This document shows, in pieces, positions 1 to 64,000 of a stretch of 64,000 bases of DNA. The notes beneath the pieces are model-generated. The model did not search any database. It was not told where the DNA came from and saw only the letters and a program-made list of their open reading frames with translations. A program made the position numbers and the translations under genes. This DNA comes from Lysobacter sp. K5869. GTDB taxonomy: Bacteria > Pseudomonadota > Gammaproteobacteria > Xanthomonadales > Xanthomonadaceae. Each line of letters starts with the position of its first letter. Position 1 is the first letter of the stretch. The DNA is taken from NCBI RefSeq assembly GCF_018847975.1, contig NZ_CP072597.1, positions 1,651,001 through 1,715,000 of the forward strand, in the 5' to 3' direction.

Positions 1-470
1 TTGCCGTCCACATCCACCCCGGTGCCGGCGATGCCGAACACGCTGCGTTGGCCGGGCAAGTCGTAGGCCACGGCCCAGCCGTCGGAGAAGCTGGCACGGC
101 GCACCTTGATGCCGGCGTCGCGTTCGGCCTCTTCCGCGCCGACGAAGGCCAGCAACGCGCAACGGTCGCGGTTTTTCGCCTTCTTCCATTCCGCCAAATA
201 CACCGGCGACACCGCCGAGGCCGGTTTCGGCGCGCCCTGCCACGGCGCGGGTATGCCGCCGCCAGCGGGAGCGGGGATCGAGGACGCTTTCAGCGCCGGC
301 GCGGCCGGACCTGTCGATGCCGCGGCGACGGGCGCAGGAGCGGCCGCCTGCGCGGCCGACGTAGCGCGAGCGGCATCGGTATGAACGCGGAAACGGGCCT
401 TTTCCTCGGCCTGGGCGCCGAGAGCGCACAGGCCGACGGCCAGCGCGAGCAGAGACGGGGCGATCTTCAT
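1..470 (-). CDS. Secreted protein of unknown function (3' end outside window)
   Basis: Minus-strand gene that runs off the left edge; about 156 residues are visible from the ATG at 470. The N-terminus is a Sec signal peptide (hydrophobic LLALAVGLCALGAQA, then charged EEKARFRV). A low-complexity Ala/Pro linker follows to about residue 75, then a folded-looking part containing YLAEWKKAKNRDRCALLAF and a Gly/Asp-rich end. I recognise no family. The composition fits an exported periplasmic or outer-membrane-associated protein. The start is supported because the signal peptide begins exactly at this ATG. Confidence is good that it is a gene, low for any function. Confidence 0.6.
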   Translation of the reverse strand, partial: MKIAPSLLALAVGLCALGAQAEEKARFRVHTDAARATSAAQAAAPAPVAAASTGPAAPALKASSIPAPAGGGIPAPWQGAPKPASAVSPVYLAEWKKAKNRDRCALLAFVGAEEAERDAGIKVRRASFSDGWAVAYDLPGQRSVFGIAGTGVDVDG

Positions 471-702
471 GAGAATGCTGTCGTTCCTTGAAGCAGGGGA
501 ATGTAGTGCGGCCGGCGCGCGGGTGGCGACGGCGTGCGGTGCGATTCTAGCGAGAGCTGTGGGGGAGGGTGTTAGGCCGGCGGGGCGGCCTTCGATCAAG
601 CTCGCTGGCGCCTAGTCGGGCAATCTTGCCGAAGGGCGGAGGCCGATCATCGGCGCGCGTGCTTCCAGCAGCCCCGTAGCGCTCGGGCTCGCGCCGCAGT
701 AT

Positions 703-2148
703 CTAGGGCGCGATCTTCGGACCGTTCCGCGACGGACCGTCCGTTGCGAGCGTTTGCGCGTGAGCTTGTTGCCGCGCGTGTTCCTGATTGAGTTGTTCGA
801 CGCGATCCAGGCTCTTCTCCGCGGGCACTTGGGCCGCGACATCGGCATTCACCGCGAGATGGTGATGCGGGCCCGCCGGCCCGTGCGGCGAGGCATACCC
901 GATAAGGTTCGTCGCGCCGTCCGCGCCTTTGCCGACGACGACACCGGAAAGGTATTGCCCCACGAGGACATCGCCTTTCACCGCCGCCAAGCCGGCCGCG
1001 GCGAGATTGCGCGCTTCGACGTCGCTCCAGCGGCCGTCGGCCTGCGCCGCGCGGTGGAACCGCTCGAACGTCGGATAATCGGGATGCCCTGGGCTGTCCG
1101 CGCGAAACGCGGGCCGCGCCGCGGTGGCTTCGACACCGACATCCCTCGGGCCGGGTTCGGGCATTCCCGTGCTGGTGTCGTTGACGGTCTTCCACGCCAG
1201 CTTGCCGTCGCTGGTGTCGGTGAAGCTGAAACTCTGGGCGGCCCCAGGCAGGTTCACCCCGTTGCGTTCGATCTGAGCGAGGTCGAGCCGCAAGCGCTTC
1301 AGATCGAGGTGGATATCCGGGACGGCTTGCGTCGTGTCCTTGGCGATGTCGGCGTGGACGGCCGCGATCGTGGCGAGTACGGTCGGCCCGTAGTAGTTGC
1401 GGTAATTCGAGTCGCCGTTTCGGCCGAGGCTTGCGCCTTGGTCGTAATGGCAGGCTGCTACGGCTTCGACGGCGGGGCTTTTGAAGCGGTTTCCCGTGAG
1501 TTGGAAACCGTGCTTGGAAAGCTCGATGTCAGGCGCCAACTCGACCTGTCCGGTGGTCTCGTGTCGCTTGACGCAGCCGGTGGACGCATCCACACGTTCT
1601 AGAAATTGTTGGAGATTGTATCCGCCGGGCCGGCTGCCGATCCGGCTCGCTACCGAATTCATGCTGATGAGTTCGGACAGCGCTTCGTCGTTGCGAGTGA
1701 AGTTCAAGTAACGCTCTGCGTCCGCGGTGACGTCGATCTGCGATGTGTTGCCCAAGCCTTCCGTCAGTTTGATTTCGATGGCGGATGAGAGCCGATCGAT
1801 CTCTGCCGACCGCGCCTTTTCGGTTAGCGCGTGGCCTGTTTCGTGCCCCAGGATCGCGGCGATGTTGTCGATGCGGGCAATCGCATCGCCCAAGTCCTGT
1901 GTAAACCCGTTGATGCCGACGAAGACAGTGCCGCTCTTTCGATCGTAATGGCCGCCTTCGTTCCCTTCGCGGGTGATGCCGATATGCTTCAGCGTCCGCT
2001 GTTTCACCGCATCGACCATCACGTGGGTGAGGTAAGGCGAACTCGCGATGGCGGCCTCGACATCGTTGGCCGCGTTCGGCGGAAGGCCTGTTTGCCCGGC
2101 GAACTCGTCGACGAGGGCGCGCAGCGGCGACGGCAACGGCCTAGCCAT
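703..2148 (-). CDS. Predicted type IV secretion effector: HExxH metallopeptidase-like protein with C-terminal XVIPCD
   Basis: 481 residues. The N-terminal half carries ILGHETGHALTE (HETGH at residues 102-106, the zinc-peptidase HExxH pattern) and a downstream acidic helix NDEALSELI (about 153-161) that could give the third zinc ligand. Residues about 348-470 look like the XVIPCD, the signal by which Xanthomonadaceae VirD4 recruits antibacterial effectors: PGHPDYPTFERF, a conserved NLAAAGLAAV helix, a Val-Asn-Ala-Asp strand, KSLDRVEQLNQ, then a Gln-rich tail. I chose ATG 2148 because it overlaps the stop of the lipoprotein gene by 8 bases (translational coupling) and removes an unlikely 24-residue extension. 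The immunity-first, effector-second order is typical of X-T4SS pairs. The toxic activity (peptidase against an envelope target) is inferred. Confidence 0.72.
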   Translation of the reverse strand: MARPLPSPLRALVDEFAGQTGLPPNAANDVEAAIASSPYLTHVMVDAVKQRTLKHIGITREGNEGGHYDRKSGTVFVGINGFTQDLGDAIARIDNIAAILGHETGHALTEKARSAEIDRLSSAIEIKLTEGLGNTSQIDVTADAERYLNFTRNDEALSELISMNSVASRIGSRPGGYNLQQFLERVDASTGCVKRHETTGQVELAPDIELSKHGFQLTGNRFKSPAVEAVAACHYDQGASLGRNGDSNYRNYYGPTVLATIAAVHADIAKDTTQAVPDIHLDLKRLRLDLAQIERNGVNLPGAAQSFSFTDTSDGKLAWKTVNDTSTGMPEPGPRDVGVEATAARPAFRADSPGHPDYPTFERFHRAAQADGRWSDVEARNLAAAGLAAVKGDVLVGQYLSGVVVGKGADGATNLIGYASPHGPAGPHHHLAVNADVAAQVPAEKSLDRVEQLNQEHARQQAHAQTLATDGPSRNGPKIAP

Positions 2149-2980
2149 AATCGACCTCGTCGTCGTTGGCGTCGATAGTGATGAAAAACACGCAAGGCCG
2201 TCCCTTCGGATCGGAACCATCCAGCGCGCGGTACAGGTTCACGACCACGTAGAAGGTGATGTGATTGGCTGGAACGTCCTTGCGGAAACCCCAGCGTTCC
2301 TTGAGGCCCGACGGGCCTTTTCCGCGCGAATAACCCAGCGCGGCGATATCGTCGCTCAGTGGGGCGAAATCCAGGCTGCAAGCAGCCGGTGCGTTCTCGC
2401 GTTGACGCGGGTCGCCCTTCCACCCGGCGGGCGTCCAGTAAATGCCCACATGCTTCCCGGGCGGCCCTTCCGAGTACAAGGTGCTTACCCTGACGGCGTA
2501 ACGGCCTCCACCGGTGAGCTGGCCTTGGACCGCTCGGCTGTCGGCGTCCTCCGGGTCCGGTCCCAACGGAACGCCCAGAACCTTCGCCACATGCGCCGAC
2601 TCTGTATCCCGAGCGGTCGTCAGGCTGCCGATCAGCGCCAGCACGCGCTTACGCAGTTCCTCGTTCGCCAAGGCTGGCCCTTGCGGCATCGGAAGACGCG
2701 CGGACGAGGGCGGGGCGGGCTTCGGCGGCGGCATCGCGCTCGCGGCCGCGGCGGCGGCGCGGTCGGCTGCGGCCGCTGCTTCGTCGGCGGCTTGCTCGGG
2801 TGTGGTGGCGTCGATGGGAGTGGAAGACGGAGCCGTCATGGCGGTGTTCTCCTTGGGTGTTTCAGGCGCGGACGTCGCCGGCGGCTGCGCGCACGCCGCG
2901 AGGCCCGCGAGGGCCAAAGGCAGCAGCCAGGAAAAGAAAGCGACGCTAGGGCGGGCTAGGGCGTTCCTTGTCGCGCTCAT
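2141..2980 (-). CDS. Lipoprotein, candidate immunity protein for the adjacent T4SS effector
   Basis: 279 residues. The signal peptide ends in a lipobox (LAGLAAC, Cys30), so a periplasm-facing lipoprotein is predicted. Residues about 35-105 are an Ala/Pro/Thr-rich tether. A folded C-terminal domain (about 110-279) has mixed charged and aromatic segments such as GKHVGIYWTPAGW and ITFYVVVNLYRALDG. The start ATG at 2980 has a good AAGGAG ribosome site. It is the first gene of a two-gene unit overlapping the effector gene by 8 bases. Known X-T4SS immunity proteins are often periplasmic lipoproteins encoded next to their effector, so immunity is the best reading. No sequence family was recognised for the C-terminal domain, so it could be an unrelated lipoprotein. 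Confidence 0.6.
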   Translation of the reverse strand: MSATRNALARPSVAFFSWLLPLALAGLAACAQPPATSAPETPKENTAMTAPSSTPIDATTPEQAADEAAAAADRAAAAAASAMPPPKPAPPSSARLPMPQGPALANEELRKRVLALIGSLTTARDTESAHVAKVLGVPLGPDPEDADSRAVQGQLTGGGRYAVRVSTLYSEGPPGKHVGIYWTPAGWKGDPRQRENAPAACSLDFAPLSDDIAALGYSRGKGPSGLKERWGFRKDVPANHITFYVVVNLYRALDGSDPKGRPCVFFITIDANDDEVDYG

Positions 2981-3269
2981 ATGGTCTCCTTCACCAACGC
3001 ACGGCCCTGGGGGAATTACGGGCGCAGTGGTGTCGCGCCCACAATGCGCAAACGGGCGCTGGGCTTCAAGGCGTTATTTCTCCAGCCAATTGGTGGCTTA
3101 TCGAGAAAAACGGCGCGGATTTGAGCGGTTTGGGTGAAGGTGTGCCCGGATGGCATTGCCAGGGCGCGAAGACGCTGGCGAACGCAAAGCGGTGTGCTGG
3201 CACCGTGTGCGCGTCAGAGCCGGCGCCAGTTTCGCGAGCGGCCGGCTGAGAGGTTTTAGGCGGCGAGGC

Positions 3270-3629
3270 TCAGTCTTCGATCAAGCCGAGCAGCATCTTG
3301 CGCTTTTTGGCCGAGAGTTCGCGATAGCGCAGCAACAGCAGTTGCTCGTCTTGTGTCTCGGCCGTGCGGGCCAGGTTTTCCGCGCTGGTGCGTGGCTTTT
3401 TAGTCACCGAATTTCCAGCACCTTTGCCGGCGATCAGCCAGTCGAGTGTCATTCCGTCCTTCGCGAATATGCGAAGGAACCCTTCGAGATGCCGAAGATT
3501 TGGTTCTCCCCTGTTGGTTTCCCATTTGGAAACCGTGGCGGATGAGACCTCAAGCTCGAAACCGAGCTTTTCTTGGGACCATCCGCGCCTTTCCCGGAGT
3601 GACCGCAGCCTTGAGCCAAAAGTATCCAT
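3270..3629 (-). CDS. XRE-family helix-turn-helix transcriptional repressor
   Basis: 119 residues. Residues about 5-60 form a classical XRE/Cro-CI DNA-binding domain: LRSLRERRGWSQEKLG, then VSSATVSKWETNRGEPN, then LEGFLRIFAKDGMTLDWLIAG. The C-terminal 55 residues are charged (ELSAKKRKMLLGLIED) and resemble short CI-like repressors that dimerise without a peptidase domain. It diverges from the small gene at 3746. No Shine-Dalgarno is visible before the ATG, and a TATACA box lies about ten bases upstream on this strand, so the mRNA may be nearly leaderless, as for some phage maintenance promoters. Autoregulation through the palindromes at 3683-3725 is inferred. Confidence 0.8.
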   Translation of the reverse strand: MDTFGSRLRSLRERRGWSQEKLGFELEVSSATVSKWETNRGEPNLRHLEGFLRIFAKDGMTLDWLIAGKGAGNSVTKKPRTSAENLARTAETQDEQLLLLRYRELSAKKRKMLLGLIED

Positions 3630-3674
3630 AAAGGAAGTTTGTATAACGCCGTCGAAATTGTCCTCTTAAAAACG

Positions 3675-3725
3675 TTGACATGGAATTTTCGATAAACGAA
3701 AATTCGGGCGTGCTCGATTCGAGCA
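3675..3725 (+). promoter_or_regulatory. Promoter with two operator-like palindromes between divergent XRE-type genes
   Basis: TTGACA at 3675-3680 is followed after 17 bases by GAAAAT (3698-3703), a plausible sigma-70 promoter reading toward 3746. A perfect inverted repeat GAATTTTCG-ATAAA-CGAAAATTC (3683-3691 and 3697-3705) covers the spacer and -10 box. A second palindrome TGCTCGA-T-TCGAGCA lies at 3711-3725, just before the ribosome site AAGGAGG (3734-3740). The position suggests repression by the XRE protein encoded at 3629. The stretch is much AT-richer than its surroundings. Confidence 0.5.
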
Positions 3726-3745
3726 TGTAATTGAAGGAGGCATGC

Positions 3746-4000
3746 ATGGACGCCGCTCCAATCACCGACCTCGCCAAGGCCCGCTTCGCCCGCTACCTGC
3801 GCCCGGACGACACCCTAGACATCGCCGCGATCCAGCGCATCGCCCACGAACTGCAGGTGCCGATGGCCTACCTGTTCACCGACACCGACGTCCTGGCCCA
3901 GATGGTGCTGGCCTTCGGGCTGCTGCCGGAGGACCGGCAACGCGCGACCCTGGCCCGGTTGCAGCGCGAACTGTTCCCCAAAGGCCCGCGCCGGCGCTGA
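3746..4000 (+). CDS. Small protein resembling the C-terminal part of an XRE repressor
   Basis: 84 residues, starting at ATG 3746, five bases behind a strong AAGGAGG; the ATG at 3742 is out of frame and too close to it. DIAAIQRIAHELQVPMAYLF matches the last helices of XRE domains, where a repressor counts through a helix and ends at a 'VPxAYLF' turn. MVLAFGLLPEDRQRATLARL resembles the tail of such repressors. The first recognition helices are missing, so it is either a shortened regulator or a partner that heterodimerises with the divergent XRE protein. It reads away from the shared operator region. Function is not known. Confidence 0.6.
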   Translation: MDAAPITDLAKARFARYLRPDDTLDIAAIQRIAHELQVPMAYLFTDTDVLAQMVLAFGLLPEDRQRATLARLQRELFPKGPRRR

Positions 4001-4054
4001 CGCCCCGCGCCGGGCGCTTCCGGCGCGCCGGGCCGCCGTACTAGACTGCGGCGT

Positions 4055-4600
4055 ATGCGAAATCCCCTACAAGAACAGCTGCTCAAGGCCGGCCTGGCGA
4101 AGAAGTCCCAGGCCACCCAGGCCGTGCGCGAGCAGAACAAGCAGCGCCAGTCCAAGAACCCGCAGGCGCCCAGCGCCGAACAGGCCGAGGCCGAACGCGC
4201 CCGCGCCGAAAAGGTCGAACGCGACCGCGCGCTGGAGGCCGAGCGCAAGGCGCAGGCGCGCGCGCATGAGGCGCGGGCGCAGGTGCATCAGATCGTCGAG
4301 CAGAACAAGGTCAAGCGGAAGGGCGAGATCGCCTATCGCTTCAACGACGGCGAGGCGATCAGGACGTTGTATGTCGATGCGGCGCTGCGCACGCAGCTCG
4401 CTGGCGGCGCGTTGGCGATCGTGCGTCACGGCGACGATTACGAACTGATCCCGCGCGCGGCGGCGGAGAAGGTGCGCGAGCGCGATGCGGCGATGGTGGT
4501 GCTCGATCACAGCGTCAAGCCGATGGCCGCGGCGCAGGAGCTGAGCGAGGACGACGCGTACTACGCGCAGTTTCAGGTGCCGGACGATTTGATCTGGTAA
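4055..4600 (+). CDS. DUF2058 family protein (YaiL-like)
   Basis: 181 residues, the normal family length. The N-terminus MRNPLQEQLLKAGLAKKSQ is the hallmark of DUF2058/YaiL. A long, highly charged Ala/Glu/Arg helix (about 30-90) is probably a coiled coil. The C-terminal domain contains AYRFNDGEAIRTLYVD, LAIVRHGDDYELIP and VVLDHS, and ends in DDAYYAQFQVPDDLIW, as expected for the family. Family members are described as nucleoid- or polynucleotide-associated, but the biochemical role is unclear. It is a single gene 55 bases behind the small XRE-like gene. Identity of the family is quite sure. Confidence 0.88.
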   Translation: MRNPLQEQLLKAGLAKKSQATQAVREQNKQRQSKNPQAPSAEQAEAERARAEKVERDRALEAERKAQARAHEARAQVHQIVEQNKVKRKGEIAYRFNDGEAIRTLYVDAALRTQLAGGALAIVRHGDDYELIPRAAAEKVRERDAAMVVLDHSVKPMAAAQELSEDDAYYAQFQVPDDLIW

Positions 4601-4628
4601 CAGCGCAGACGCTTTAGGGGACGTGCGC

Positions 4629-5183
4629 ATGTGGTGGAAGGCATTTCCGCGTTGCACGGTGCAGGGGCCGGTGGAGCCCGTGCCGTACGCCCATTTCGCC
4701 ACCCACGGTGCGGTTCCGCAGAAGTGCCGGCGTTGCTATTTCATGCTGGAAGGCGAATGCACGCGCGCCATCGACCAGGTGGCGGGCTATCTCGCATTGG
4801 ATCATGGGCCGTGTCCGGTGCCCGGGTCTGGCGCGCCGGTGCGGATCCTGGCGACGGCTACGCAGGCGGGCGGCTACGTGCCAGGGAAATGCCTGGGTTG
4901 CGAGCATCTGGACGCGACGCTGGCGGTCTGCAACTACCAGCGCAGCCGTTGGGGCGACTGGTCGCGCACGCTCGACTGGGGCGATTGGGAACCGGACGTA
5001 CCGAATCTTGGGGTAATCCGAGACCGTTACGTTTCTCCGGATTTGGTGCGCGCGGTGTGCGAGGAGCGGCGCAACGATGCGCTGAAGATTTTTCTTGCGA
5101 CCAACGATGGCGCCGGATTCGCCGAAGCGTTGAAGGCTTACCAGGAGCTGCGCCTGCGCTGGGAATCGAGGCGCGAGGCTTGA
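4629..5183 (+). CDS. Cysteine-rich protein of unknown function
   Basis: 184 residues. Cys pairs suggest metal binding: KCRRCYF near residue 38, CLGCEHLD near 99 and ATLAVCNYQ. The remainder is rich in Trp (RWGDWSRTLDWGDWEPD). The C-terminal 45 residues form an amphipathic helix ending in RWESRREA. I preferred ATG 4629 over GTG 4623 because the purine-rich AGGGGA lies at a better distance from it. No signal peptide or membrane segment is present, so it should be cytosolic. No family was recognised. Confidence 0.6.
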   Translation: MWWKAFPRCTVQGPVEPVPYAHFATHGAVPQKCRRCYFMLEGECTRAIDQVAGYLALDHGPCPVPGSGAPVRILATATQAGGYVPGKCLGCEHLDATLAVCNYQRSRWGDWSRTLDWGDWEPDVPNLGVIRDRYVSPDLVRAVCEERRNDALKIFLATNDGAGFAEALKAYQELRLRWESRREA

Positions 5184-5249
5184 TACGTTCGATATGGCCG
5201 CCTGCGGCGCATGGCCGATAAGGGCGGCGTATCAGTAGAATCGACGCGC

Positions 5250-5378
5250 ATGACCGATACGGCGGCGCTCAAGCGCGCGATCGGAATCTGCCGCGAGCAT
5301 TCTCGCGGCGAGGAGCGCTGGGCTGTGTTCGAGCGCTGCGAAGAATGCACTGGCGAAGGTGTGGTGGAAGCGGGTTAG
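5250..5378 (+). CDS. Possible small protein with a CxxC motif
   Basis: A 42-codon frame beginning ATG 5250: MTDTAALKRAIGIC, then EERWAVFERCEECTGEG and a stop at 5376-5378. Three Cys residues including CEEC hint at metal binding or a redox pair, as in its upstream neighbour at 4629. Its end overlaps the tail of the convergent TPR gene by four bases. No convincing ribosome site is visible. It could be a real small gene or a chance frame in GC-rich DNA. Confidence 0.35.
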   Translation: MTDTAALKRAIGICREHSRGEERWAVFERCEECTGEGVVEAG

Positions 5379-6286
5379 CGCTTCGGAGGCGCCGGAGGCG
5401 CTTCAGGCGGCGGCTCGCAGATTCCGCAGGCGATGTCCGCGGGCTTGGGTTCTTTGTCGGCCTTGGCCAGCACCTCGCGCACATGCGCCTGCCGCCGATC
5501 CATCAGCGCATCGCGCGGCGCGCCGTAGCGCACGGCCAGATCGTACAGCGCGGCGGCGTTTTCGACCGGGCCGCCGGCCAGATTCAACGTCGCCCAATCC
5601 ATCAATAGATTCGCCACCACCGGATCGGGTGCGGCGACGAAGGTGGTGCGTTCGGAAAGTTGGTAGCTGAGAGCGAAGTTGAGTTGCCACAGCGCGACGG
5701 GGCGGCCGTCGTTGCCCGCCGGCAGCTTGGTCGGCAGCGGCGGCACCACGTCATCGGAGAAACTGACGCCGGCGATGGAGCGTCCTTTCAAATAGTTCGG
5801 GTCGGTCGCCATCTCGGCTTTTGCTTCGAGAATTCGCGCGTGCAGCCACTCGGTGCGGTAGTGCTCGTTGGGATCGCGCTTCATGCCGATGCGGATCCAG
5901 CGCAGCGCGACGCGGTCGTGGCCGCTGAGTTCGAGCACGGTGCCGAGGTTCGCGGCGGTCTGCGCGTGGCCCGGGAACAGCCGTTCGACGGTGAGGAAGT
6001 GTTCGATGGCGCGCGAATACTTGCCCTGGCGGATCAGGACGACGCCGAGGTCGTTGAGGGTGTCGAAGCCGGGCGATTTGAGCGCCCGTTCGATGGTGTG
6101 CTTGACCCAGATATCGTCGGGCCCGACTTTGTACGGCCGCATGCTGGAGGTCAGCTCGGTGCCGATATACCAGTTCGGATGGAACTTGCGGCCGGTGTAG
6201 TCGGTGCCGACGGTGTTGATGCACGCCGCTGCCGCGGGCGCCAGCGACAGCAGAGCCAGTGCCGCCATCAATCGCAACGTCTTCAT
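5375..6286 (-). CDS. Secreted tetratricopeptide-repeat protein
   Basis: 303 residues from ATG 6286, where a Sec signal peptide begins (MKTLRLMAALALLSLAPAAA, cleaved before ACIN). Two or three TPR-like helical pairs occupy about 70-150: LNDLGVVLIRQGKYSRAIEH, then AQTAANLGTVLELSG. A further helical part follows (ALWQLNFALSYQLSERTTF), and the C-terminus has a CGICEP cysteine pair and a Pro-rich tail. The protein is likely periplasmic and probably a scaffold; substrate or partner is unknown. The longer upstream frame is rejected because it would bury the signal peptide. Confidence 0.72.
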   Translation of the reverse strand: MKTLRLMAALALLSLAPAAAACINTVGTDYTGRKFHPNWYIGTELTSSMRPYKVGPDDIWVKHTIERALKSPGFDTLNDLGVVLIRQGKYSRAIEHFLTVERLFPGHAQTAANLGTVLELSGHDRVALRWIRIGMKRDPNEHYRTEWLHARILEAKAEMATDPNYLKGRSIAGVSFSDDVVPPLPTKLPAGNDGRPVALWQLNFALSYQLSERTTFVAAPDPVVANLLMDWATLNLAGGPVENAAALYDLAVRYGAPRDALMDRRQAHVREVLAKADKEPKPADIACGICEPPPEAPPAPPKR

Positions 6287-6415
6287 CGCCTCGTCCCCTG
6301 AGATTCGTCCGTGAGCCTGCGAGAGCCAGTCTGCCAAAGCCCGCCGGTCGCCGCCATCTTGCCGCGGCCGCGCGGATGCGCTGAAGTAGGCGCAGCGTCC
6401 CTCGAGGGTTCCGCC

Positions 6416-6685
6416 ATGGCCGTATTCCGCCTGCCTTTGCACCGGATCGAGGCGCGCTTCGGCGCCGGCAAGTTCGACGACGCCTGCGACGCCATCGCGG
6501 GCTGGCTGGTCGAGGTGGGCGGCGACGCGGATCGCCATCGCATCGGCCACACCTTCGACACCGCGCATCCGAATCCGCAGTTCCACACCTTGGTGCTGAT
6601 CATCGACGGCGTACCGCCGGAGGTGCGCGATCGCTTGTCGGCGCAGTTGCTGGAATCGGGGTTGATCGAAGCCGGGCATCACTGA
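6416..6685 (+). CDS. Conserved-looking small hypothetical protein
   Basis: 89 residues starting at ATG 6416 (MAVFRLPLHRIEARF). The sequence is evenly mixed and well-folded looking (DDACDAIAGWLVEVGG, FHTLVLIIDGVPPEVRDRL) with a His-containing centre (RHRIGHTFDTAHPNPQFH). There is no signal peptide or membrane helix. It lies 62 bases before the DUF1697 gene, and the two may be cotranscribed. I do not recognise a family. Confidence 0.55.
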   Translation: MAVFRLPLHRIEARFGAGKFDDACDAIAGWLVEVGGDADRHRIGHTFDTAHPNPQFHTLVLIIDGVPPEVRDRLSAQLLESGLIEAGHH

Positions 6686-6747
6686 CGGCGCTTGCGCCGC
6701 GGCGCGCGCTGTTCTGAAATGGCGGCCTTCGTCCCGGAGCCGTGCCC

Positions 6748-7269
6748 ATGCCCGCCGTTCGCACCTTCATCGCTTTGTTGCGCGCCGTGAACGTCGGCGG
6801 CACCGGCAAGCTGCCGATGGCCGATCTGCGCGCGATGTGCGAGTCGCTCGGGTTTGAGGACGTGCGCACCTACATCGCCAGCGGCAACGTGGTGTTCCGC
6901 ACGAGCTTGAGCGCGGCCAAGGCCAAGGCGGCGCTCGAAGGCGCGTTGCACGAGTACGCCGGCAAGCCGGTCGGCGCGGTGGTGCGCACGGCGGACGAGA
7001 TGGCGAAGGCCTTGGCGGCCAATCCGTTCGCGCAGGCCGCGCCGAACCGCGCGGTGTTGATCTTTCTCGACGCGGCGCCGCCGGCGGATGCGTTGGATGC
7101 GGCGAAGCACCGCAAGGACGAAGAGATCGCGCTCGGCGAGCGCGAGATCTATGTGCATTACGGCGATGGGATGGCCGATTCCCGGCTGGTCATCCCGGCG
7201 GCGAAGGCGGGGACGGCGCGGAATCTCAATACGGTGGCTAAGTTGATCGAGATGGCGGGCGAGTCGTGA
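6748..7269 (+). CDS. DUF1697 domain-containing protein
   Basis: 173 residues. The opening FIALLRAVNVGGTGKLPM and the LGFEDVRTYIASGNVVF segment are the signatures of DUF1697, a small cytosolic family of unknown biochemical role. The end has RNLNTVAKLIEMA as in the family. ATG 6748 was taken over GTG 6742, two codons upstream; the difference is trivial. Its stop overlaps the GTG start of the next gene by four bases (GTGA), so the two are translationally coupled. Confidence 0.9.
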   Translation: MPAVRTFIALLRAVNVGGTGKLPMADLRAMCESLGFEDVRTYIASGNVVFRTSLSAAKAKAALEGALHEYAGKPVGAVVRTADEMAKALAANPFAQAAPNRAVLIFLDAAPPADALDAAKHRKDEEIALGEREIYVHYGDGMADSRLVIPAAKAGTARNLNTVAKLIEMAGES

Positions 7270-7652
7270 GCGGGGTGGAAATTCTCGACCGAGTGGATGC
7301 CGCCGATGGCTGCGGATCGGTCGAGTTCGTGCGCCGCGGCGATGGAAGCTACGGCTATCGGGAGTCGGATCCCGACGGAATCGGAGGCTGGCGTTGTCGC
7401 AGTCAAAACGCTTCGCGTTTCGATAGTCTGGAAACCGCCCGCGCTGAAGCCGCCAGCCGGATTGCATGGTTGCGGCGCGAACTGGCTTGGCCGGCGCGCG
7501 ATCTGGCGCCGGTGGCGGTGGAGCAACCAGTAGCGGGATTGCTGCGATGCGCGTACTGCGGCATCAGCTTCTCGCTGAGCGATCAGGACCGCTGGGGCGG
7601 TGGCCGCCATCTGCGCTGTGGGCAACGTTTGATCGTTATGGCCGCGTCCTGA
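7266..7652 (+). CDS. Hypothetical protein with a C-terminal CxxC knuckle
   Basis: 128 residues from GTG 7266, overlapping the DUF1697 stop by four bases, which decides the start. Residues 1-85 contain charged and aromatic segments (VEFVRRGDGSYGYRESD, ARAEAASRIAWLRRELAW). The C-terminal third has LRCAYCGISFSLSDQDRW and a later LRCGQ, a likely zinc knuckle. No membrane part. Coupling suggests a shared role with DUF1697, but none is known. Confidence 0.6.
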   Translation: MSGVEILDRVDAADGCGSVEFVRRGDGSYGYRESDPDGIGGWRCRSQNASRFDSLETARAEAASRIAWLRRELAWPARDLAPVAVEQPVAGLLRCAYCGISFSLSDQDRWGGGRHLRCGQRLIVMAAS

Positions 7653-7768
7653 GTCGAACGTCGCTTACGCTGGGTTGAGCTTTTCGGCGATCGCCTGAAC
7701 CCCACCGGGTAGGGCGAGCGTTGTCGATCGAAATGGCGGACGAGGTGTCATCGCGCCCGCCACCGTGT

Positions 7769-8653
7769 TCACCGCTCGACTTTGTCGAACGCCGCTTGGG
7801 CTTGGTTAAGCAGCGTTTGCGCGCGCCGCATCAGCTGTTGTTCTTCGCGGCCGGCCGCCTGGATGCGTTCGATGATCGCGTTGTAGCGGTCCAGGGCGCG
7901 CTGGTCGGCGAACACCAACTGGCCGTTCTCGTTCTGCACGCGCTGGCCAGCGCGTTCGATCAGTTCGACCGCCTGCAGCAACAGCTCGGCGGATTGGCGC
8001 TGGTTGCGCAGGGTTTGTTCTTCCAGATCGGTCCGGCTGGAGACCGATTTGTCGTACTGGTCCAGCAGGCGCGAGCCGTTGGTCAGGCGACTCACCAGGA
8101 TTTCGACGCGTCCGCGCAGTTCGGCGCGCGATCGGCGGCCATCGGCGACGGATCGTTCGACCAGTTGCAGGTAGCTTTGCACCGTCGCGCGGCTTTCCCG
8201 ACGGCCCTGGGCGCTGGTCAGCCGTTCCGGCGCCAGCACTTGCGGCAGATTCAGCTTTTCGACCTCGGCGGCGATCTGCGTTTGCGTCTGGTAATTGCGC
8301 GCGCCGATTTCGCGCAAGGCGGCGTTGAAGCCGCGCAGCATCTCGGCTTCGTTGCGTGCGGGCACGGTCGCGCCGGCCTTGGGCGCCGGTGCGGCCGACG
8401 CGTCGCCGGGCTTGCCGTCGACGAGGCGTCGCTGCTGTTCGATCAGCTCATGGCCGGTGTCGCGCAGCGCCTGCAGTTCTTTCTGGGTGTCCTGGTGGCG
8501 CTTGAAGCCGATGTAGGCGCCCAAGCCGAACAGCCCGACGACGATCAACAGCCCGGCGAAAACGCCCCACACCAGCCACACCTGGCTCTGGCCGCGCTGA
8601 GCGGCGAGGCGCGAACGCGCGCTGCGCCGCTCGCGAACGAATGCTTCGAACAT
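7769..8653 (-). CDS. Membrane-anchored coiled-coil protein, paralogue of the 8763-9713 product
   Basis: 294 residues from ATG 8653, preceded by AAGGGGAA at a suitable distance. One membrane helix (VWLVWGVFAGLLIVVGLFGLG, about residues 25-45 in part) follows a basic N-terminus. The rest is a Gln/Glu/Arg-rich, mostly helical domain predicted as coiled coil, with a Pro-rich break near 95. Near the C-terminus is NGQLVFADQRALDRYNAII, matching DGSLVFADPKLGEQYNRLI in the neighbouring gene; helices before it also correspond. It is therefore a tandem duplicate that lacks the zinc ribbon. The large domain probably faces the periplasm. Function is unknown. Confidence 0.7.
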   Translation of the reverse strand: MFEAFVRERRSARSRLAAQRGQSQVWLVWGVFAGLLIVVGLFGLGAYIGFKRHQDTQKELQALRDTGHELIEQQRRLVDGKPGDASAAPAPKAGATVPARNEAEMLRGFNAALREIGARNYQTQTQIAAEVEKLNLPQVLAPERLTSAQGRRESRATVQSYLQLVERSVADGRRSRAELRGRVEILVSRLTNGSRLLDQYDKSVSSRTDLEEQTLRNQRQSAELLLQAVELIERAGQRVQNENGQLVFADQRALDRYNAIIERIQAAGREEQQLMRRAQTLLNQAQAAFDKVER

Positions 8654-8762
8654 CCTGTGTTCCCCTTGCACCGCGCCGCGGCCCCTTCCGCTACGCTCCT
8701 GCGGCGAGTATCGGCGATGACGGCCGCAGCGGCCAGCGCGTGAGGCGCCGGCGCGCCGGGCA

Positions 8763-9713
8763 TCAGGGCCGGATCTTCTCGATCTCGTCCAACGCCGCCT
8801 TCGTCCGCGCCTGCCGCTGGATGTCGATGCGCTGGCGCTGCTGGATCAGCAGGTCGATGTCGCCGATCAGGCGGTTGTACTGCTCACCGAGCTTGGGATC
8901 GGCGAACACCAGGCTGCCGTCGTCGCTCAGGTCGATGTGCTGGCGCTGCGCGTCGGCGAGGTCGTAGACCTTTTCGATCTTGTCGATGGTGGCGCGGCGG
9001 TTGGCCATCAGCGCGGCGTCTTCCTCGCTTTCGCGGGCGAGGTTGCGGCCGAATTCGATCAGGATCGCGCGGCCGTCGGGGCCTTCGCCGACCAGCGCGC
9101 CGAGGCGGCGGGCGGCGTCGATCTGGCTGGCGCGCTTGATCGATTGCGAGTAGTTGAGCAGCTCGACGTATTGGCGGTTGGCCAGCCGGCCGGCCAGGGT
9201 GCCTTGGGCGCCGAGCAAGGTTTCGGGCAGCAGTTGGTTTTCCAGGTGCAGGCCGTCGATGCGCTGTTCGACCTGGGCCTGACGGTAGCGGCTGCGGTCG
9301 CCGACTTCGCGCATGATCGTGGCGATGCCGGCCATCATCGCCTTGGGCGTGCGCGCCGGTGGCAGCGCGGTGGTTTTGTTCGGCAGCGGCGCGGCGAGGT
9401 TCTCGCTGCCGTCGGGCTGGTTGAGGCGTTGCTGTTCGCGCAGCAGCAGTTCGCGGCTGTCGGCGGCGTCGGTGCGGGCCTTGGCGCGCACCGCGATGTA
9501 ATTGGTGACGTCGTCGTAGGCCAGCGACATCACGTACCAGGTGATCGCGAACGCGGCGATGATCGGGATCATGCGCCGGGCCAGGGGCGTGTCGCGCCAA
9601 AAGCGCCAAGTCCGCGCCTTGCCGCCGGCCGGCAGCGGCATGCCGCAATGCGGGCAGCGCCAGTCGCCGGGGCCGATGGGCCGTTGGCAGTTGCGACACT
9701 GGATGGACAACAC
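8763..9713 (-). CDS. Zinc-ribbon, single-TM, coiled-coil protein
   Basis: 316 residues. The N-terminus holds a zinc ribbon (CRNCQRP at 6-12 and CPHCGMP at 20-26), then a basic linker, one membrane helix (MIPIIAAFAITWYVMSLAY, about 48-66) and a long helical domain rich in Arg, Gln and Glu. The motif GSLVFADPKLGEQYNRL near the end is shared with the gene 109 bases downstream, which shows an old tandem duplication. The topology suggests a cytosolic zinc ribbon sensing something and a periplasmic coiled coil. The pair is probably one operon. I know no family with this layout. Confidence 0.7.
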   Translation of the reverse strand: MLSIQCRNCQRPIGPGDWRCPHCGMPLPAGGKARTWRFWRDTPLARRMIPIIAAFAITWYVMSLAYDDVTNYIAVRAKARTDAADSRELLLREQQRLNQPDGSENLAAPLPNKTTALPPARTPKAMMAGIATIMREVGDRSRYRQAQVEQRIDGLHLENQLLPETLLGAQGTLAGRLANRQYVELLNYSQSIKRASQIDAARRLGALVGEGPDGRAILIEFGRNLARESEEDAALMANRRATIDKIEKVYDLADAQRQHIDLSDDGSLVFADPKLGEQYNRLIGDIDLLIQQRQRIDIQRQARTKAALDEIEKIRP

Positions 9714-9989
9714 CGGCCTCCTGGCGCGAGCCCGCCGCGGAGGCGGCGAGACTAGGGTGGGCGCGATTATCGGCGAGGCGCAGGGGCGGCGGCCAGCCCC
9801 GCGCGGTGCAGGCGAGGTGATCGGACCGTTATCGGCCGGTGAGGCGGGCGCGGGCGAAAGCGAAAACCGCGGGGTCGCGAACGCAGTTTCGGGCGGCGGT
9901 TTTCGCGTTGGCGATGAATGCGGCGATGTTCATCGGCGGTTCCCGCCGCGCATCGAGAATCGGAACCCCACCCCCGCAGGAGCAGGCTC

Positions 9990-10421
9990 ATGAAGCGATA
10001 CCTGTTGGCGCTGGCCTTGGCGGCGTGCGCCGCGTCGCCGGCGGTTGACGCGCAAACCCAGACGCGCGGATTGACCGAACACGAAGCGCGCGAGCGCTTG
10101 GCCGAGCACGGCTACACCCATGTCAACGATCTGGATTTCGCCGGCGGCGTGTGGCGCGCGGACGCGCGCAGCGCCGACGGCAACCGCGTGCAGGTGGCGT
10201 TGGACCCGCGCGACGGCCGCATCTATCCCAACGAACAAGTCGCGCAGCTGAGCAAGCGCGACATCCGCGCGACGCTGTCGGCCGCGGGCTACACCGGCGT
10301 CCACGATGTCGACTACCGGGGTGGGCTGTGGCGGGCCAAGGCCGAGGACCCGGGCGGGCGCGATGTGAAGCTCAAGCTGGACCCGGCGGATGGGCGCATC
10401 GTTGGGGTCGATAAGGATTGA
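9990..10421 (+). CDS. Secreted PepSY-like two-repeat protein
   Basis: 143 residues from ATG 9990 with GCAGGAG upstream. The signal peptide MKRYLLALALAACAASPAVDA is cleaved near AQT. Two repeats follow: LAEHGYTHVNDLDFAGGVWR with LDPRDGRIYP, and LSAAGYTGVHDVDYRGGLWR with LDPADGRIVG. This is the alternation of helix and beta hairpin seen in PepSY domains, which often modulate periplasmic proteases or act as small exported inhibitors. The last codons overlap the upstream extension of the following ATP-grasp frame. Confidence 0.75.
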   Translation: MKRYLLALALAACAASPAVDAQTQTRGLTEHEARERLAEHGYTHVNDLDFAGGVWRADARSADGNRVQVALDPRDGRIYPNEQVAQLSKRDIRATLSAAGYTGVHDVDYRGGLWRAKAEDPGGRDVKLKLDPADGRIVGVDKD

Positions 10422-10522
10422 TGCTTCGCCCGGCGGTCGTCCCGTTGTCGGGGCGGCCGCTTTACCCAGGGAAGGGCGCGCTGGCTACACTGCCGGTTCC
10501 TTCCCCGTCTCGGTGTCGCCGC

Positions 10523-11284
10523 GTGTTCCGCATCGCCTATATCGAGCAGCGCGGCAACGACCTCGAACACGAGGAGCGTTTGGCCGCCGAGGCCTTGGCG
10601 CGGCGCGGGATCGAGGTGCGGCGCTATCGGCGCAAGCACATCGAGCGGCGCGCGCTGCCGCTGGACGAGACCTGCTTCGTGATGGGCACGGCGCCCTGCG
10701 TGCAAGGGGCGATGAAGCAGTTGGGCATCCCGGTGCCGGCCCCGAACGATTACCCGGCGGCGTTGCGGCCGTGGCTGCGGCGAAAGGTCTGGCGCGAGAC
10801 GCTGGGCGCGGTGGAGGCCTGGGTGTCCGAGGGCGCGCGCGGCGGCTTGTTCGTCAAGCCGGCCGAGCGGCTGAAGACGTTCACCGGGCGCGTGTTCGAC
10901 CATCCCGGCGATCTGTACTACCTCGGCGGCGCCTCGCGCCGGCAGACGGTGTGGTGCTCGGAGTCGGTGCGTTGGCGGTCCGAGTTCCGTGCTTATGTGA
11001 TCGGCGAGACGGTGGTCGCGTTGGATCACTACCACGGAGATCCGGCGCTGCGCCCGTGCGAGCGCAGCATCGCCGAAGCGTTGCGGGCGTATCGCGACAG
11101 CGGCGAGGCGCCGGCCGCTTACGGCATCGATTTCGGCGTGCTCGACGACGGCCGCACCGCGCTGGTCGAGGCCAACGACGGTTATGCGTTGGGGGCTTAC
11201 GACATCGGTGCGGAGCCGTATACCGATCTGCTGCTCGCGCGTTGGGCGGAGTTGATGGCCACGCGCGTCCCCGCCTTGGTTTGA
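10523..11284 (+). CDS. ATP-grasp domain protein (DUF4343-like)
   Basis: 253 residues if started at GTG 10523 (VFRIAYIEQRG); the frame is open further up to 10418, but the extra 35 residues look non-coding. GLFVKPAERLKTFTGRVF is the ATP-grasp nucleotide-binding strand with its invariant Lys. SEFRAYVIGETVVALDHY and FGVLDDGRTALVEANDGYALG match the metal-binding C-terminal lobe (Glu-Ala-Asn). Such proteins ligate a carboxylate to an amine or thiol using ATP; the substrate is unknown. It is a stand-alone gene, not beside an obvious peptide precursor. Confidence 0.78.
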   Translation: MFRIAYIEQRGNDLEHEERLAAEALARRGIEVRRYRRKHIERRALPLDETCFVMGTAPCVQGAMKQLGIPVPAPNDYPAALRPWLRRKVWRETLGAVEAWVSEGARGGLFVKPAERLKTFTGRVFDHPGDLYYLGGASRRQTVWCSESVRWRSEFRAYVIGETVVALDHYHGDPALRPCERSIAEALRAYRDSGEAPAAYGIDFGVLDDGRTALVEANDGYALGAYDIGAEPYTDLLLARWAELMATRVPALV

Positions 11285-11462
11285 CCGAGCGTTCGCGGGA
11301 TGGGGCAGGGCGCCCCGGGCGGGTCGCCGAAGCCGGCTAAAAATTTTTTCGCCGACCGTGTCGATTCCTGCGATCCTGGCTCGTCGTTGTCATGAGCAGG
11401 CGGGAACGGACCCCGTTCCGCCGCCCGCCGACCCCTTACCCAACCCCATTCGGAGCAATGCC

Positions 11463-11882
11463 ATGACCACCCACGCCCAACTGTTCGTCAACCTGCCGGT
11501 GCAGAACCTCGACCGCTCGGTCGCCTTCTTCACGAAGCTCGGCTACAGCTTCAACCCGCAGTTCACCGACGAGAACGCGACCTGCATGCTGCTCGGCGAG
11601 AATCTGTTCGCGATGCTGCTGGTGCGGCCGTTCTTTCAGACCTTCACCCAGAAGGAGCTGATCGATCCGCAGCGTCAGGTGCAGACGCTGGTGGCGCTGC
11701 CGCTGGGCAGCCGCGCGGAGGTCGATGCGCTGGCGGACAAGGCGGTCGCGGCCGGCGCCAAGGCGCACGAGCCGAAGGATTACGGTTTCATGTATCAGCG
11801 CGCGTACGACGATCTGGACGGCAACACTTGGGAGATCTTCCACATGGATCCCAATGCGGTGCCGGGCGACGCGCAGGCCTGA
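11463..11882 (+). CDS. VOC (glyoxalase/bleomycin-resistance) family protein
   Basis: 139 residues from ATG 11463. The two beta-alpha-beta-beta-beta modules are visible: LFVNLPVQNLDRSVAFFTKL opening the first and FMYQRAYDDLDGNTWEIFHM closing the second with the usual 'DxDGxxWE' signature. The KELIDPQRQVQTLVALPLG insert is typical of the Lysobacter/Pseudomonas subgroup with unknown substrate. Members are small cytosolic metal-dependent enzymes or binding proteins. A bidirectional terminator follows. Confidence 0.88.
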   Translation: MTTHAQLFVNLPVQNLDRSVAFFTKLGYSFNPQFTDENATCMLLGENLFAMLLVRPFFQTFTQKELIDPQRQVQTLVALPLGSRAEVDALADKAVAAGAKAHEPKDYGFMYQRAYDDLDGNTWEIFHMDPNAVPGDAQA

Positions 11883-11936
11883 GATCGCGCGGCGGCGGGT
11901 CGGACGGTCCTTCCGCGACCGCCGCCTCGCCGGATG

Positions 11937-11970
11937 AAAAAAGGCCCCGCTTCGGCGGGGCCTTTCGTTT
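11937..11970. terminator. Bidirectional intrinsic terminator
   Basis: AAAGGCCCCGC-TTC-GCGGGGCCTTT-type stem loop with A-run before and T-rich sequence after. It lies between the convergent VOC gene (+) and DUF3016 gene (-), so it can end both. Confidence 0.85.
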
Positions 11971-12003
11971 TGCAGGAGACGTTCCGAGGAAGACCGAACC
12001 GCC

Positions 12004-12576
12004 TCAGCGCGACGCGCTGCGCGCGTCGGGCTTGAACTCGCGATACACCCAATCGTCGATCAGCCGCTTCTCGTAGCGCAGCGGATCGTTCTGGGTGGCG
12101 GTGCGCGCGCCCATCAGGAAGCTCAGGTCGCGCAGGGTGCGTTGGCCTTGCTCGATCGTTTGGCCGTTGGCGTCGCTGAGGGTGAATTTCAGGTCGATGC
12201 GCGGCGGGTAGATGTCGCGGACGAAGCGGGTGTCGTCGAACTGCGGGCCGTGCCAGGGCTCGAAGTCGCCGGCGCGCTTGATGTCGGTGATCTCCACGCT
12301 CAGGCGCTGGCCCGGCGCCAGTTGCCGCTCGCTGCGCTTGCGCACGTGCTGGGCGAGTTGCTCGACCCAGTTGCCGCGGCGCGCTTCGAAGCGGTTGCGG
12401 CTTTGGCGGATTTCGGTGAATTGCTCGGGGTTGTCCCAGCGCACGTCGACGGCGCCTTGTTCGGGCAGCGCGCGCGGTGCGTCGGGGTCGGTGACGGTGC
12501 GGGACTTGGCGCCGGCCGCGCCGCTCGCCAGGACGGCGGCGGTGGCCAGGGTCAGCAGTGCGGTCCGCAGTTTCAT
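12004..12576 (-). CDS. DUF3016 domain-containing periplasmic protein
   Basis: 190 residues. A signal peptide (MKLRTALLTLATAAVLASG, cleaved near AGAKS) is followed by the DUF3016 core: VDVRWDNPEQFTEIRQSRN, then WVEQLAQHVRKRSERQLAPG, LSVEITDIKRAGDFEPWHG, and DLSFLMGARTATQNDPLRYE with WVYREF near the end. The family is common in Xanthomonadaceae and other Gammaproteobacteria; its role is unknown. It faces the bidirectional terminator at 11937. Confidence 0.85.
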   Translation of the reverse strand: MKLRTALLTLATAAVLASGAAGAKSRTVTDPDAPRALPEQGAVDVRWDNPEQFTEIRQSRNRFEARRGNWVEQLAQHVRKRSERQLAPGQRLSVEITDIKRAGDFEPWHGPQFDDTRFVRDIYPPRIDLKFTLSDANGQTIEQGQRTLRDLSFLMGARTATQNDPLRYEKRLIDDWVYREFKPDARSASR

Positions 12577-12709
12577 GGCGTTCTCCGCAGGGTGGGGTAG
12601 GGCACCGATTCTCCGCCTGCGCCGTGCCGCGGGCCAGTGCGGGCGGGGCCGCGTTGGCGGCAGTTCACGATGGCCGCCGCGATGCGGGCTGGGGCCGTTC
12701 GCGATGGCG

Positions 12710-13105
12710 TCATTCGCAGGCGCGGCCGTCGCCGTCGCGGTCCAGGCGGCGCGAATAGCCGGGGTCGCCGCGCAGGATCGGCGCCGCGCCGGCGGCGCGG
12801 GCGGCGCTGCAATTGGGGTAATAGGCTTCGGCGGAGGGGCCGAACGACGCCGCCGCGTCGCGCGCGGCCGGTCGATACGCGCGCCGCGGCGGCGGGCTGG
12901 AACGCCGCGACGGCGCCCAGCCCAGGCCGGCGGCCGACTCTGGCGCGCGATGGCAGTGATAGCCGCCGCGCTTGCGGTCGTGGTGGCAGCCTTGCTTGTC
13001 CAGCCCGCCGCCGTGCGCGGTCGCGGGCGGCGGCGCGGCCGCGAGCAAGGCCGCGATCGCCGCGCTCAACGCGGCGCGGCGGCTCCACTGATGGATTCGA
13101 TTCAT
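12710..13105 (-). CDS. Secreted YHYH-motif and excalibur calcium-binding domain protein
   Basis: 131 residues. A signal peptide (residues 1-29, ending in ATA) precedes HGGGLDKQGCHHDRKRGGYH, the His/Cys-rich YHYH-type motif often next to excalibur domains. A Pro/Arg-rich linker leads to the C-terminal excalibur domain (YYPNCSAARAAG, then DRDGDGRACE), which binds calcium through the DxDxDGxxCE loop. The protein should act outside the cytoplasm. It is the gene after the beta-propeller gene on the same strand, 71 bases downstream. Confidence 0.8.
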   Translation of the reverse strand: MNRIHQWSRRAALSAAIAALLAAAPPPATAHGGGLDKQGCHHDRKRGGYHCHRAPESAAGLGWAPSRRSSPPPRRAYRPAARDAAASFGPSAEAYYPNCSAARAAGAAPILRGDPGYSRRLDRDGDGRACE

Positions 13106-13176
13106 TGCATCCCCCGTCCCCGCGCCAACGCGGCGGGGGACGGGAAGCGGACAGCGCGCTCGCGCGGCCGCCGCGT

Positions 13177-15144
13177 TCAGTGCGCGACGTTGGCCTTCGG
13201 CGCGAAATCCACGCGCCGCCGTTCGACGACGCGGTCGCCGTCGCGTCGGCCTTCGACCAGTTCGTAGCCGAGCAGGGCGTAGACGCGGCGGCCGGCGAAG
13301 ATCGGCCGGGCGTTGCCGTACCAATCCACGCAGCTGACCACGCAGCCGTCGTCGCGGCGGGCCGCGCCGTCGGCGTTCGACGCCAGCGCGCCGGCCGCGC
13401 TCAGGGTGAGGCGCTGGTTGCGCAGGAACAGCACGCGGGCGTTGCCGCCGTTCTCGCCGTTTTCGTCGATCACCGGCAGGCCGAGCAGGCCGTTGTCGGC
13501 ATCGTCGGCGCGGTAGGAGAAGCCGTGGGTGCGCCCGTCGTCTTGGTAGGCGTTGGGTTGCAGATAGTGGCCGGCGATGCGCGGCGTGCCGCTCAGGCGC
13601 AGGCTGCTGAAATGCAGGTCGTTCTCGGACTCGCCCCCGTTGAGGCCGATGCCGATCAGGATCGCGTCCTGGCCGAGCGCGTCGATGCGTTCGGCCGAGT
13701 GCGTCAGCGGCACCCGGGCGACCGGCTCGTGCCGGGCATAGCGCAGGGCGTAGGCCGCGTTGGGGTTGTCGAGCCCGTAGTCGCCCCAATAGGCGCCGAA
13801 GCCGTACACCAGCCAATCGCCGATGAAGCGCGATTGCATGTCGTAGCCGTTGGTGTTGGCTTGCGGCAGCGCGCGGTAGGCGTCGCGGCGGGCGATGCCG
13901 CGGCCGTCGCCGAACTCGCTCAGGCGCACGCGCAGCAGCGCGAGGTCGCCCGGATGCGTGCGCGCGGCCCACATCGCCTCGCCTTTCGCGTCGTTGCCGA
14001 CCAGCACGTTGAGCCAGCCGTCGCGCTGCAGGAACGACATCTGGTTGACCGGCGAGCCGGTGGCGCGCAAGGCGCTGGGCGCGCTGCCGTCGAGCGGCAG
14101 GCGCAGCACCGCGGCGTTGGGGCGCTCGGGCTTCTTGGAGGCGGGCAGGCGCGAGGTCCAGACGTAGACGGCGTCTTCGGACACGTAGAACACGCGGCTG
14201 CTCGGGCCGAGCACGGCGCTGGAGCGGCAAAGCATGCGCGGGCCGCCGAGTTCGCACGTAGTCACCGCGTGCAGCGTGAGGTCGTTGGGGCCGACCGGGC
14301 CGGGCGAGTCGTAGATGCGCGTGGCGGGCAGGATGCGGCGGAACTCGGCCGGCGTCGCGCCGCGGTGCCATTGCCGCAGCGCCGGCAGATGGTCGTCGGG
14401 TTGGTCGGTCCAGTAATTCTCGAGCGACATCGGCGCGTAGAAGACCAGGGTCTTGCCGATCAGGCGGCTGGCGTAGTTGTCGGCCGAGTAGTAGTCGTTG
14501 CTGCGCAGCTGGTAGGTGGCGCGGTAGCGCAACGCGCCGCCGCGTTGCAGGTCGAACAGGCCGATTTCGGTGCCGCCGCGTTCGTAGCTGTAGCCGATCA
14601 CCGCCACGGTGCCGTCGGCGACGAGCATTTCGTCGTACCAGGTGTGTTTGGGATCGGAGCCGGGCGCGAAGGTGTCGATGGAGGACACCGCGCGCAGGCC
14701 GTCGCCGCCGGTGTCGAGGACGAACAAGCGGCCGCGGCGCAGGACGATCAGGTAGTCGCCGTGCTTCTTGACGATGTCGCCTTCGTCCACGCCTTGGGTC
14801 TGGACGTTGGTGATGGCGTTGGCGTTGGCGGCGGCCGGCGACTGGATGCGCGAGCCGGTGACCTCGATGCGGTCCAGCGCGGTGCTTTCGTTCAATGCCT
14901 TGGTTTGCTCCGGCGGGGCGAGTGCGGCCGGGGCGACTTGTCCCGACTCGGCGTGGCGGGCGCGCCGCTTCAGGCGCGCGAGCGCTTGGCGGAAGTCGCG
15001 TTCGCTGGCGAAGGCTGGGAGGGTCGTGGCGGCCGCCGCCGCGGGCGGCGCGGCGGGCGCGGCCGGCGTCGCTGCGCGGGCCGGCGTGGCAACGGAGGCG
15101 AACAGCGCCGCGGCGACGAGGCCGGCGGCGAACGGCGTTTTCAT
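13177..15144 (-). CDS. Secreted beta-propeller domain protein
   Basis: 655 residues from ATG 15144, where a signal peptide begins (MKTPFAAGLVAAALFASVA); the longer frame is rejected for that reason. It matches the 'beta propeller domain' secreted family: IEVTGSRIQ, TNVQTQGVDEGDIVKKHGDY near residue 115, LIVLRRGRLFVLD, then repeated four-strand blades (TSRLPASKKPE, LRVRLSEFGDG, IIG-type strands), with CVVSCVDWYGNARPIFAGRR near the end. The phrase 'QGVDEGDIVK' is diagnostic. Related proteins are exported copper- or protease-associated proteins of unknown role. The ITGSRIQ segment recalls TonB-receptor signal extensions but no barrel is present. Confidence 0.8.
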   Translation of the reverse strand: MKTPFAAGLVAAALFASVATPARAATPAAPAAPPAAAAATTLPAFASERDFRQALARLKRRARHAESGQVAPAALAPPEQTKALNESTALDRIEVTGSRIQSPAAANANAITNVQTQGVDEGDIVKKHGDYLIVLRRGRLFVLDTGGDGLRAVSSIDTFAPGSDPKHTWYDEMLVADGTVAVIGYSYERGGTEIGLFDLQRGGALRYRATYQLRSNDYYSADNYASRLIGKTLVFYAPMSLENYWTDQPDDHLPALRQWHRGATPAEFRRILPATRIYDSPGPVGPNDLTLHAVTTCELGGPRMLCRSSAVLGPSSRVFYVSEDAVYVWTSRLPASKKPERPNAAVLRLPLDGSAPSALRATGSPVNQMSFLQRDGWLNVLVGNDAKGEAMWAARTHPGDLALLRVRLSEFGDGRGIARRDAYRALPQANTNGYDMQSRFIGDWLVYGFGAYWGDYGLDNPNAAYALRYARHEPVARVPLTHSAERIDALGQDAILIGIGLNGGESENDLHFSSLRLSGTPRIAGHYLQPNAYQDDGRTHGFSYRADDADNGLLGLPVIDENGENGGNARVLFLRNQRLTLSAAGALASNADGAARRDDGCVVSCVDWYGNARPIFAGRRVYALLGYELVEGRRDGDRVVERRRVDFAPKANVAH

Positions 15145-15254
15145 GCGGGATCGTCCTTGGTCGGAGCGAGGGCGCCGCGGCCGGCGGCCGCGGCGGATGG
15201 CGCTTGCAACGTCCTGATGCGCGCAACGGGGGCGGGCGCGGCGCGCCCGGCCGC

Positions 15255-15629
15255 TCAGTCGGCGAATTGCTCGCGCACTTCGCCGAAATCCACCACCGGG
15301 CGCACTTCGATCCGGCCGGTGCGGCTCCACGGGAACTGCTGGGCGATGCGCACGGCCTCGTCCATGTCGGCCGCTTCGATCAGATTGAAGCCGCCCAGGT
15401 ACTCCTTGGCTTCGGCGAAGGGGCCGTCGAGGAAGGTGGTGCGGCCGCCGCGGGTGCGCAGCGAGACCGCTTGCGCCGGCGGCGCCAGCATCTGCGAATC
15501 CTTGAGCGTGCCGTCTTCGCGCAGCTCGTCGGCGTGGCGGATGCAGCCGCGCATCATCGTCGCGTACTCGCCGTCGGGCAGCGCTTCGATCAGCTCGTCG
15601 TCGTTGTAGATCATGACCAGGTACTTCAT
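15255..15629 (-). CDS. YciI family protein
   Basis: 124 residues from ATG 15629. MKYLVMIYNDDELIEALPDG opens the YCII fold; DGPFAEAKEYLGGFNLIEAA is the usual central signature of the PhnB/YciI-like group (DGPFxExKExlgGf). FPWSRTGRIEVRPV closes the domain. Members are small ferredoxin-like proteins, sometimes near extracytoplasmic sigma factors, without a known reaction here. Start choice is safe since the domain begins at this Met. Confidence 0.9.
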   Translation of the reverse strand: MKYLVMIYNDDELIEALPDGEYATMMRGCIRHADELREDGTLKDSQMLAPPAQAVSLRTRGGRTTFLDGPFAEAKEYLGGFNLIEAADMDEAVRIAQQFPWSRTGRIEVRPVVDFGEVREQFAD

Positions 15630-15866
15630 TCGAGACCTCGGCAGCGGGGGCGGGCGTTCGGCCGGCAGGATAGCGCCATCGGCGCGGGGCGATGCAGTGA
15701 CAAAACGCATGCGGATTCAGGGCGGGCGGCGATTGTCCGTCCGCGCAGGCGTCCGCCCGGCGCTTTTCGTTTCGTCCGCGGGCGATGCCATGGGACTATG
15801 GCGCCGTCGAAGCCCGAGCACCGGGCACCGGCTCCTTCCACCTCCCGTTCCGCTTGCGAAACCACG

Positions 15867-16397
15867 ATGTCCGCCGAGTTCGTCTGCCGCCCCATCGCCT
15901 ATCTGCGCTCGCCTTACGCCCAGCGCATCGACGCGCCGCACCAATCCACGGTGGTGGCGGGGACCGAGAGCGGCGAGGCGGTCGAGGCGCGGCTGGAGTT
16001 CGTCGCCGATCTGCCGCCGGCGGCCTACGCCGATCTGGCCGGGTTCGAGCGGATCTGGCTGATCTTCGCGTTCGACCGCAGCCAGGGCTGGAACGCGCAG
16101 GTCAAACCGCCGCGCGGCGGGCCCAAGCGCGGGGTGCTGGCGACGCGTTCGCCGCACCGGCCCAATCCGCTGGGCTTGTCGGCGGTGGAGTTGGTGCGGG
16201 TGGAGGCCGGCGCGCTGGTGCTGCGCGGGGTCGATCTGCTCGACGGCACGCCGGTGCTCGATATCAAACCGTATGTGCCGTATGCGGATGCGTTCGCCGG
16301 CTCGCGCGCGGGCTGGATCGATCAGATCGACGACGCGCAAGGCCGCCATTCCGCGCCCGGCCCGAAGCGGCCGCGGCGGCCCGCGCCGCGCGCCTGA
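15867..16397 (+). CDS. trmO: tRNA (N6-threonylcarbamoyladenosine(37)-N6)-methyltransferase TrmO
   Basis: 176 residues. FVCRPIAYLRSPYAQRIDAP opens the TrmO/TsaA family, and the strongly conserved ATRSPHRPNPLGLSAVELV (about 94-112) plus LLDGTPVLDIKPYVPYAD follow in the right order. The protein methylates N6 of t6A37 in tRNAs using S-adenosylmethionine. The family often has a C-terminal extension of about 60 residues; here only a short basic Pro-rich tail is left (GPKRPRRPAPRA), as in other Xanthomonads. It stands alone. Confidence 0.92.
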   Translation: MSAEFVCRPIAYLRSPYAQRIDAPHQSTVVAGTESGEAVEARLEFVADLPPAAYADLAGFERIWLIFAFDRSQGWNAQVKPPRGGPKRGVLATRSPHRPNPLGLSAVELVRVEAGALVLRGVDLLDGTPVLDIKPYVPYADAFAGSRAGWIDQIDDAQGRHSAPGPKRPRRPAPRA

Positions 16398-16656
16398 GGC
16401 CGTGTCACGTTCTTGCGTCGGCGCGCGTCTCATCCGGTGGGATGCGCGCGTGCAAGCTGTTCGCGGCTGCCTTGACGGAGCGTGATCCCGGCGGTAGTTT
16501 CCCAACCGGTTAACTACTACAGCAGCACATAAAGATCGATCCAATTCTTTCGGTCCGTGCCGCCCGGCTACGGTGTCTTCCCGGTGTCGCGCAAAGCCCG
16601 CTTTGCGCCGCCACGGGAGGCCGCGGCGCGGCGTTTCCTCGCTCAGGAGTTCCGAC

Positions 16657-17163
16657 ATGACGTCCGACGGTTCCAGCACGCTCGCGGTGGCGCCCGCGCG
16701 CACGACCCACCGTATCGAAGAGCGCAGCATCACCCTGCAACGCATCATCCACGCCCCGCGCGATCTGGTGTTCCTGGCCTGGACCGATCCGGTCCACATC
16801 GCGCGCTGGTGGGGCCCGCACGGGTTCCGCAGCGTGGTGCGGCAGATGGACGTGCGCGTGGGCGGGCAGTTCCGCATCTGCATGGTCGGGCCGGACGGCG
16901 CGGAGTATCCGATCAAGGGGCTGTACCGGCAGATCGTCGAACCCGAGCGGCTGGTCTACACCGACGATTGGGACGACGAGCGCGCGCCGCAGCCTTCGGA
17001 GGTGACGGTCGATTTCGCCGAGATCGGGCCGGAAGAGACGCTGCTGACGGTGGCCATCGTGTTCCCCGACCGCGGCGAGCGCGAGCACGCGCAGGAGCAA
17101 GGGATCGTGCCGGGTTGGAGCGATTCGTTCGAGCGCGTGGACGCGTACCTGGCCGAGCGCTGA
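16657..17163 (+). CDS. SRPBCC (AHSA1/START-like) domain protein
   Basis: 168 residues from ATG 16657 with CAGGAGT upstream. [20 protein letters not shown] and [15 protein letters not shown] are the classical AHSA1/CalC-type opening; [27 protein letters not shown] and [16 protein letters not shown] complete the fold with a final helix. These cytosolic proteins bind hydrophobic ligands in a deep cavity; the ligand is unknown. It lies 173 bases before an ABC exporter and may or may not belong to it. Confidence 0.9.
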
Positions 17164-17336
17164 GCGCGAACCGCCCGCGCCGGCGCGCGCGGGCGGCGTT
17201 GCATGTACGCGCAGGGTCCGTTGCGCGATCCGGCGGTTTTCGCGCGCAAGCGCCGTTACCATCGCAGCGACCGCCGTTCCGGCGTTTCGCCACAGCCACC
17301 GCCGCGCGCGCGTCGCGCGGCCTACGCGGAGCCGCC

Positions 17337-18325
<989 letters not shown>

Positions 18326-18329
<4 letters not shown>

Positions 18330-19087
18330 ACCTGCATGCGATCAAGGCGATCTATTTCTTCGAGATGCACCGCACCTTCCGCACCTTGATGCAATCCATC
18401 GCCACGCCGGTGCTGTCGACCTCGCTGTACTTCATCGTGTTCGGCTCGGCGATCGGTTCGCGCATGGTCGAGATCGACGGCATCCGCTACGGCGCCTTCA
18501 TCGTGCCGGGTCTGGTCATGATGTCGCTGCTGACCGAGAGCATCTCCAACGCGTCGTTCGGCATCTATCTGCCCAAGTGGTCGGGCACGATCTACGAACT
18601 GCTGTCGGCGCCGGTGTCCTTCGTCGAGGCGATCTGCGGCTACGTCGGCGCGGCGGCGACCAAGTCGGTGATCCTGGGCACGCTGATGCTGATCACCGCG
18701 CGCTTCTTCGTCGATTTCGACATCGTCCATCCGCTGTGGATGGTGGTGTTCCTGGTGCTGACCGCGGTCACCTTCAGCCTGTTCGGCTTCATCATCGGCG
18801 TGTGGGCCGACGGGTTCGAGAAGCTGCAGATGATTCCGATGATGGTGGTGATGCCGCTGACCTTCCTCGGCGGCAGCTTCTACTCCATCGACATGCTGCC
18901 GCCGTTTTGGCGCTCGGTGTCGCTGTTCAATCCGGTGGTGTATCTGGTCAACGGGTTCCGCTGGAGCTTCTACGGCAAGTCGGACGTGGACATCGGCTTG
19001 AGCGTGGGCATGACGGCGGGCTTCATGCTGCTGTGCCTGATCGCGGTGTGGTGGATTTTCCGCACCGGCTACAAGCTCAAGAGCTGA
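18326..19087 (+). CDS. ABC-2 type transporter permease
   Basis: 253 residues with six predicted membrane helices (for example [70 protein letters not shown]). The ABC-2 signature region [20 protein letters not shown] followed by [13 protein letters not shown] is clear. It overlaps the ATPase gene by four bases (ATGA) and must be its membrane partner. Similar pairs export lipids, polysaccharides or drugs. Confidence 0.93.
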
Positions 19088-19259
19088 AAGTCCCGGGGGT
19101 TCTCTCTCGCATCGGCGGGAGCGGCGCCCAAAAGCGTTGTTCCGAGACTTGCCGACCCTGCCGTATACCCGACGCCCGGAGTATGCTGCGCCGATCCTGG
19201 TCCGGCCGCGCTGAGCGCAGCGCGGTCGTCGCGCCGGGCCGCAGCCGGAGCGACCGCGG

Positions 19260-20630
19260 ATGTCCAACGATCACCAGCAACTCCATCGCGGCCTCAGCGA
19301 GCGGCATATCCGCCTGATGGCGCTGGGCGCCGCGATCGGCGTCGGCCTGTTCCTGGGCTCGGCCAACGCGATCAAGCTCGCCGGCCCCGGCATCCTGCTG
19401 GCCTATCTGCTCGGCGGCGGCGCGATCTTCATCATCATGCGCGCGCTCGGCGAGATGGCCGTGCACAACCCGGTCGCCGGCTCCTTCAGCCGCTACGCGC
19501 GCGACTACCTCGGCCCGCTGCCGGGCTATCTGACCGGCTGGAACTACTGGTTCCTGTGGCTGGTGACCTGCGTGGCCGAGATCACCGCGGTCGGCGTCTA
19601 CATGCAAGTGTGGTTCCCCGGTTCGCCGCAATGGGCCTGGGCGCTGGCCGCGCTGGTGGCGATGGGCTCGGTCAACCTGATCACGGTCAAGGCCTACGGC
19701 GAATTCGAGTTCTGGTTCGCGATGATCAAGGTGGTGACCATCGTCGCGATGATCCTCGGCGGCTTGGCGATGATCGTGTTCGGCCTGGGCAACGGCGGCG
19801 TCGCCACCGGCATCTCCAACTTGTGGAGCCACGGCGGCTTCTTCCCCAACGGCGCGCAGGGCGTGCTGATGTCGCTGCAGATGGTGATGTTCGCCTACCT
19901 AGGCGTGGAGATGATCGGCCTGACCGCGGGCGAGGCGGCCAATCCGGCCAAGTCGATTCCCGATGCGATCAACTCGGTGTTCTGGCGCATCGTGATCTTC
20001 TACGTCGGCGCGCTGTTCGTGATCCTGTCGCTGTACCCGTGGAACGAGCTGGGCACCACCGGCAGCCCGTTCGTGCTGACCTTCGAGCGCCTGGGCATCC
20101 GCGAGGCCGCCGGCATCATCAACTTCGTGGTCCTGACCGCGGCGCTGTCCTCGTGCAACGGCGGCATCTTCAGCACCGGGCGCATGCTCTACAACCTCGC
20201 CCAGCAGAAGCAGGCGCCGGCGCTGTTCGCCCGCACCTCGCCCGGCGGCGTGCCGCGCGCGGCGATCCTGGTGTCGGTGGTGGCGCTGCTGTTCGGCGTG
20301 GCGGCGAATTATCTGGCCCCGGCCAAGGTGTTCGTGTGGGTCACCTCCATCGCCACCTTCGGCGCGATCTGGACCTGGGGCGTGATCCTGGTGTCGCACA
20401 TGAAGTTCCGCGCCCGCCTCAGCGCCGCCGAGCGCGACGCGCTGGCGTTCAAGGCGCCGCTGTATCCGCTCGGCTCGTGGGTGGCGCTGGCGTTCCTGGT
20501 GCTGGTGGTCGTGCTGATGGCGATCTTCCCCGACACCCGCGTGGCCCTGGTGATCGGGCCGGCGTTCCTGATCCTGTTGACGGTGCTGTTCTACGCGCTG
20601 GGCTTCCATAAGCGCGAAGCCGCGGCGTAA
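19260..20630 (+). CDS. Amino acid permease (APC superfamily, ProY/AroP-like)
   Basis: 456 residues with twelve predicted helices. LHRGLSERHIRLMALGAAIG and GLFLGSANAIKLAGPGILLA form the amino-acid permease opening, followed by EMAVHNPVAGSFSRYARDYL, GWNYWFLW, and the central YLGVEMIGLTAGEAANPAKS. NGGIFSTGRMLYNLA and PKSG-region equivalents further support the AAT family. It should import neutral or aromatic amino acids, proline or GABA by proton symport; the exact substrate cannot be read. A strong terminator follows. Confidence 0.9.
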   Translation: MSNDHQQLHRGLSERHIRLMALGAAIGVGLFLGSANAIKLAGPGILLAYLLGGGAIFIIMRALGEMAVHNPVAGSFSRYARDYLGPLPGYLTGWNYWFLWLVTCVAEITAVGVYMQVWFPGSPQWAWALAALVAMGSVNLITVKAYGEFEFWFAMIKVVTIVAMILGGLAMIVFGLGNGGVATGISNLWSHGGFFPNGAQGVLMSLQMVMFAYLGVEMIGLTAGEAANPAKSIPDAINSVFWRIVIFYVGALFVILSLYPWNELGTTGSPFVLTFERLGIREAAGIINFVVLTAALSSCNGGIFSTGRMLYNLAQQKQAPALFARTSPGGVPRAAILVSVVALLFGVAANYLAPAKVFVWVTSIATFGAIWTWGVILVSHMKFRARLSAAERDALAFKAPLYPLGSWVALAFLVLVVVLMAIFPDTRVALVIGPAFLILLTVLFYALGFHKREAAA

Positions 20631-20650
20631 GCGCGCGACACGACGAAACG

Positions 20651-20688
20651 AAAGCGGCGCGGGCCTCGGGCCCGCGCCGCTTTCTTTT
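20651..20688. terminator. Intrinsic terminator
   Basis: AAAGCGGCGCGGGCC-TCG-GGCCCGCGCCGCTTT stem followed by T-rich CTTTTT. It sits between the convergent permease (+) and VWA (-) genes and probably ends both. Confidence 0.9.
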
Positions 20689-20716
20689 TGCGACAGCTCA
20701 AACGCGGATCAGCGCG

Positions 20717-22363
20717 TCATTCGCCGCCGGCCGCGACTTGCCCGCGCCCCGGCGCCTTGGCCTGCAAGCTGCGCGCGGTCTGCGCCAACTGCACGAACTC
20801 GCCGCGATAGCCGTTGCGGTCGTCGCCGCGCGCGCTGCGGGCCAGATCGATCACGCCGTCCCAGCCGAAGTCCGCGCCGAGGTGCTCGCCGCCGCGCAGC
20901 ATTTCGCCGAAACCGGCCACCGCCGCGGCGAAGCGCATGCGCTCGCCCGGCTGGGCGGCGATGTCGCCGCGCATCAGCGGCGCTTCGATCAGACGGCTCT
21001 GCGCTTCGCCGGGACGCTTGTAGCGCAGCTTGAGCAGCGCCAGTTCGTCGGGCTTGACGCCCGCGGCCGGCTTGGCCGCTTCGTCCTTGGCGTAGCGCAG
21101 CGGATCGCTGGCTTCGCCGCCGGAACCGACCAGGGCCAGCTCGTACAGCGCGGTGACGTCGTGGCCCGCGCCGATCTCGCCGGCGTCGACCTTGTCGTTG
21201 TTGAAGTCCTCGCGCTTGAGCAGGCGGTTTTCGTAACCGATCAAACGGTATTCGGCGACCGTCGCCGGATTGAACTCGACCTGCACCTTGACGTCGCCGG
21301 CGATGGTCATCAGGGTCGAACCCATTTCCTCGACCAAGACCTTCTGCGCTTCCAGCGCGCTGTCGATGTAGGCGTGGTTGCCGTTGCCGACGTCGGCCAG
21401 CCGCTCGGCCATCGCGTCGTTGTAGTTGCCGGTGCCGAAGCCCAGCGTGCTCAGGGCGATGCCGCTCTTGCGCTGATCGGCGACCAAGGTCTCCAGCGCT
21501 TTCTGGTCGGCCACGCCGACGTTGAAATCGCCGTCGGTGGCCAGCAGCACGCGGTTGATGCCGCCGTCGATATAGGCCTGACGCGCGGTGGCGTAGGCGA
21601 GCTGGATGCCTTCGCCGCCGTTGGTGGAACCGCCGGCGCTGAGGCGTTCGAGCGCGTCCATGATCTCGCCGCCGTGATCGCCCGGCGTCGGCGCCAGCAC
21701 CAGCCCGGCGCTGCCGGCGTAGGCGACGATCGACACGCGGTCCTGCGCGCGCAGCTGCGGCAGCAGTTGCGCGAACGCGCGCTTGAGCAGCGGCAGCTTG
21801 TCGGGTTCGTCCATCGAGCCGGAGGTGTCGGCCAGCAGCACCAGATTCGCCGGCGGCAGTTGTTCGCGCTCGACGTCGTAACCCTGGATGCCGATCTGCA
21901 GCAGCACGCGCTTGCCGTTCCACGGCGACGGCGCCAGTTCGGTGCTGACCTTGAACGGCACGTCCTTCGACTCGGGGTGCGGGTAGCCGTAGTCGAAGTA
22001 ATTGATCATTTCTTCGATCCGCACCGCGTCCTTGGGCGGCAGTTCGCCGGCGGCGAGCATGCGCCGGACGTTGGCGTAGCTGCCGGTGTCCACGTCGATG
22101 GAGAAGGTCGAGACCGGCTGCTCGGCGGTGCGGTGGATCGGGTTGGGTGCGACGGTTTCGTAGTGTTCGGTGTTGGTTGGAGGCGTCTGCATCGCCATCG
22201 GCAGCGCGGGGGCCGACAAGTACTCCTCGTCGGCGGCGGCCGCGGCTTCGGCGTGCTTGCCGGCCTGGCGGCCGCAGCCGGCCAGGACCAGCGAGGCGGC
22301 GAGGCCGGCGGCGAGCAGGGCGCGGGACGCCAGGGGGGAACGGAGCGGGGAACGCGACGACAT
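20717..22363 (-). CDS. VWA-domain lipoprotein (YfbK-like, with DUF3520)
   Basis: 548 residues. A lipobox (AASLVLAGC) marks a lipoprotein. Residues about 75-130 carry the von Willebrand-associated leader (PVSTFSIDVDTGSYANVRRM); the VWA domain begins with NLVLLADTSGSMDEPDK (MIDAS DxSxS) and includes DGGINRVLLATDGDFNVGVA. The C-terminal DUF3520 region has ALYELALVG and LKLRYKRPGEAQS, then FAAAVAGFGEMLRGGEHLG. This order is the YfbK type found across Gammaproteobacteria, anchored in an envelope membrane. Role is unknown, probably in protein-protein contact. Confidence 0.92.
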   Translation of the reverse strand: MSSRSPLRSPLASRALLAAGLAASLVLAGCGRQAGKHAEAAAAADEEYLSAPALPMAMQTPPTNTEHYETVAPNPIHRTAEQPVSTFSIDVDTGSYANVRRMLAAGELPPKDAVRIEEMINYFDYGYPHPESKDVPFKVSTELAPSPWNGKRVLLQIGIQGYDVEREQLPPANLVLLADTSGSMDEPDKLPLLKRAFAQLLPQLRAQDRVSIVAYAGSAGLVLAPTPGDHGGEIMDALERLSAGGSTNGGEGIQLAYATARQAYIDGGINRVLLATDGDFNVGVADQKALETLVADQRKSGIALSTLGFGTGNYNDAMAERLADVGNGNHAYIDSALEAQKVLVEEMGSTLMTIAGDVKVQVEFNPATVAEYRLIGYENRLLKREDFNNDKVDAGEIGAGHDVTALYELALVGSGGEASDPLRYAKDEAAKPAAGVKPDELALLKLRYKRPGEAQSRLIEAPLMRGDIAAQPGERMRFAAAVAGFGEMLRGGEHLGADFGWDGVIDLARSARGDDRNGYRGEFVQLAQTARSLQAKAPGRGQVAAGGE

Positions 22364-22618
22364 GGTGATCCTCCAATGATCGGTAGTGCGTCGGTGACGA
22401 CAGGCCGCCGTTGGCCGTGCGGGCCGCCGCCGCGGCCTTCATGGCCGGGGCGGCGCCGTCCTCTTGCGGCGGCGAGGCGACGCTACAACAACGCGTCTTC
22501 GCTTTTCGTTATGACGCAAGTCGTTTTTCCTTGACCGCCGGCGCGGCACAATGGGCGCCCGAACCGAGGCCGCGCGGGGGAAGCGCGCGGCCGGATCCTC
22601 TGGCCGTAGTCCCGCCGC

Positions 22619-23104
22619 ATGTCCGACCCGCGTCCCGATCTCCAGGCGTTGCTCAAACGCGCCCACGCCGCCATCGCCGATGCGCGCGATGTCGAAGCCG
22701 TGCGCTTGCTGCAGCAGGTGCTGGAAGGCGACCCGGACAATCTGCACGCGCAATACCTGCTGGCGATCCAGCACGCCCAGCTGGGTCTGTACGACCGCGC
22801 CGAACAACGCTTGCGCGCGGTGCTGGCGCGGGTGCCGCAGTTCGTGGTCGCGCGCTTCCAGCTCGCCCAGCTGCTGCTGATGCGCGACACCGCGGGTGAT
22901 GCGCGCGCATGGCTGGAACCCTTGCTGGAAGCGCCGGCGCCGCTGGGCGATTACGCGCGGGCCTTGCACGCCGCGGCCGGCGGCGAGTTCGCCGCGGCCT
23001 GCGTGCTGATCGAAGCGGCCCAGCGCCTGCCGCAGCCGGTGCCGGAGTTGGCCGCGGACATGCAGCGCCTGCTCGGCCGTTGGCGCGCGACCGCGGCGGC
23101 CTGA
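22619..23104 (+). CDS. Tetratricopeptide-repeat protein
   Basis: 161 residues, helical throughout. TPR pairs are visible at LLQQVLEGDPDNLHAQYLLA, then GLYDRAEQRLRAVLARVPQF, then VARFQLAQLLLMRDTAGDAR. No signal peptide or membrane helix, so cytosolic. It ends six bases from the convergent DUF2165 gene. Likely a small adaptor; partner unknown. Confidence 0.75.
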   Translation: MSDPRPDLQALLKRAHAAIADARDVEAVRLLQQVLEGDPDNLHAQYLLAIQHAQLGLYDRAEQRLRAVLARVPQFVVARFQLAQLLLMRDTAGDARAWLEPLLEAPAPLGDYARALHAAAGGEFAAACVLIEAAQRLPQPVPELAADMQRLLGRWRATAAA

Positions 23105-23109
23105 GCGGA

Positions 23110-23586
23110 TCAGACGCGCAGATTCACCGCCAGCATCGCCGCCGCGGCCACGCCGATCAGCACGAAGTGCGAGAGCTGCAGGTTGTCCTGGCGGATGTAG
23201 TAGGCGAACCAGCTGCCGCCGACCAGCATCAGAAAGCAGGTGGCCATGAACGCGGCCAGGGCCAGGTTCGCCCACGCCGCCGGTTCCGCCGCCGCGCCGG
23301 CGAACGCGGCCGCGGCGAACCACAGCAGCGCGGCGCAGAGCACTTCGGCGGCGAACACCACGGCGAGCACGGCGCGATGCCAGAGCGCGTTGTCGATGCG
23401 GCGCGCGAGCAGCGGCGTTTGGATCGCCGGTTCCTGCTGCAGCGGCGCCATGCGCATCAGCTGGCCGATCGCGAACGCGCCGTTGCCGAAGGCGACGAAA
23501 TTGTTGAACGCGACCACGCTGATCCAGGCGGCGAGGCCGGCGAGCAGGACGAACTTGAACACGATCAGGCTGAGGGCGAGGGACAT
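23110..23586 (-). CDS. DUF2165 family small integral membrane protein
   Basis: 158 residues from ATG 23586. Four membrane helices: LALSLIVFKFVLLAGLAAWI, AVLAVVFAAEVLCAALLWF, ANLALAAFMATCFLMLVGGS and HFVLIGVAAAAMLAVNL. The KFVLLAGLAAWISVVAFNNF opening and SWFAYYIRQDNLQLSHF segment are typical of DUF2165 (predicted small integral membrane proteins). Function unknown. The longer frame upstream lacks membrane or domain support. Confidence 0.85.
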   Translation of the reverse strand: MSLALSLIVFKFVLLAGLAAWISVVAFNNFVAFGNGAFAIGQLMRMAPLQQEPAIQTPLLARRIDNALWHRAVLAVVFAAEVLCAALLWFAAAAFAGAAAEPAAWANLALAAFMATCFLMLVGGSWFAYYIRQDNLQLSHFVLIGVAAAAMLAVNLRV

Positions 23587-23741
23587 GGCGGGCTCCGGGT
23601 GTCGACGGCGCCGCGTCGGTGCGGCGTCTTTGTCGGTTCGACGGGCCAGGACCGGGCGCTGTGACATCGCCGGGAAAAGAAATCGCCGCGAAGGCGAAGC
23701 GCCGCTAAGACAGGCCGTTAAAACCGGCCGCTTAAAACAAA

Positions 23742-23810
23742 GGGGCCCCGGCTGCGATGCTCCGCGCCTGGCCGGTGTGGCCTGGAGCGAAGCATCGGAG
23801 CCGGGGCCCC
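23742..23810. repeat. Long inverted repeat (24-bp arms), probable terminator or processed hairpin
   Basis: Left arm 23742-23765 and right arm 23787-23810 are complementary at about 22 of 24 positions, with GGGGCCCC at both outer ends. The loop contains a nested GGCC-GGTGT-GGCC stem. It lies just downstream of the DUF3297 gene (minus strand), with an AAAACAAA tract outside the stem that reads as T-rich on the minus strand, so it can act as the terminator for that gene. Confidence 0.6.
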
Positions 23811-23836
23811 GGACGACCTGCGCCGTCGGAAGCGGC

Positions 23837-24091
23837 TTACTCGGCGTCGGGCGTGGCGGTGAGGTAATACGCCTCGACCGTGCCCTTGTGCTTCATCGTC
23901 ATCGGATTGCCGCGGCGGTCGAGCGACTTGCCCACCGGCAGGCGCACCCAGCCTTCGCTGATGCAGTATTCCTCGACGTTGCTGCGCTCCACGCCGTTGA
24001 AGCGGATGCCGATGCCGCGCTCGAGCACGGACGGGGCGTAGAAGGGGCTGCGCGGATCGTTGGAGAGGCGGTCGGGCGGGGTATCGGTCAT
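23837..24091 (-). CDS. DUF3297 family protein
   Basis: 84 residues from ATG 24091. The whole family pattern is present: MTDTPPDRLSNDPRSPFY, then VLERGIGIRFNGVERSNVEE, YCISEGWVRLPVGKSLDRRG and a closing GTVEAYYL. DUF3297 proteins are small, cytosolic and of unknown role. The 27-residue upstream extension is not conserved in style and was dropped. A large hairpin follows its stop. Confidence 0.92.
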   Translation of the reverse strand: MTDTPPDRLSNDPRSPFYAPSVLERGIGIRFNGVERSNVEEYCISEGWVRLPVGKSLDRRGNPMTMKHKGTVEAYYLTATPDAE

Positions 24092-24222
24092 GGTGGCGCT
24101 CGTGCAGGGTGGAATGCGCGCCGGCGCGGACGCGGCCGGGGCGGCGCCTAGGATACGCGGGCGCGCCGGCACGGCCCAGCCCGCGCCGTAGAATGGCGGC
24201 CTCGTTCACGGAGGCGGCGCCC

Positions 24223-24915
24223 ATGAACACGCTGGCGGCCTGGATTCTGGCGGTGGGGCTGGCGCTGCCGGCCGCGGCGGCGGCGCAGGCCGTCGATACC
24301 GGCGGCGGGCGCTTGCGCGTGGCCGGCTTCGGCCGGGTCGTCTGGCCGCCGGATGCGTACGAACTGGCCTTCGCCGCGGTCGGCGACGGCGCCGACGCGC
24401 GCGCCGCGCGCGAGCGCTTCGAGCCGGCGCTGGCGGCGGTGCGGCGCGTGCTCGACGCGCACGCCGGCGCCCTGGCCGAGCGCGCGCAGGACCCGCCGCG
24501 CCTGCATTCGCGCGGCGACGCGCAGGCGCCGGCGTGGCGCTTTTCCAGCCGCTTCGCGCTGCGCGTGCGCGGCGAAGCCGAGCTGATCCGGCTGCAGCAG
24601 GAACTGGCCGAGGCCGGCGTGGCCGAGTTCGAGCTGCGGCCGTCGTCCGAGCGCCTGCCCGACTACACCGAGCAAGCGCAGCGGCTGGCGCTGCGCGACG
24701 CCGAACGCCGCGCGCGCATCGCCGCCGACGAACTGGGTTGGCGCCTGGGCGGCGCGCGTTCGGTGAAATTCCTCGACGAGCGCCCGGCGTGGCTGCCGCA
24801 GACGCCGACCGCGCGGCAGTTCGGCGCGCGCGCGTACGACTACGCGGCCGAGGCGCCGGCGCAGACCGGCGAGGTGACGGCGCAGGCGGAGGTCGAGTTC
24901 GAGTATTCGCGCTGA
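24223..24915 (+). CDS. SIMPL (DUF541) domain periplasmic protein
   Basis: 230 residues from ATG 24223, with GGAGG upstream. A signal peptide (residues 1-23, AAAAAQA cleavage) precedes the SIMPL fold: RLRVAGFGRVVWPPDAYELA, LAAVRRVLDAHAG, SSRFALRVRGEAELIRLQQE and YTEQAQRLALRDAERRARIA, ending in VTAQAEVEFEYSR. Family members are periplasmic and linked to oxidative or envelope stress in some bacteria. Divergent from DUF3297. Confidence 0.85.
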   Translation: MNTLAAWILAVGLALPAAAAAQAVDTGGGRLRVAGFGRVVWPPDAYELAFAAVGDGADARAARERFEPALAAVRRVLDAHAGALAERAQDPPRLHSRGDAQAPAWRFSSRFALRVRGEAELIRLQQELAEAGVAEFELRPSSERLPDYTEQAQRLALRDAERRARIAADELGWRLGGARSVKFLDERPAWLPQTPTARQFGARAYDYAAEAPAQTGEVTAQAEVEFEYSR

Positions 24916-25108
24916 ACGGTTCGCGGCGTCGCTCGGAAGGCATCGGCCGCGGCGGACTTCGCGTCTGCGCGATGCCGTGGTGGGAGGCGCTTCGGGCCCG
25001 ATCCGTTCGCAACCGATACCGGCGCCCGCGCCGGAACGCCAAACCCGGTCCTTGGTCGCGCCCGCCGATTGAGGCAGCATCGCAGCTTCGCGCCCACCGG
25101 AGCCGTCG

Positions 25109-26284
25109 ATGTCCCTGCGTTCCGCCCTGCTTGCCTGGAGCCTGATCATGAGCGCCACCGCCGCCCACGCCGCCGAACCGTCCCAGCCGCTGGAACTGCT
25201 GGTGGGCTGCTACACCGGCGCGCAGTGCAAGGGCATCGGCCGCTACCGCTTCGACCCGGCGCAAGGCCGCATCGATCCGCACGCGCTGGAAATCGTCGAA
25301 ACCGACAACCCCTCGTGGCTGACGTTCTCGCCCGACGGCGCGCGCGCGTTCGCGGTCAACGAGAACGGCCCGGCGTCGCCCGATCCGGTCGGCCGCGCCA
25401 GCAGCTTCGCGCTCGGCCGCGGCGCGGCGCGCACGCAGCGGCTGTCGCAGGCCAACACGCTCGGCGACGATCCCGCCCACGCCGCGCTCAGCGGCGACGG
25501 GCGCTATCTGTTCGTGTCGAATTACTCGGGCAACGAGAGCCCCGGCGGCAGCCTGACGGTGTTGCCGGTCGATGCCGGCGGCCGCCTCGGCGCGGCGGTG
25601 CAGGTGCTCGGCCATCGCGCCAGCCAGGCCGACCGCGAACGCCAGCTCGGCCCGCACGTGCACGCGGCGACGCCGTCGCCCGACGGCCGTTACGTGTTCG
25701 CCGCCGATCTGGGCGCCGACCGCGTGTATGCGTATCGTTACGACCCCGCGCGCAGCGCCGAACGCCCGCTGCAAGCCGCGCCGACGCCGTGGCTGCAGTT
25801 GCCGGCCGGCAGCGGGCCGCGCCATCTGCTGTTTTCCGCCGACGGGCGCCATGCGTATCTGAGCTTGGAGATGAGCGGCGAAATCGTCGCGCTCGATCAC
25901 GCCGACGGACGCTTGTCGGTGGCGCAGACGCTGGCGCTGGATCCGGGCCGGCGCGAAGGCAACGCCGCCGCGGCGCTGCACTTGTCCGCGGACGGTCGCT
26001 TTCTCTACGTCAGCAATCGCGGCGAAGACAACCACCTTGCCGTGTTCGCGGTCGATGCGGGCGATGGCCGCCTGCGCGCGCTGCAACGCCGCGCCAGCGA
26101 AGGCCGCGGCCCGCGCGAGTTCGCGCTGGCGCCGGACGGGCGCTTCGTCGTGGTCGCCAATCAACACAGCGGCAACCTGGTGGTGATCGCGCGCGATCCG
26201 GCCAGCGGCGAGTTGGGCGCGACAGTGCAGACCTTGCCGATGGCGTCGCCGTCGGATGTGAAGTTCGTGCCGGTGGGGCGGTAA
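25109..26284 (+). CDS. Secreted lactonase-family beta-propeller (6-phosphogluconolactonase-like)
   Basis: 391 residues. A signal peptide (MSLRSALLAWSLIMSATAAH) is followed by a seven-bladed propeller: LLVGCYTGAQCKGIGRYRFD opens it, NPSWLTFSPDGARAFAVNE, then AALSGDGRYLFVSNYSG, the conserved GPHVHAATPSPDGRYVFAAD (His-containing active-site loop) and GPREFALAPDGRFVVVANQ. It is the YbhE/Pgl-type fold, but the signal peptide means it works in the periplasm, so the substrate is more likely an extracellular lactone or sugar acid than 6-phosphogluconolactone. Confidence 0.85.
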   Translation: MSLRSALLAWSLIMSATAAHAAEPSQPLELLVGCYTGAQCKGIGRYRFDPAQGRIDPHALEIVETDNPSWLTFSPDGARAFAVNENGPASPDPVGRASSFALGRGAARTQRLSQANTLGDDPAHAALSGDGRYLFVSNYSGNESPGGSLTVLPVDAGGRLGAAVQVLGHRASQADRERQLGPHVHAATPSPDGRYVFAADLGADRVYAYRYDPARSAERPLQAAPTPWLQLPAGSGPRHLLFSADGRHAYLSLEMSGEIVALDHADGRLSVAQTLALDPGRREGNAAAALHLSADGRFLYVSNRGEDNHLAVFAVDAGDGRLRALQRRASEGRGPREFALAPDGRFVVVANQHSGNLVVIARDPASGELGATVQTLPMASPSDVKFVPVGR

Positions 26285-26350
26285 GCGCTGGGCTTTGCTT
26301 CGTCGTCGCGGAAAGCGGCGATCGCGAGGCTGGATAGCGTCTGCCTCGCG

Positions 26351-26493
26351 CCGTCATTCCCACGAGAGCGGGGAGGCGGAGGCTGCGGAGTTCTGCTTGG
26401 GTGAAGCCCTGGGTGCCCGCCTCCGCGGGCACGACGGTAGGTCGGTGTCGCCGCGTCCGCTACAGGCCGTCGTGCCCACGCACACGGGAATCC
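26351..26493. repeat. Degenerate REP-like palindromes in alternating orientation
   Basis: Three related elements lie in the 387-base gap before the aldo/keto reductase gene: CGTCATTCCCACGAGAG-type at 26351-26372, GGTGCCCGCCTCCGCGGGCA at 26411-26430 within 26408-26437, and CCGTCGTGCCCACGCACACG at 26467-26486. They alternate in orientation like a BIME. No gene or promoter was recognised in the rest of the gap. Confidence 0.55.
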
Positions 26494-26671
26494 AAAGCCT
26501 TCAGCGCCATGCCGCGGCGAGCGACCGGATGTCCGCGTTCGCGGGCACCGCGACAGGCGGGCCTACCTGCGCGCGCCAATGCGCGAAGCAACGCACCATC
26601 CCGCCCGCACGCTTGAGCCGCCGCCCGCGATGGCGTGCAATGGCCGCCTCCCCTCTCTCATGGAGTGCGGC

Positions 26672-27700
26672 ATGGAACACCGTTATCTCGGCCGCTCCGG
26701 CCTGCGTGTGCCGGCGCTGAGCTTCGGCACCGGCACCTTCGGCGGCCAGGGCGATTTCTTCAAGGCCTGGGGCCAGACCGACGTCGCCGAAGCGCGCTGC
26801 CTGCTCGACGTGGCGCTGGACGCCGGCGTCAACCTGTTCGACAGCGCCGACATCTACTCGCGCGGCGCGGCCGAATCGATTCTCGGCGAAGCGCTCAAGG
26901 GCCGCGCGCGCGACAGCTATCTGATCTCGACCAAGGCGACCTTCCGCTTCGGCGACGGCGAGAACGAAGTCGGTTCCTCGCGCCAGCATCTGCTGCGCAG
27001 CATCGACGCGTCGCTCAAGCGTCTGGGCACCGACTACATCGACCTGTTCCAACTGCACGGCTTCGACGCGCGCACGCCGATCGAGGAAACCCTGTCCACG
27101 CTCGACGATCTGGTCCGCGCCGGCAAGTTGCGTTACCTGGGCGTGTCGAACTTCTCCGGCTGGCATCTGATGAAGTCGCTGGCGTTGGCCGAGCGCCACG
27201 GCTGGAGCCGCTACGTCGCCCATCAGGCGTACTACTCGCTGATCGGCCGCGACTACGAATGGGAGCTGATGCCGCTGGGCCTGGACCAAGGCGTCGGCGC
27301 GGTGGTGTGGAGCCCGCTGGGCTGGGGCCGCTTGACCGGCAAGATCCGCCGTGGCCAGCCGCTGCCGGAAACCAGCCGCCTGCACGCCACCGCCGATCTG
27401 GGGCCGCCGGTGGATCAGGCGTATCTCTATCGCGTGGTCGACGCGCTCGACGCCGTGGCCGCCGAAACCGGCAAGACCGTGCCGCAGATCGCGCTGAACT
27501 GGCTGTTGCAACGCCCGACCGTCGCCACCGTGGTGATCGGCGCGCGCAACGAGGAACAGCTCAAGCAGAACCTCGGTGCGGTCGGTTGGAACCTGACGCC
27601 GGAGCAGGTCGCCAAGCTCGACGCGGCCAGCGCGCGCGACAAGGCGTATCCGTATTGGCATCAGTCCGGTTTCGCCGAGCGCAATCCGCCGCCGGTGTAA
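26672..27700 (+). CDS. Aldo/keto reductase
   Basis: 342 residues from ATG 26672 with GGAG seven bases upstream. MEHRYLGRSGLRVPALSFGT opens the TIM barrel; catalytic residues appear in order: Asp and Tyr in NLFDSADIYSRGAAE, Lys in LISTKATF, His in LFQLHGFD. VSNFSGWHLMKSLALAERHG and VVIGARNEEQLKQNLGAVGW are the family's NADPH-binding parts. It is of the YajO/YghZ-like group and reduces aldehydes or ketones in the cytosol. Single gene, followed by a REP-type hairpin. Confidence 0.93.
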   Translation: MEHRYLGRSGLRVPALSFGTGTFGGQGDFFKAWGQTDVAEARCLLDVALDAGVNLFDSADIYSRGAAESILGEALKGRARDSYLISTKATFRFGDGENEVGSSRQHLLRSIDASLKRLGTDYIDLFQLHGFDARTPIEETLSTLDDLVRAGKLRYLGVSNFSGWHLMKSLALAERHGWSRYVAHQAYYSLIGRDYEWELMPLGLDQGVGAVVWSPLGWGRLTGKIRRGQPLPETSRLHATADLGPPVDQAYLYRVVDALDAVAAETGKTVPQIALNWLLQRPTVATVVIGARNEEQLKQNLGAVGWNLTPEQVAKLDAASARDKAYPYWHQSGFAERNPPPV

Positions 27701-27731
27701 CCGCCCGCGAGAATGCCGCGCGATCCGGTTG

Positions 27732-27829
27732 TGTAGGAGCGGCGTAAGCCGCGACCGCGGGGTTTCCGCTCGCGGCGAAGGTTTCGTCGTAGTTGCGTTG
27801 CCGCGGTCGCGGCTTACGCCGCTCCTACA
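27732..27829. repeat. REP-type inverted repeat (29-bp perfect arms)
   Basis: TGTAGGAGCGGCGTAAGCCG and following bases (27732-27760) recur as an exact reverse complement at 27801-27829, separated by 40 bases. The 'GTAGGAGCGGC...AAGCCGCGACCGCGG' unit is a familiar intergenic REP in Xanthomonadaceae and Pseudomonas. It lies between the convergent aldo/keto reductase gene and the 706-residue gene, before a terminator. Confidence 0.85.
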
Positions 27830-27863
27830 GGGGCTACGACCACGCAGTCCCTCGACGCAAAAG

Positions 27864-27890
27864 AAAACGCCCGGCGATGCCGGGCGTTTT
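27864..27890. terminator. Bidirectional intrinsic terminator
   Basis: AAAACGCCCGGC-GAT-GCCGGGCGTTTT: a perfect stem with A- and T-runs on either side. It serves the convergent aldo/keto reductase gene (+) and the gene ending at 27914 (-). Confidence 0.9.
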
Positions 27891-27913
27891 CGCGAGCGTC
27901 GCGGCAAGAACCC

Positions 27914-30034
27914 TCAGCCGGCGTCCTTGATCTGGAACGTGCCCGGCAGCGCGGTGTTGCGCTTGTCGCCCCACATCATCATCGACACGAAGTCCTCGCA
28001 ACCGGCCGAGCCGCTGCGCGAGATCGCGGCGAACACGTCGTCCGGGGTCTTGGCGATGGCGATCTGCTCGGTCACGTCGTTGGGGAACGGGCTGATCCGG
28101 CCCGAGTCGAGGTCGCGCAGGCGCTCGCCGCCGTGCTTCTCGCCGCCGATGTTGCCCACGCTCTCGCGGGCGCGGTCGCGCAGCGCCAGCAGGTCCGAGT
28201 CGGTGAACTTGAACTGCAGGTGCTGGTCGCCGTCGAACTTCTTGTTGAGCTCGCCGGGGTGGTACGCCGAGTTGAAGTAGGACGCGGCCACGTCGCCGGT
28301 GTTGGGCAGCACCAGGGTCCACTGGGTGGAGTCCTTCACCGGCTTGCCGTCGGCGCCGATCTGGAACTGCACGTCGGTGGTCTGGCCCATCGACTGATAG
28401 CTGTTCTGCTGATCGACCGTGCCGTCCTGCCAGACGTTGCGGGTGATGGTGAGCTGGCTGCTGTTGCCGATGCCCAGCGAGATCGGGCCGGCGTCGATGC
28501 CCAGGCGCGCGGCGTGTTCGGCGTTGAACACCTCGGTCGTGCCCGAGCGCTGCACGCCCGGCGGGTTCCAGTCCGGCACCTTGCCCGCGCTCATGAAGGA
28601 TTGGTACGCGTCGCGGCCTTCCGGCGTGGACAGATCGATCCGCGCGGTCTGCAGCGAGCGGGTTTCCGAACTGGTTTCCACGCTCAGGCCGATCGAGTAC
28701 GAGCCGACCTTGCCCAGGCCGAACATGGTCGCGTTCTCCACCGTCTGGATCGGGCCGGCGTAGACCTCCACCACCGAGCCGTCCATCTTGCGCACGCCGA
28801 AGCCGGCGCCGTCGAGTTCGGTGTGGGTGCTGCCGATGCCGGCGTAGAACTTGTAGTTGGCGGCGAAGTCCGAGCCCTTGAGGTTCTGCCCGCGCATCAG
28901 CACCGAGGTGCCCTCGGGCATCGACAGCGGATCCAGCGGATTGGGCATGGCGCTCATGTCGCCCTGGTCGAGCTTGGCGCCCTGCTGCGGGGTGACGTTG
29001 GCTTCGTAGCTCAGGCGCGAGCCTTCCAGTTCCAGGTAATGGCCGGTCACCGGCGGCGCCTTGAGCGCGGTCTGCAACAGCTTGGAGCTGTCGATCAGGC
29101 TCTGCACGCCCGCCGGCACCTGATCGAACTTGGACGCGTACTTGTACAGCCGCTGCAGCGGGGTCTTCTCCACCGCCACGCCGTTTTCGCTGTGCAGCTG
29201 CACCGAGGCCTTGAACTGCTGCTGCTGTTGGAAGTCCACGCCGGTCTGCACGTCCGACAGCTCGAGCTTGCCTTCGACGACGATGTTCGACTTCACCTGC
29301 GCCGAAACCAGACCGTTCGACGGCAGGCCGATCAGCGGCGAGTTGTAGGTGACCGACATGCCCGGGTTGACCGCGTACGACAGCACGTCGCTCGGCATCA
29401 GCTTGAGCAGTTCGTAGCTCGAGGCGATCTGCTCGGGCGTGGGCTGATCCGGCAGCTTCACGCCGAGGGTGTCGAGCGCGCCGCGCACGGTCGGGAAATC
29501 GAGCTTGGCCACTTCGCTGGGATTGGCGTCGCCGCTGCGGGTCAGGTACGCCGGCACCTCGTTGGGCTTGTCGGTGGCTTCGCCGACGATGCGCTTGAGT
29601 TCCTTGACGTAAGGATTGCTGTTGAAGGCATCGCGCGATTGCTGGAACTCGTAGTTGGCGGTGGCGCCGTTGAGCCCGCTGTTGCGGTAGTCGTCGAGCT
29701 TGGGCTCCATCCGGTCCAGCGCCGCCTGCGCTTCGGTGCGGCGGGTGGTGTTGAACTCGGTGACGCGCGGGCCGTAGATCGAGTTGTAGACCGGCGAGGG
29801 CATGCTCGAAGACAGGTCGCTGGTCTTCGGCAGCGGCAACTGCTGGATCGCGTGCACGGCCTCTTCGGGCGTCTTGGCGTCCTTCGGCGGGGGCGGCGGC
29901 GGAGGCGGGGGCGGCGGAGGCGGCGGTTCCGGCGCGGGCGCGGCCTGGGTCTTGGCCGCGTCCAGGATGGCCTGCCGGTCTTCCGGAGGCAGGTTGCGCA
30001 GCATCTGATAGTTGACGCCGTCGATTCCGCTCAT
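27914..30034 (-). CDS. Large protein of unknown function with a 14-proline tract
   Basis: 706 residues. No signal peptide or membrane helix. The N-terminal MSGIDGVNYQMLRNLPPEDR helix is followed by an acidic/Pro tract with 14 consecutive Pro codons (about residues 37-50), which should need EF-P for translation. Residues 60-330 are mainly helical (VVGEATDKPNEVPAYLTRSG-like segments); 330-620 are beta-rich with Gly/Ser/Thr (EVYAGPIQTVENATMFGLGK, SYSIGLSVETSSETRSLQTA). The last 60 residues include SRSGSAGCEDFVSMMMWGDK. I know no family. It lacks XVIPCD, so a T4SS effector role is not supported; secretion by another system or a large cytosolic role are open. Confidence 0.65.
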   Translation of the reverse strand: MSGIDGVNYQMLRNLPPEDRQAILDAAKTQAAPAPEPPPPPPPPPPPPPPKDAKTPEEAVHAIQQLPLPKTSDLSSSMPSPVYNSIYGPRVTEFNTTRRTEAQAALDRMEPKLDDYRNSGLNGATANYEFQQSRDAFNSNPYVKELKRIVGEATDKPNEVPAYLTRSGDANPSEVAKLDFPTVRGALDTLGVKLPDQPTPEQIASSYELLKLMPSDVLSYAVNPGMSVTYNSPLIGLPSNGLVSAQVKSNIVVEGKLELSDVQTGVDFQQQQQFKASVQLHSENGVAVEKTPLQRLYKYASKFDQVPAGVQSLIDSSKLLQTALKAPPVTGHYLELEGSRLSYEANVTPQQGAKLDQGDMSAMPNPLDPLSMPEGTSVLMRGQNLKGSDFAANYKFYAGIGSTHTELDGAGFGVRKMDGSVVEVYAGPIQTVENATMFGLGKVGSYSIGLSVETSSETRSLQTARIDLSTPEGRDAYQSFMSAGKVPDWNPPGVQRSGTTEVFNAEHAARLGIDAGPISLGIGNSSQLTITRNVWQDGTVDQQNSYQSMGQTTDVQFQIGADGKPVKDSTQWTLVLPNTGDVAASYFNSAYHPGELNKKFDGDQHLQFKFTDSDLLALRDRARESVGNIGGEKHGGERLRDLDSGRISPFPNDVTEQIAIAKTPDDVFAAISRSGSAGCEDFVSMMMWGDKRNTALPGTFQIKDAG

Positions 30035-30502
30035 GACTGATCCTTCGTGGGAATGCGGACGCCCCGATGCGTCCAGGCGGTCACGATAGGAGGGCGCGTT
30101 CAGGGTGGTAACTGGGGGTGACCCTAGACAGGTGTAGTGAGGGGCCAGGAGCGGGAAGGGAGAAGCGGGAAAGAGGGGCGGGGTTGGGGAACAGGGGGAT
30201 TAGGGGCGGTTGGGGCGGCGGCTCGCTTTGTTGGCGTGGGCTTGGGGTCTGGTTCGGGTTGTGCCGCGTCGAACCTTCAGTTCCCCCACCCTGATCCCCA
30301 ACCGCGCTTCTGAAAAATGCCGCGCCGCACCCAAGCGCCGTCGCAGCGCCCCGCGGACTCGCCGGGCAACGCATTCCCGAAGTGATAAGCGTCGCGGAAC
30401 CGAACATCCGCGGCGCAAACCGCGGCGGCCAGCACTTGCGCGACAAACAAATGCAGTACAAGGGCGGCGCGGGAATTTTTAATTCTCTCGGGGATAAACA
30501 AC
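30035..30502. other. Divergent intergenic region, 468 bases
   Basis: Separates the 706-residue gene (minus) from the amidase gene (plus), so promoters in both directions are expected. A short inverted pair GGTAACTGGGGGTGACC-like is seen near 30105. AT-rich AATTTTTAATTCTCTCGGGG lies just before the amidase start at 30503. No box could be assigned with confidence, and no ORF looks coding. Confidence 0.35.
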
Positions 30503-32437
30503 ATGAACGAATATTCCGTGGGCCGGCGAGTGCGCCGGCGCGCGAGCCGCTCGCCGCTGTCGCGCGTTTCGTGGTCGTTGTTGTCGTTCGCTTTGATCGC
30601 TGGCGGTTTCGCCGCGCCCGCGGCGCAGGCCGCCGAAGCGCCGCAAGATCCGGCCCTGGCCCAGCGCCTGCGCCTGGAAGAGTCGATGGCGCGCATCGAC
30701 CGCCAGCTCTACACCGTGTACTTCCGGCAAGCGTATGCGCGTTACCCGTCGATTCCGCGCGGCACCTTGGAAGCGATGGCTTACGTCACCACGCGTTGGC
30801 AGAACCTGCAGCCGCAGCGCGCCGCCGATTCGCATCAGCACATGCCGCGCGCGTTCGGCGTCATGGGCCTGTACCACGGCGAAGGCTTCGCCGATCAAGT
30901 CGGCGAGGGCGCGCGCTTGCTCGGCGTGCCGGCGCCGCGCGTGCAACGCGATCCGGCGCTCAACATCCTCGCCGCGGCGGCGTTGCTCGATCGCGAGCTG
31001 CGCGCCGACGGCGTCGATGCGAATTCGCCGCTGGAAGCCGGCCGCGCCGCGCTGGAACGCTACGCCGGCTTCGCCGCGGGCGCGGCCAAGAGCGCGGTGC
31101 AAGCGCACGCGCGCGCCAGCTTCGCCTTCGATGTGCTGTCGGCCCAGGACAAGGGCGTCAACGACCGCGGCATCGTCGTGCCCGAGCGCGCGGTGCGTTG
31201 GGAGCGCGCGTTCGACGCGCCGGCGCTGCTGCGCCTGCGCGCGCCGTTCGTGCGTTTGGACGTGGCGGCCGATAAGGTCGAAGCGCTCGGCGCGGACGGC
31301 GGCTACAGCATCGACCCGCTCGACGAAACCTTGCGCGCGCCGGCCGGTTCGCGCGTCGCCGCGGCGGCCGCGGACGAGAAGAGCACCGACTATCCGCCGG
31401 CGCTGTGGGTCGCCTCGCCCTACCACTCCGACCGCACCTCCTACGACTCGGTGACCATCCACACGATGGAGGGTTACTACGCCGGCAGCATTTCCTGGTT
31501 CCAGAACAATCCCTACAGCGTCAGCGCGCACTACCTGATCCGCAGCTCCGACGGCCAGATCACCCAGATGGTGCGCGAGAACCGCGCGGCCCATCACGTC
31601 GGCGTGCACAACAAGACCACGCTGGGCATCGAGCACGAAGGCTTCATCGCCAATTCGAGCTGGTACACCGCGGCCATGTACAACGCCTCGGCCGCGCTGA
31701 CCCGGCACTTCTGCGCGACCTACAGCGCGATCAGCTGCGCGAGCGCGTTCAAGGGGCCGGGCGGCACGGGCATCAACGTGCTGCCGACCAGCGTCAAGGT
31801 CAAAGGCCATCAGCACTACAGCAGCCAGACCCACACCGACCCGGGCCAGTACTGGGATTGGGCGCGCTACTACACCCTGCTCAATCCGGGCACGCCCGGC
31901 GGCGGCAGCGTGATCGACAGCTTCGAGAGCACGGTCGGGCATTTCGATACCTCGCCCGCGTACTCGGGCAGCACCACCGGCATCTCCACCGCCTCGCTGG
32001 CCGAACGCAACTGCACCACGCGCAAGAACGGCGAGTGCTCGCTGCGCGTGCTGCTGAAGGACGATACGGCCAGCGCCGAGGCGTGGGCGGTGCGCCTGCT
32101 CTCGGGCAGCGGCAATCCCGGCAGCAACGCCGCGCTGACCCGCGCCAACGGCAAGGTCGGGTTCTGGGTCTACACCGGCGCCACCGGCGTGAGCGCGGCG
32201 ATCGGCATCGACGACAGCGACGGCACCGAACGCTCGGTGGCGCGCGCGATTCCGGTGAATACGTGGACCTACCTGGAATGGCGCCTGGACGACGACGCGC
32301 AATGGGACGCCTGGGTCGGCGGCGCCAACGGCGCGATCACCGCCGCTTCGGTCAAGCTCGACGCGGTGTGGTTCTACCGCGATCAGACCGCGTACGACGT
32401 CAATGTGTACGTGGACGATGTGCAAGTGAAGAACTGA
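30503..32437 (+). CDS. Secreted N-acetylmuramoyl-L-alanine amidase with lysozyme-like and extra C-terminal domains
   Basis: 644 residues. A long signal peptide ends in AAPAAQA. Residues about 65-250 form a helical lysozyme/transglycosylase-like domain (YARYPSIPRGTLEAMAYVTT, GVMGLYHGEGFADQVGEGAR). The amidase_2 domain (about 295-465) has zinc-ligand positions His320 in HTMEGYY, Glu377-His378 in IEHEG, His436 in KGHQHY and His444-x-Asp446 in THTDPG. A 175-residue C-terminal domain (470-644) is nearly identical to the one closing the SpoIID protein next door and looks like a beta-sandwich wall-binding module. First gene of a row of wall hydrolases; likely released to lyse other bacteria or for wall turnover. 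Confidence 0.9.
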   Translation: MNEYSVGRRVRRRASRSPLSRVSWSLLSFALIAGGFAAPAAQAAEAPQDPALAQRLRLEESMARIDRQLYTVYFRQAYARYPSIPRGTLEAMAYVTTRWQNLQPQRAADSHQHMPRAFGVMGLYHGEGFADQVGEGARLLGVPAPRVQRDPALNILAAAALLDRELRADGVDANSPLEAGRAALERYAGFAAGAAKSAVQAHARASFAFDVLSAQDKGVNDRGIVVPERAVRWERAFDAPALLRLRAPFVRLDVAADKVEALGADGGYSIDPLDETLRAPAGSRVAAAAADEKSTDYPPALWVASPYHSDRTSYDSVTIHTMEGYYAGSISWFQNNPYSVSAHYLIRSSDGQITQMVRENRAAHHVGVHNKTTLGIEHEGFIANSSWYTAAMYNASAALTRHFCATYSAISCASAFKGPGGTGINVLPTSVKVKGHQHYSSQTHTDPGQYWDWARYYTLLNPGTPGGGSVIDSFESTVGHFDTSPAYSGSTTGISTASLAERNCTTRKNGECSLRVLLKDDTASAEAWAVRLLSGSGNPGSNAALTRANGKVGFWVYTGATGVSAAIGIDDSDGTERSVARAIPVNTWTYLEWRLDDDAQWDAWVGGANGAITAASVKLDAVWFYRDQTAYDVNVYVDDVQVKN

Positions 32438-32495
32438 GGGCTCGGCGCGCAGGCCGGAATCCCGCGACGGCCTGCGCGTCTTTGTAGCTAGAAGG

Positions 32496-32566
32496 TAGCG
32501 GATAGGAGTTAGGAGATAGCAAAAGCTCGCGAACGGCTGTCGCTATCTCCTATCTCCTATCCGCTA
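32496..32566. repeat. Inverted repeat with 25-base arms between two hydrolase genes
   Basis: TAGCGGATAGGAGTTAGGAG and five further bases (32496-32520) pair at 24 of 25 positions with 32542-32566, leaving a 21-base loop. The arms consist of GGATAGGAGATAGGAG-style near-repeats. It sits right after the amidase gene and 37 bases before the SpoIID gene, so it may attenuate or stabilise a shared transcript. Confidence 0.75.
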
Positions 32567-32602
32567 TCTCCCATCCATGTTTCCCGCAGAGGGAAAACGC
32601 GC

Positions 32603-34750
32603 ATGACCGCTCCGCCTCCGCCCGCACCGCCGCTGCGCCGCGCGCCGACGTGGCTGGCGATGCTGGCCTTGCTGCTCGCCGCTGCGGTGTTCGCGCAGTG
32701 GGTTCGCGAATCCGGCCGCGACGAGGCCGCCGTCGCGTCCGCGTCGCCGCGATCGCGCGCGCTGATCGTCGCTGGTTCCGGCGACCGCTTGTTGCATATC
32801 CGCGTGCGCGACAGCGTCGACGGCGCCGCGCTCGACGCCAATCTCAGCGTCCACCCGCTCGATCCCGGCGCGCAGGTGCGCGCGCTCGCGCTCGACCCGC
32901 GCGTGCGCGGCGCGCGCGATGCCGCGTTGGCGGCGGGCGAGTACGAACTGCGCATCGGCGCCGCCGGCCATCAAAGCCTGAGCGCGCGCGTGCGCATCGA
33001 CGCCGCGCAGCCCTTGCCGCTGACCGTGTGGCTGCCGCCGGCGGTATCGTCCGACGCGCTCGACCGCCTCGCCCTGAAGACCGCCGCCTGCGCGCGCTGC
33101 GCCGCGTTCGCCGGCCGCGTGTTCGACGCCGCCAGCGGCCGGCCGCTCGCCGGCGCGTCGGTGCGCAGCAGCCAGGGCGGCCGCGCGCGCAGCGACGCCG
33201 ACGGCCGTTTCGAGCTGAGCGCGCAACTGCCCGCCGCGCGCGCCGCCGCCGACGCGTTGCCGGCCACGCTCGATCTCATCGTCGAAGCCGATGGGTATCA
33301 GGGCCGAGAATTCGCCGGCTTGCCGCTGCTCAACGATGCGCGCGCCTTGATCGTCGATCTGGAGCCCGGCCGCGGCCTCGCCCGCAGCGACCGCCGCCAC
33401 GTGCAGCAGCGCGCGAGCCTCGATCCCGATCGCCAACGGCCGATGCCCGCCGCCGACGCCGCGCAAGCGCAGGCCGATGCGCGCGCCGCTGCGGCGGTCG
33501 CTTCGTTCGATCCGGCGCAACCGGAGACGGTGGCGAAGGCCAAGGCGCTCGCCGCGCAGTCGGCCAGCGTGCCGGTCCCGGCCAGCATCCGCGTCGGCAC
33601 CCAGTGCTCCGGGCGCTCGTGCAGTTCGGTCTCGGTGTACGCGTTCGAGGACTACGTCGGCCGCGGCCTCGACGAAGAGTGGATTCCCTCGTGGAACCCG
33701 CAATCGCTCGCCGCCGGCGCGGTCGCTTACCGAAGCTACGCCGCGTACTACGTCGCCCACCCGGTCAACAGCCGCTACGACATCTGCGCCAGCACGTCGT
33801 GCCAGGCCTTCGACAACGACAGCGTCGCCGCCACCGTCGCCGCGGCGGCCGCCACCCGCGGCGTGTTGCTGACCCGCGACGGCGCCAGCGCCGCCTTCAG
33901 CGAATACTCCTCGGAGAACAACGCCTGGGACGATCCCTCCGACGGCCTGTCCTGCGTCAACACCGACTTGAGTTGCGGCAACGGCCGCAACGGTTCGCCG
34001 CGCAACGGCTGGCCGTGCCTGTCGGACGAAGTCGGGCGCGGCCGCGGCTGCTTCGGCCACGGCCGCGGCATGAGCCAATGGGGCACCCAGCGCTGGGCCG
34101 CGAACCAAGGCCGCGACTGGCGCTGGATCGCCAACCACTACTTCAACGGCAACGACGCGCCCGGCGGCCAGCGCAACGCGTATCTGGCCAACGACGGCGC
34201 CGGCCCCGGTCCGGGCGCGGTGGTGTTCGAGGATTTCGAAAGCGGCGTCGGCCGTTTCGACAGCGCGCCGACCTATTCGGGCAGCACGGTCGGCGTCTCG
34301 GCCGCGTCGCTGGCGCAGCGCGACTGCGCCACGCGCCGCAACGGCGCGTGTTCGCTGCGGGTGCTGCTCAAGGACGATCCGAACGTCGCCAGCGCGTGGG
34401 CGGTGCGGCTGTTGTCCGGCGGCGGCACGCCCGCGAACAACGTCGAGCTGATCCGCGCTGGCGGCAAGGTCGGTTTCTGGATCTACACCGGCGGCAGCGG
34501 CCTGCGCGCCTCGCTGAGCATCGACGACAGCGACGGCACCGAGCGCGGCACCGAGCGCACGATTCCCGCCAACCAATGGACTTACCTGGAATGGACGCTG
34601 GACGACGCCGCGCAATGGAACGCGTGGGCCGGCGCCAGCAACGGCCAGATCGACGCCGCCAGCGTGCGCCTGGACGCGATCTGGCTGCTGCGCGAGCAGA
34701 CCAGCTTCGACGTCAACCTCTACCTCGACGATGTGCAGATCGTGCATTGA
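32603..34750 (+). CDS. SpoIID/LytB-type lytic transglycosylase-like protein
   Basis: 715 residues. An N-terminal membrane/signal helix ([18 protein letters not shown]) is followed by an Ala-rich region with a carboxypeptidase-regulatory-like beta domain ([20 protein letters not shown], about 170-215). The SpoIID/LytB domain (about 330-530) contains [15 protein letters not shown] (residues 345-360; acidic 357-359 include the probable catalytic Glu), [20 protein letters not shown], and [20 protein letters not shown]. The C-terminal domain (540-715) matches that of the upstream amidase (for example [27 protein letters not shown]). SpoIID proteins cut glycan strands lacking stem peptides, which would complement the amidase. 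Confidence 0.88.
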
Positions 34751-34814
34751 ACCGCAACCGGCAACCCAACCTCTCCGGCCGCGCCCCCGCGGCCCAACCT
34801 TGGAGTCCTACCCC

Positions 34815-35591
34815 GTGAATCGAGCACGCAACCGCTTCCGCACCCGCAGCGCGCTGGCGCTGCTGGCCTTCGCCTCGCTGTTCGGCACCGCCGCGCAGGC
34901 CGCGCCGACCTTCCAGATGCCGTTCCCCTGCGGCCAGGTCTGGGAAGGCCAGACCCGCACCAACCACAACCCGCAGAACTCGGTCGACTTCAACCGCGCC
35001 AACGACGAAGGCGACACCGTCGTCGCCGCCGCGGCTGGCACCGTCAGCGTGGTGCGCAACCTCGGCAGCACCAGCTACGGCAAGTACGTGGTGATCGATC
35101 ACGGCGGCGGCTGGAGCACGCTGTACGCGCACCTCAACAGCTATTCGGTTTCGGTCGGCCAGAGCGTGGCGATGGGCAAATCGATCGGCACCGTCGGCAG
35201 CACCGGCGGCTCGACCGGCCCGCATCTGCACTTCGAAGAACGCCTCAACGGTTCGGCGCAGAAGATCGCGTTCAACGGTTCGCAGATCGTCTATTGGGGC
35301 ACCGGCAACTACACCAGCCGCAACTCCTGCGGCGGTGGCGGCGGCGCCACCGGCAAGGTCGGCACCAACGGCACGCCGCTGAACGTGCGCTCCGGCCCGG
35401 GCACCTCGTACTCCATCGTCGACAGCCTCGCCAACGGTACCCAGGTGACGATCCAGTGCCAGACCACCGGCTCCTCGGTGACCGGCACCTACGGCACCAG
35501 CAACCTCTGGAACCGCATCGGCAGCGGCCGCTACATCCCCGACGCCTACACCTACACCGGCTCGGACGGCCGCGTGGCGCCGGATTGCTGA
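34815..35591 (+). CDS. Secreted M23 family metallopeptidase with SH3 domain
   Basis: 258 residues from GTG 34815, behind TTGGAG, where a signal peptide begins ([20 protein letters not shown]). The M23 (lysostaphin/LasA-type) domain has the first zinc motif at NSVDFNR (HxxxD-like region), [20 protein letters not shown] and the HLHFEE ligand pair near 145. After a Gly linker ([12 protein letters not shown]) an SH3b domain follows ([20 protein letters not shown]). It cleaves peptide cross-bridges of peptidoglycan. It lies 64 bases after the SpoIID gene, same strand, and closes the hydrolase row. Confidence 0.9.
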
Positions 35592-35742
35592 TGAAGGTTT
35601 CGCCGCGCCCGCTTCGTTCGCGAAGCGGGCGCGCGCGAGGTGGGTGTGGGCGGACGCGATGTGAGCGGACGCGCGGCGCGAACGCGACGTGGCGGAATTC
35701 GCGGAGGCGGCATCCGGGCTCGGCGAAGGCTCGCACCATTCG

Positions 35743-36035
35743 CCGTCGTCGTTACGATGAGAACGCGCCCGCACCCAACGCCGTGATCGCTCCGACGAGA
35801 ACTCGCCCGCACCCAACGCCGCCATCGCTCCGACGAGAATTCGCCCGCACCCGACGCCGTCATCGTTCCGGCGAGAATCGGCCCGCACCCGACGCCGTCA
35901 TCGTTCCGACGAGAATTCGTCCGCCCCCAACGCCGTCATCGTTCCGATGAGAACGCGCTCGCCCCCAACGCCGTCATCGTTCCGACGAGAATCCGCCCAC
36001 CCCCAACACCGTCATTCCGGCGAAAGCCGGAATCC
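35743..36035. repeat. 38-bp tandem repeat array (about seven units)
   Basis: The unit contains CGACGAGAAxTCGCCCGCAC followed by CCAACGCCGTCATCGTTC. Copies of the CGAxGAGAA core start at 35755, 35793, 35831, 35869, 35907, 35945 and 35983, exactly 38 bases apart. The last unit grades into CGGCGAAAGCCGGAATCCA (36018-36036), a REP palindrome of the genus, so the array seems to have grown from it. The rest of the 536-base gap holds no gene. Confidence 0.9.
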
Positions 36036-36127
36036 ATTTTGATTTTGCGCCGCGCCACCCACGTCTCCGCATCGCCCCGCCACGCAAGCGCTATCCTGCC
36101 CCCCATGCGCTCAACTCCCCACCCCGC

Positions 36128-37048
36128 ATGAATCTCAAGCAGGCCCTGCCGATCGCCGCGATCTCCGCGCTGATCGGCGCGCTCGCCGGCGGCGCCTACG
36201 TGCACCGCCGCGACCGCGCGGACATCGCGCCGCCGCAGCCCGTCGCAAGCGCCGAAAAACGCGCAGCCGTGCACGCGGACGACGGCCCGCCCGCATCGCC
36301 CTATCCGCAATACCTATCGCTCGGCGGCGCCGCGCCGGTGAGCTTCGAATCCTTGCGCCGCCGCGCCCAGCGCGATCCGGCGTTCCTGCAAGACCTGCTG
36401 CAGCGTTACGGCCAAGAAACCGCGCCCGACGCGCGCGGCGAACTGCTGGCGCTGTTGCACGCGGTCGGCGGCGAAGATGTGCTGCGTTACGCGCTGTCGC
36501 AAGCCGCCAGCACGCGCGCGCAGGACGAGCGCGTCGGGCTCGATCTGCTCGGCGGCTATTCGCTGGAGCGCGCCGAAGTGCGCGACACCTTGCTGGCCAA
36601 GTTGCGCGCCGGCGGCGAGCCGCAGCGCGAAGCCGAACTGATCCGCATGCTCACGCCCGCGGCGATGCCCGACGAGGACGCCGCGCCGGTGGTCGAACGC
36701 CTCGACGCGCTGGCCCGCGACAGCGACGCGGAAGTGCGCGGCGAAGCGATCGCGCAACTGGCGCAGTGGGCCGAACCCGCGCAAGCCGAGGAAGCGCTGC
36801 ATCGCGCGCTGCTCGATCCCGCAGCCGCGGTGCGCGGCAAGGCGATCGTCGCGGTGTCCGGCTCGCACGCGCGCAGCGCGCGGCTCAAGGACGCGTTGCT
36901 CGTCATCGCCGCCGATCCGTCCAGCAGCGCCGCCGACCGCGGCGCGGCGGCGATGGCGCTGCAGGACTTCCGCCTCAACCGCGCCGAGTACGCGATCTGG
37001 AAACGCGCCCAGGCCCAGGCCGACGCCGAGAGCGGGGAGGGCGGCTGA
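36128..37048 (+). CDS. HEAT-repeat protein with N-terminal membrane anchor
   Basis: 306 residues. A signal-anchor helix (ALPIAAISALIGALAGGAYV) starts the protein. HEAT-like helical pairs fill about 75-300: SFESLRRRAQRDPAFLQDLL, AEVRGEAIAQLAQWAEPAQ, then AAVRGKAIVAVSGSHARSAR and GAAAMALQDFRLNRAEYAIW. Likely a periplasmic scaffold tethered to the inner membrane; partner unknown. Several Lysobacter genomes place HEAT proteins near secreted enzymes, but no link is shown here. Confidence 0.7.
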   Translation: MNLKQALPIAAISALIGALAGGAYVHRRDRADIAPPQPVASAEKRAAVHADDGPPASPYPQYLSLGGAAPVSFESLRRRAQRDPAFLQDLLQRYGQETAPDARGELLALLHAVGGEDVLRYALSQAASTRAQDERVGLDLLGGYSLERAEVRDTLLAKLRAGGEPQREAELIRMLTPAAMPDEDAAPVVERLDALARDSDAEVRGEAIAQLAQWAEPAQAEEALHRALLDPAAAVRGKAIVAVSGSHARSARLKDALLVIAADPSSSAADRGAAAMALQDFRLNRAEYAIWKRAQAQADAESGEGG

Positions 37049-37290
37049 GCCGCCCGCCGCGCCATTCGCGCGCGAATGGGCGCGGGTCGCAGCCCGGACG
37101 TGATGGTGGGCCGGTTCAGCGGCGAAGGTCGGAACGGGGCGTTGCTGAACGGGGTCGGCCGATTCGGCTAATGCCAAAAGCCATCAAAATCAATAGGCTA
37201 GTGAGCCGTTGGCTCGGTCCGGTGGCCCCTACTGGGTGCTCCGGGGCCGTTCGGGTGGCCCGCCCGGATGAATTTCATGTCCGCGACCAA
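37049..37290. other. Intergenic DNA upstream of the cold-shock promoter
   Basis: No gene was recognised in this part of the 430-base gap. A GTCCGC...GCGGAC stem (37279-37284 with 37303-37308) overlaps the promoter at 37291. Confidence 0.4.
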
Positions 37291-37319
37291 TTGATTTTCG
37301 TTGCGGACGCCACTACGGT
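37291..37319 (+). promoter_or_regulatory. Probable promoter and long leader of the cold-shock gene
   Basis: TTGATT (37291-37296), a 17-base spacer and TACGGT (37314-37319) make a plausible sigma-70 promoter. Transcription near 37326 would give a leader of about 150 bases before the ATG at 37479, close to the long, structured leader of CspA-type mRNAs. GGTCACCGTAGGTCGTGACC in the leader forms a hairpin. Confidence 0.5.
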
Positions 37320-37478
37320 GTGCGTGCTGAGTTAGTCAAGGGTCACCGTAGGTCGTGACCCGATGCCGTAGATCGTCGATCCACAGATCCACTCCATCGT
37401 TCCACGCTTCCTCCTTGCGACCAGCTCCAACGCCGCGAAAGCGGTACTTCAACGTTATGTTTCAAGGAGTTAGCAAAA

Positions 37479-37688
37479 ATGTCCGAACGTGAGAACGGCA
37501 CCGTCAAGTGGTTCAACGACGCTAAGGGCTTCGGCTTCATCTCCCGCGAGAGCGGCGACGACGTGTTCGTCCACTTCCGCGCGATCCTGGGCAACGGCTT
37601 CAAGAGCCTCCAGGAAGGCCAGAAGGTCTCCTTCGTTGTGACCCAGGGCCAGAAGGGCCTGCAGGCCGACCAGGTCCAGCCGCTCTAA
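37479..37688 (+). CDS. Cold-shock protein (CspA family)
   Basis: 69 residues, the normal CSD length. RNP1 (KGFGFIS) and RNP2 (DVFVHF) are intact, preceded by GTVKWFNDA; the end LQADQVQPL is standard. It binds single-stranded RNA/DNA and melts mRNA structure. AAGGAG (37464-37469) lies nine bases before the ATG. A terminator follows at 37741. The long leader suggests cold-dependent or post-transcriptional control. Confidence 0.97.
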
Positions 37689-37740
37689 GCAGCTGCCGAC
37701 CGGCGATCTGAGGCGGTTCGCCCGCCTAAGGTACATAGAG

Positions 37741-37766
37741 AAGCCCGGCGCAAGCCGGGCTTTTCT
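37741..37766 (+). terminator. Intrinsic terminator of the cold-shock gene
   Basis: AAGCCCGGC-GCAA-GCCGGGCTT followed by TTCTTTT, 50 bases after the cold-shock stop codon. Confidence 0.9.
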
Positions 37767-37853
37767 TTTGCCCGGCGTTTTCGTTCGCGCGGCGCCGGCC
37801 CGCCGCGTTGCCGGCGGTTCGCGTACTTTCCTTTGCCGCGGCCCGGCGCGACC

Positions 37854-38429
37854 ATGAGCGCCTCTCCCCCGCGAGCGCGCGCCATGCTCCCCGACAACGA
37901 GTCCGACTACGAGGAAGACGGCTACGACTTCTCCGCCGACGACGGCGAGGACCTCGACGACGAAGCCCTGGTCTGGCAGTTGCTGCTGCTGATCAACCCC
38001 GGCGACGAAGACACCGCGCTGCAACAGTTCGCCCGCTACCGCGAGGCGCGCGAGGAAAGCGGCGACGACCGCGAGCCGGTCGAGACCGTGCAGGAAACCA
38101 TCGACTGGACTTCGGGCTTCTACGTCGATTGGAAAGACACCGCCAGCTTCGTCGACGTGCTCGACCAGCTCGCCGCGCGCTGGAACCTGCGCATCGACTG
38201 GGGCGTGGAAGATCCCTCCGACGACGATTTCCTCGACGGCGTCGACGTGCCCGAACTGATGTCCATCGCCTACGACCGGCTGCGCGAGCACGGCTATACG
38301 CTGTGGAACTACGACACCGGCGGCGATGCCTACGGCGGTTGGATCGCGCTGCGCCGCGACGACGAGAACATGAAGACGGTGGCGACGGGCTTGGGGATCG
38401 ACGTGCAGCCGGCCAACGAAGCGTTCTGA
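37854..38429 (+). CDS. DUF6630-like acidic protein
   Basis: 191 residues from ATG 37854 (MSASPPRARAMLPDNESDYE); a start at 37884 would also work and drops only the non-acidic lead. The protein is strongly acidic. VWQLLLLINPGDEDTALQQF, YREAREESGDDREPVETVQE, TIDWTSGFYVDWKDTASFVD and YTLWNYDTGGDAYGGWIALR are the conserved parts of the DUF6630 family. Cytosolic, role unknown; some neighbours elsewhere suggest a link to immunity-like proteins, which is inference. Confidence 0.75.
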   Translation: MSASPPRARAMLPDNESDYEEDGYDFSADDGEDLDDEALVWQLLLLINPGDEDTALQQFARYREAREESGDDREPVETVQETIDWTSGFYVDWKDTASFVDVLDQLAARWNLRIDWGVEDPSDDDFLDGVDVPELMSIAYDRLREHGYTLWNYDTGGDAYGGWIALRRDDENMKTVATGLGIDVQPANEAF

Positions 38430-38499
38430 GGCGGTGCGAACCCGGCCCGGGGCATCGGGCGCGAATGCCCGATGCGTTGCGCCCGAACCCGGCCGCGCC

Positions 38500-39492
38500 T
38501 CAATGCTTGCAGAACGCCGCCACCCGCGGATGGCGCTGCTCGAACGTACCGAGCTTGCCGAACAAGCCGTCGAAGTAGCCGACCGCGATCGCCACGACCT
38601 TGCGCAGCTTGTGCTGCTCGCACACCAGCACGCAGGCGACCTGGTGCAAGGTCAGCAATTCGATCAGCCAGTGGATCGACCAGCGCGAGGCGTTGGAGCG
38701 CAGCGCGTGCACCGCGTTGCGCGAGGCGTAGTAGCGCCGCCACGCGACGTGATTGCTGGTCGAGAAGATCCCGCGCTTGACGTATTGGCCGACCTGCTGG
38801 CGCATCTCCACTTCGGTATTGACCAGCACCAGCACGCCGTTGCGGGTCGCGCGCATGCCGTACTCGATGTCGACGTACTCGATGAAGTAGTCCTCGCGGA
38901 ACTCGCCGATGCGGTCGAAGGCCGCGGCCGAGACCGCCGAGCCGGACGAGATCACGAACAAGGTCGGCACCAGGCCTTCGCTGCGCTCGTCGATGCGCTC
39001 GGGCTTGGGCAGGCGCGCCTCGGGCGAAAACACCGGCAGATAGCGGCCCAGATTCACCTCGAACACCTTGGGCCCGATGATGAAGGCATCGCGATCGGCG
39101 CGCGCGCAGGCGCGCATCATGCCGGCGAAGAACTCCGCGCCGAGCTGCGAATCCTGGTCGAGCAGGAACACCACGCGGCGGCCGGCGCCGAACAGCGCGC
39201 GCGCGCCGACGTTGTAGGCGCCGGAGATGCCGCCGCGGTTGGCGTTGTGGATCACCTCGATCCCGTTCGCGCGCAGCCGCGCATGCAGTGCGGCGTCGGC
39301 ACGCGGCGAGTTGTCCACCGCGATCAGATGGCGGCAGGCGGCGCGCACGCGTTCGAGATGGTCGACGTGTTCGGGCTGCGGTTGCCACAGCACCACGACC
39401 GCGCCGAACGCGTCGGGATCGGACGGCGCGGCGGCGGCCGTGGCGTTGGGTTCGGCATGGATTTCCGGTTCGGACACGTGAGCCTCGTTCAT
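38500..39492 (-). CDS. Family 2 glycosyltransferase, RhlC-like rhamnosyltransferase
   Basis: 330 residues. AVVVLWQPQPEHVDHLERV, LIAVDNSPRADAALHARLRA, GIEVIHNANRGGISGAYNVG, LLDQDSQLG (DQD at 112-114, metal/nucleotide binding), IIGPKVFEV, VISSGSAVS and FIEYVDIEYGMRA follow the GT2 rhamnosyltransferase layout and recall RhlC, which adds the second rhamnose of rhamnolipid. The C-terminus includes the usual membrane-associating helix (LIELLTLHQVACVLVCEQHK). Start ATG 39492 overlaps the stop of the upstream acyltransferase gene by four bases. The two probably build one acylated glycoside. RhlC likeness is from memory of the sequence. Confidence 0.8.
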   Translation of the reverse strand: MNEAHVSEPEIHAEPNATAAAAPSDPDAFGAVVVLWQPQPEHVDHLERVRAACRHLIAVDNSPRADAALHARLRANGIEVIHNANRGGISGAYNVGARALFGAGRRVVFLLDQDSQLGAEFFAGMMRACARADRDAFIIGPKVFEVNLGRYLPVFSPEARLPKPERIDERSEGLVPTLFVISSGSAVSAAAFDRIGEFREDYFIEYVDIEYGMRATRNGVLVLVNTEVEMRQQVGQYVKRGIFSTSNHVAWRRYYASRNAVHALRSNASRWSIHWLIELLTLHQVACVLVCEQHKLRKVVAIAVGYFDGLFGKLGTFEQRHPRVAAFCKH

Positions 39493-40814
39493 GCCGCTTC
39501 CCGCAAGGGCTGGTCTGCGGCCGGCGCGTGCGAGCGCTCGCGCAGCAAGCCCATGGCGATCTCGCGGATGCGCTCGACTTGCGCGCGCGACAGCGAGGCG
39601 GTGTCGCAGGTGAACACGAAGTCCAGTTCGCCCGCGTAGCCCGAGCTCAGGATCGCCGTGGTGCTGCGCCAAGGCAGGCGCGCGGTCGGGCTGTAGACGG
39701 TTTCCACGCGGAAGCCGGGATAGTCCTGCGGGATGTCGATGCGGCCGATATTGGAGATGGTGGTGTCGAACTTGTCGAGATCGGAGCGGCGCTCGGCGAC
39801 GAACTGGCCGAAGATCGAATGCATCATCTCCAGGCCGATGAAGTATTCGTGCACGTTGCGGCTGATCCGCTCGACCTTCTGATTCAGCCGGCCTTTGAAC
39901 GCGCGCGCCTGTTCCCAATACGCGGCGTCGTCCACGCGTTCGGGCGGAAGATCGGTGTCGAGCGGGACGATGGTGCCCGGCGCCGCGGCGAACAGCTGGT
40001 CGGGCCGGATCAGGGTGAGGAATTTGCGGATGTCCACCGGCGAGAAGATCTTGCCGTTGGCCGCGGCGCCCTTGACCGTGCGGAACGCCAGCGAGAACGC
40101 CACGCTCATCGCGGCGAACACGGTCACGCCCTCGGCCTTGGCGCGCGCGGCCAGCGCGGCGGTGTCCTCGCGCGAGAGCTTCCAGTGCAGGACGAAGAAC
40201 TCGCCTTGCGGCACCGGCTTGCGCTTGCGCCGCAGGCTGAAGAACAAGCGGAACGCCAGCGCCTTCCACGCCGCGCTGCGGCGCACGCGGCGGTCGCTCA
40301 GCACGTCCGGCGGCAGGATGTCGTCGAGCGCGTTGAAGCCGGTGTGGTGGCCGATGTCGAGCGTCGGGTCGCCGCACAGGGCGAAGATTTCGCGCAGCAA
40401 AGTGAGCATCGACATGCCGTCGCAGATCACGTGATGGCAGGCGATCAGCAGTTCGCCGACCTCGCCTTGCGCGTCGCGGCCGCGCACCCAGGTCAGCCGC
40501 ATCAGCGGCGCGCGCGTGGTGTCGAAACGGGTTTCGCGTTCGATGTGCGACTGGCGCTGCCATTCTTCGGCGTCGACGCGCTCGGCGATGCGCAGCGGGA
40601 TCGGCAGCGGATGCGCTTCCAGGATCACGCTCGGCGGGTCGCCGTCCTCGATCGAGCAGCGCAGCATCGGGTGCTTGCGCTGCACCCGCGCGAGCGCGTC
40701 GCGCAGGCGCTGCTCGTCGAGCGCGCCGCGTACGCGCGCGGCCTGGACGATGGTGAAGGTGGCGTCGCGATCCACGTACATGACGCGTTCGCACAGCATC
40801 ATTTTGCGTTTCAT
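39489..40814 (-). CDS. Condensation-domain (HHxxxDG) acyltransferase
   Basis: 441 residues. ACHHVICDGMSM carries the HHxxxDG catalytic motif (127-133) of condensation and PapA-type acyltransferases; a later TTISNIGRIDIP resembles the conserved second-half motif. The N-terminal Chloramphenicol-acetyltransferase-like half has KHPMLRCSIEDGDPPSVILE. There are no carrier-protein domains, so it is a stand-alone O- or N-acyltransferase. It is the first gene of an operon with the RhlC-like glycosyltransferase (four-base overlap). A glycolipid or acyl-sugar product is inferred. Confidence 0.85.
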   Translation of the reverse strand: MKRKMMLCERVMYVDRDATFTIVQAARVRGALDEQRLRDALARVQRKHPMLRCSIEDGDPPSVILEAHPLPIPLRIAERVDAEEWQRQSHIERETRFDTTRAPLMRLTWVRGRDAQGEVGELLIACHHVICDGMSMLTLLREIFALCGDPTLDIGHHTGFNALDDILPPDVLSDRRVRRSAAWKALAFRLFFSLRRKRKPVPQGEFFVLHWKLSREDTAALAARAKAEGVTVFAAMSVAFSLAFRTVKGAAANGKIFSPVDIRKFLTLIRPDQLFAAAPGTIVPLDTDLPPERVDDAAYWEQARAFKGRLNQKVERISRNVHEYFIGLEMMHSIFGQFVAERRSDLDKFDTTISNIGRIDIPQDYPGFRVETVYSPTARLPWRSTTAILSSGYAGELDFVFTCDTASLSRAQVERIREIAMGLLRERSHAPAADQPLREAA

Positions 40815-40867
40815 CGGAGGGCTCGTGTGGGGAGGTAGAAGCGTCGCGGGGTGGGGCCCTCACCCCG

Positions 40868-40895
40868 ACCCCTCTCCCGCGAACGGGAGAGGGGT
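40868..40895. repeat. CCCCTCTCCCG-type palindrome
   Basis: ACCCCTCTCCCG (40868-40879) pairs exactly with CGGGAGAGGGGT (40884-40895). It is a widespread intergenic palindrome and lies between the stop of the amidase gene at 40906 and the start of the acyltransferase gene (both minus strand); it may stop read-through. Confidence 0.75.
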
Positions 40896-40905
40896 CTTGG
40901 AACGA

Positions 40906-42513
40906 TCAGCAATCGGGAATGACGTTGCCGCTGTTGTCGCGCGCCTCGTCGTTGCCCCAGCGGCTGAGGTAATAGGCCGAGACCCAGGCGCCGGCCGGGC
41001 CGACGTCGAGATCGGTCTTGAGCCAGTAGTGGTTGTAGGAACTGCCCGAACGCACTTCCTCGCCCCAGGCCTTGCAGTAAACGTAGTTGGTGCCCTGGTT
41101 CAAGGTGCCGACCGGGGTCAGCGTCGACGGCCACTTGTAGCCGGTGGCGTTGGCGAAGGTGTCGACCCAGTACTTGCCCGGCGGATTCGGATTGCCGCCG
41201 CCGCCGTTGATCAGCGTGTAGTAGTTCGACCACGGGAAATACTTGCCGGGGTCGTAGCGGTTCTCGTTGCCCGAGAGCATGCCGTGACCCTTCACCCGCA
41301 CGCTGTCGGGAACCAGATGGAAGGTGTCGTAGCCCGGGCCGTTCCAGGCGCTGGCGCAGTTGACGCCGCGGCGCGCGCAGATGCTCTTGGTCAGCCGCGC
41401 GGAGGCGTTGACCATCGCCGAGGACCAGTTGCCGGCGTCGGCGGCGCGGCCGTCGTGCTCGATGCCGATGGTGTAGTAGTTATGGTTCTTCGCATGCCAG
41501 GCCTGATGGTATTCGCGCACCATCTGGGTGATCTGGCCGTCGGACTTGCGGATCAGATAATGCGCCGAGACCTGCGCGCTGGGATTTTGGAACCACGAGA
41601 TGGAGCCGGCGTAGGAGCCTTCCATCGTGTGCATGATCACCGCGCTCATCTGATTGGAGGCGGTGCTGTAGTTGCTGGAACTGGCCGGGTTCCAGATCGC
41701 CTCGCCGAAATCGACCGCAGCGAGGCCGACGTTGGTGGACGGCGCGGCGGCGCGGGCGAGGTCGCCGCTCAGCGCGGGATTGGCGCGCACGCTGTCGTCG
41801 GCGGCGTTCATCAGCAGCGTCGGCGCGCGCAGTTTCTGCAACTGCCCGGCATCGAAGGCGCGTTCGAGCTTGAGCGCTTGCGCCGGGATTTTGACGCCTT
41901 GCGCGTCCACGCCGTGCTGCAGGGTCTGCAGCACGCCGTAAGCGAAGCTCTGCCGCGCGTAATCGGCGATGCCGCCGTTGCTGGCGCCGTAGCCGGCGTA
42001 GCGCGCGAGCACCGGCGCCATGTCTTCCGGCGCGGCGAGCGCGCGGCTGCGCTTATCGGTCTGGCCCGCGGCGAGCGCGCGGTCGAGCAGCGCGGCGGCG
42101 GCGAGGATGTTGCTTTCCGGATCGTCGATCACTTGCTTGGCGGTGCGCCCGATGAGGCGCGCGCCGTCGCCGACTTGATCGGCGAAACCGCCGCCGTGGT
42201 AGAGGCCCATGACGCCGTAAGAACGCGGCATGTGCAGGTCGCGCGGGTTCTGCGCCGCTTCGGGGCGCACGTGGACCCAGTTGGTTTCGCTGTAGGCGAT
42301 GGCTTCCAGCGCGCCGGCCGGAAGATTGGGATAGCGCGCGTAGGCGCGGCGGAAATACTCGGGATAGGCCGCGCGCGCGACTTGCGCGGCGACCAGCGCG
42401 TTGCCGCGGTCCAGTTCCAGGCGCAGCGCGGCGGCATCGGGCGCGGCGGCGGCGCTGAGCGAGCCCAACAACAAGACGCCGCCGAGGGCCGCGGCGAGGG
42501 TGTGCGAATGCAT
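40906..42513 (-). CDS. Second secreted N-acetylmuramoyl-L-alanine amidase, with SH3-like C-terminus
   Basis: 535 residues. A signal peptide ends at SAAAA. The helical lysozyme-like N-terminal domain is the same type as in the 30503 amidase (AYARYPNLPAGALEAIAYSE, YGVMGLYHGGGFADQVGDGA). The amidase_2 domain shows His295 in HTMEGSYAGS, IEHDG, KGHGML and the family motif YDPGKYFPW. The C-terminus differs: residues about 450-535 are an SH3-like module (NYVYCKAWGEEVRSGSSYNH, AYYLSRWGNDEARD). So the two amidases share a chassis but differ in the final domain. Confidence 0.9.
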   Translation of the reverse strand: MHSHTLAAALGGVLLLGSLSAAAAPDAAALRLELDRGNALVAAQVARAAYPEYFRRAYARYPNLPAGALEAIAYSETNWVHVRPEAAQNPRDLHMPRSYGVMGLYHGGGFADQVGDGARLIGRTAKQVIDDPESNILAAAALLDRALAAGQTDKRSRALAAPEDMAPVLARYAGYGASNGGIADYARQSFAYGVLQTLQHGVDAQGVKIPAQALKLERAFDAGQLQKLRAPTLLMNAADDSVRANPALSGDLARAAAPSTNVGLAAVDFGEAIWNPASSSNYSTASNQMSAVIMHTMEGSYAGSISWFQNPSAQVSAHYLIRKSDGQITQMVREYHQAWHAKNHNYYTIGIEHDGRAADAGNWSSAMVNASARLTKSICARRGVNCASAWNGPGYDTFHLVPDSVRVKGHGMLSGNENRYDPGKYFPWSNYYTLINGGGGNPNPPGKYWVDTFANATGYKWPSTLTPVGTLNQGTNYVYCKAWGEEVRSGSSYNHYWLKTDLDVGPAGAWVSAYYLSRWGNDEARDNSGNVIPDC

Positions 42514-42814
42514 CGGACGATCTCCTTCGGACGCGGCCGCGAACGGTCGCGTGTTGGCATGGCAAGCATGGATCCCGTAGGTTCATTGTCTTGAGCGGGC
42601 ACGCGCGTTACGTGATCGCTTGCCGGAAACGGCCGCGAGATGACAGGTCGATCTGTGCCCGCGTTTCCATATCCGGCGTTTGATCTGCGGCACGGTTGCT
42701 GATTCACGCTGGTGAACGCGCGAATGAGGCTTTGGTCGCGGCGGCCGCGTCTGCGCACGCGGCGATGCGGACGGTGGCGCGCGCAACGCGATGTGGTGTA
42801 GCCGCGCACGCGAA
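42514..42814. other. Intergenic region, no gene recognised
   Basis: About 300 bases upstream of the amidase gene (minus), so its promoter should lie here. The frames that remain open are GC-composition artefacts. No operator or clear boxes were identified. Confidence 0.35.
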
Positions 42815-42847
42815 AACGCCGCCGCTGTTGCGAACAGCGACGGCGTT
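42815..42847 (-). terminator. Intrinsic terminator of the MFS gene
   Basis: Read on the minus strand: AACGCCGTCGCTGTT-CGC-AACAGCGGCGGCGTTTTCG. The stem is long with two mismatches, followed by a short T-run, 30 bases past the MFS stop. Confidence 0.75.
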
Positions 42848-42876
42848 GCGGTATCAGCGGGAGCGACGCGCCGGGT

Positions 42877-44157
42877 TTACCAGGTGTCTTCGAGATAACG
42901 CGGCTTGCACGCCAGACGGCCGCCGACGATCAGCACGAGCAGACACGCGCCGAGCATCGCGAACGGCCACACCCAGCCGTGGCTGCGTTCGTGCAGCCAA
43001 CCGAACAGCAGCGGGCCGGCGCAGCTCAAGGTGTAGCCCAGGCCTTGCATGAAGCCCGACAGCGCGGCCGAACCGGCCGGGGTGCGGGTGCGCAGGTTGA
43101 TGAGGGTCAGCGCCAGCGGGAACGTGCTCGGGCCCAGGCCGATCAGCGCCACCCACAGGAAAGTGCCGTGCATCGGCGCCAGCAGCAGGCCGGCGAAGCC
43201 GCCCAGATACGAGAGCACGCAGGCCAGCACGATCGGGAACGGATTGGCGATGCGCACCGCCAGCGCCGGCATGGTCAGCGCGCTGATCATGCCGAGCGTG
43301 GAGAACAGCGCCACCATCGCGCCGCCGAGCGCGGGGCTGCCGCCGGCTTCGACCAGCAGCTTGGGCAGCCAGGTGAACATCGAATAGGTCACCAGCGAAG
43401 TCATGCCGAACATCAGCGTCATGCCCCAGGCCACCGGCGAGCGCCACACCTTGCCGCGCGCGGCGGGCGCGGCCGCGGTCGCCAGTTCGGGCGCTTCGTC
43501 GTCGGCGGACACGGCGCGGTCGTGCGTGCGCGCGAGTTCGCGCGCCTGCGAGGAGCGGCCGCGCGCTTCCATCCACAGCACGCTGATCCACGGCAGCGCC
43601 GCGGCCGCGGCCACCAGCGACCACGAGGCCAGCGACACGCGCCAGCCCGCGGCTTGCGCCAGCGGCACCGCGCTCAACGCGGGCAGGATGGTGCCGAGCT
43701 GCAACACGGTGATGTAGGCGGTGCTGACCGTGCCGACGCGGTCGCCGAAGTAACGCTTCACCAGCGGCGGCAACACCACGTTGCCGACGCCCATGCCGGC
43801 CAGCGCGACCGCGTTGGCGGCGAGCAACTGCCAGGTGTCGCCGACGAAGCCGCGCGCCAACAAACCCAGCGCGGCCACCGCCATCGCCAGCAGCGCCGCG
43901 CGTTCCAGGCCGATGCGATGGGCCAGCATCGGCGTGGCCACGCCGAACAGCGCGAACGCGGCGGTGGGCACCATGCCGAACACGCCGGTCATGGTCGCGC
44001 CGAACGCGAACTCGCGGCCGAGCGCGTCGAGCAGCGGCGTCAGCGAGGTCACCGCGGTGCGCAGCACGAAGGCGGACAGCACGATGCCGGCCAGCACCCA
44101 GGCGCGTCCCTGCCACAGCGGACGGACGGCGGAAACGGAGGCGGCGGTGGCGCTCAT
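42877..44157 (-). CDS. MFS transporter, CynX/NimT type
   Basis: 426 residues with twelve predicted helices in two bundles of six and a hydrophilic loop near 190-215. WVLAGIVLSAFVLRTAVTSL, TPLLDALGREFAFGATMTG, then GMGVGNVVLPPLVKRYFGDR and MTLMFGMTSLVTYSMFTWLP are characteristic of the CynX/NimT (cyanate/nitroimidazole) subfamily. LSGFMQGLGYTLSCAGPLLF is the usual late helix. It probably exports a small anion or drug; substrate not readable. A terminator follows. Confidence 0.9.
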   Translation of the reverse strand: MSATAASVSAVRPLWQGRAWVLAGIVLSAFVLRTAVTSLTPLLDALGREFAFGATMTGVFGMVPTAAFALFGVATPMLAHRIGLERAALLAMAVAALGLLARGFVGDTWQLLAANAVALAGMGVGNVVLPPLVKRYFGDRVGTVSTAYITVLQLGTILPALSAVPLAQAAGWRVSLASWSLVAAAAALPWISVLWMEARGRSSQARELARTHDRAVSADDEAPELATAAAPAARGKVWRSPVAWGMTLMFGMTSLVTYSMFTWLPKLLVEAGGSPALGGAMVALFSTLGMISALTMPALAVRIANPFPIVLACVLSYLGGFAGLLLAPMHGTFLWVALIGLGPSTFPLALTLINLRTRTPAGSAALSGFMQGLGYTLSCAGPLLFGWLHERSHGWVWPFAMLGACLLVLIVGGRLACKPRYLEDTW

Positions 44158-44460
44158 GGGAATGGCTTGATCGATGGTTGCGGATACGACGAACGGCGCG
44201 GCCGCAAGGCCGCGCAGGCGCGAAAGGCGTCGTTCGTTCGGCGCGCCGCGAGGCGCGCGGGCGGGGGGGGGGCGGCGGGGGAGAAGCTCGGATCACAGTG
44301 TGGACACTGCGCGCGACGTGCGCCAGCACCGGCGCGGCAACGGTCAGTTGCGGCAAAGTCGTCGTTGCGTTCCGGCGCCGCGGGCGGGCGCGGTGCGCGG
44401 GCCGGGCGCGCGCGGCGGCGAGCGGGCGCGGCGGCGAAGGCCGCGCCCGCTGCGGCGATG
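44158..44460. other. Intergenic region with a ten-G run
   Basis: 303 bases between the M48 stop and the MFS start, both minus strand. A homopolymer of ten G lies at 44263-44272. No gene was recognised. The run is far enough (about 100 bases) from the MFS start that it could influence its promoter spacing. Confidence 0.5.
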
Positions 44461-47400
44461 TCAGCCGAAGTACGGCCGCTCGGCCGCGAACAGCAGGCGC
44501 TTGGCGCCGTCGCGCCAGACTTTCGGGCAATCTCTGCCGAGCATCACCACCGCGGTGGCGTAGGCGATGCCGCGCGAGCGCGGGCTGACCTTGCCCAGCG
44601 CGCGTTCGGCCTGTTCGGCCGACGCCGCGCCGCCGCGGCGGACGGCGTCGAAGAACGCGGCGATCTGCGCGGCTTCCTTCGGATCGGTGCGCAAGGCCTC
44701 TTCGCGCAGCCGCGCCGCGTTGTCGTGGTGCTCGCGTTCGGCCAGCGCGGCCAGCGGCCAGGCGCTGGCCGGATCGTCGTCGCCGGTTCCGGCCTGACCC
44801 AGCGCCTGCGCCACCGCGTTCGCCGGCGCGCCTTCGGATGCGGCGACCAGACGCAGCATCCGCGGCCGTTGCAGCGGCACGGTCTTGAGCGCATCCAACG
44901 CGGCGGCCAGATCGCCGGACTTGAGCGCGACATAGCCCCAGGTCGGCGATTCGCGCGGCACCGAGCCGGTCTCGATCGCCATCAAGGTCTTGAGCTGCTC
45001 CGAGTCGGCCGCCGGCAGCAGCGCGGCTTCGCCCATGATCGCGCGCTGCGCGCGCGCGGCGTCGACTTCGATCCACTCGTTGGTCTGCGGCATCTTCGCC
45101 GCCTGCCGCAGCAGCGGCAGCGCCTGATTCCACTGGCCGCGCTCGTTGGCGGCGTAACCGGAGGCGAGCGCGAACCAGCCGTGCTCGGGCCAACGCGCGT
45201 GGCCTTCGTCGAAGGCGCGGTCGCGGGCCGGGGCGTCGGGCGCGCAACGCACCGCGACGTAGCGCAGATCGGCCGAGTCGGGCTTGCGCTCGGAGGCGGC
45301 GCGATGGCGCGCGCAGACTTCGGCGTAAGCGGGCTTGCCCTGCGCGGCGTCTTGTTCGGCGCGCAGCGACATCACCTCGGTCGGCGCGCGGCGCAGGCGT
45401 GCTTCGACCAGCTTGGCGAAGTCGGGTTGGCTCGAGGCCGCGCTCAGCCATTCGGCCAGATGGCGCGAATCGCCGGCGTCCCAGCGCGCGTGCGCGGCGA
45501 TCAGCGCGTTCTTTTCCGCCGCGCTGTCGATCAGTTGCAGCTGATCGGAGGGCGACAGATCGGCGAAGCCCTGCAGCACCCGGCGGTGGCCGCCGCCGCT
45601 TTTGGTGCTGATCTGCTTCGGCGGTTCCTCGAACACGTGATCGGCCGTGGACGAGGTCCAGCGCGGCGCGCCGAGCTTGTTCTCCGGCACGTCGCTGTAC
45701 CCGCCGTAGGCCGCGGTCCACTCCACCAGCGGCGCCGCCGAGGCGATGTTGTAGACGTAGTGCGAGGCGTGCCCGGGGCCATCGCTGTCGAATTCCTCGA
45801 CCACGGCGCCGTCGGCGGTGCGCGCGATCACGTGGTGGCGGGCGCTGTCGGCGAGATCGACGGTGACGTTCTGCAGCGGCGCCACGTCGAACGTGCGGCC
45901 GTCCACGTCCACCCGCATGGGCAGGGCGAGGCCGTTGAGCACGGTGAGCTGGGACACGCCGACCGACGCGCCGACGAACAGCACCGCGCCGACGATGCCG
46001 CCGGCCGCGGCGACGCGCGAGATCGACGGCACCAGGCCGTCGGCGGTCTGGAAGCGGTCCCACCAGCCCAGCTTGGTCTGGCGCTTGCGCGCGCTGCCGG
46101 GCTTGAGCCGCGCGTACTCTTTCGGCGCGCTGGCCGGCGCGTCGGCGGAGGGCGGAGCGAAGCGGGTGTCGGCGGTTTCGGCGCCGGCGGCCGGTTCGAC
46201 AGCGGTTTGCGCGTCGAGGCCGGCGTCCGCGCCGACCGCCGGAGCGGCCGCGATCATGGTGTCGACGGGGCGTTCGTCGTCCGTGTCGCCGCGGCGCCTG
46301 CGCGCGACTTCGTCCTCGGTCGCCAGCAGCGCTTCCAACGCCGCGTCGCGCAGCGCCGCCAGCGGGCCGACGGTGCCGCGCACCCAGGTGTCGATCGCGC
46401 CCAGCCATTGCTGGATGTTGTCGCGGTCGGCCGGCGGCAGGCGGAACTCGCCCAGCGCTCCGGCCCAATCGTCGGCCTTCAGGTACTCGGCGATGCGGCG
46501 ATCCAGTCGAACCTGCGCGGCGTGCGCGTACAGCGTCTCCAGCGTGCGATGCAGCTGATTGGCCGACGCCACCAGACGGTTGAGTTCGTCGGAGGACACG
46601 CGCCGGTCGGCGGTGACCACCTCGTAGGTGTTGACCAGCAGATGATTCGCGTCCTGCAGATCGGCGTGGCTATGGTCGGCGTAATGCAGCACCGCCAACT
46701 GCCCGCGCAGCAGCGCTTCCCACGGCCCGCCCAGCGCGCGCGCCGCGGCCAGATGGACGCTGCGGCAGCGGCGGTCGTGCTCGCGCACTTGCTCGCGCAG
46801 CGGCGCCAGTTCGCCGTCGAGTTGCGCGATCACCTTGGGCAGCTGCTTGGCCGGCAACTCGTCGCCGCGCCAGCGAACCACGCCGCCCGGCGCGCGCAGG
46901 TGGCCGTCGCGCAGCGCTTCCAGGGTGCCGCGTTCGGCTTCCAGTTCGCGCAGGCGCTCCAGCGCGTCGCCGTGTTCGGCCGGGTACAGGCCGGACAGGT
47001 GCGCATCGAGCGCGGCGTCGGCGGGCACCGGGTAATAGAGTTCGTCGGGGCCGTCGTAATCGCGCACGGTCGAGCGGCCGAGGTAGGTGCCGCGGAAGCG
47101 GCGGTTCAGGGCCAGATCGTCGAAGTCGCGGTCCACGCGCTCCAGGCTTTCGGCGATCGGCACCGGCGCCAGCGGTTCGGCGCTGTCGATCATCTCGCGG
47201 GTGATGCGTTCCTTCAGCGCCTGCGCGTCGCGCAGCAGGCTCAGCGCCGGGCGCGGATCGATCTCGCAGGCGATGTAGCTGCGCTTGAGGTTGCGCTCGC
47301 GGTCGCTGTTGGCCGGATGGGTCGACCACATCTGCGGTGGCTGCGCCAGTTCGCTCTTGAATACGCGGTGCTGCTCGCGTCCGTCTGCCGGCAACTGCGG

Positions 47401-48402
47401 CGGTTCGCCGTATTCGGCGTCGGCGAAGACCCGGCGCAGGTGTTCGATCATGCGCGTCTGCACCGCGAACAGATCGGCGACCGGACGCTTGTTGGCGTAT
47501 TCGCGGTTGGCGAAGCCGAGCGTGCGGTTCCAGGCGTCGTCGGCGGCGCCGAGGCGGTGCAGGGCGTGCACCAGCGCGTCGCTGCCGGTCAGCGAGGCGG
47601 CGACCAGATCGGCCTGATATTCCATCTCGCGCGACAGCGCGCGCTGGGCCAGCACCACCAGCCGGAACACCATCTCCACCAGCGAGCGGATCGACCACAC
47701 CACCAGCGACAGAACCCAGCCGACCCAGGCGATGCGGAAGTCGACGCGCGAGAGCCCGCGCAGGAAATCGTCGAACGCATCGCGCTTGGCGATGATGTGC
47801 CCGGCCACCTGCTGGGCCACGTAGACCCAGCGGCCCACCGCCATCGTGCGCTGGGCGAAGTGGCCGAACTCGTGCGCCAGCACCGCCTTGAGCTCGCCGA
47901 GGTTGAGCACGTTGACCAGACCCAGGCCGATCTCCAGATTCTTCTTCGACGGCAGAATCAGATTGAGCAAGGACAAGTCGTAGAACACGCCGGCGTTGAC
48001 CCGCGGCGACAGGAACACGCGGTGCGGCCGCGGCGCGCCGGCCTCGTCGGCCAAGCGGTGCAGGAACGCGAACAGCTCGGGTTGCTCGGCCGGCTTGAGT
48101 TCGAGGTCTTCGCCGCCCGCGCCGCGGCGCTTGAAGATCAGCGCCTTGGCCATGAACACGCACAAGAACGCGGCGCAGGCGCCGGTGATGAGGTTGCCGA
48201 TCACGTTGCCGCCGTCGCCCTGGACCAGGGCCGCGAACAGCCGCCACGCGGTCCAGCCGAACCAGACCAGCAAGGTGAAATAAACGGCGACGAAGCCGAG
48301 CAATCCCAACATGGCCAGCCAGGCGTGGCGGCGGTAGGCGGCGCTGGGCGCAGTCAGTTGCGCGGGCACGGACGCAGGTCCGGCCGGATACATCGAATCC
48401 AT
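44461..48402 (-). CDS. Very long M48-family metallopeptidase with C-terminal repeat region
   Basis: 1313 residues, much longer than usual M48 proteins (about 300-650). Two N-terminal membrane helices (WLAMLGLLGFVAVYFTLLVW, IGNLITGACAAFLCVFMAKA) precede the peptidase domain with ELKAVLAHEFGHFAQ (HEFGH, 177-181) and MEYQADLVAASLTG (third ligand Glu). Residues 280-700 are helical (ELEAERGTLEALRDG); another membrane helix lies near 735 (GGIVGAVLFVGASVGVSQL). The last 450 residues contain a beta domain and TPR-like helices (GQWNQALPLLRQAAKMPQTN). It looks like an integral-membrane protease with a large sensing/scaffold part. It may process secreted or envelope proteins. Confidence 0.85.
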   Translation of the reverse strand: MDSMYPAGPASVPAQLTAPSAAYRRHAWLAMLGLLGFVAVYFTLLVWFGWTAWRLFAALVQGDGGNVIGNLITGACAAFLCVFMAKALIFKRRGAGGEDLELKPAEQPELFAFLHRLADEAGAPRPHRVFLSPRVNAGVFYDLSLLNLILPSKKNLEIGLGLVNVLNLGELKAVLAHEFGHFAQRTMAVGRWVYVAQQVAGHIIAKRDAFDDFLRGLSRVDFRIAWVGWVLSLVVWSIRSLVEMVFRLVVLAQRALSREMEYQADLVAASLTGSDALVHALHRLGAADDAWNRTLGFANREYANKRPVADLFAVQTRMIEHLRRVFADAEYGEPPQLPADGREQHRVFKSELAQPPQMWSTHPANSDRERNLKRSYIACEIDPRPALSLLRDAQALKERITREMIDSAEPLAPVPIAESLERVDRDFDDLALNRRFRGTYLGRSTVRDYDGPDELYYPVPADAALDAHLSGLYPAEHGDALERLRELEAERGTLEALRDGHLRAPGGVVRWRGDELPAKQLPKVIAQLDGELAPLREQVREHDRRCRSVHLAAARALGGPWEALLRGQLAVLHYADHSHADLQDANHLLVNTYEVVTADRRVSSDELNRLVASANQLHRTLETLYAHAAQVRLDRRIAEYLKADDWAGALGEFRLPPADRDNIQQWLGAIDTWVRGTVGPLAALRDAALEALLATEDEVARRRRGDTDDERPVDTMIAAAPAVGADAGLDAQTAVEPAAGAETADTRFAPPSADAPASAPKEYARLKPGSARKRQTKLGWWDRFQTADGLVPSISRVAAAGGIVGAVLFVGASVGVSQLTVLNGLALPMRVDVDGRTFDVAPLQNVTVDLADSARHHVIARTADGAVVEEFDSDGPGHASHYVYNIASAAPLVEWTAAYGGYSDVPENKLGAPRWTSSTADHVFEEPPKQISTKSGGGHRRVLQGFADLSPSDQLQLIDSAAEKNALIAAHARWDAGDSRHLAEWLSAASSQPDFAKLVEARLRRAPTEVMSLRAEQDAAQGKPAYAEVCARHRAASERKPDSADLRYVAVRCAPDAPARDRAFDEGHARWPEHGWFALASGYAANERGQWNQALPLLRQAAKMPQTNEWIEVDAARAQRAIMGEAALLPAADSEQLKTLMAIETGSVPRESPTWGYVALKSGDLAAALDALKTVPLQRPRMLRLVAASEGAPANAVAQALGQAGTGDDDPASAWPLAALAEREHHDNAARLREEALRTDPKEAAQIAAFFDAVRRGGAASAEQAERALGKVSPRSRGIAYATAVVMLGRDCPKVWRDGAKRLLFAAERPYFG

Positions 48403-48659
48403 GTGGTCCCCATTGAGCGTTGGCGCGGCGCGCGGGCCGCGGCGGTGCGTCCGGCCCGCCCGCGGCGGGCGCCCCAGCCGGACGCCGGCCTATTCTGCGC
48501 CGATTTTTGTGACCCGGTCAGCATCGCGTCCGCGACCCCGGTCCGGCCGGGCGGTGGAACGCACCGATCCGCCGGTGCGTCCGGCTCCGCCTTGATGACG
48601 GCCGCCGACGGCCGCATCGTGTCCCGATGTCCGAATTGCGCGCCGCGCGGAGCCTTGCC

Positions 48660-49340
48660 ATGAGTTCGACCGCTTCCAACCCGACCCCCAAGGTCAAGAT
48701 CGACTTCGTTTCCGACGTGGTCTGCCCGTGGTGCGCGGTCGGCCTGAATTCGCTGGAGGAAGCCATCGCGCGGCTCGACGGCGAGGTCGAGGTGGAGCTG
48801 CATTTCCAGCCGTTCGAACTCAACCCGCAGATGGTCGCCGAAGGCGAAAACATCGACGAGCATCTGGCGCACAAGTACGGCCTGGGCGCCGAGCAACTGG
48901 CGCGCAACCGCGAAGCGCTGCGTCAGCGCGGCGCCGCGGTCGGCTTCCGGTTCGGCGACCGCGACCGCATCTACAACACCTTCGACGCGCACCGCTTGCT
49001 GCATTGGGCCGGCACCCAGAGCGCCGACGCCGAGCGCGCGCTCAAGCATGCGCTGCTGAAGGCGTACTTCACCGATGGGCGCGATGTGTCCTCGCGCGAC
49101 GTGCTCGCGGCGGTGGCCGGCGAAGCGGGCCTGGACGCGCAGCGCGCCCGCGCCGTGCTCGATTCCGACGAGTACGCGCAGGACGTGCGCCAGCAGGAGC
49201 GCTTCTATCAAGAGGCCGGGATCAGCGCGGTGCCGTCGGTCATCATCAACGACCGTCATCTGATTCAGGGCGGGCAGCCGGTGGAGCAGTTCGAGGCGGC
49301 GCTGCGGCAGATCGCGGCGCAGGGCGCGGCGGGCGGCTGA
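48660..49340 (+). CDS. DsbA family oxidoreductase (FrnE-like)
   Basis: 226 residues from ATG 48660 with GGAGCC upstream; an ATG at 48627 also exists but lacks a good site. VSDVVCPWCAVGLNSLEEAI carries the CPWC active site near residue 22. HFQPFELNPQMVAEGENIDE, FDAHRLLHWAGTQSADAERA and AGISAVPSVIINDRHLIQGG (cis-Pro loop) are the FrnE/2-hydroxychromene isomerase-like markers. No signal peptide, so a cytosolic thiol oxidoreductase, often linked to stress responses. Confidence 0.92.
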   Translation: MSSTASNPTPKVKIDFVSDVVCPWCAVGLNSLEEAIARLDGEVEVELHFQPFELNPQMVAEGENIDEHLAHKYGLGAEQLARNREALRQRGAAVGFRFGDRDRIYNTFDAHRLLHWAGTQSADAERALKHALLKAYFTDGRDVSSRDVLAAVAGEAGLDAQRARAVLDSDEYAQDVRQQERFYQEAGISAVPSVIINDRHLIQGGQPVEQFEAALRQIAAQGAAGG

Positions 49341-49768
49341 GTCGGTCGTTCGCGGCGCTAGCCGCGTTGGCTTGCGCGCAGGTCCATCGCAACGACGGCG
49401 TCGCCTCGCGCGGCGCCGTTCGTTTTTGCCCGATCGGCTCGAATCGTTTCGCCTGAGCCGCGGCATCGCGCGCGGACGCCGCCGGCGCTTGTGCGCGAGC
49501 GGCGCGCCGGCATAGCATCCGCGCCGCGGCCGCCCCCGGCCGCATCCCTCTCATTGTCTTTGCCAGCCCGGCGTTCGCGCCTGCCAGCCCTCTTTTCCGA
49601 CGTTCCGCGGCGCAGCAACGCGTGCCGTCCGTGGTGACCGCCGCCGCATTCGCGACGAGACGCGCCGAGCGCTTCGCCGCGCCGCCCGCGGCCCGGCCCG
49701 CTTTGCCACATCGCTGCCATCGCGCCCGCCGCAAGCTCCTGGATTCGCCCAACGCCAGGACCGCCGCC
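49341..49768. other. Intergenic region before the Vps62-related gene
   Basis: 428 bases; a terminator sits at 49391-49427. The rest holds no gene I can support. The promoter of the secreted gene at 49769 should be in the right half, but no boxes are clear. Confidence 0.35.
49391..49427 (+). terminator. Intrinsic terminator of the DsbA-family gene
   Basis: AACGACGGCG...CGGCGCCGTTCGTTTTT: an imperfect stem loop with five Ts, about 50 bases past the stop of the oxidoreductase gene. Confidence 0.7.
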
Positions 49769-50776
49769 ATGCTCCGACTCCCCGCCGCCCGTCTTCGCGC
49801 TGCCGTGCGCCTCGCCAGCCTCGGCGCGAGCTTGCTTGCGGCCTCCGCCGCGAGCGCCGCCGGCTTGTCCGCATCCGTCGCCGCCGACCGCGCCGCGCTG
49901 GCCTTGCGCTGGGCGCCGGTGCATTACCAAGACGTCGACCAAACCGGCAGCCACGCGCTCGGCGGCGCCGCCGACTACCTCGCCCGCTACGACTTCGACG
50001 GCGACCTCGACGCGCGCAACAACTGGGACCGCGCCGGCCAAAGCGCCTACCCGCTGGCCGCCCACGCCTATTACTCGGTGGTGGAAACCGCGACCCACTG
50101 GTACATCACCTATCTGTTCTTCCACCCGCGCGACTGGACCGATTCGTTCTTCGACACCGAACACGAGAACGACGCCGAAGGCGTGATGTTCGCCGTCGCC
50201 CGCGACGGCAGCGCCTACGGCACGCTCAAGGCCGCCATCACCGTCGCCCACACCGACTTCTTCTCGTTCGTCCCCGCCGGCAGCGACTGGACCGGCAACG
50301 CCGAGAACGTCGACGGCACGCTGTCGTTCCTGACCTACCAAGGCGCGCCGCACCCGGTGACCGCGCAGGAAGCCAAGGGCCACGGCCTCAAAGCGTGGCC
50401 GGCTTACGACATCAAGGGCGACGGCGTGATCTATTACCCCTCGCTGACGACCGCCGAAGTTCCCTCCGGCCCCGACGACCGCGACGTCAAATACAAGCTC
50501 ATCGATATCTTCGAGGCCGGCGGGATGTGGGCGCAGCGCAACAACCCCACGCTGTTCGCCAGCTACGGCAGCTTCGCCGGCGACAAGAGCGGCGGCTGCG
50601 GCAGCGGCGCGATCGGCTGCAGCGCCAACGCCGCGAACGCACCGTGGGGGTGGGACGACAGCAACGACGGCCCGGGGCGCGGGGCGTTGGCGACGGATCC
50701 GGTGGGGTTGACGATGAATTACTTTCGGATTCCGGAGGCGGTGAGTGGGGCGTATAGCTACAACCCGTATCGCTAA
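49769..50776 (+). CDS. Secreted Vps62-related protein
   Basis: 335 residues from ATG 49769 with AGGA upstream; a signal peptide follows (LASLGASLLAASAASA). YYSVVETATHWYITYLFFHP, RDWTDSFFDTEHENDAEG, and the motifs SFVPAGSDWTG and WPAYDIKGDGVIYYPSL match secreted proteins annotated as Vps62-related in Lysobacter and Myxobacteria. The C-terminal third (KYKLIDIFEAGGMWAQRNNP, GWDDSNDGPGRGALATDPVG) is repeated as a decayed copy at 58101-58375. The RHS gene lies 344 bases downstream, same strand. Function unknown; no catalytic motif found. Confidence 0.8.
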   Translation: MLRLPAARLRAAVRLASLGASLLAASAASAAGLSASVAADRAALALRWAPVHYQDVDQTGSHALGGAADYLARYDFDGDLDARNNWDRAGQSAYPLAAHAYYSVVETATHWYITYLFFHPRDWTDSFFDTEHENDAEGVMFAVARDGSAYGTLKAAITVAHTDFFSFVPAGSDWTGNAENVDGTLSFLTYQGAPHPVTAQEAKGHGLKAWPAYDIKGDGVIYYPSLTTAEVPSGPDDRDVKYKLIDIFEAGGMWAQRNNPTLFASYGSFAGDKSGGCGSGAIGCSANAANAPWGWDDSNDGPGRGALATDPVGLTMNYFRIPEAVSGAYSYNPYR

Positions 50777-51120
50777 CCTAGTTGAAGATGCGCCTTAGGT
50801 GCTGCCGTCTGCAATCGGAAAGTCAAGATACAGCGCGCGTAGATCCGTCGCATTTCCTGTGTGTGTTTTCTAAGCATTTGTCGCGCCTTGCTGAAGAGGC
50901 TCTCTGCGTTCATGCTGAAGCGAGGGCGGTCGGTCCGCATGAGTCATCTGCAGGAAAGCAGTTTGTGATCGAGCATCCATGATTCCTCATGGCTGCGACT
51001 ACGCCGATGGGCAGCGTGGGGATAGGCCTCAAGATGGATGCTCAGTCGTCATCGACGACATGATCTTCGTCATCATCTGAGAGTAGAAGAGCGCAGCGGC
51101 TCGCCGGATTGGAGAAGAGG
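50777..51120 (+). promoter_or_regulatory. Untranslated region between the Vps62-related and RHS genes
   Basis: 344 bases, clearly less GC-rich than flanking core DNA. A palindrome CCATGA-TTCC-TCATGG lies at 50977-50992. GGAGAAGAGG at 51111-51120 directly precedes the RHS ATG. No gene is visible; the RHS promoter presumably lies here. Confidence 0.4.
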
Positions 51121-54100
51121 ATGAACAGGATTTTCGTGAGGATGTGCATGCTCCCGGTGCTTGCTGCAGGCCTGTGGCTAGCAGGATCATCCGCGGCGAC
51201 AGCGCAGTCTTCGTCCTACTACGGAGCGCCCTATCGCCATAATAGCTATGGCGATAACGGACCTCACGGCTCAATCCAGGCCACCGTAGATGCTTGGTGG
51301 AACGACTGGAAGAAACACTGGCCGGACTACGAGCACTGTGGGTATTCGTTCAAGCTGCTCGACCCGAAAACCAACGGCGGCAAAGTGGTCAGCATGTCGC
51401 CGGGCAGTCCATGCAGCGGAACCGCCTACGGCTTCGCGACCGAATATTCCTACAATCCAGATAAGAATCAGGGGCCTCCGAGTTGCCAGGCTCCAGGCAC
51501 GCACTGCGGCAATCCGATCAATGTCACCATCGGCAACAAGTACCAGCGGGAAGACGACATCGAGCCGGTAGCGGGCCTGGCCTTCTATCGGCATTACAAC
51601 AGCCTTGCGTTCACCGACGACGGCCACATCGGCAAGAAATGGACGCACAACTACGATTTTAGGCTGAAGTACATGATCGATTCGTTGGGCGCGAAGACGA
51701 TGGCGCTCATCCGGCCCGACGGAAACCGCGTGGTTTTCAACTATGTGTCCGGTCAGTGGCAGGCGGATGCCGATGTCTACGCGAAGGTCGTCCAACATAA
51801 CGATGCGTCGGGCGCCATCAGCGGATGGACGTATACGCCAAGGGATGGCCGAGAGGTCGAACAATACGACAAGCTCGGACGGTTGTTTCGTGTCGAACGT
51901 TCGGACGGCAGTCTGCTCGATTTCACCTATAACAATGCAATGCCGGTTTCGGGCACCGAAAGCGATTATCTGCTGACGCGGATACAAACCGAGAGCGGGC
52001 GCTCGCTGGTTCTGCAGTACGACACGAATCTTCGCGTCGTCAGCGTCTATGACGTGGCCAACCAGGAATACCGATACGGCTACGATCCCCAGGGGCGACT
52101 GGTTTCCGTCACCTATCCGGACAATAAGCAGCGCCTCTATCACTACAACGAGGCCGCGTACACCAACGGAGCGGATCTGCCCTACGTTTTGACAGGAATC
52201 ACCCACGAAGACGGGCGTCGGTACGCGACCTTTACTTACGGCACGGATGCGCGCGCGCTTTCGAGCGAACATGCCGGCGGCGTCGACAAATTCACCGCCC
52301 AGTACGGCAGCGGCACCACCACGACCGTGACCACGCCCAACGGAAGCACGCAGACGCGGTCGTTCTCGACGATTCTCGGGGTGAAGAAGGCTGCGTCCAT
52401 TTCCGAGCAATGCGCGGACTGCGCAAGCCGGACCATCGCGTACGCGTACGACGCCAATGGCTACCTGGACACCAAGACCGATCCGCGCGGCGCCGTTTCC
52501 GATTACGACTACAACGCGCGCGGCCTGTTGACCCACGTCGCGGAGGCGAAGAGCGCTTCCGGTTCGCTGCGGACGGTGGACACGGATTGGCACGCGGACT
52601 GGGCCGCGCCGATCGACCGCCGCACCTACGACGCCGCGCAAGCGCTGGTCGTGAGCCAGCATTGGACTTACAACGCGAGAGGCCAGGAAGTCACGCGATC
52701 CGAGACGGATCCGGCCACGAACCAAGTGCGCACGACGACGTCGGCTTATTGCGAACCGCAGCAGGTCGTCGACGGGGTTTGCCCGCGGGTCGGGTTGTTG
52801 ACCTCGGTGGATGGCCCCAGGACGGATGTCGTCGACGCGACGAGCTATGTCTATTACCCCGCGGATGCGGCCGATTGCGCCTCTTCGCCTTCGGTTTGTT
52901 CTTATCGAAAAGGCGACCTGTGGAAAGTGGTCGACGCGAGCGGCGCGACCAACGAGATACTGCGTTACGACGCCGTGGGACGGATCTTGTCCTCCAAGGA
53001 CTCGAACGGCGTCGTCACGGATCGGGAATACACGATCCGCGGTTGGCTTTCCAAGATCGCCGTGCGCGGAGCGGTGTCCGGCTCCGAAGCCGACGACCGC
53101 ATCGTTCTGGCGGAGTATTGGCCGACGGGCGACGTCAAGACGCTGACTACCGCCGATGGCGCGATAACGAACTATGTCTACGACGCAGCGGCCCGACTGA
53201 CCGATGTGCTCGACGGCGACGGCAACAAAATCCACTACACCTACGACTTGGCCGGAAACCGAATCAAGGAAGACACGCTGGCCGTCAACGGCGACTTGAA
53301 GCGGACGCTGTCGCGCGTGTTCGACGGCCTGAGCCGGCTCCGCGCGGACAAGGACGCTTCGCAGAACGCCACCGCCTATCGATACGACGCCGGCGGCAAT
53401 CGGGACAAGACGACGGATGCGCTGGGACGCGCGACCGATCAAACCTACGACCCCTTGAACCGGTTGGTGCGCACCCTGCAAGACGTCGGCGGCCTCAACG
53501 TCGAAACCAAATTCGAGTACGACGCGCTCGACCGGCTGACCAAAGTCACCGACCCGAAGGGACTGAATACCGTCTATGCCTACAACGGCTTCGGGGATCA
53601 GACCAGGCTGACCAGCCCGGACACCGGCATTACCGACTACACGTACAACCCCGCCGGCAGGGTCGCGACCAAGCAGGATGCCAACGACGCAGTCCCGCAT
53701 CGTTACACCTACGACGCGTTGGGCCGTCCGAAAGCCGTGTTCTACACCGCCAGCGGACCGGCCGATGTGGAGTACGACTACGACACAGTCAACAGCATCT
53801 GCGCGGCCGGCGAGACTTTCGCGACCGGCCGAGTCACCGCGATGCGCGCCGATGGGACTGAGCTGAAGTACTGCTACGACCGCTTCGGGCAAGTGGCGCG
53901 CAAGGTGCAGATCGTTGCGGGCAAGAGCTTCAACCTGAGTTACACCTACACCCTCGGTGGGCAGCTCAGCACCGTTACCTACCCCGACGGCGCAACGGTG
54001 GACTATGTGCGCGATGCGCAGGCTCGAATCAAGGAGATCGGCGTCAAGCCCAATGGAGGCGTCCGCGCAGTGCTGTTGAGCAATGCGACTTACGAACCTT

Positions 54101-55527
54101 CCGGCCCGATGGCCGGCTGGACCTACGGCAACGGCCGCGTTCTGAGCCGCACCTACGATCTGGATTACCGCGCGAAGACGATCCTCGACAACGCCAGCGG
54201 CGGCCTGTCCTTGGGCTATGGCTACAACACGGTCGGCGAACTGACCGAGTTGAAGGATGGTTTGCAAAGCGCGTTCCAGGCCAAGTACGACTACGACACG
54301 CTCGGTCGGTTGACCGTCACTCGCGATGGTTCGTCCAATCCGCTGGAGACTTATACCTACGACGAAACCGGCAATCGCAAGAGCTTGTTGCATGGCGGTG
54401 TTACCGATACTTATGTCTATCCGGCGGACAGCCATCATTTGAGCGGTGTGGCCGGTGTGGCCCGCGGCTACGACGCAACCGGCAACACCATCACTATCGG
54501 TAGCGCCGACAAGGAGTTCGTTTACAGCGCCAATGATCGACTGAGTCAGTTCAAGCGGGGCGGTATCGTCAAAGCTAGCTATCGGTACAACGCCCTCGGT
54601 GAGCGCGTCGCCATTACCGGCGCCGTGACCAGTACCATCGATACCTACACGGTGTACGACGAGACGGGAAACTGGATCGGTGATTACGACAGCACTGGCG
54701 CGGCTAAGCAGCAGGCGGTGTGGTTAATCGGTGAGCCGGTCGGTTTGGTCGTGGGCAACGGCGGCACGCAGTCTCTGCTCTACGTAGAGCCCGATCACCT
54801 GGGCGCGCCACGTGCGGTGATCGACTCGGGCCGTAACGTCGCCATCTGGACCTGGGATGCCAAGAGCGAGGTATTCGGCAGTAGCCTACCGAATCAAGAC
54901 GCTGATTTAGACGGCACCGCGTTCGTGTTCAACATGCGGTTTCCGGGGCAGCGATTCGATGCTGCTAGCGGATTAGCCTACAACTACTTCCGTGACTACG
55001 ATCCTGCGACTGGTCGATATCTGCAAAGCGATCCGATTGGATTAAATGGGGGCATTAGCACCTATGCCTATGTCAGTGGAAACCCAGTCAGCCGCATCGA
55101 TCCATTTGGCCTGAAGGATTACACGGCTTGCGAAACGCGAGCGCTCCTAGACGAAGCGAAGGCGGATATGTCGGCGCCACTCGTGCCACGCACTACGAAT
55201 GCACTTAGGAATCACGGTGGCCTTGGGAGGTTTGATTTCAAGATGAACCAGCCGAATGATACCTTTGTGGCGCCTTTGGTTGGGAAGCTGTCGGCAGCAG
55301 AATTCGGAAACTTCATAGCGGGTTACTCAGGCATCTATTACGGCGGCCGTACAGGCTTGGCGCTTGTAATCGTCGGCGGTGTCTTACTTGATGCAACCGA
55401 CGCTATGGGGGGGAGCGGAACATTCGACATGGATGCGGATAGCATCAAGGACATTCACAACGGAGCGGTCATTGCCAACATGGAAGTCAACGGCTCACCG
55501 ATCGCGCAGTGCGGATGCTCGAACTGA
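51121..55527 (+). CDS. Secreted RHS/YD-repeat polymorphic toxin-like protein
   Basis: 1468 residues from ATG 51121 behind GGAGAAGAGG; a Sec signal peptide follows (PVLAAGLWLAGSSAATAQS). Residues about 125-200 are a DUF6531-type start (NPINVTIGNKYQREDDIEP). YD repeats run to about residue 1290 (YDANGYLDTKTDP, YDALDRLTKVTDP, YDTLGRLTVTRDG). The RHS core ends with FRDYDPATGRYLQSDPIGLN (DPIGL from residue 1304) and RIDPFGL; after it a unique 137-residue tip (1332-1468) contains GRFDFKMNQPNDTF and AEFGNFIAGYSGIYYGG, resembling in my memory polymorphic toxin type 44. Sec export plus an RHS cage implies a surface or released toxin. A coupled small membrane gene follows. Confidence 0.85.
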   Translation: MNRIFVRMCMLPVLAAGLWLAGSSAATAQSSSYYGAPYRHNSYGDNGPHGSIQATVDAWWNDWKKHWPDYEHCGYSFKLLDPKTNGGKVVSMSPGSPCSGTAYGFATEYSYNPDKNQGPPSCQAPGTHCGNPINVTIGNKYQREDDIEPVAGLAFYRHYNSLAFTDDGHIGKKWTHNYDFRLKYMIDSLGAKTMALIRPDGNRVVFNYVSGQWQADADVYAKVVQHNDASGAISGWTYTPRDGREVEQYDKLGRLFRVERSDGSLLDFTYNNAMPVSGTESDYLLTRIQTESGRSLVLQYDTNLRVVSVYDVANQEYRYGYDPQGRLVSVTYPDNKQRLYHYNEAAYTNGADLPYVLTGITHEDGRRYATFTYGTDARALSSEHAGGVDKFTAQYGSGTTTTVTTPNGSTQTRSFSTILGVKKAASISEQCADCASRTIAYAYDANGYLDTKTDPRGAVSDYDYNARGLLTHVAEAKSASGSLRTVDTDWHADWAAPIDRRTYDAAQALVVSQHWTYNARGQEVTRSETDPATNQVRTTTSAYCEPQQVVDGVCPRVGLLTSVDGPRTDVVDATSYVYYPADAADCASSPSVCSYRKGDLWKVVDASGATNEILRYDAVGRILSSKDSNGVVTDREYTIRGWLSKIAVRGAVSGSEADDRIVLAEYWPTGDVKTLTTADGAITNYVYDAAARLTDVLDGDGNKIHYTYDLAGNRIKEDTLAVNGDLKRTLSRVFDGLSRLRADKDASQNATAYRYDAGGNRDKTTDALGRATDQTYDPLNRLVRTLQDVGGLNVETKFEYDALDRLTKVTDPKGLNTVYAYNGFGDQTRLTSPDTGITDYTYNPAGRVATKQDANDAVPHRYTYDALGRPKAVFYTASGPADVEYDYDTVNSICAAGETFATGRVTAMRADGTELKYCYDRFGQVARKVQIVAGKSFNLSYTYTLGGQLSTVTYPDGATVDYVRDAQARIKEIGVKPNGGVRAVLLSNATYEPSGPMAGWTYGNGRVLSRTYDLDYRAKTILDNASGGLSLGYGYNTVGELTELKDGLQSAFQAKYDYDTLGRLTVTRDGSSNPLETYTYDETGNRKSLLHGGVTDTYVYPADSHHLSGVAGVARGYDATGNTITIGSADKEFVYSANDRLSQFKRGGIVKASYRYNALGERVAITGAVTSTIDTYTVYDETGNWIGDYDSTGAAKQQAVWLIGEPVGLVVGNGGTQSLLYVEPDHLGAPRAVIDSGRNVAIWTWDAKSEVFGSSLPNQDADLDGTAFVFNMRFPGQRFDAASGLAYNYFRDYDPATGRYLQSDPIGLNGGISTYAYVSGNPVSRIDPFGLKDYTACETRALLDEAKADMSAPLVPRTTNALRNHGGLGRFDFKMNQPNDTFVAPLVGKLSAAEFGNFIAGYSGIYYGGRTGLALVIVGGVLLDATDAMGGSGTFDMDADSIKDIHNGAVIANMEVNGSPIAQCGCSN

Positions 55528-55835
55528 TGAATGCCGCGATCGCATTTATTGCATTCGCGGTGGCTTCCACCGGCATAGGACTATTTGTTCTTCGTCCGTG
55601 GGTGCGGCAAATTGCAGTTTTGATCTTGGCAGGCATTGCAATTTTTACAGTTGTCTTTTCGATGAATGACATGAGAGAGCACGGCTCTGAAGCCAAGAAG
55701 CTGGGTCGCTCAGCGGATTATATCGCTGGGATGGTTGAGCGCGATCAGAGAATGATGCCGAAGCGAGCTATCATCTTCTTCAGCGTAGCCGGGCTGGCAT
55801 TGGTTGCGTTAGTCAGTGCGCGAAGAAAGCCCTAA
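55527..55835 (+). CDS. Small membrane protein, candidate immunity to the RHS tip
   Basis: 102 residues from ATG 55527, which overlaps the RHS stop (TGATG). Three hydrophobic segments: AAIAFIAFAVASTGIGLFVL, IAVLILAGIAIFTVVFSM and AIIFFSVAGLALVALVSA, with a polar stretch in between (DMREHGSEAKKLGRSADYIA). Translational coupling directly behind a polymorphic toxin gene and small size fit an immunity protein that neutralises the tip at the membrane. No family recognised. A terminator follows at 55851. Confidence 0.65.
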   Translation: MNAAIAFIAFAVASTGIGLFVLRPWVRQIAVLILAGIAIFTVVFSMNDMREHGSEAKKLGRSADYIAGMVERDQRMMPKRAIIFFSVAGLALVALVSARRKP

Positions 55836-55850
55836 TCGATGAAACTAGAA

Positions 55851-55887
55851 GAAGCCCCGCCCCTAACAGGCGGGGCTTCTTTTTTTA
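55851..55887 (+). terminator. Intrinsic terminator of the RHS operon
   Basis: GAAGCCCCGCC-CCTAACA-GGCGGGGCTTC followed by seven Ts. It closes the RHS and immunity-candidate unit and overlaps the end of the minus-strand remnant at 55885. Confidence 0.93.
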
Positions 55888-56100
55888 GCGGCAGGGCTGT
55901 TGCTTTTGCAGCACGATATCGATCATCTGCATCACGTAGTGCTGCTGCGCCTTAGGCAGGCGGATAATGCGTTCGAGCTGTTGTTGCAGCTTGGGTGCCG
56001 GTCCGCGCTTGCCGGTGGTGCGTGCGGCTGGTGCGCCTTCGGGTCTTCCGCGGTGACGCCGAGAGTGCTGGTCAGCCGCCAGCAGCAACGAGATCGGCAA
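55885..56100 (-). pseudogene. 3' remnant of an HTH (XRE-type) regulator
   Basis: The frame GKRGPAPKLQQQLERIIRLP, then KAQQHYVMQMIDIVLQKQQ is the tail found after the DNA-binding domain of many XRE regulators ('KRGPxSKLQQQxERIxxLPKAxQxFVxxMIDxVL'). The preceding bases still encode ARRLPISLLLAADQ, the end of an XRE domain, but its first helices are absent. So only the tail remains. It reads against the RHS gene and ends inside the terminator T-run. Confidence 0.55.
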
Positions 56101-56138
56101 GCGCCGCGCCAGCCCGTTGTTTCGCGTAATAAGCGTTC

Positions 56139-56330
56139 ATGTCTTGCGCCCCGGGGAGAGTCAGATCAACCAACGGCGCGTATGTGCGTGTGCGCTTCGC
56201 GCACTCACCCACGACCATGCTGGTGTACCGGCGCGAGTACCTGTCGTTCAAGGCGATGGATGCGCTGCGATACGCCATGGAAGGGCGCGGGCGATTGCGG
56301 ATCGGCCCCGAGTTTCTCCATCCAGATTAG
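56139..56330 (+). pseudogene. Fragment related to the protein encoded at 58965
   Basis: 63 residues. YLSFKAMDALRYAMEGRGRL corresponds to YLSFKVMDALWYALEHQGGL in the complete protein at 58965-59543, and RIGP to RLGP; the DNA is similar as well. The frame stops soon after, where the intact gene continues for about 90 residues. It is a truncated paralogue left in the RHS region, although a short functional protein cannot be excluded. Confidence 0.5.
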
Positions 56331-56457
56331 TCTTGGCTATGTGGACTTCAAGCCGGTGTGGATCGGTAGCGTGACGGTTGGGCCGGGGCTCGGTTTAAGC
56401 TTGAGTGAGTACCCGACCAACACGGTTGCCAGCCCCGAGATCTGTTAGGATCTGGAT

Positions 56458-56877
56458 ATGGCGTCCAGTGTTCTGCCCGCTCTTGCGCTCCTCGTTCCGG
56501 CCGGGGTTCTCCTGCTGGTTCGAGGGATGCGTTTATATCGATACGAGTTGGGTGAGCGCTCTTTTTCGGTCAAATTGTTCGGCAGGTACGAACTTGTCTC
56601 GATCAGATTTGAAGAGATGCTTGAGCTCAAAGTGGCGAAATGGTGGGACGTGACGTCGGCTGGCTGGTCTCCGCTTCTGTTGAAGGATCACTTTGCTCTT
56701 GAAGTAGTTGTTATTAAAAGAAAAGACGGGCTTTACCGACAGGTTGTCGTGACTCCAGACAACCCTCGAGAGTTTGTTGCGCTGATCGCTGTGCGTAAGA
56801 GGGCTTTGGAGCGCGTTGAAGCTCTACGTGACGAGACTGATCGAAAAGCGGCGGCATCGGCCGAATATCGAAAGTAG
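56458..56877 (+). CDS. Membrane-anchored PH-like small protein
   Basis: 139 residues from ATG 56458, with AGGA eight bases upstream. One hydrophobic helix (VLPALALLVPAGVLLLVRGM) is followed by a basic and beta-rich domain resembling a bacterial PH domain: YRYELGERSFSVKLFGRYEL, EVVVIKRKDGLYRQVVVTPD, then a C-terminal amphipathic helix. The DNA is less GC-rich than the core. It sits behind a truncated remnant, with its own start. Function unknown; an orphan immunity role is only a possibility from its place in an RHS region. Confidence 0.6.
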   Translation: MASSVLPALALLVPAGVLLLVRGMRLYRYELGERSFSVKLFGRYELVSIRFEEMLELKVAKWWDVTSAGWSPLLLKDHFALEVVVIKRKDGLYRQVVVTPDNPREFVALIAVRKRALERVEALRDETDRKAAASAEYRK

Positions 56878-56983
56878 GCTCGCCGACGCTAAGAGGTGGC
56901 GTGCCGAGGGGTTCTGAAATTTAGGGTCAATACCGAATTCGGCATCGGCAGGCCTAGAGTAAGTGTAGGAGGCACTCGCTCCG

Positions 56984-57487
56984 GTGAAGCAGCCAGATTA
57001 CCTATCAGTTGATAGGTCTATCTTTTCCATGCGCAACTTAAGCCGTGCATTCGTCAGTGTTTGCGTGGCTGTGGTCGCGATATATGTGATGAGCGCATTG
57101 ATGGCGCGCCGTGAGCGGGCGGATTCTGTATTGGCGCAGGAGCTGGGGCCGCAACTCTCGCAGTTTTCCGTTTCCAAGGGGGATCAGGAGGTTGGGACGC
57201 TGGAACTGATCAATCACGGCGGGCCCGTGGGGGCCACCAGGGATTTCAAGTCGCGCCGCTCCGCGGATCAGGTGGCGGCTGACTATTCGAAGCAACTGGA
57301 AGAATATGGCTGGAAGGTTGTCGAGTCTCACACTGACTCGCGCCATCCGTTGTTCGTTCGATTTTGCAAAGGCGTCACTGGAGTCGATCTAACCATATGG
57401 CAGAAAGCCGGCGAAGCCTCCTATCGAATCGCACTGCTGCGCAACGGTAAAGATGGTGGCAAGGCTTATTGCCAGATCGCTCCATAG
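56984..57487 (+). CDS. Hypothetical protein with N-terminal membrane helix
   Basis: 167 residues from GTG 56984; an internal ATG at 57029 (MRNLSRAFVSV) may be the real start (152 residues) as the membrane helix FVSVCVAVVAIYVMSALMA begins right after. The soluble part contains DYSKQLEEYGWKVVESHTDS and LTIWQKAGEASYRIALLRNG, alpha/beta in style. Lower GC than the core. Second of three small same-strand ORFs after the RHS unit. No family recognised. Confidence 0.6.
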   Translation: MKQPDYLSVDRSIFSMRNLSRAFVSVCVAVVAIYVMSALMARRERADSVLAQELGPQLSQFSVSKGDQEVGTLELINHGGPVGATRDFKSRRSADQVAADYSKQLEEYGWKVVESHTDSRHPLFVRFCKGVTGVDLTIWQKAGEASYRIALLRNGKDGGKAYCQIAP

Positions 57488-57585
57488 ATTTCGTATGGCT
57501 GCCGATGCTCTTTGCGCTACGCTGCGCAGTGCACGTGTCTTGTTATGAACGATAAGCGGCATTTCGGTCAGATCTCGATGTAGAG

Positions 57586-58026
57586 GTGATTGTGGCTGCT
57601 CTAAATGGCATCTTGGTTCGTCGCTATTCCCCAAGCAATACCCTGAAGCAACCGGTATTTTTGTATGACCCTGAAAAATTTTTTCTGTCTCGGCCTGTGG
57701 ACAGCAATGAAAAGGCTCAAGGCTGGTTGATTGACAGCGAACTGGTGATCTCAGGGGCTAAATGGGTTGTCTTTTTCGTGACTGACGAGAAGTGTGTTGG
57801 GCTAAATGAGCACATTTTCCGGATGAATGACAGGGGGCTGCAATGCAATCATCACAAGGGAGCCGTCCTGTCGAAATTAGCGATTAAAGACAAACAGATC
57901 AGCACTTCTCTTGTCTACCTCACCCCATGGTGGCGCTATATCTGGGATGACGGCAGTCACCCAGACTTGCAATTCCCCTTGGGATATTTTCTTGAGCAAT
58001 GGCTTTTGCCCATTGAAAATACGTAG
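57586..58026 (+). CDS. Hypothetical protein, AT-rich, RHS-region orphan
   Basis: 146 residues from GTG 57586 preceded by TAGAG (GTG 57592 is an alternative). PVFLYDPEKFFLSRPVDSNE, WVVFFVTDEKCVGLNEHIFR and YFLEQWLLPIENT give a compact soluble protein with many aromatic residues. It is one of the least GC-rich genes of the window, which suggests foreign origin. No family recognised; in size and setting it resembles orphan immunity genes of RHS clusters. Confidence 0.6.
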   Translation: MIVAALNGILVRRYSPSNTLKQPVFLYDPEKFFLSRPVDSNEKAQGWLIDSELVISGAKWVVFFVTDEKCVGLNEHIFRMNDRGLQCNHHKGAVLSKLAIKDKQISTSLVYLTPWWRYIWDDGSHPDLQFPLGYFLEQWLLPIENT

Positions 58027-58100
58027 ACCTTCAGCGGGTCTCTACCCGCAGCTTAGAGCGCCATCGGAGAAAACCGACGAATCTGGATCGCCGGCTTGCG

Positions 58101-58375
58101 CGATGACCGCGACGTCAAATACAAGCTCATCGACATTTTTGAGGCCGGCGGCATATGGGCGCGGCGCAACAACCCCACGCTGTTCGCGAGCTACGGCAGC
58201 TTCTCCGGCGGCAAGAGCGCCGGCTCCGGCAGCGGCACGATCGGTTGCAGCGCCAACGCCGCGAACGCGCTGTGGGGCTGGGGCGACAGCAACGATGGCG
58301 CGGGGCGTTGGCGACCGATCCGGTCGGGTTGACGATGAATTACTTTCGGATTCCGGAGGCGGTCCGTATCGCTGA
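58101..58375 (+). pseudogene. Decayed second copy of the Vps62-related gene's 3' end
   Basis: From GATGACCGCGACGTCAAATA onwards the DNA matches 50475-50776 closely (KYKLIDIFEAGG, RRNNPTLFASYGSFSGG, GCSANAANALWGW). A seven-base deletion near 58300 breaks the frame and a 22-base deletion near 58363 joins GGCGGT to CCGTATCGCTGA. No start or signal peptide precedes it. It shows that the RHS segment is bounded on both sides by related host sequence. Confidence 0.85.
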
Positions 58376-58430
58376 GGGCGCGGGCGCTTTCGTTCGACGG
58401 CGTCTTGTGTCCACACTGACGCCGTAGCCA

Positions 58431-58856
58431 GTGGGAGCGCATGTCTTGATCGTTACCGAATTCCGGTCAGCGAACGCTCGGCCCAAGCGGTGGAGCTATT
58501 TCCTCGCGATCGCCTGTGCAGCAGGATTGTGCGCGGTCGTGATGTCGGTGCTGCGCGCCGGTTATTACGTTTGGATGGATCTGCGGCCTGAGATGGGCCC
58601 GGGCATGTTCATTATTTTCTCGCCGTTGTTCGCCGCGGCGTTCGCTGTGCTGGCGGTGTTGTGCGAAGGCGTGCTGGCCTGGGCGGCGCCTTCGCTCCCC
58701 GCGCGTAAGCCTTTATGGATCGGAGCGAGTTATGCCTTCGTCCTGGCGGGGTTGATCCGACCGGAACTGCTCGTGCTGGTTTTGGTCCTCAACCCGGCGA
58801 CGTTGCATCTGTTCTTCGCGATGCGGGAGAAGCGGCGCTCGGCGACAGAGCGCTGA
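58431..58856 (+). CDS. Small integral membrane protein
   Basis: 141 residues from GTG 58431; the exact start is uncertain. Helices: YFLAIACAAGLCAVVMSVLR, MFIIFSPLFAAAFAVLAVLC, and SYAFVLAGLIRPELLVLVLV in a four-helix pattern, then a basic tail (MREKRRSATER). No family recognised. It lies 56 bases after the decayed Vps62-related copy. Confidence 0.6.
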   Translation: MGAHVLIVTEFRSANARPKRWSYFLAIACAAGLCAVVMSVLRAGYYVWMDLRPEMGPGMFIIFSPLFAAAFAVLAVLCEGVLAWAAPSLPARKPLWIGASYAFVLAGLIRPELLVLVLVLNPATLHLFFAMREKRRSATER

Positions 58857-58964
58857 ACCCGCGACCGCGCCGCGCGCCTGCTGTCTTTGACGCGTTCTAT
58901 CGCCAGCGCTAGCATCGGCGTCGCCACCGGCAACCTCCGCGGCCACGACGCCCGCGCGAATCGC

Positions 58965-59543
58965 ATGATCCCCTCGCAAGTGCATCAGGAAGTCGCTAGG
59001 CTCAGCGGCTATCTCGACGGCATCGCCGTGTCCACGAATTATCCGCGCCGCTACTGCGCCGGCGCTTTTCTGATCGAACCCGTAGCGCCCGACGCTTGCA
59101 TCGAGCAGGCGATCAGGGACTACAAAAAAAGTTGGTGCCCCGACCTGGCGTTCGACTCGCGTCAGCGGCAACGCTTGCCAAGCGGGCTAAGCAGCTTGGA
59201 ATCCGACATCCAACCGCTCGTGCTCCGCGAGGCGCCCGGCCTCGATGCGGTCGGCTTGGAAAACCTGCGCAAGTACCTGTCGTTCAAGGTGATGGACGCG
59301 CTGTGGTACGCCCTGGAGCATCAGGGAGGGCTGCGGCTCGGGCCCTGGAACGCAGTGGAAGTCTGGCGACTGGAGTCGCCACCCGAGCCCGACTCCTCCG
59401 ATTGCATTTACTTCTGCGTCCGCGTGGAACAGGCGTTGGTCGTCTTGCAGTTCAACGACGATCTCAAATGGCGGCAAGCGGTCGAGAGCGGCAGGATCGA
59501 CCCCGCAGCCCAGCGGGCGGAGGCATTGGCGCAATCCGGCTGA
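58965..59543 (+). CDS. Hypothetical protein with a truncated paralogue at 56139
   Basis: 192 residues from ATG 58965 (MIPSQVHQEVARLSGYLDGI); TTG 58887 gives a longer but less convincing form. Mixed alpha/beta with TNYPRRYCAGAFLIEPVAPD, ESDIQPLVLREAPGLDAVGL, the duplicated YLSFKVMDALWYALEHQGGL and FCVRVEQALVVLQFNDDLKW. No signal peptide. Because a piece of it recurs behind the RHS operon, it may belong to the RHS locus, for example as an immunity-type protein; that is inference. Confidence 0.65.
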   Translation: MIPSQVHQEVARLSGYLDGIAVSTNYPRRYCAGAFLIEPVAPDACIEQAIRDYKKSWCPDLAFDSRQRQRLPSGLSSLESDIQPLVLREAPGLDAVGLENLRKYLSFKVMDALWYALEHQGGLRLGPWNAVEVWRLESPPEPDSSDCIYFCVRVEQALVVLQFNDDLKWRQAVESGRIDPAAQRAEALAQSG

Positions 59544-59656
59544 CTTTGCCGACTTGGCTTTGCCGATGCTGTCCTGCACAAAGAAACACACGCTTTTCGT
59601 CCCAAACCGGGCCTGCGGACATGTTCCGTTGATGGACTGTTCACATCTAAAAAAAG

Positions 59657-59674
59657 AGAATGATCGTTCATTCT
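59657..59674. promoter_or_regulatory. TetR-type operator before the efflux operon
   Basis: AGAATGA-TCGT-TCATTCT, a perfect inverted repeat with seven-base arms and a four-base spacer, 51 bases before the adaptor ATG. AcrR/TetR repressors of RND pumps bind such sites. No TetR gene lies in the window next to it, so its regulator is elsewhere or unrelated. Confidence 0.6.
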
Positions 59675-59724
59675 ACGCTCCACCCGCAGTCCGTCCCGAC
59701 CGCGCCCACACTTGAGGCTTCCCC

Positions 59725-60918
59725 ATGCCGTCGCGCAAGTCCATGTCCTATAAGACAATTTTCACTGTTTCCGCGCTTGCGCTGGCCCTGGCGGCCTGCG
59801 GTAAGGGCGGCGATCAACAAGGCGGCCCCGGTGGGCCCGGCGGGCAGAAGGGGCAGGTCACGGTCGTGACGCTGAAGCCCGAGACCGTGACCCTGACCCG
59901 CGAATTGCCGGGCCGGACCAGCGCGTCGCTGGTGGCCGAGGTGCGGCCGCAGGTCAACGGCATCGTCGAGAAGCGTCTCTTCACCGAGGGCGGCTTGGTC
60001 AAGGCCGGGCAGCCGCTGTATCAGCTCGACGACAAGACCTACGCGGCCGATGCCGAGAACGCCAAAGCGACGCTCGCGCGCGCCGAAGCGGCGTTGAACT
60101 CCGCGCAGCTCAATGCGCGCCGTTCCAGCGAGCTGGTCAAGATCGACGCGGTCAGCAAGCAGGACGACGAGAACGCCACCGCCACGCTCAAGCAGGCGCG
60201 CGCCGATGTCGCCGCGGGTCGCGCTCAGGTGTCCAGCACCGGCGTGATCCTCGGCCGCGCGCGCATCGTGTCGCCGATCACCGGCCGCATCGGCAAGTCG
60301 GCGGTTACCGCCGGCGCGTTGGTCACCGCCAATCAGGCCGACGCCTTGGCGGTGGTGCAGCAGACCGATCCGGTGTTCGTCGACATCAGCCAGTCCAGCG
60401 CCGAGTTGCTGGCGCTGCGCAAGCAGATCGCCGCGGGCACGCTGAGCGAAGCGAGCACGCCGGTGACGATCCTGCTGGAAGACGGCAGCAAGTACCAACA
60501 CGACGGCAAGCTGGCGTTCTCCGAAGTCACCGTCGATCAGGGCACCGGCAGCTTCCTGCTGCGCGTGGTCGTGCCGAATCCCGACAACATCCTGATGCCC
60601 GGCATGTACGTGCGCGCGCTGGTCGGCACCGGCGTGCGCCAGAACGCGCTGCTGGTTCCGCAGCAGGGCGTGACCCGCGATCCCAAGGGCAACGCCACCG
60701 CGCTGGTGGTCAACGCCAAGGGCGCGGTCGAGCCGCGCGAGGTGCAGGTCGGTCAGGCGCTCGGCGACAAGTGGCTGGTCGAAGGCGGCTTGAAGGCCGG
60801 CGACAAGGTCATCGTCGAAGGCTTGCAGAAGATCGGCCCCGGCATGCCGGTGGACGCGACCGAAAAGGGCGCCGCCCCGGCCAAGCCGGCGGCCCCCGCC
60901 GCCGCGCCGAAGCAGTAA
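59725..60918 (+). CDS. RND efflux periplasmic adaptor (AcrA/MexA-like lipoprotein)
   Basis: 397 residues. Lipobox LALALAACGKGG marks a lipoprotein. The order beta-barrel, lipoyl, helical hairpin is clear: LTRELPGRTSASLVAEVRPQ, VNGIVEKRLFTEGGLVKAGQ, LYQLDDKTYAADAENAKATL (hairpin), ARIVSPITGRIGKSAVTAG, and NILMPGMYVRALVGTGVRQN. It joins the inner-membrane pump to an outer-membrane channel. The TetR-type site upstream suggests drug- or stress-responsive control. The RND pump gene begins 12 bases after its stop. Confidence 0.93.
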   Translation: MPSRKSMSYKTIFTVSALALALAACGKGGDQQGGPGGPGGQKGQVTVVTLKPETVTLTRELPGRTSASLVAEVRPQVNGIVEKRLFTEGGLVKAGQPLYQLDDKTYAADAENAKATLARAEAALNSAQLNARRSSELVKIDAVSKQDDENATATLKQARADVAAGRAQVSSTGVILGRARIVSPITGRIGKSAVTAGALVTANQADALAVVQQTDPVFVDISQSSAELLALRKQIAAGTLSEASTPVTILLEDGSKYQHDGKLAFSEVTVDQGTGSFLLRVVVPNPDNILMPGMYVRALVGTGVRQNALLVPQQGVTRDPKGNATALVVNAKGAVEPREVQVGQALGDKWLVEGGLKAGDKVIVEGLQKIGPGMPVDATEKGAAPAKPAAPAAAPKQ

Positions 60919-60930
60919 TCGGAGACATTC

Positions 60931-63900
60931 ATGGCACGGTTCTTCATCGATCGCCCGATCTTTGCCTGGGTCCTGGCGATCATCATCATGCTTGGCGGCG
61001 CGATCGCGATCACCAGATTGCCCATCTCGCAGTACCCCACCATCGCGCCGCCCACGGTGTCGGTGAACGCGTCCTACCCGGGCGCCTCGGCTAAGGCCGT
61101 CGAAAACTCGGTGACCCAGATCATCGAGCAGAACATGAAGGGCATCGACGGCCTGATGTACATGTCGGCGACCAGCTCGTCCGACGGCCAGTCCGGCGTC
61201 ACCTTGACCTTCGAAAGCGGCACCGATCCGGACATCGCCCAGGTGCAGGTGCAGAACAAACTGCAGCTGGCCACCCCGTTGCTGCCGCAGATCGTGCAGC
61301 AGCAGGGCGTGAGCGTGTCCAAGGCGAACTCGTCGTTCTTGCTCGTCATCGGCTTCGTGTCCGAGGACGGCAGCATGAACGGCGCGGACATCGCCGACTA
61401 CGTGGCCGCCAACCTGGTCGACCCGCTCGCCCGCGTCAACGGCGTCGGCAGCACCCAGCTGTTCGGCACCAAGTACGCGATGCGCATCTGGCTCGACCCG
61501 GACAAGCTCAACACCTACAAGCTGACCCCGACCGACGTCATCAACGCCCTGCGCGCGCAGAACGCCCAGGTCGCGGTCGGCCAGCTCGGCGGCACCCCGT
61601 CGGTGAAGGGCCAGCAGCTCAACGCCACCATCACCGCGCAGGACCGCCTGCAGACGGCCGAGCAGTTCAAGAACATCGTGGTGCGCGCCAACAGCTCCGG
61701 CGCGGTGCTGAAGCTGTCCGACGTGGCCCGCGTGGAACTGGGCCAGGAGGACTACAGCACCATCGCCCGCTTCAACGGCAAGCCGGCCACCGGCATCGCG
61801 ATCTCGCTGGCCACCGGCGCCAACGCGCTGGCGACCGCGCAGGCGATCCAGGCCGAACTCGAACAGCTCAAGCCCTCGTTCCCGAAGGGCCTGAAGGCGG
61901 TGACGCCGTTCGACACCACGCCGTTCGTGCGCGTGGCGATCCATGAAGTGGTCAAGACCCTGCTCGAAGCGATCGTGCTGGTGTTCCTGGTCATGTACCT
62001 GTTCCTGCAGAACTTCCGCGCCACCCTGATCCCGACGATCGCGGTGCCGGTGGTGTTGCTGGGCACGTTCGGCCTGCTGGCGCTGTTCGGCTACTCGGTC
62101 AACATGCTGACGATGTTCGCCGTGGTGCTGGCGATCGGCCTGCTGGTGGACGACGCCATCGTCGTGGTCGAGAACGTCGAACGCGTGATGAGCGAGGAAG
62201 GCCTCTCGCCCAAGGAAGCCACGCGCAAGTCGATGGACCAGATCACCGGCGCCTTGATCGGCATCGGCCTGGTGCTGTCGGCGGTGTTCGTGCCGATGGC
62301 CTTCCTCGGCGGCGCCACCGGCGTGATCTACCGTCAGTTCTCGGTGACCATCGTGTCGGCCATGGGCTTGTCGGTGCTGGTCGCGATCGTGCTGACCCCG
62401 GCGCTGTGCGCGACCATGCTCAAGCAGATCGAGAAGGGCCACCACGCGTCCGACAAGGGCTTCTTCGGCTGGTTCAACGACAAGTTCGACCGCAGCAACC
62501 TGAAGTACCAAGGCGTGGTGCGCGGCATCGTGACCCGCGCCGGCCGCTTCATGGTCGTGTTCGCGGCGATGGCGGTGCTGATGGGCGTGATGTTCTTCCG
62601 CCTGCCGTCCTCGTTCCTGCCGCAGGAAGACCAGGGCTTCTTGTTCACCATCGTGCAGGCTCCGGTCGGCGCGACTCAGGAACGCACCGGCGAGGTGCTG
62701 AAGAAGGTCGAGGAGCAGTTCCTCAACGACCCGGCCGTGGATTCGCTGTTCACCGTGCAGGGCTTCAGCTTCGCCGGCAACGGCCAGAACGCGGGCATGG
62801 CGTTCTCGCAGCTCAAGCCGTGGGAAGAGCGCGCCACCAGTTGGGGCGACCGGTTCAAGTCGTGGCTGAGCTTCGGCAAGAACCCGGCGCCCGACAACAG
62901 CGTCAACGGCGTGGTCGGCCGGGCGATGGGCAACTTCATGCAGATCAAGGACGCGTTCGTGTTCGCGCTGGCGCCGCCGGCGGTGTTCGAACTCGGCAAC
63001 TCCAACGGCTTCGTGTTCTACATGAAGGACAACGGCGCGCTCGGCCACGACGCGCTGGTGAACGCGCGCAACCAGTTCCTCGGCATGGCCGCGAAAAGCC
63101 CGCTGCTGCAGAACGTGCGTCCGAACGGCATGGAAGACACCCCGCAGTTCCGCGTCGACGTCGACAACCAGAAGGCCGCCGCGTTGGGCCTGAACATCGC
63201 CGACGTCAACGCGACCTTGCAGGCGGCGTGGGGCGGCCAGTACATCGACGACTTCGTCGACCGCGGCCGGGTCAAGCGCGTCTACGTGCAGGCCGACGCG
63301 CCGTTCCGCATGGTGCCCAGCGACTTCAACCGCTGGTACGTGCGCAACGACAAGGGCGAGATGGTGCCGTTCTCGGCGTTCGCCACCACCCGTTGGGAAT
63401 ACGGTTCGCCGCGTCTTGAGCGCTACAACGGCGTGTCCGCGCTGGAAATCAACGGCGAGGCCAAGCCGGGCGTGAGCTCGGGCCAGGCCATGGCCGAGGT
63501 CGAGAAGCTGGTGGCGCAGTTGCCGCCGGGCATCGGCCTGGAGTGGACCGGTCTGTCGTTCCAGGAACGTCAGGCCGGCGCGCAGACGCCGCTGCTGTAC
63601 ACGCTGTCGCTGCTGATCGTGTTCCTGTGCTTGGCGGCGATGTACGAAAGCTGGGCGATCCCGACCTCGGTGCTGCTGATCGCGCCGATGGGCATCCTCG
63701 GCACCGTGCTGGCGACGTGGCTGCGCGGCATGGAGCGCGACGTGTACTTCCAGGTGGCGATGCTGACCACGGTGGGCCTGTCGAGCAAGAACGCGATCCT
63801 GATCGTGGAGTTCGCCAAGGAGAACCTCGAAAAGGGCATGGACCTGATCTCGGGCACGCTGGCCGCGGTTCGCGACCGCCTGCGCCCGATCATCATGACC

Positions 63901-64000
63901 TCGCTGGCGTTCGGCCTCGGCGTGTTGCCGCTGGCCCTGGCCTCGGGCGCGGGTTCCGGCGCGCAGCGCGCGATCGGCACCGGCGTGCTCGGCGGCATGG
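60931..64000 (+). CDS. RND multidrug efflux pump, AcrB/MexB-like (3' end outside window)
   Basis: About 1023 codons are visible; the family is about 1050 residues, so only the last 25 or so are missing. [40 protein letters not shown], the proton-relay pair Asp407-Asp408 in [12 protein letters not shown] (same numbers as AcrB), and [15 protein letters not shown] with the Lys of the relay are all present. [16 protein letters not shown] and [16 protein letters not shown] follow. It is a HAE1-type drug/proton antiporter, forming a trimer with the adaptor upstream. The cut is caused by the window edge, not by a mutation. Confidence 0.95.

Follow-up and report, generated by a model that had tools for sequence, protein, structure and literature searches.

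Gene Content of the Locus

The window analysed here (the whole stretch of 64,000 nucleotides from Lysobacter sp. K5869) contains an RHS locus whose features, unless otherwise stated, lie on the forward strand. Upstream there is an intact ORF of 335 aa (49769-50776), the last 304 bases of which, ending in the stop codon TAA, are the left copy (L, 50473-50776) of a repeat. The first-pass annotation had named this gene Vps62-related, a name that is unconfirmed, as the protein had no Pfam or NCBIfam match; this upstream neighbour is no known secretion gene.

The RHS gene (51121-55527, 1468 aa) encodes RHS repeats, DUF6531 and Rhs_assc_core, with family matches to PF05593 (1.7e-44), PF20148 (2.2e-14) and TIGR03696 (4.2e-22). 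It is a mosaic, with an N-terminal type like that of relatives G018, G017 and G001, a core closest to G009 and G015 and an exchanged C-terminal part, and therefore the exchange is real. Since core residues 801-960 are 85-98% identical to those of G015 and G009, the gene is at least partly native. The variable C-terminal part, presumed to be the toxin (55099-55527), begins after the motif DPFGL. Its 142 residues were 87% identical to those of the RHS protein P0002, while the whole proteins were only 35% identical; judged by sequence, this part has been swapped between different RHS bodies, as in RHS polymorphic toxins. The toxin part had neither a Pfam family nor a sequence relative in PDB, and its predicted fold, of modest quality (mean pLDDT of 71, from an alignment of 4 sequences), gave no PDB structure match at E 0.001. 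It may resemble a known toxin family. A small membrane gene (55527-55835), whose ATG overlaps the RHS stop by one base (TGATG, 55525-55529), is the probable cognate immunity gene. In G008, a small membrane gene overlaps the stop of a related toxin in a similar layout, and the two membrane proteins showed weak similarity (z of 3.1, with 1 of 300 shuffles equally good).

Behind this pair there is a series of small ORFs and remnants. The regulator remnant of the first-pass annotation, checked only as the reverse-strand ORF 55885-56100 to which it possibly refers, had no family match. It is followed by a remnant of a p218-type gene (56227-56309; 77% identity over 83 bases to 59263-59345) and by p139 (56458-56877), which had weak relatives in two of the 59 other genomes; that in G001 is broken and follows RHS at this site. 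A toxin tail (56932-57009) overlaps, in another frame, the start of the orphan immunity-type gene p167 (56984-57487), whose homologues lie directly behind RHS in G002 and G003. This tail resembles the last residues of RHS toxins (59% over 27 columns in G003, 50% over 20 in G002), and a similar one is found in G004. When 18 RHS rows were compared with 55536-59650, the tail was the best match (E of 0.012, or 2e-5 with the toxin ends alone) and no RHS core fragments were found in that interval. As the toxin tail precedes an orphan gene, displacement has taken place at this site. The last small ORF, p146 (57586-58026), has a GC content of 0.47. None of the 59 other genomes has a relative of it; a large protein set gave nine (37-45%), those with names coming from Xanthomonas and Pseudoxanthomonas.

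The right copy of the repeat (R, 58101-58375) is followed by two immunity-type genes. Homologues of p141 (58431-58856) precede the same RND gene in G018 (behind RHS), G005 (no RHS) and G007 (broken), and another lies behind a different RHS in G003. The gene p218 (58887-59543; the database protein has 192 aa and a start near 58965) adjoins the RND gene in G002 and G004, and its homologue in G014 overlaps an RHS stop; of six regions with p218 homologues that were examined, three carry RHS and three do not. Genes of the p167 and p218 types are directly coupled to RHS in other genomes, and p218-type sequence is present on both sides of R. On its right the site is bounded by a conserved RND efflux membrane-fusion gene (59725-60918). 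Judged by their position, p167, p141 and p218 would be orphan immunity genes behind the current pair, as in an immunity array, while p139 and p146 are weaker candidates.

The Repeated Gene End

Global alignment of L and R gave 253 matches and 22 mismatches in 304 columns, with gaps of 7 and 22 bases and 92% identity outside the gaps. The local score was 404, compared with a maximum of 31 in 200 shuffles, and a repeat search recovered this pair in two pieces, 207 bases at 90% and 67 bases at 97%, with a spacing of about 7.62 kb. The first reading of the sequence, that the last 300 bases of the gene recur about 7.6 kb further on, was therefore right, as were its coordinates and both gaps. R is a decayed 3' end of the upstream gene, in which the 7-base deletion shifts the frame. 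Its stop codon, TGA (58373-58375), occupies the same place as that of the gene.

The stretch upstream of R had no significant similarity to the gene at any of 13 lengths, each tried against 100 shuffles; for the best length (40 bases) a single shuffle scored as high, and for the other lengths 8 to 94 did. This stretch also gave a score of 40 that came from an overlap with itself. The intergenic bases after L or R, compared with those of relatives, were mostly inside the range of 20 shuffles, with no clear homology; scores slightly above the shuffle maximum were obtained for L with G006 (30, maximum 24) and G007 (25, maximum 24), and that for R with G007 (31, maximum 29) fell inside p141. The interior is AT-richer, with a GC content of 0.579 in 50777-58097, compared with 0.658 in R; p141 and p218 have 0.62-0.64.

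In a tree of the gene ends, L and R were nearest each other (92/92), although pairing of L with G015 was not rejected (p of 0.216). An origin of R in another species is thus disfavoured, with other placements possible. R shares its TGA stop with the four nearest relatives, while L ends in TAA. The R branch is 11 times as long as that of L, and R carries nine nonsynonymous changes at positions fixed in these four relatives. In addition, 9 of the 18 changes on the R branch are synonymous, compared with a neutral expectation of 22-36% (P of 0.008-0.16 over 12 mutation settings). This excess hints at a period in which R still encoded protein, and it also fits two alleles that diverged as intact genes before they were joined.

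The Same Site in Related Genomes

The relatives compared are other species of the genus, 12 of which carry the upstream gene, in a single copy each and at this site. No second full copy was found in 60 genomes (59 relatives and that of the window). In 10 of the 12 relatives, including the nearest (G015), RHS lies between the upstream gene and the same RND efflux gene without any repeat, because of which its presence at this site would most simply be ancestral. RHS as a newcomer to the site is rejected on account of the same ten genomes. The other two, G004 and G007, have no RHS; as the first-pass annotation anticipated for such genomes, they show one intact copy of the gene, followed by immunity-type genes or their remains (p218 and a stop-interrupted p167 in G004, a broken p141 in G007). 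The acquisition of RHS through the repeat, as initially proposed, must then be divided: the repeat does not mark the first arrival of RHS, but the RHS-free relatives with a single gene copy agree with the proposal, and we favour the addition of a particular RHS module through recombination anchored in the upstream gene. The stretch between this gene and the RND gene is best explained as a long-standing exchange site for RHS modules in the genus.

The estimated interval between both genes in relatives is 5.4-7.7 kb with RHS and 1.2 and 1.8 kb without it, and the two parts of this interval in the window measure 7.3 and 1.35 kb, the former bearing RHS. The window looks like both states of the site in tandem, that is, a 7.3 kb RHS-bearing interval and then R, p141, p218 and the RND gene; R, p141 and p218 have the appearance of the RHS-free, immunity-only version.

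A survey of RHS regions was carried out for similar repeats. It comprised 83 regions from all 20 genomes, of which 81 were analysed (L118 and L018 were skipped); four pairs overlap, giving 77 or 78 distinct loci, which are part of the RHS loci of the genus, as weaker RHS matches were excluded. In addition to the window, matches were obtained in 11 regions (10 loci), and seven loci were inspected. L155, L192 and L200 resemble transposase-related repeats; L163 was rejected as tRNA-like, L160 as a paralogue and L182 as intergenic, and the matches in L183, L021 and L024 reached up to 44 bases. One further candidate was obtained among the 81 regions (L195/L153 in G016), in which a 53-base piece from the 3' end of an ORF upstream of RHS (91%) and a 253-base piece of the RHS 5' flank (72%) recur behind RHS in the same order, before a p218 homologue. 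Within G016, the 53-base piece had no other match and the 253-base piece had two weak partial ones (40 of 214 and 40 of 109 candidates were scored). The case is weakened by the short gene-end copy and by the flank being a 21-base tandem array.

Origin of the Repeat

In our opinion the best explanation, held with somewhat more confidence than doubt, is that, when RHS modules were exchanged, incoming DNA with its anchor in the upstream gene was added instead of being swapped, so that the old gene end and the orphan immunity genes were displaced downstream and decayed. An incoming or duplicated RHS module would pair with the resident upstream gene and be added without replacing the old version, either by a single crossover with a circular piece or by one homologous end and one illegitimate end that landed some 300 bases short of the gene's terminus. 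The former 3' end would be severed from its gene, moved downstream and left to decay, while the immunity genes behind it would remain and may still guard against relatives with the old toxins. R is best read as the scar from stacking one version of the toxin region before an older one with leftover immunity genes. The repeat, as a possible anchor upstream of the module, lies in the upstream gene; the join, the additive step and its direction are inferred.

Several observations speak for an additive step: the single gene copy in the 12 relatives, the occupation of the site by RHS in ten of them and by immunity-type genes or their remains in the other two, the interval sizes, the GC contrast, the TGA stop of R and its long branch, and further the toxin tail, the coupling of p167 and p218 types to RHS, the RHS mosaic and G016. 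Against it are the grouping of L with R, the partly native RHS core, the adjacency of p167 and p218, the p218-type sequence flanking R, the lack of clear intergenic homology after R and the absence downstream of RHS core fragments, by which displacement is usually marked.

Local tandem duplication of all or part of the upstream gene, with most of the second copy deleted later and the RHS exchange as a separate event, is rather unlikely. It would account for the grouping of L and R and for the synonymous half of the changes on the R branch, with its hint of a once-coding R, but this excess also fits alleles that diverged intact before joining, all 12 relatives that carry the gene lack a second copy, and an extra deletion and insertion would be needed, since RHS and AT-rich genes separate the copies. 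Because p167 and p218 adjoin each other in G002 and G004, p146, R and p141 also look like one small insert, placed between them through illegitimate recombination that carried the gene end along; broken p141-type sequence after the gene in G007 agrees with this. We consider it improbable, as the GC content is 0.62-0.66 in R, p141 and p218 compared with 0.47 in p146, and no mobile-element family was found among ten proteins scanned. An island that integrated site-specifically at the gene's 3' end, in the manner of integrative elements, would leave a gene end whole at one side and repeated at the other, but such an event is very improbable even with an integrase since lost, given RHS without the repeat in 10 of 12 relatives and, in keeping with the first-pass annotation, no transposase or integrase family among those ten proteins.

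Relation to Known Systems

How toxin/immunity loci switch toxins without self-harm is debated. According to published models, a new module enters ahead of the old one, whose immunity genes are retained, and the join is seldom visible.

In the displacement of RHS C-terminal ends, sequential insertions at the RHS locus leave displaced leftovers downstream, and a circular intermediate with a single crossover has been proposed, according to the sections on this model (Jackson et al., 2009; PMC2935791). The toxin tail left at p167 resembles that situation. In contrast, homology and leftovers in that model are RHS core, whereas the repeat described here is the 3' end of an upstream neighbour gene, and dissociated tips with RHS core fragments are absent downstream. 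Immunity arrays of the Vibrio T6SS have, like the window, orphan immunity genes downstream of the present pair; their proposed anchor is the upstream region, and a former effector has its 3' end moved back, but the portion of that work on arrays describes no duplicated anchor (2017; PMC5361080). In effector swapping, as summarized in PMC11751169, the dominant breakpoint falls at the 3' end of vgrG, which adjoins the effector gene. The recombination edge at the 3' end of a neighbour of the effector gene is common to both cases; however, vgrG belongs to the T6SS and its effector is exchanged for another, whereas in the window the end of the neighbour is duplicated. In CDI and Rhs loci, orphan toxin/immunity modules accumulate behind the main gene, and tandem duplication has been proposed so that immunity is kept; in the part of the source on orphans, these mostly retain toxin fragments with immunity genes, while the window retains mainly immunity-type genes (PMC3150448). 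No title among the literature matches listed describes a duplicated flanking-gene end at an RHS locus, which is not proof of absence.

More tentatively, and with a good deal of doubt, the sequence before RHS, here the gene end of an ordinary neighbour, could serve as a homology arm that adds whole RHS modules in tandem instead of swapping them. Recombination between L and R could then drop the toxin module but keep the older immunity genes. The locus would have two states, one armed and the other with immunity genes only, as in G004 and G007, and G016 would be a second, older case at another locus. If the additive explanation is true, the copied end of a neighbour that is not a toxin gene, with a set of immunity genes on either side, would mark the addition of a module physically, and this mark would be datable and testable in strains.

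Duplicated gene end and its divergence

The end of the intact 335-residue upstream gene (49769-50776, forward strand) was found twice, as the left copy L (50473-50776) and as the right copy R (58101-58375) behind the RHS gene (51121-55527). R is frameshifted and lacks the gene body in front. Aligned over 304 columns, the two copies match at 253 and mismatch at 22, the rest being one 7-base and one 22-base gap, and the local score of 404 against a maximum of 31 across 200 shuffles bears out the repeated gene end with two deletions described in the first-pass annotation. L and R were also the longest direct repeat found by the repeat search within 46000-64000.

The intact gene and R were the only copies in the window's genome. 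The gene was present in 13 of 60 genomes (59 relatives and the window's own): besides this genome, 12 of 19 relatives from the genus carry it, with a single copy in each of the 13. No Pfam family was found for it. Relatives of the gene occur in Micromonospora, Hymenobacter, Nostoc and others, and two distant ones showed sub-threshold similarity to the NPP1 family.

L and R were 92% identical over 263 shared columns, and their identities to the four nearest relatives were 92-94% and 86-89%, respectively. In the tree they were sisters (92/92) with branches of 0.0076 for L and 0.086 for R; an alternative tree with L beside genome G015 was not rejected (p 0.216). R ends in TGA, as do 9 of 12 relatives including the four nearest, and L in TAA. 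On the R branch lay 18 of the 21 L-R differences, nine synonymous and nine nonsynonymous; the nonsynonymous ones change positions that are invariant among the four nearest relatives. Since this synonymous share is above the 22-36% expected under neutral decay (P 0.008-0.16 across twelve settings), there is a weak hint from the sequence that R may once have been part of a working gene for some time.

Site between the upstream gene and the RND gene

The window was compared with the 12 genus loci holding the upstream gene, all from genus relatives rather than strains of its species. The same RND efflux gene (59725-60918 in the window) followed in all twelve, and an RHS gene lay in between in ten (G015, G002, G009, G001, G006, G003, G017, G008, G010 and G019). 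The sites of G004 and G007 lacked RHS and each held one upstream-gene copy, as the first-pass annotation had anticipated for such relatives. Two genomes without the upstream gene showed the orders RHS, p141 homologue, RND gene (G018) and, also without RHS, dsbA, p141 homologue, RND gene (G005). RHS-bearing genomes were the partners of both G004 (G009) and the window (G015) in the RND-block tree. Most simply, RHS is ancestral at this site, with losses that left immunity-type genes behind.

The window's interval between both genes (8.9 kb) was the longest of 13; in relatives it was estimated at 5.4-7.7 kb where RHS is present, and at 1.2 and 1.8 kb in the two that lack it. Upstream of R lie 7.3 kb that include RHS, downstream of it 1.35 kb similar to the RHS-free state, and GC shifts at R.

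Small genes and mosaic RHS gene

An immunity role is inferred from position for p139 (56458-56877), p167 (56984-57487) and p146 (57586-58026), before R, and for p141 (58431-58856) and p218 (58887-59543), after it, all on the forward strand. In G002 and G003, p167 homologues come immediately after RHS, and a stretch at the beginning of p167 in the window is similar to the C-terminal residues of RHS toxins: 59% over 27 columns in G003 (E 2e-5 for toxin ends alone against 4.1 kb, without composition correction; 0.012 with whole proteins) and 50% over 20 in G002 (E 0.002). G004 has a comparable toxin-tail stretch before its p167, which is interrupted by a stop. In G014 a p218 homologue overlaps an RHS stop, and three of the six p218-homologue regions fetched contained RHS, the other three being without it. 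In the G017 region L156, 6229-6378, just before its p218 homologue, weakly matched part of the window toxin region (E 0.008) and is perhaps another toxin remnant. In G018, and at an additional RHS locus of G003, p141 homologues follow RHS; in G005 and G007 they precede the RND gene, and the G007 copy is broken. Of two weak relatives of p139, one occupies this site in G001 and is broken. No p146 relatives were found among the 59 other genomes; a large protein set held nine.

The RHS gene is a mosaic. Residues 1-480 were 53-75% identical, by blocks, to G018, with G017 and G001 alike, and dissimilar to the nearest relatives; residues 801-960 share 95-98% identity with G009 and 85-88% with G015. 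Residues 1121-1280 were closest to a different RHS protein encoded in this genome (78-79%), and the last 142 residues were 87% identical in an RHS protein (P0002) only 35% identical overall. RHS repeats occurred at at least seven places in the genome among the best 150 of 174 candidates scored. By eye, the protein start (51121-51230) resembles a signal peptide. The G018 gene with the closest N-terminal type (region L113, about 3816-8258) is divided into two reading frames, by either a frameshift or an assembly fault.

Other RHS loci and interpretation

The survey covered 81 regions, which represent 77 or 78 distinct loci from 20 genomes and a subset of the genus RHS loci. The window is the clear case among them, and region L195 of G016 is a second candidate for a duplicated upstream flank. 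Its repeat zones, 1724-3287 before and 9056-11186 behind RHS, contain an ORF end and the RHS 5' flank. The last ~53 bases of an 80-residue upstream ORF are repeated behind RHS (91%), and a 253-base stretch ending ~300 bases before RHS recurs farther on (72%), both in the same order and followed by a p218 homologue. In that genome the ORF end had no other match among the best 40 of 214 candidates, and the 253-base stretch two weak partial ones among the best 40 of 109. This stretch is a 21-base tandem array; it scored 101, and block-shuffled versions of the element reached 34 at most. Repeats also flank RHS loci in regions L155, L192 and L200; we presume these to be parts of a small transposase family.

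We read the window as two versions of the site in tandem, a state that would have arisen by adding DNA at an anchor in the upstream gene. That p167 and p218 are neighbours in G002 and G004 complicates this reading, and duplication within the locus, or the insertion of a small passenger piece, may account for the arrangement instead.

The portions consulted of earlier accounts cover the process: displacement of RHS C-termini (PMC2935791), displacement of effectors while immunity genes are retained (PMC5361080), a tandem-duplication model (PMC3150448), and swapping whose breakpoint lies at the 3' end of the adjacent vgrG (PMC11751169). With respect to what these portions describe, the window differs in its visible mark, a repeated upstream flank that belongs to a neighbour other than a toxin gene.
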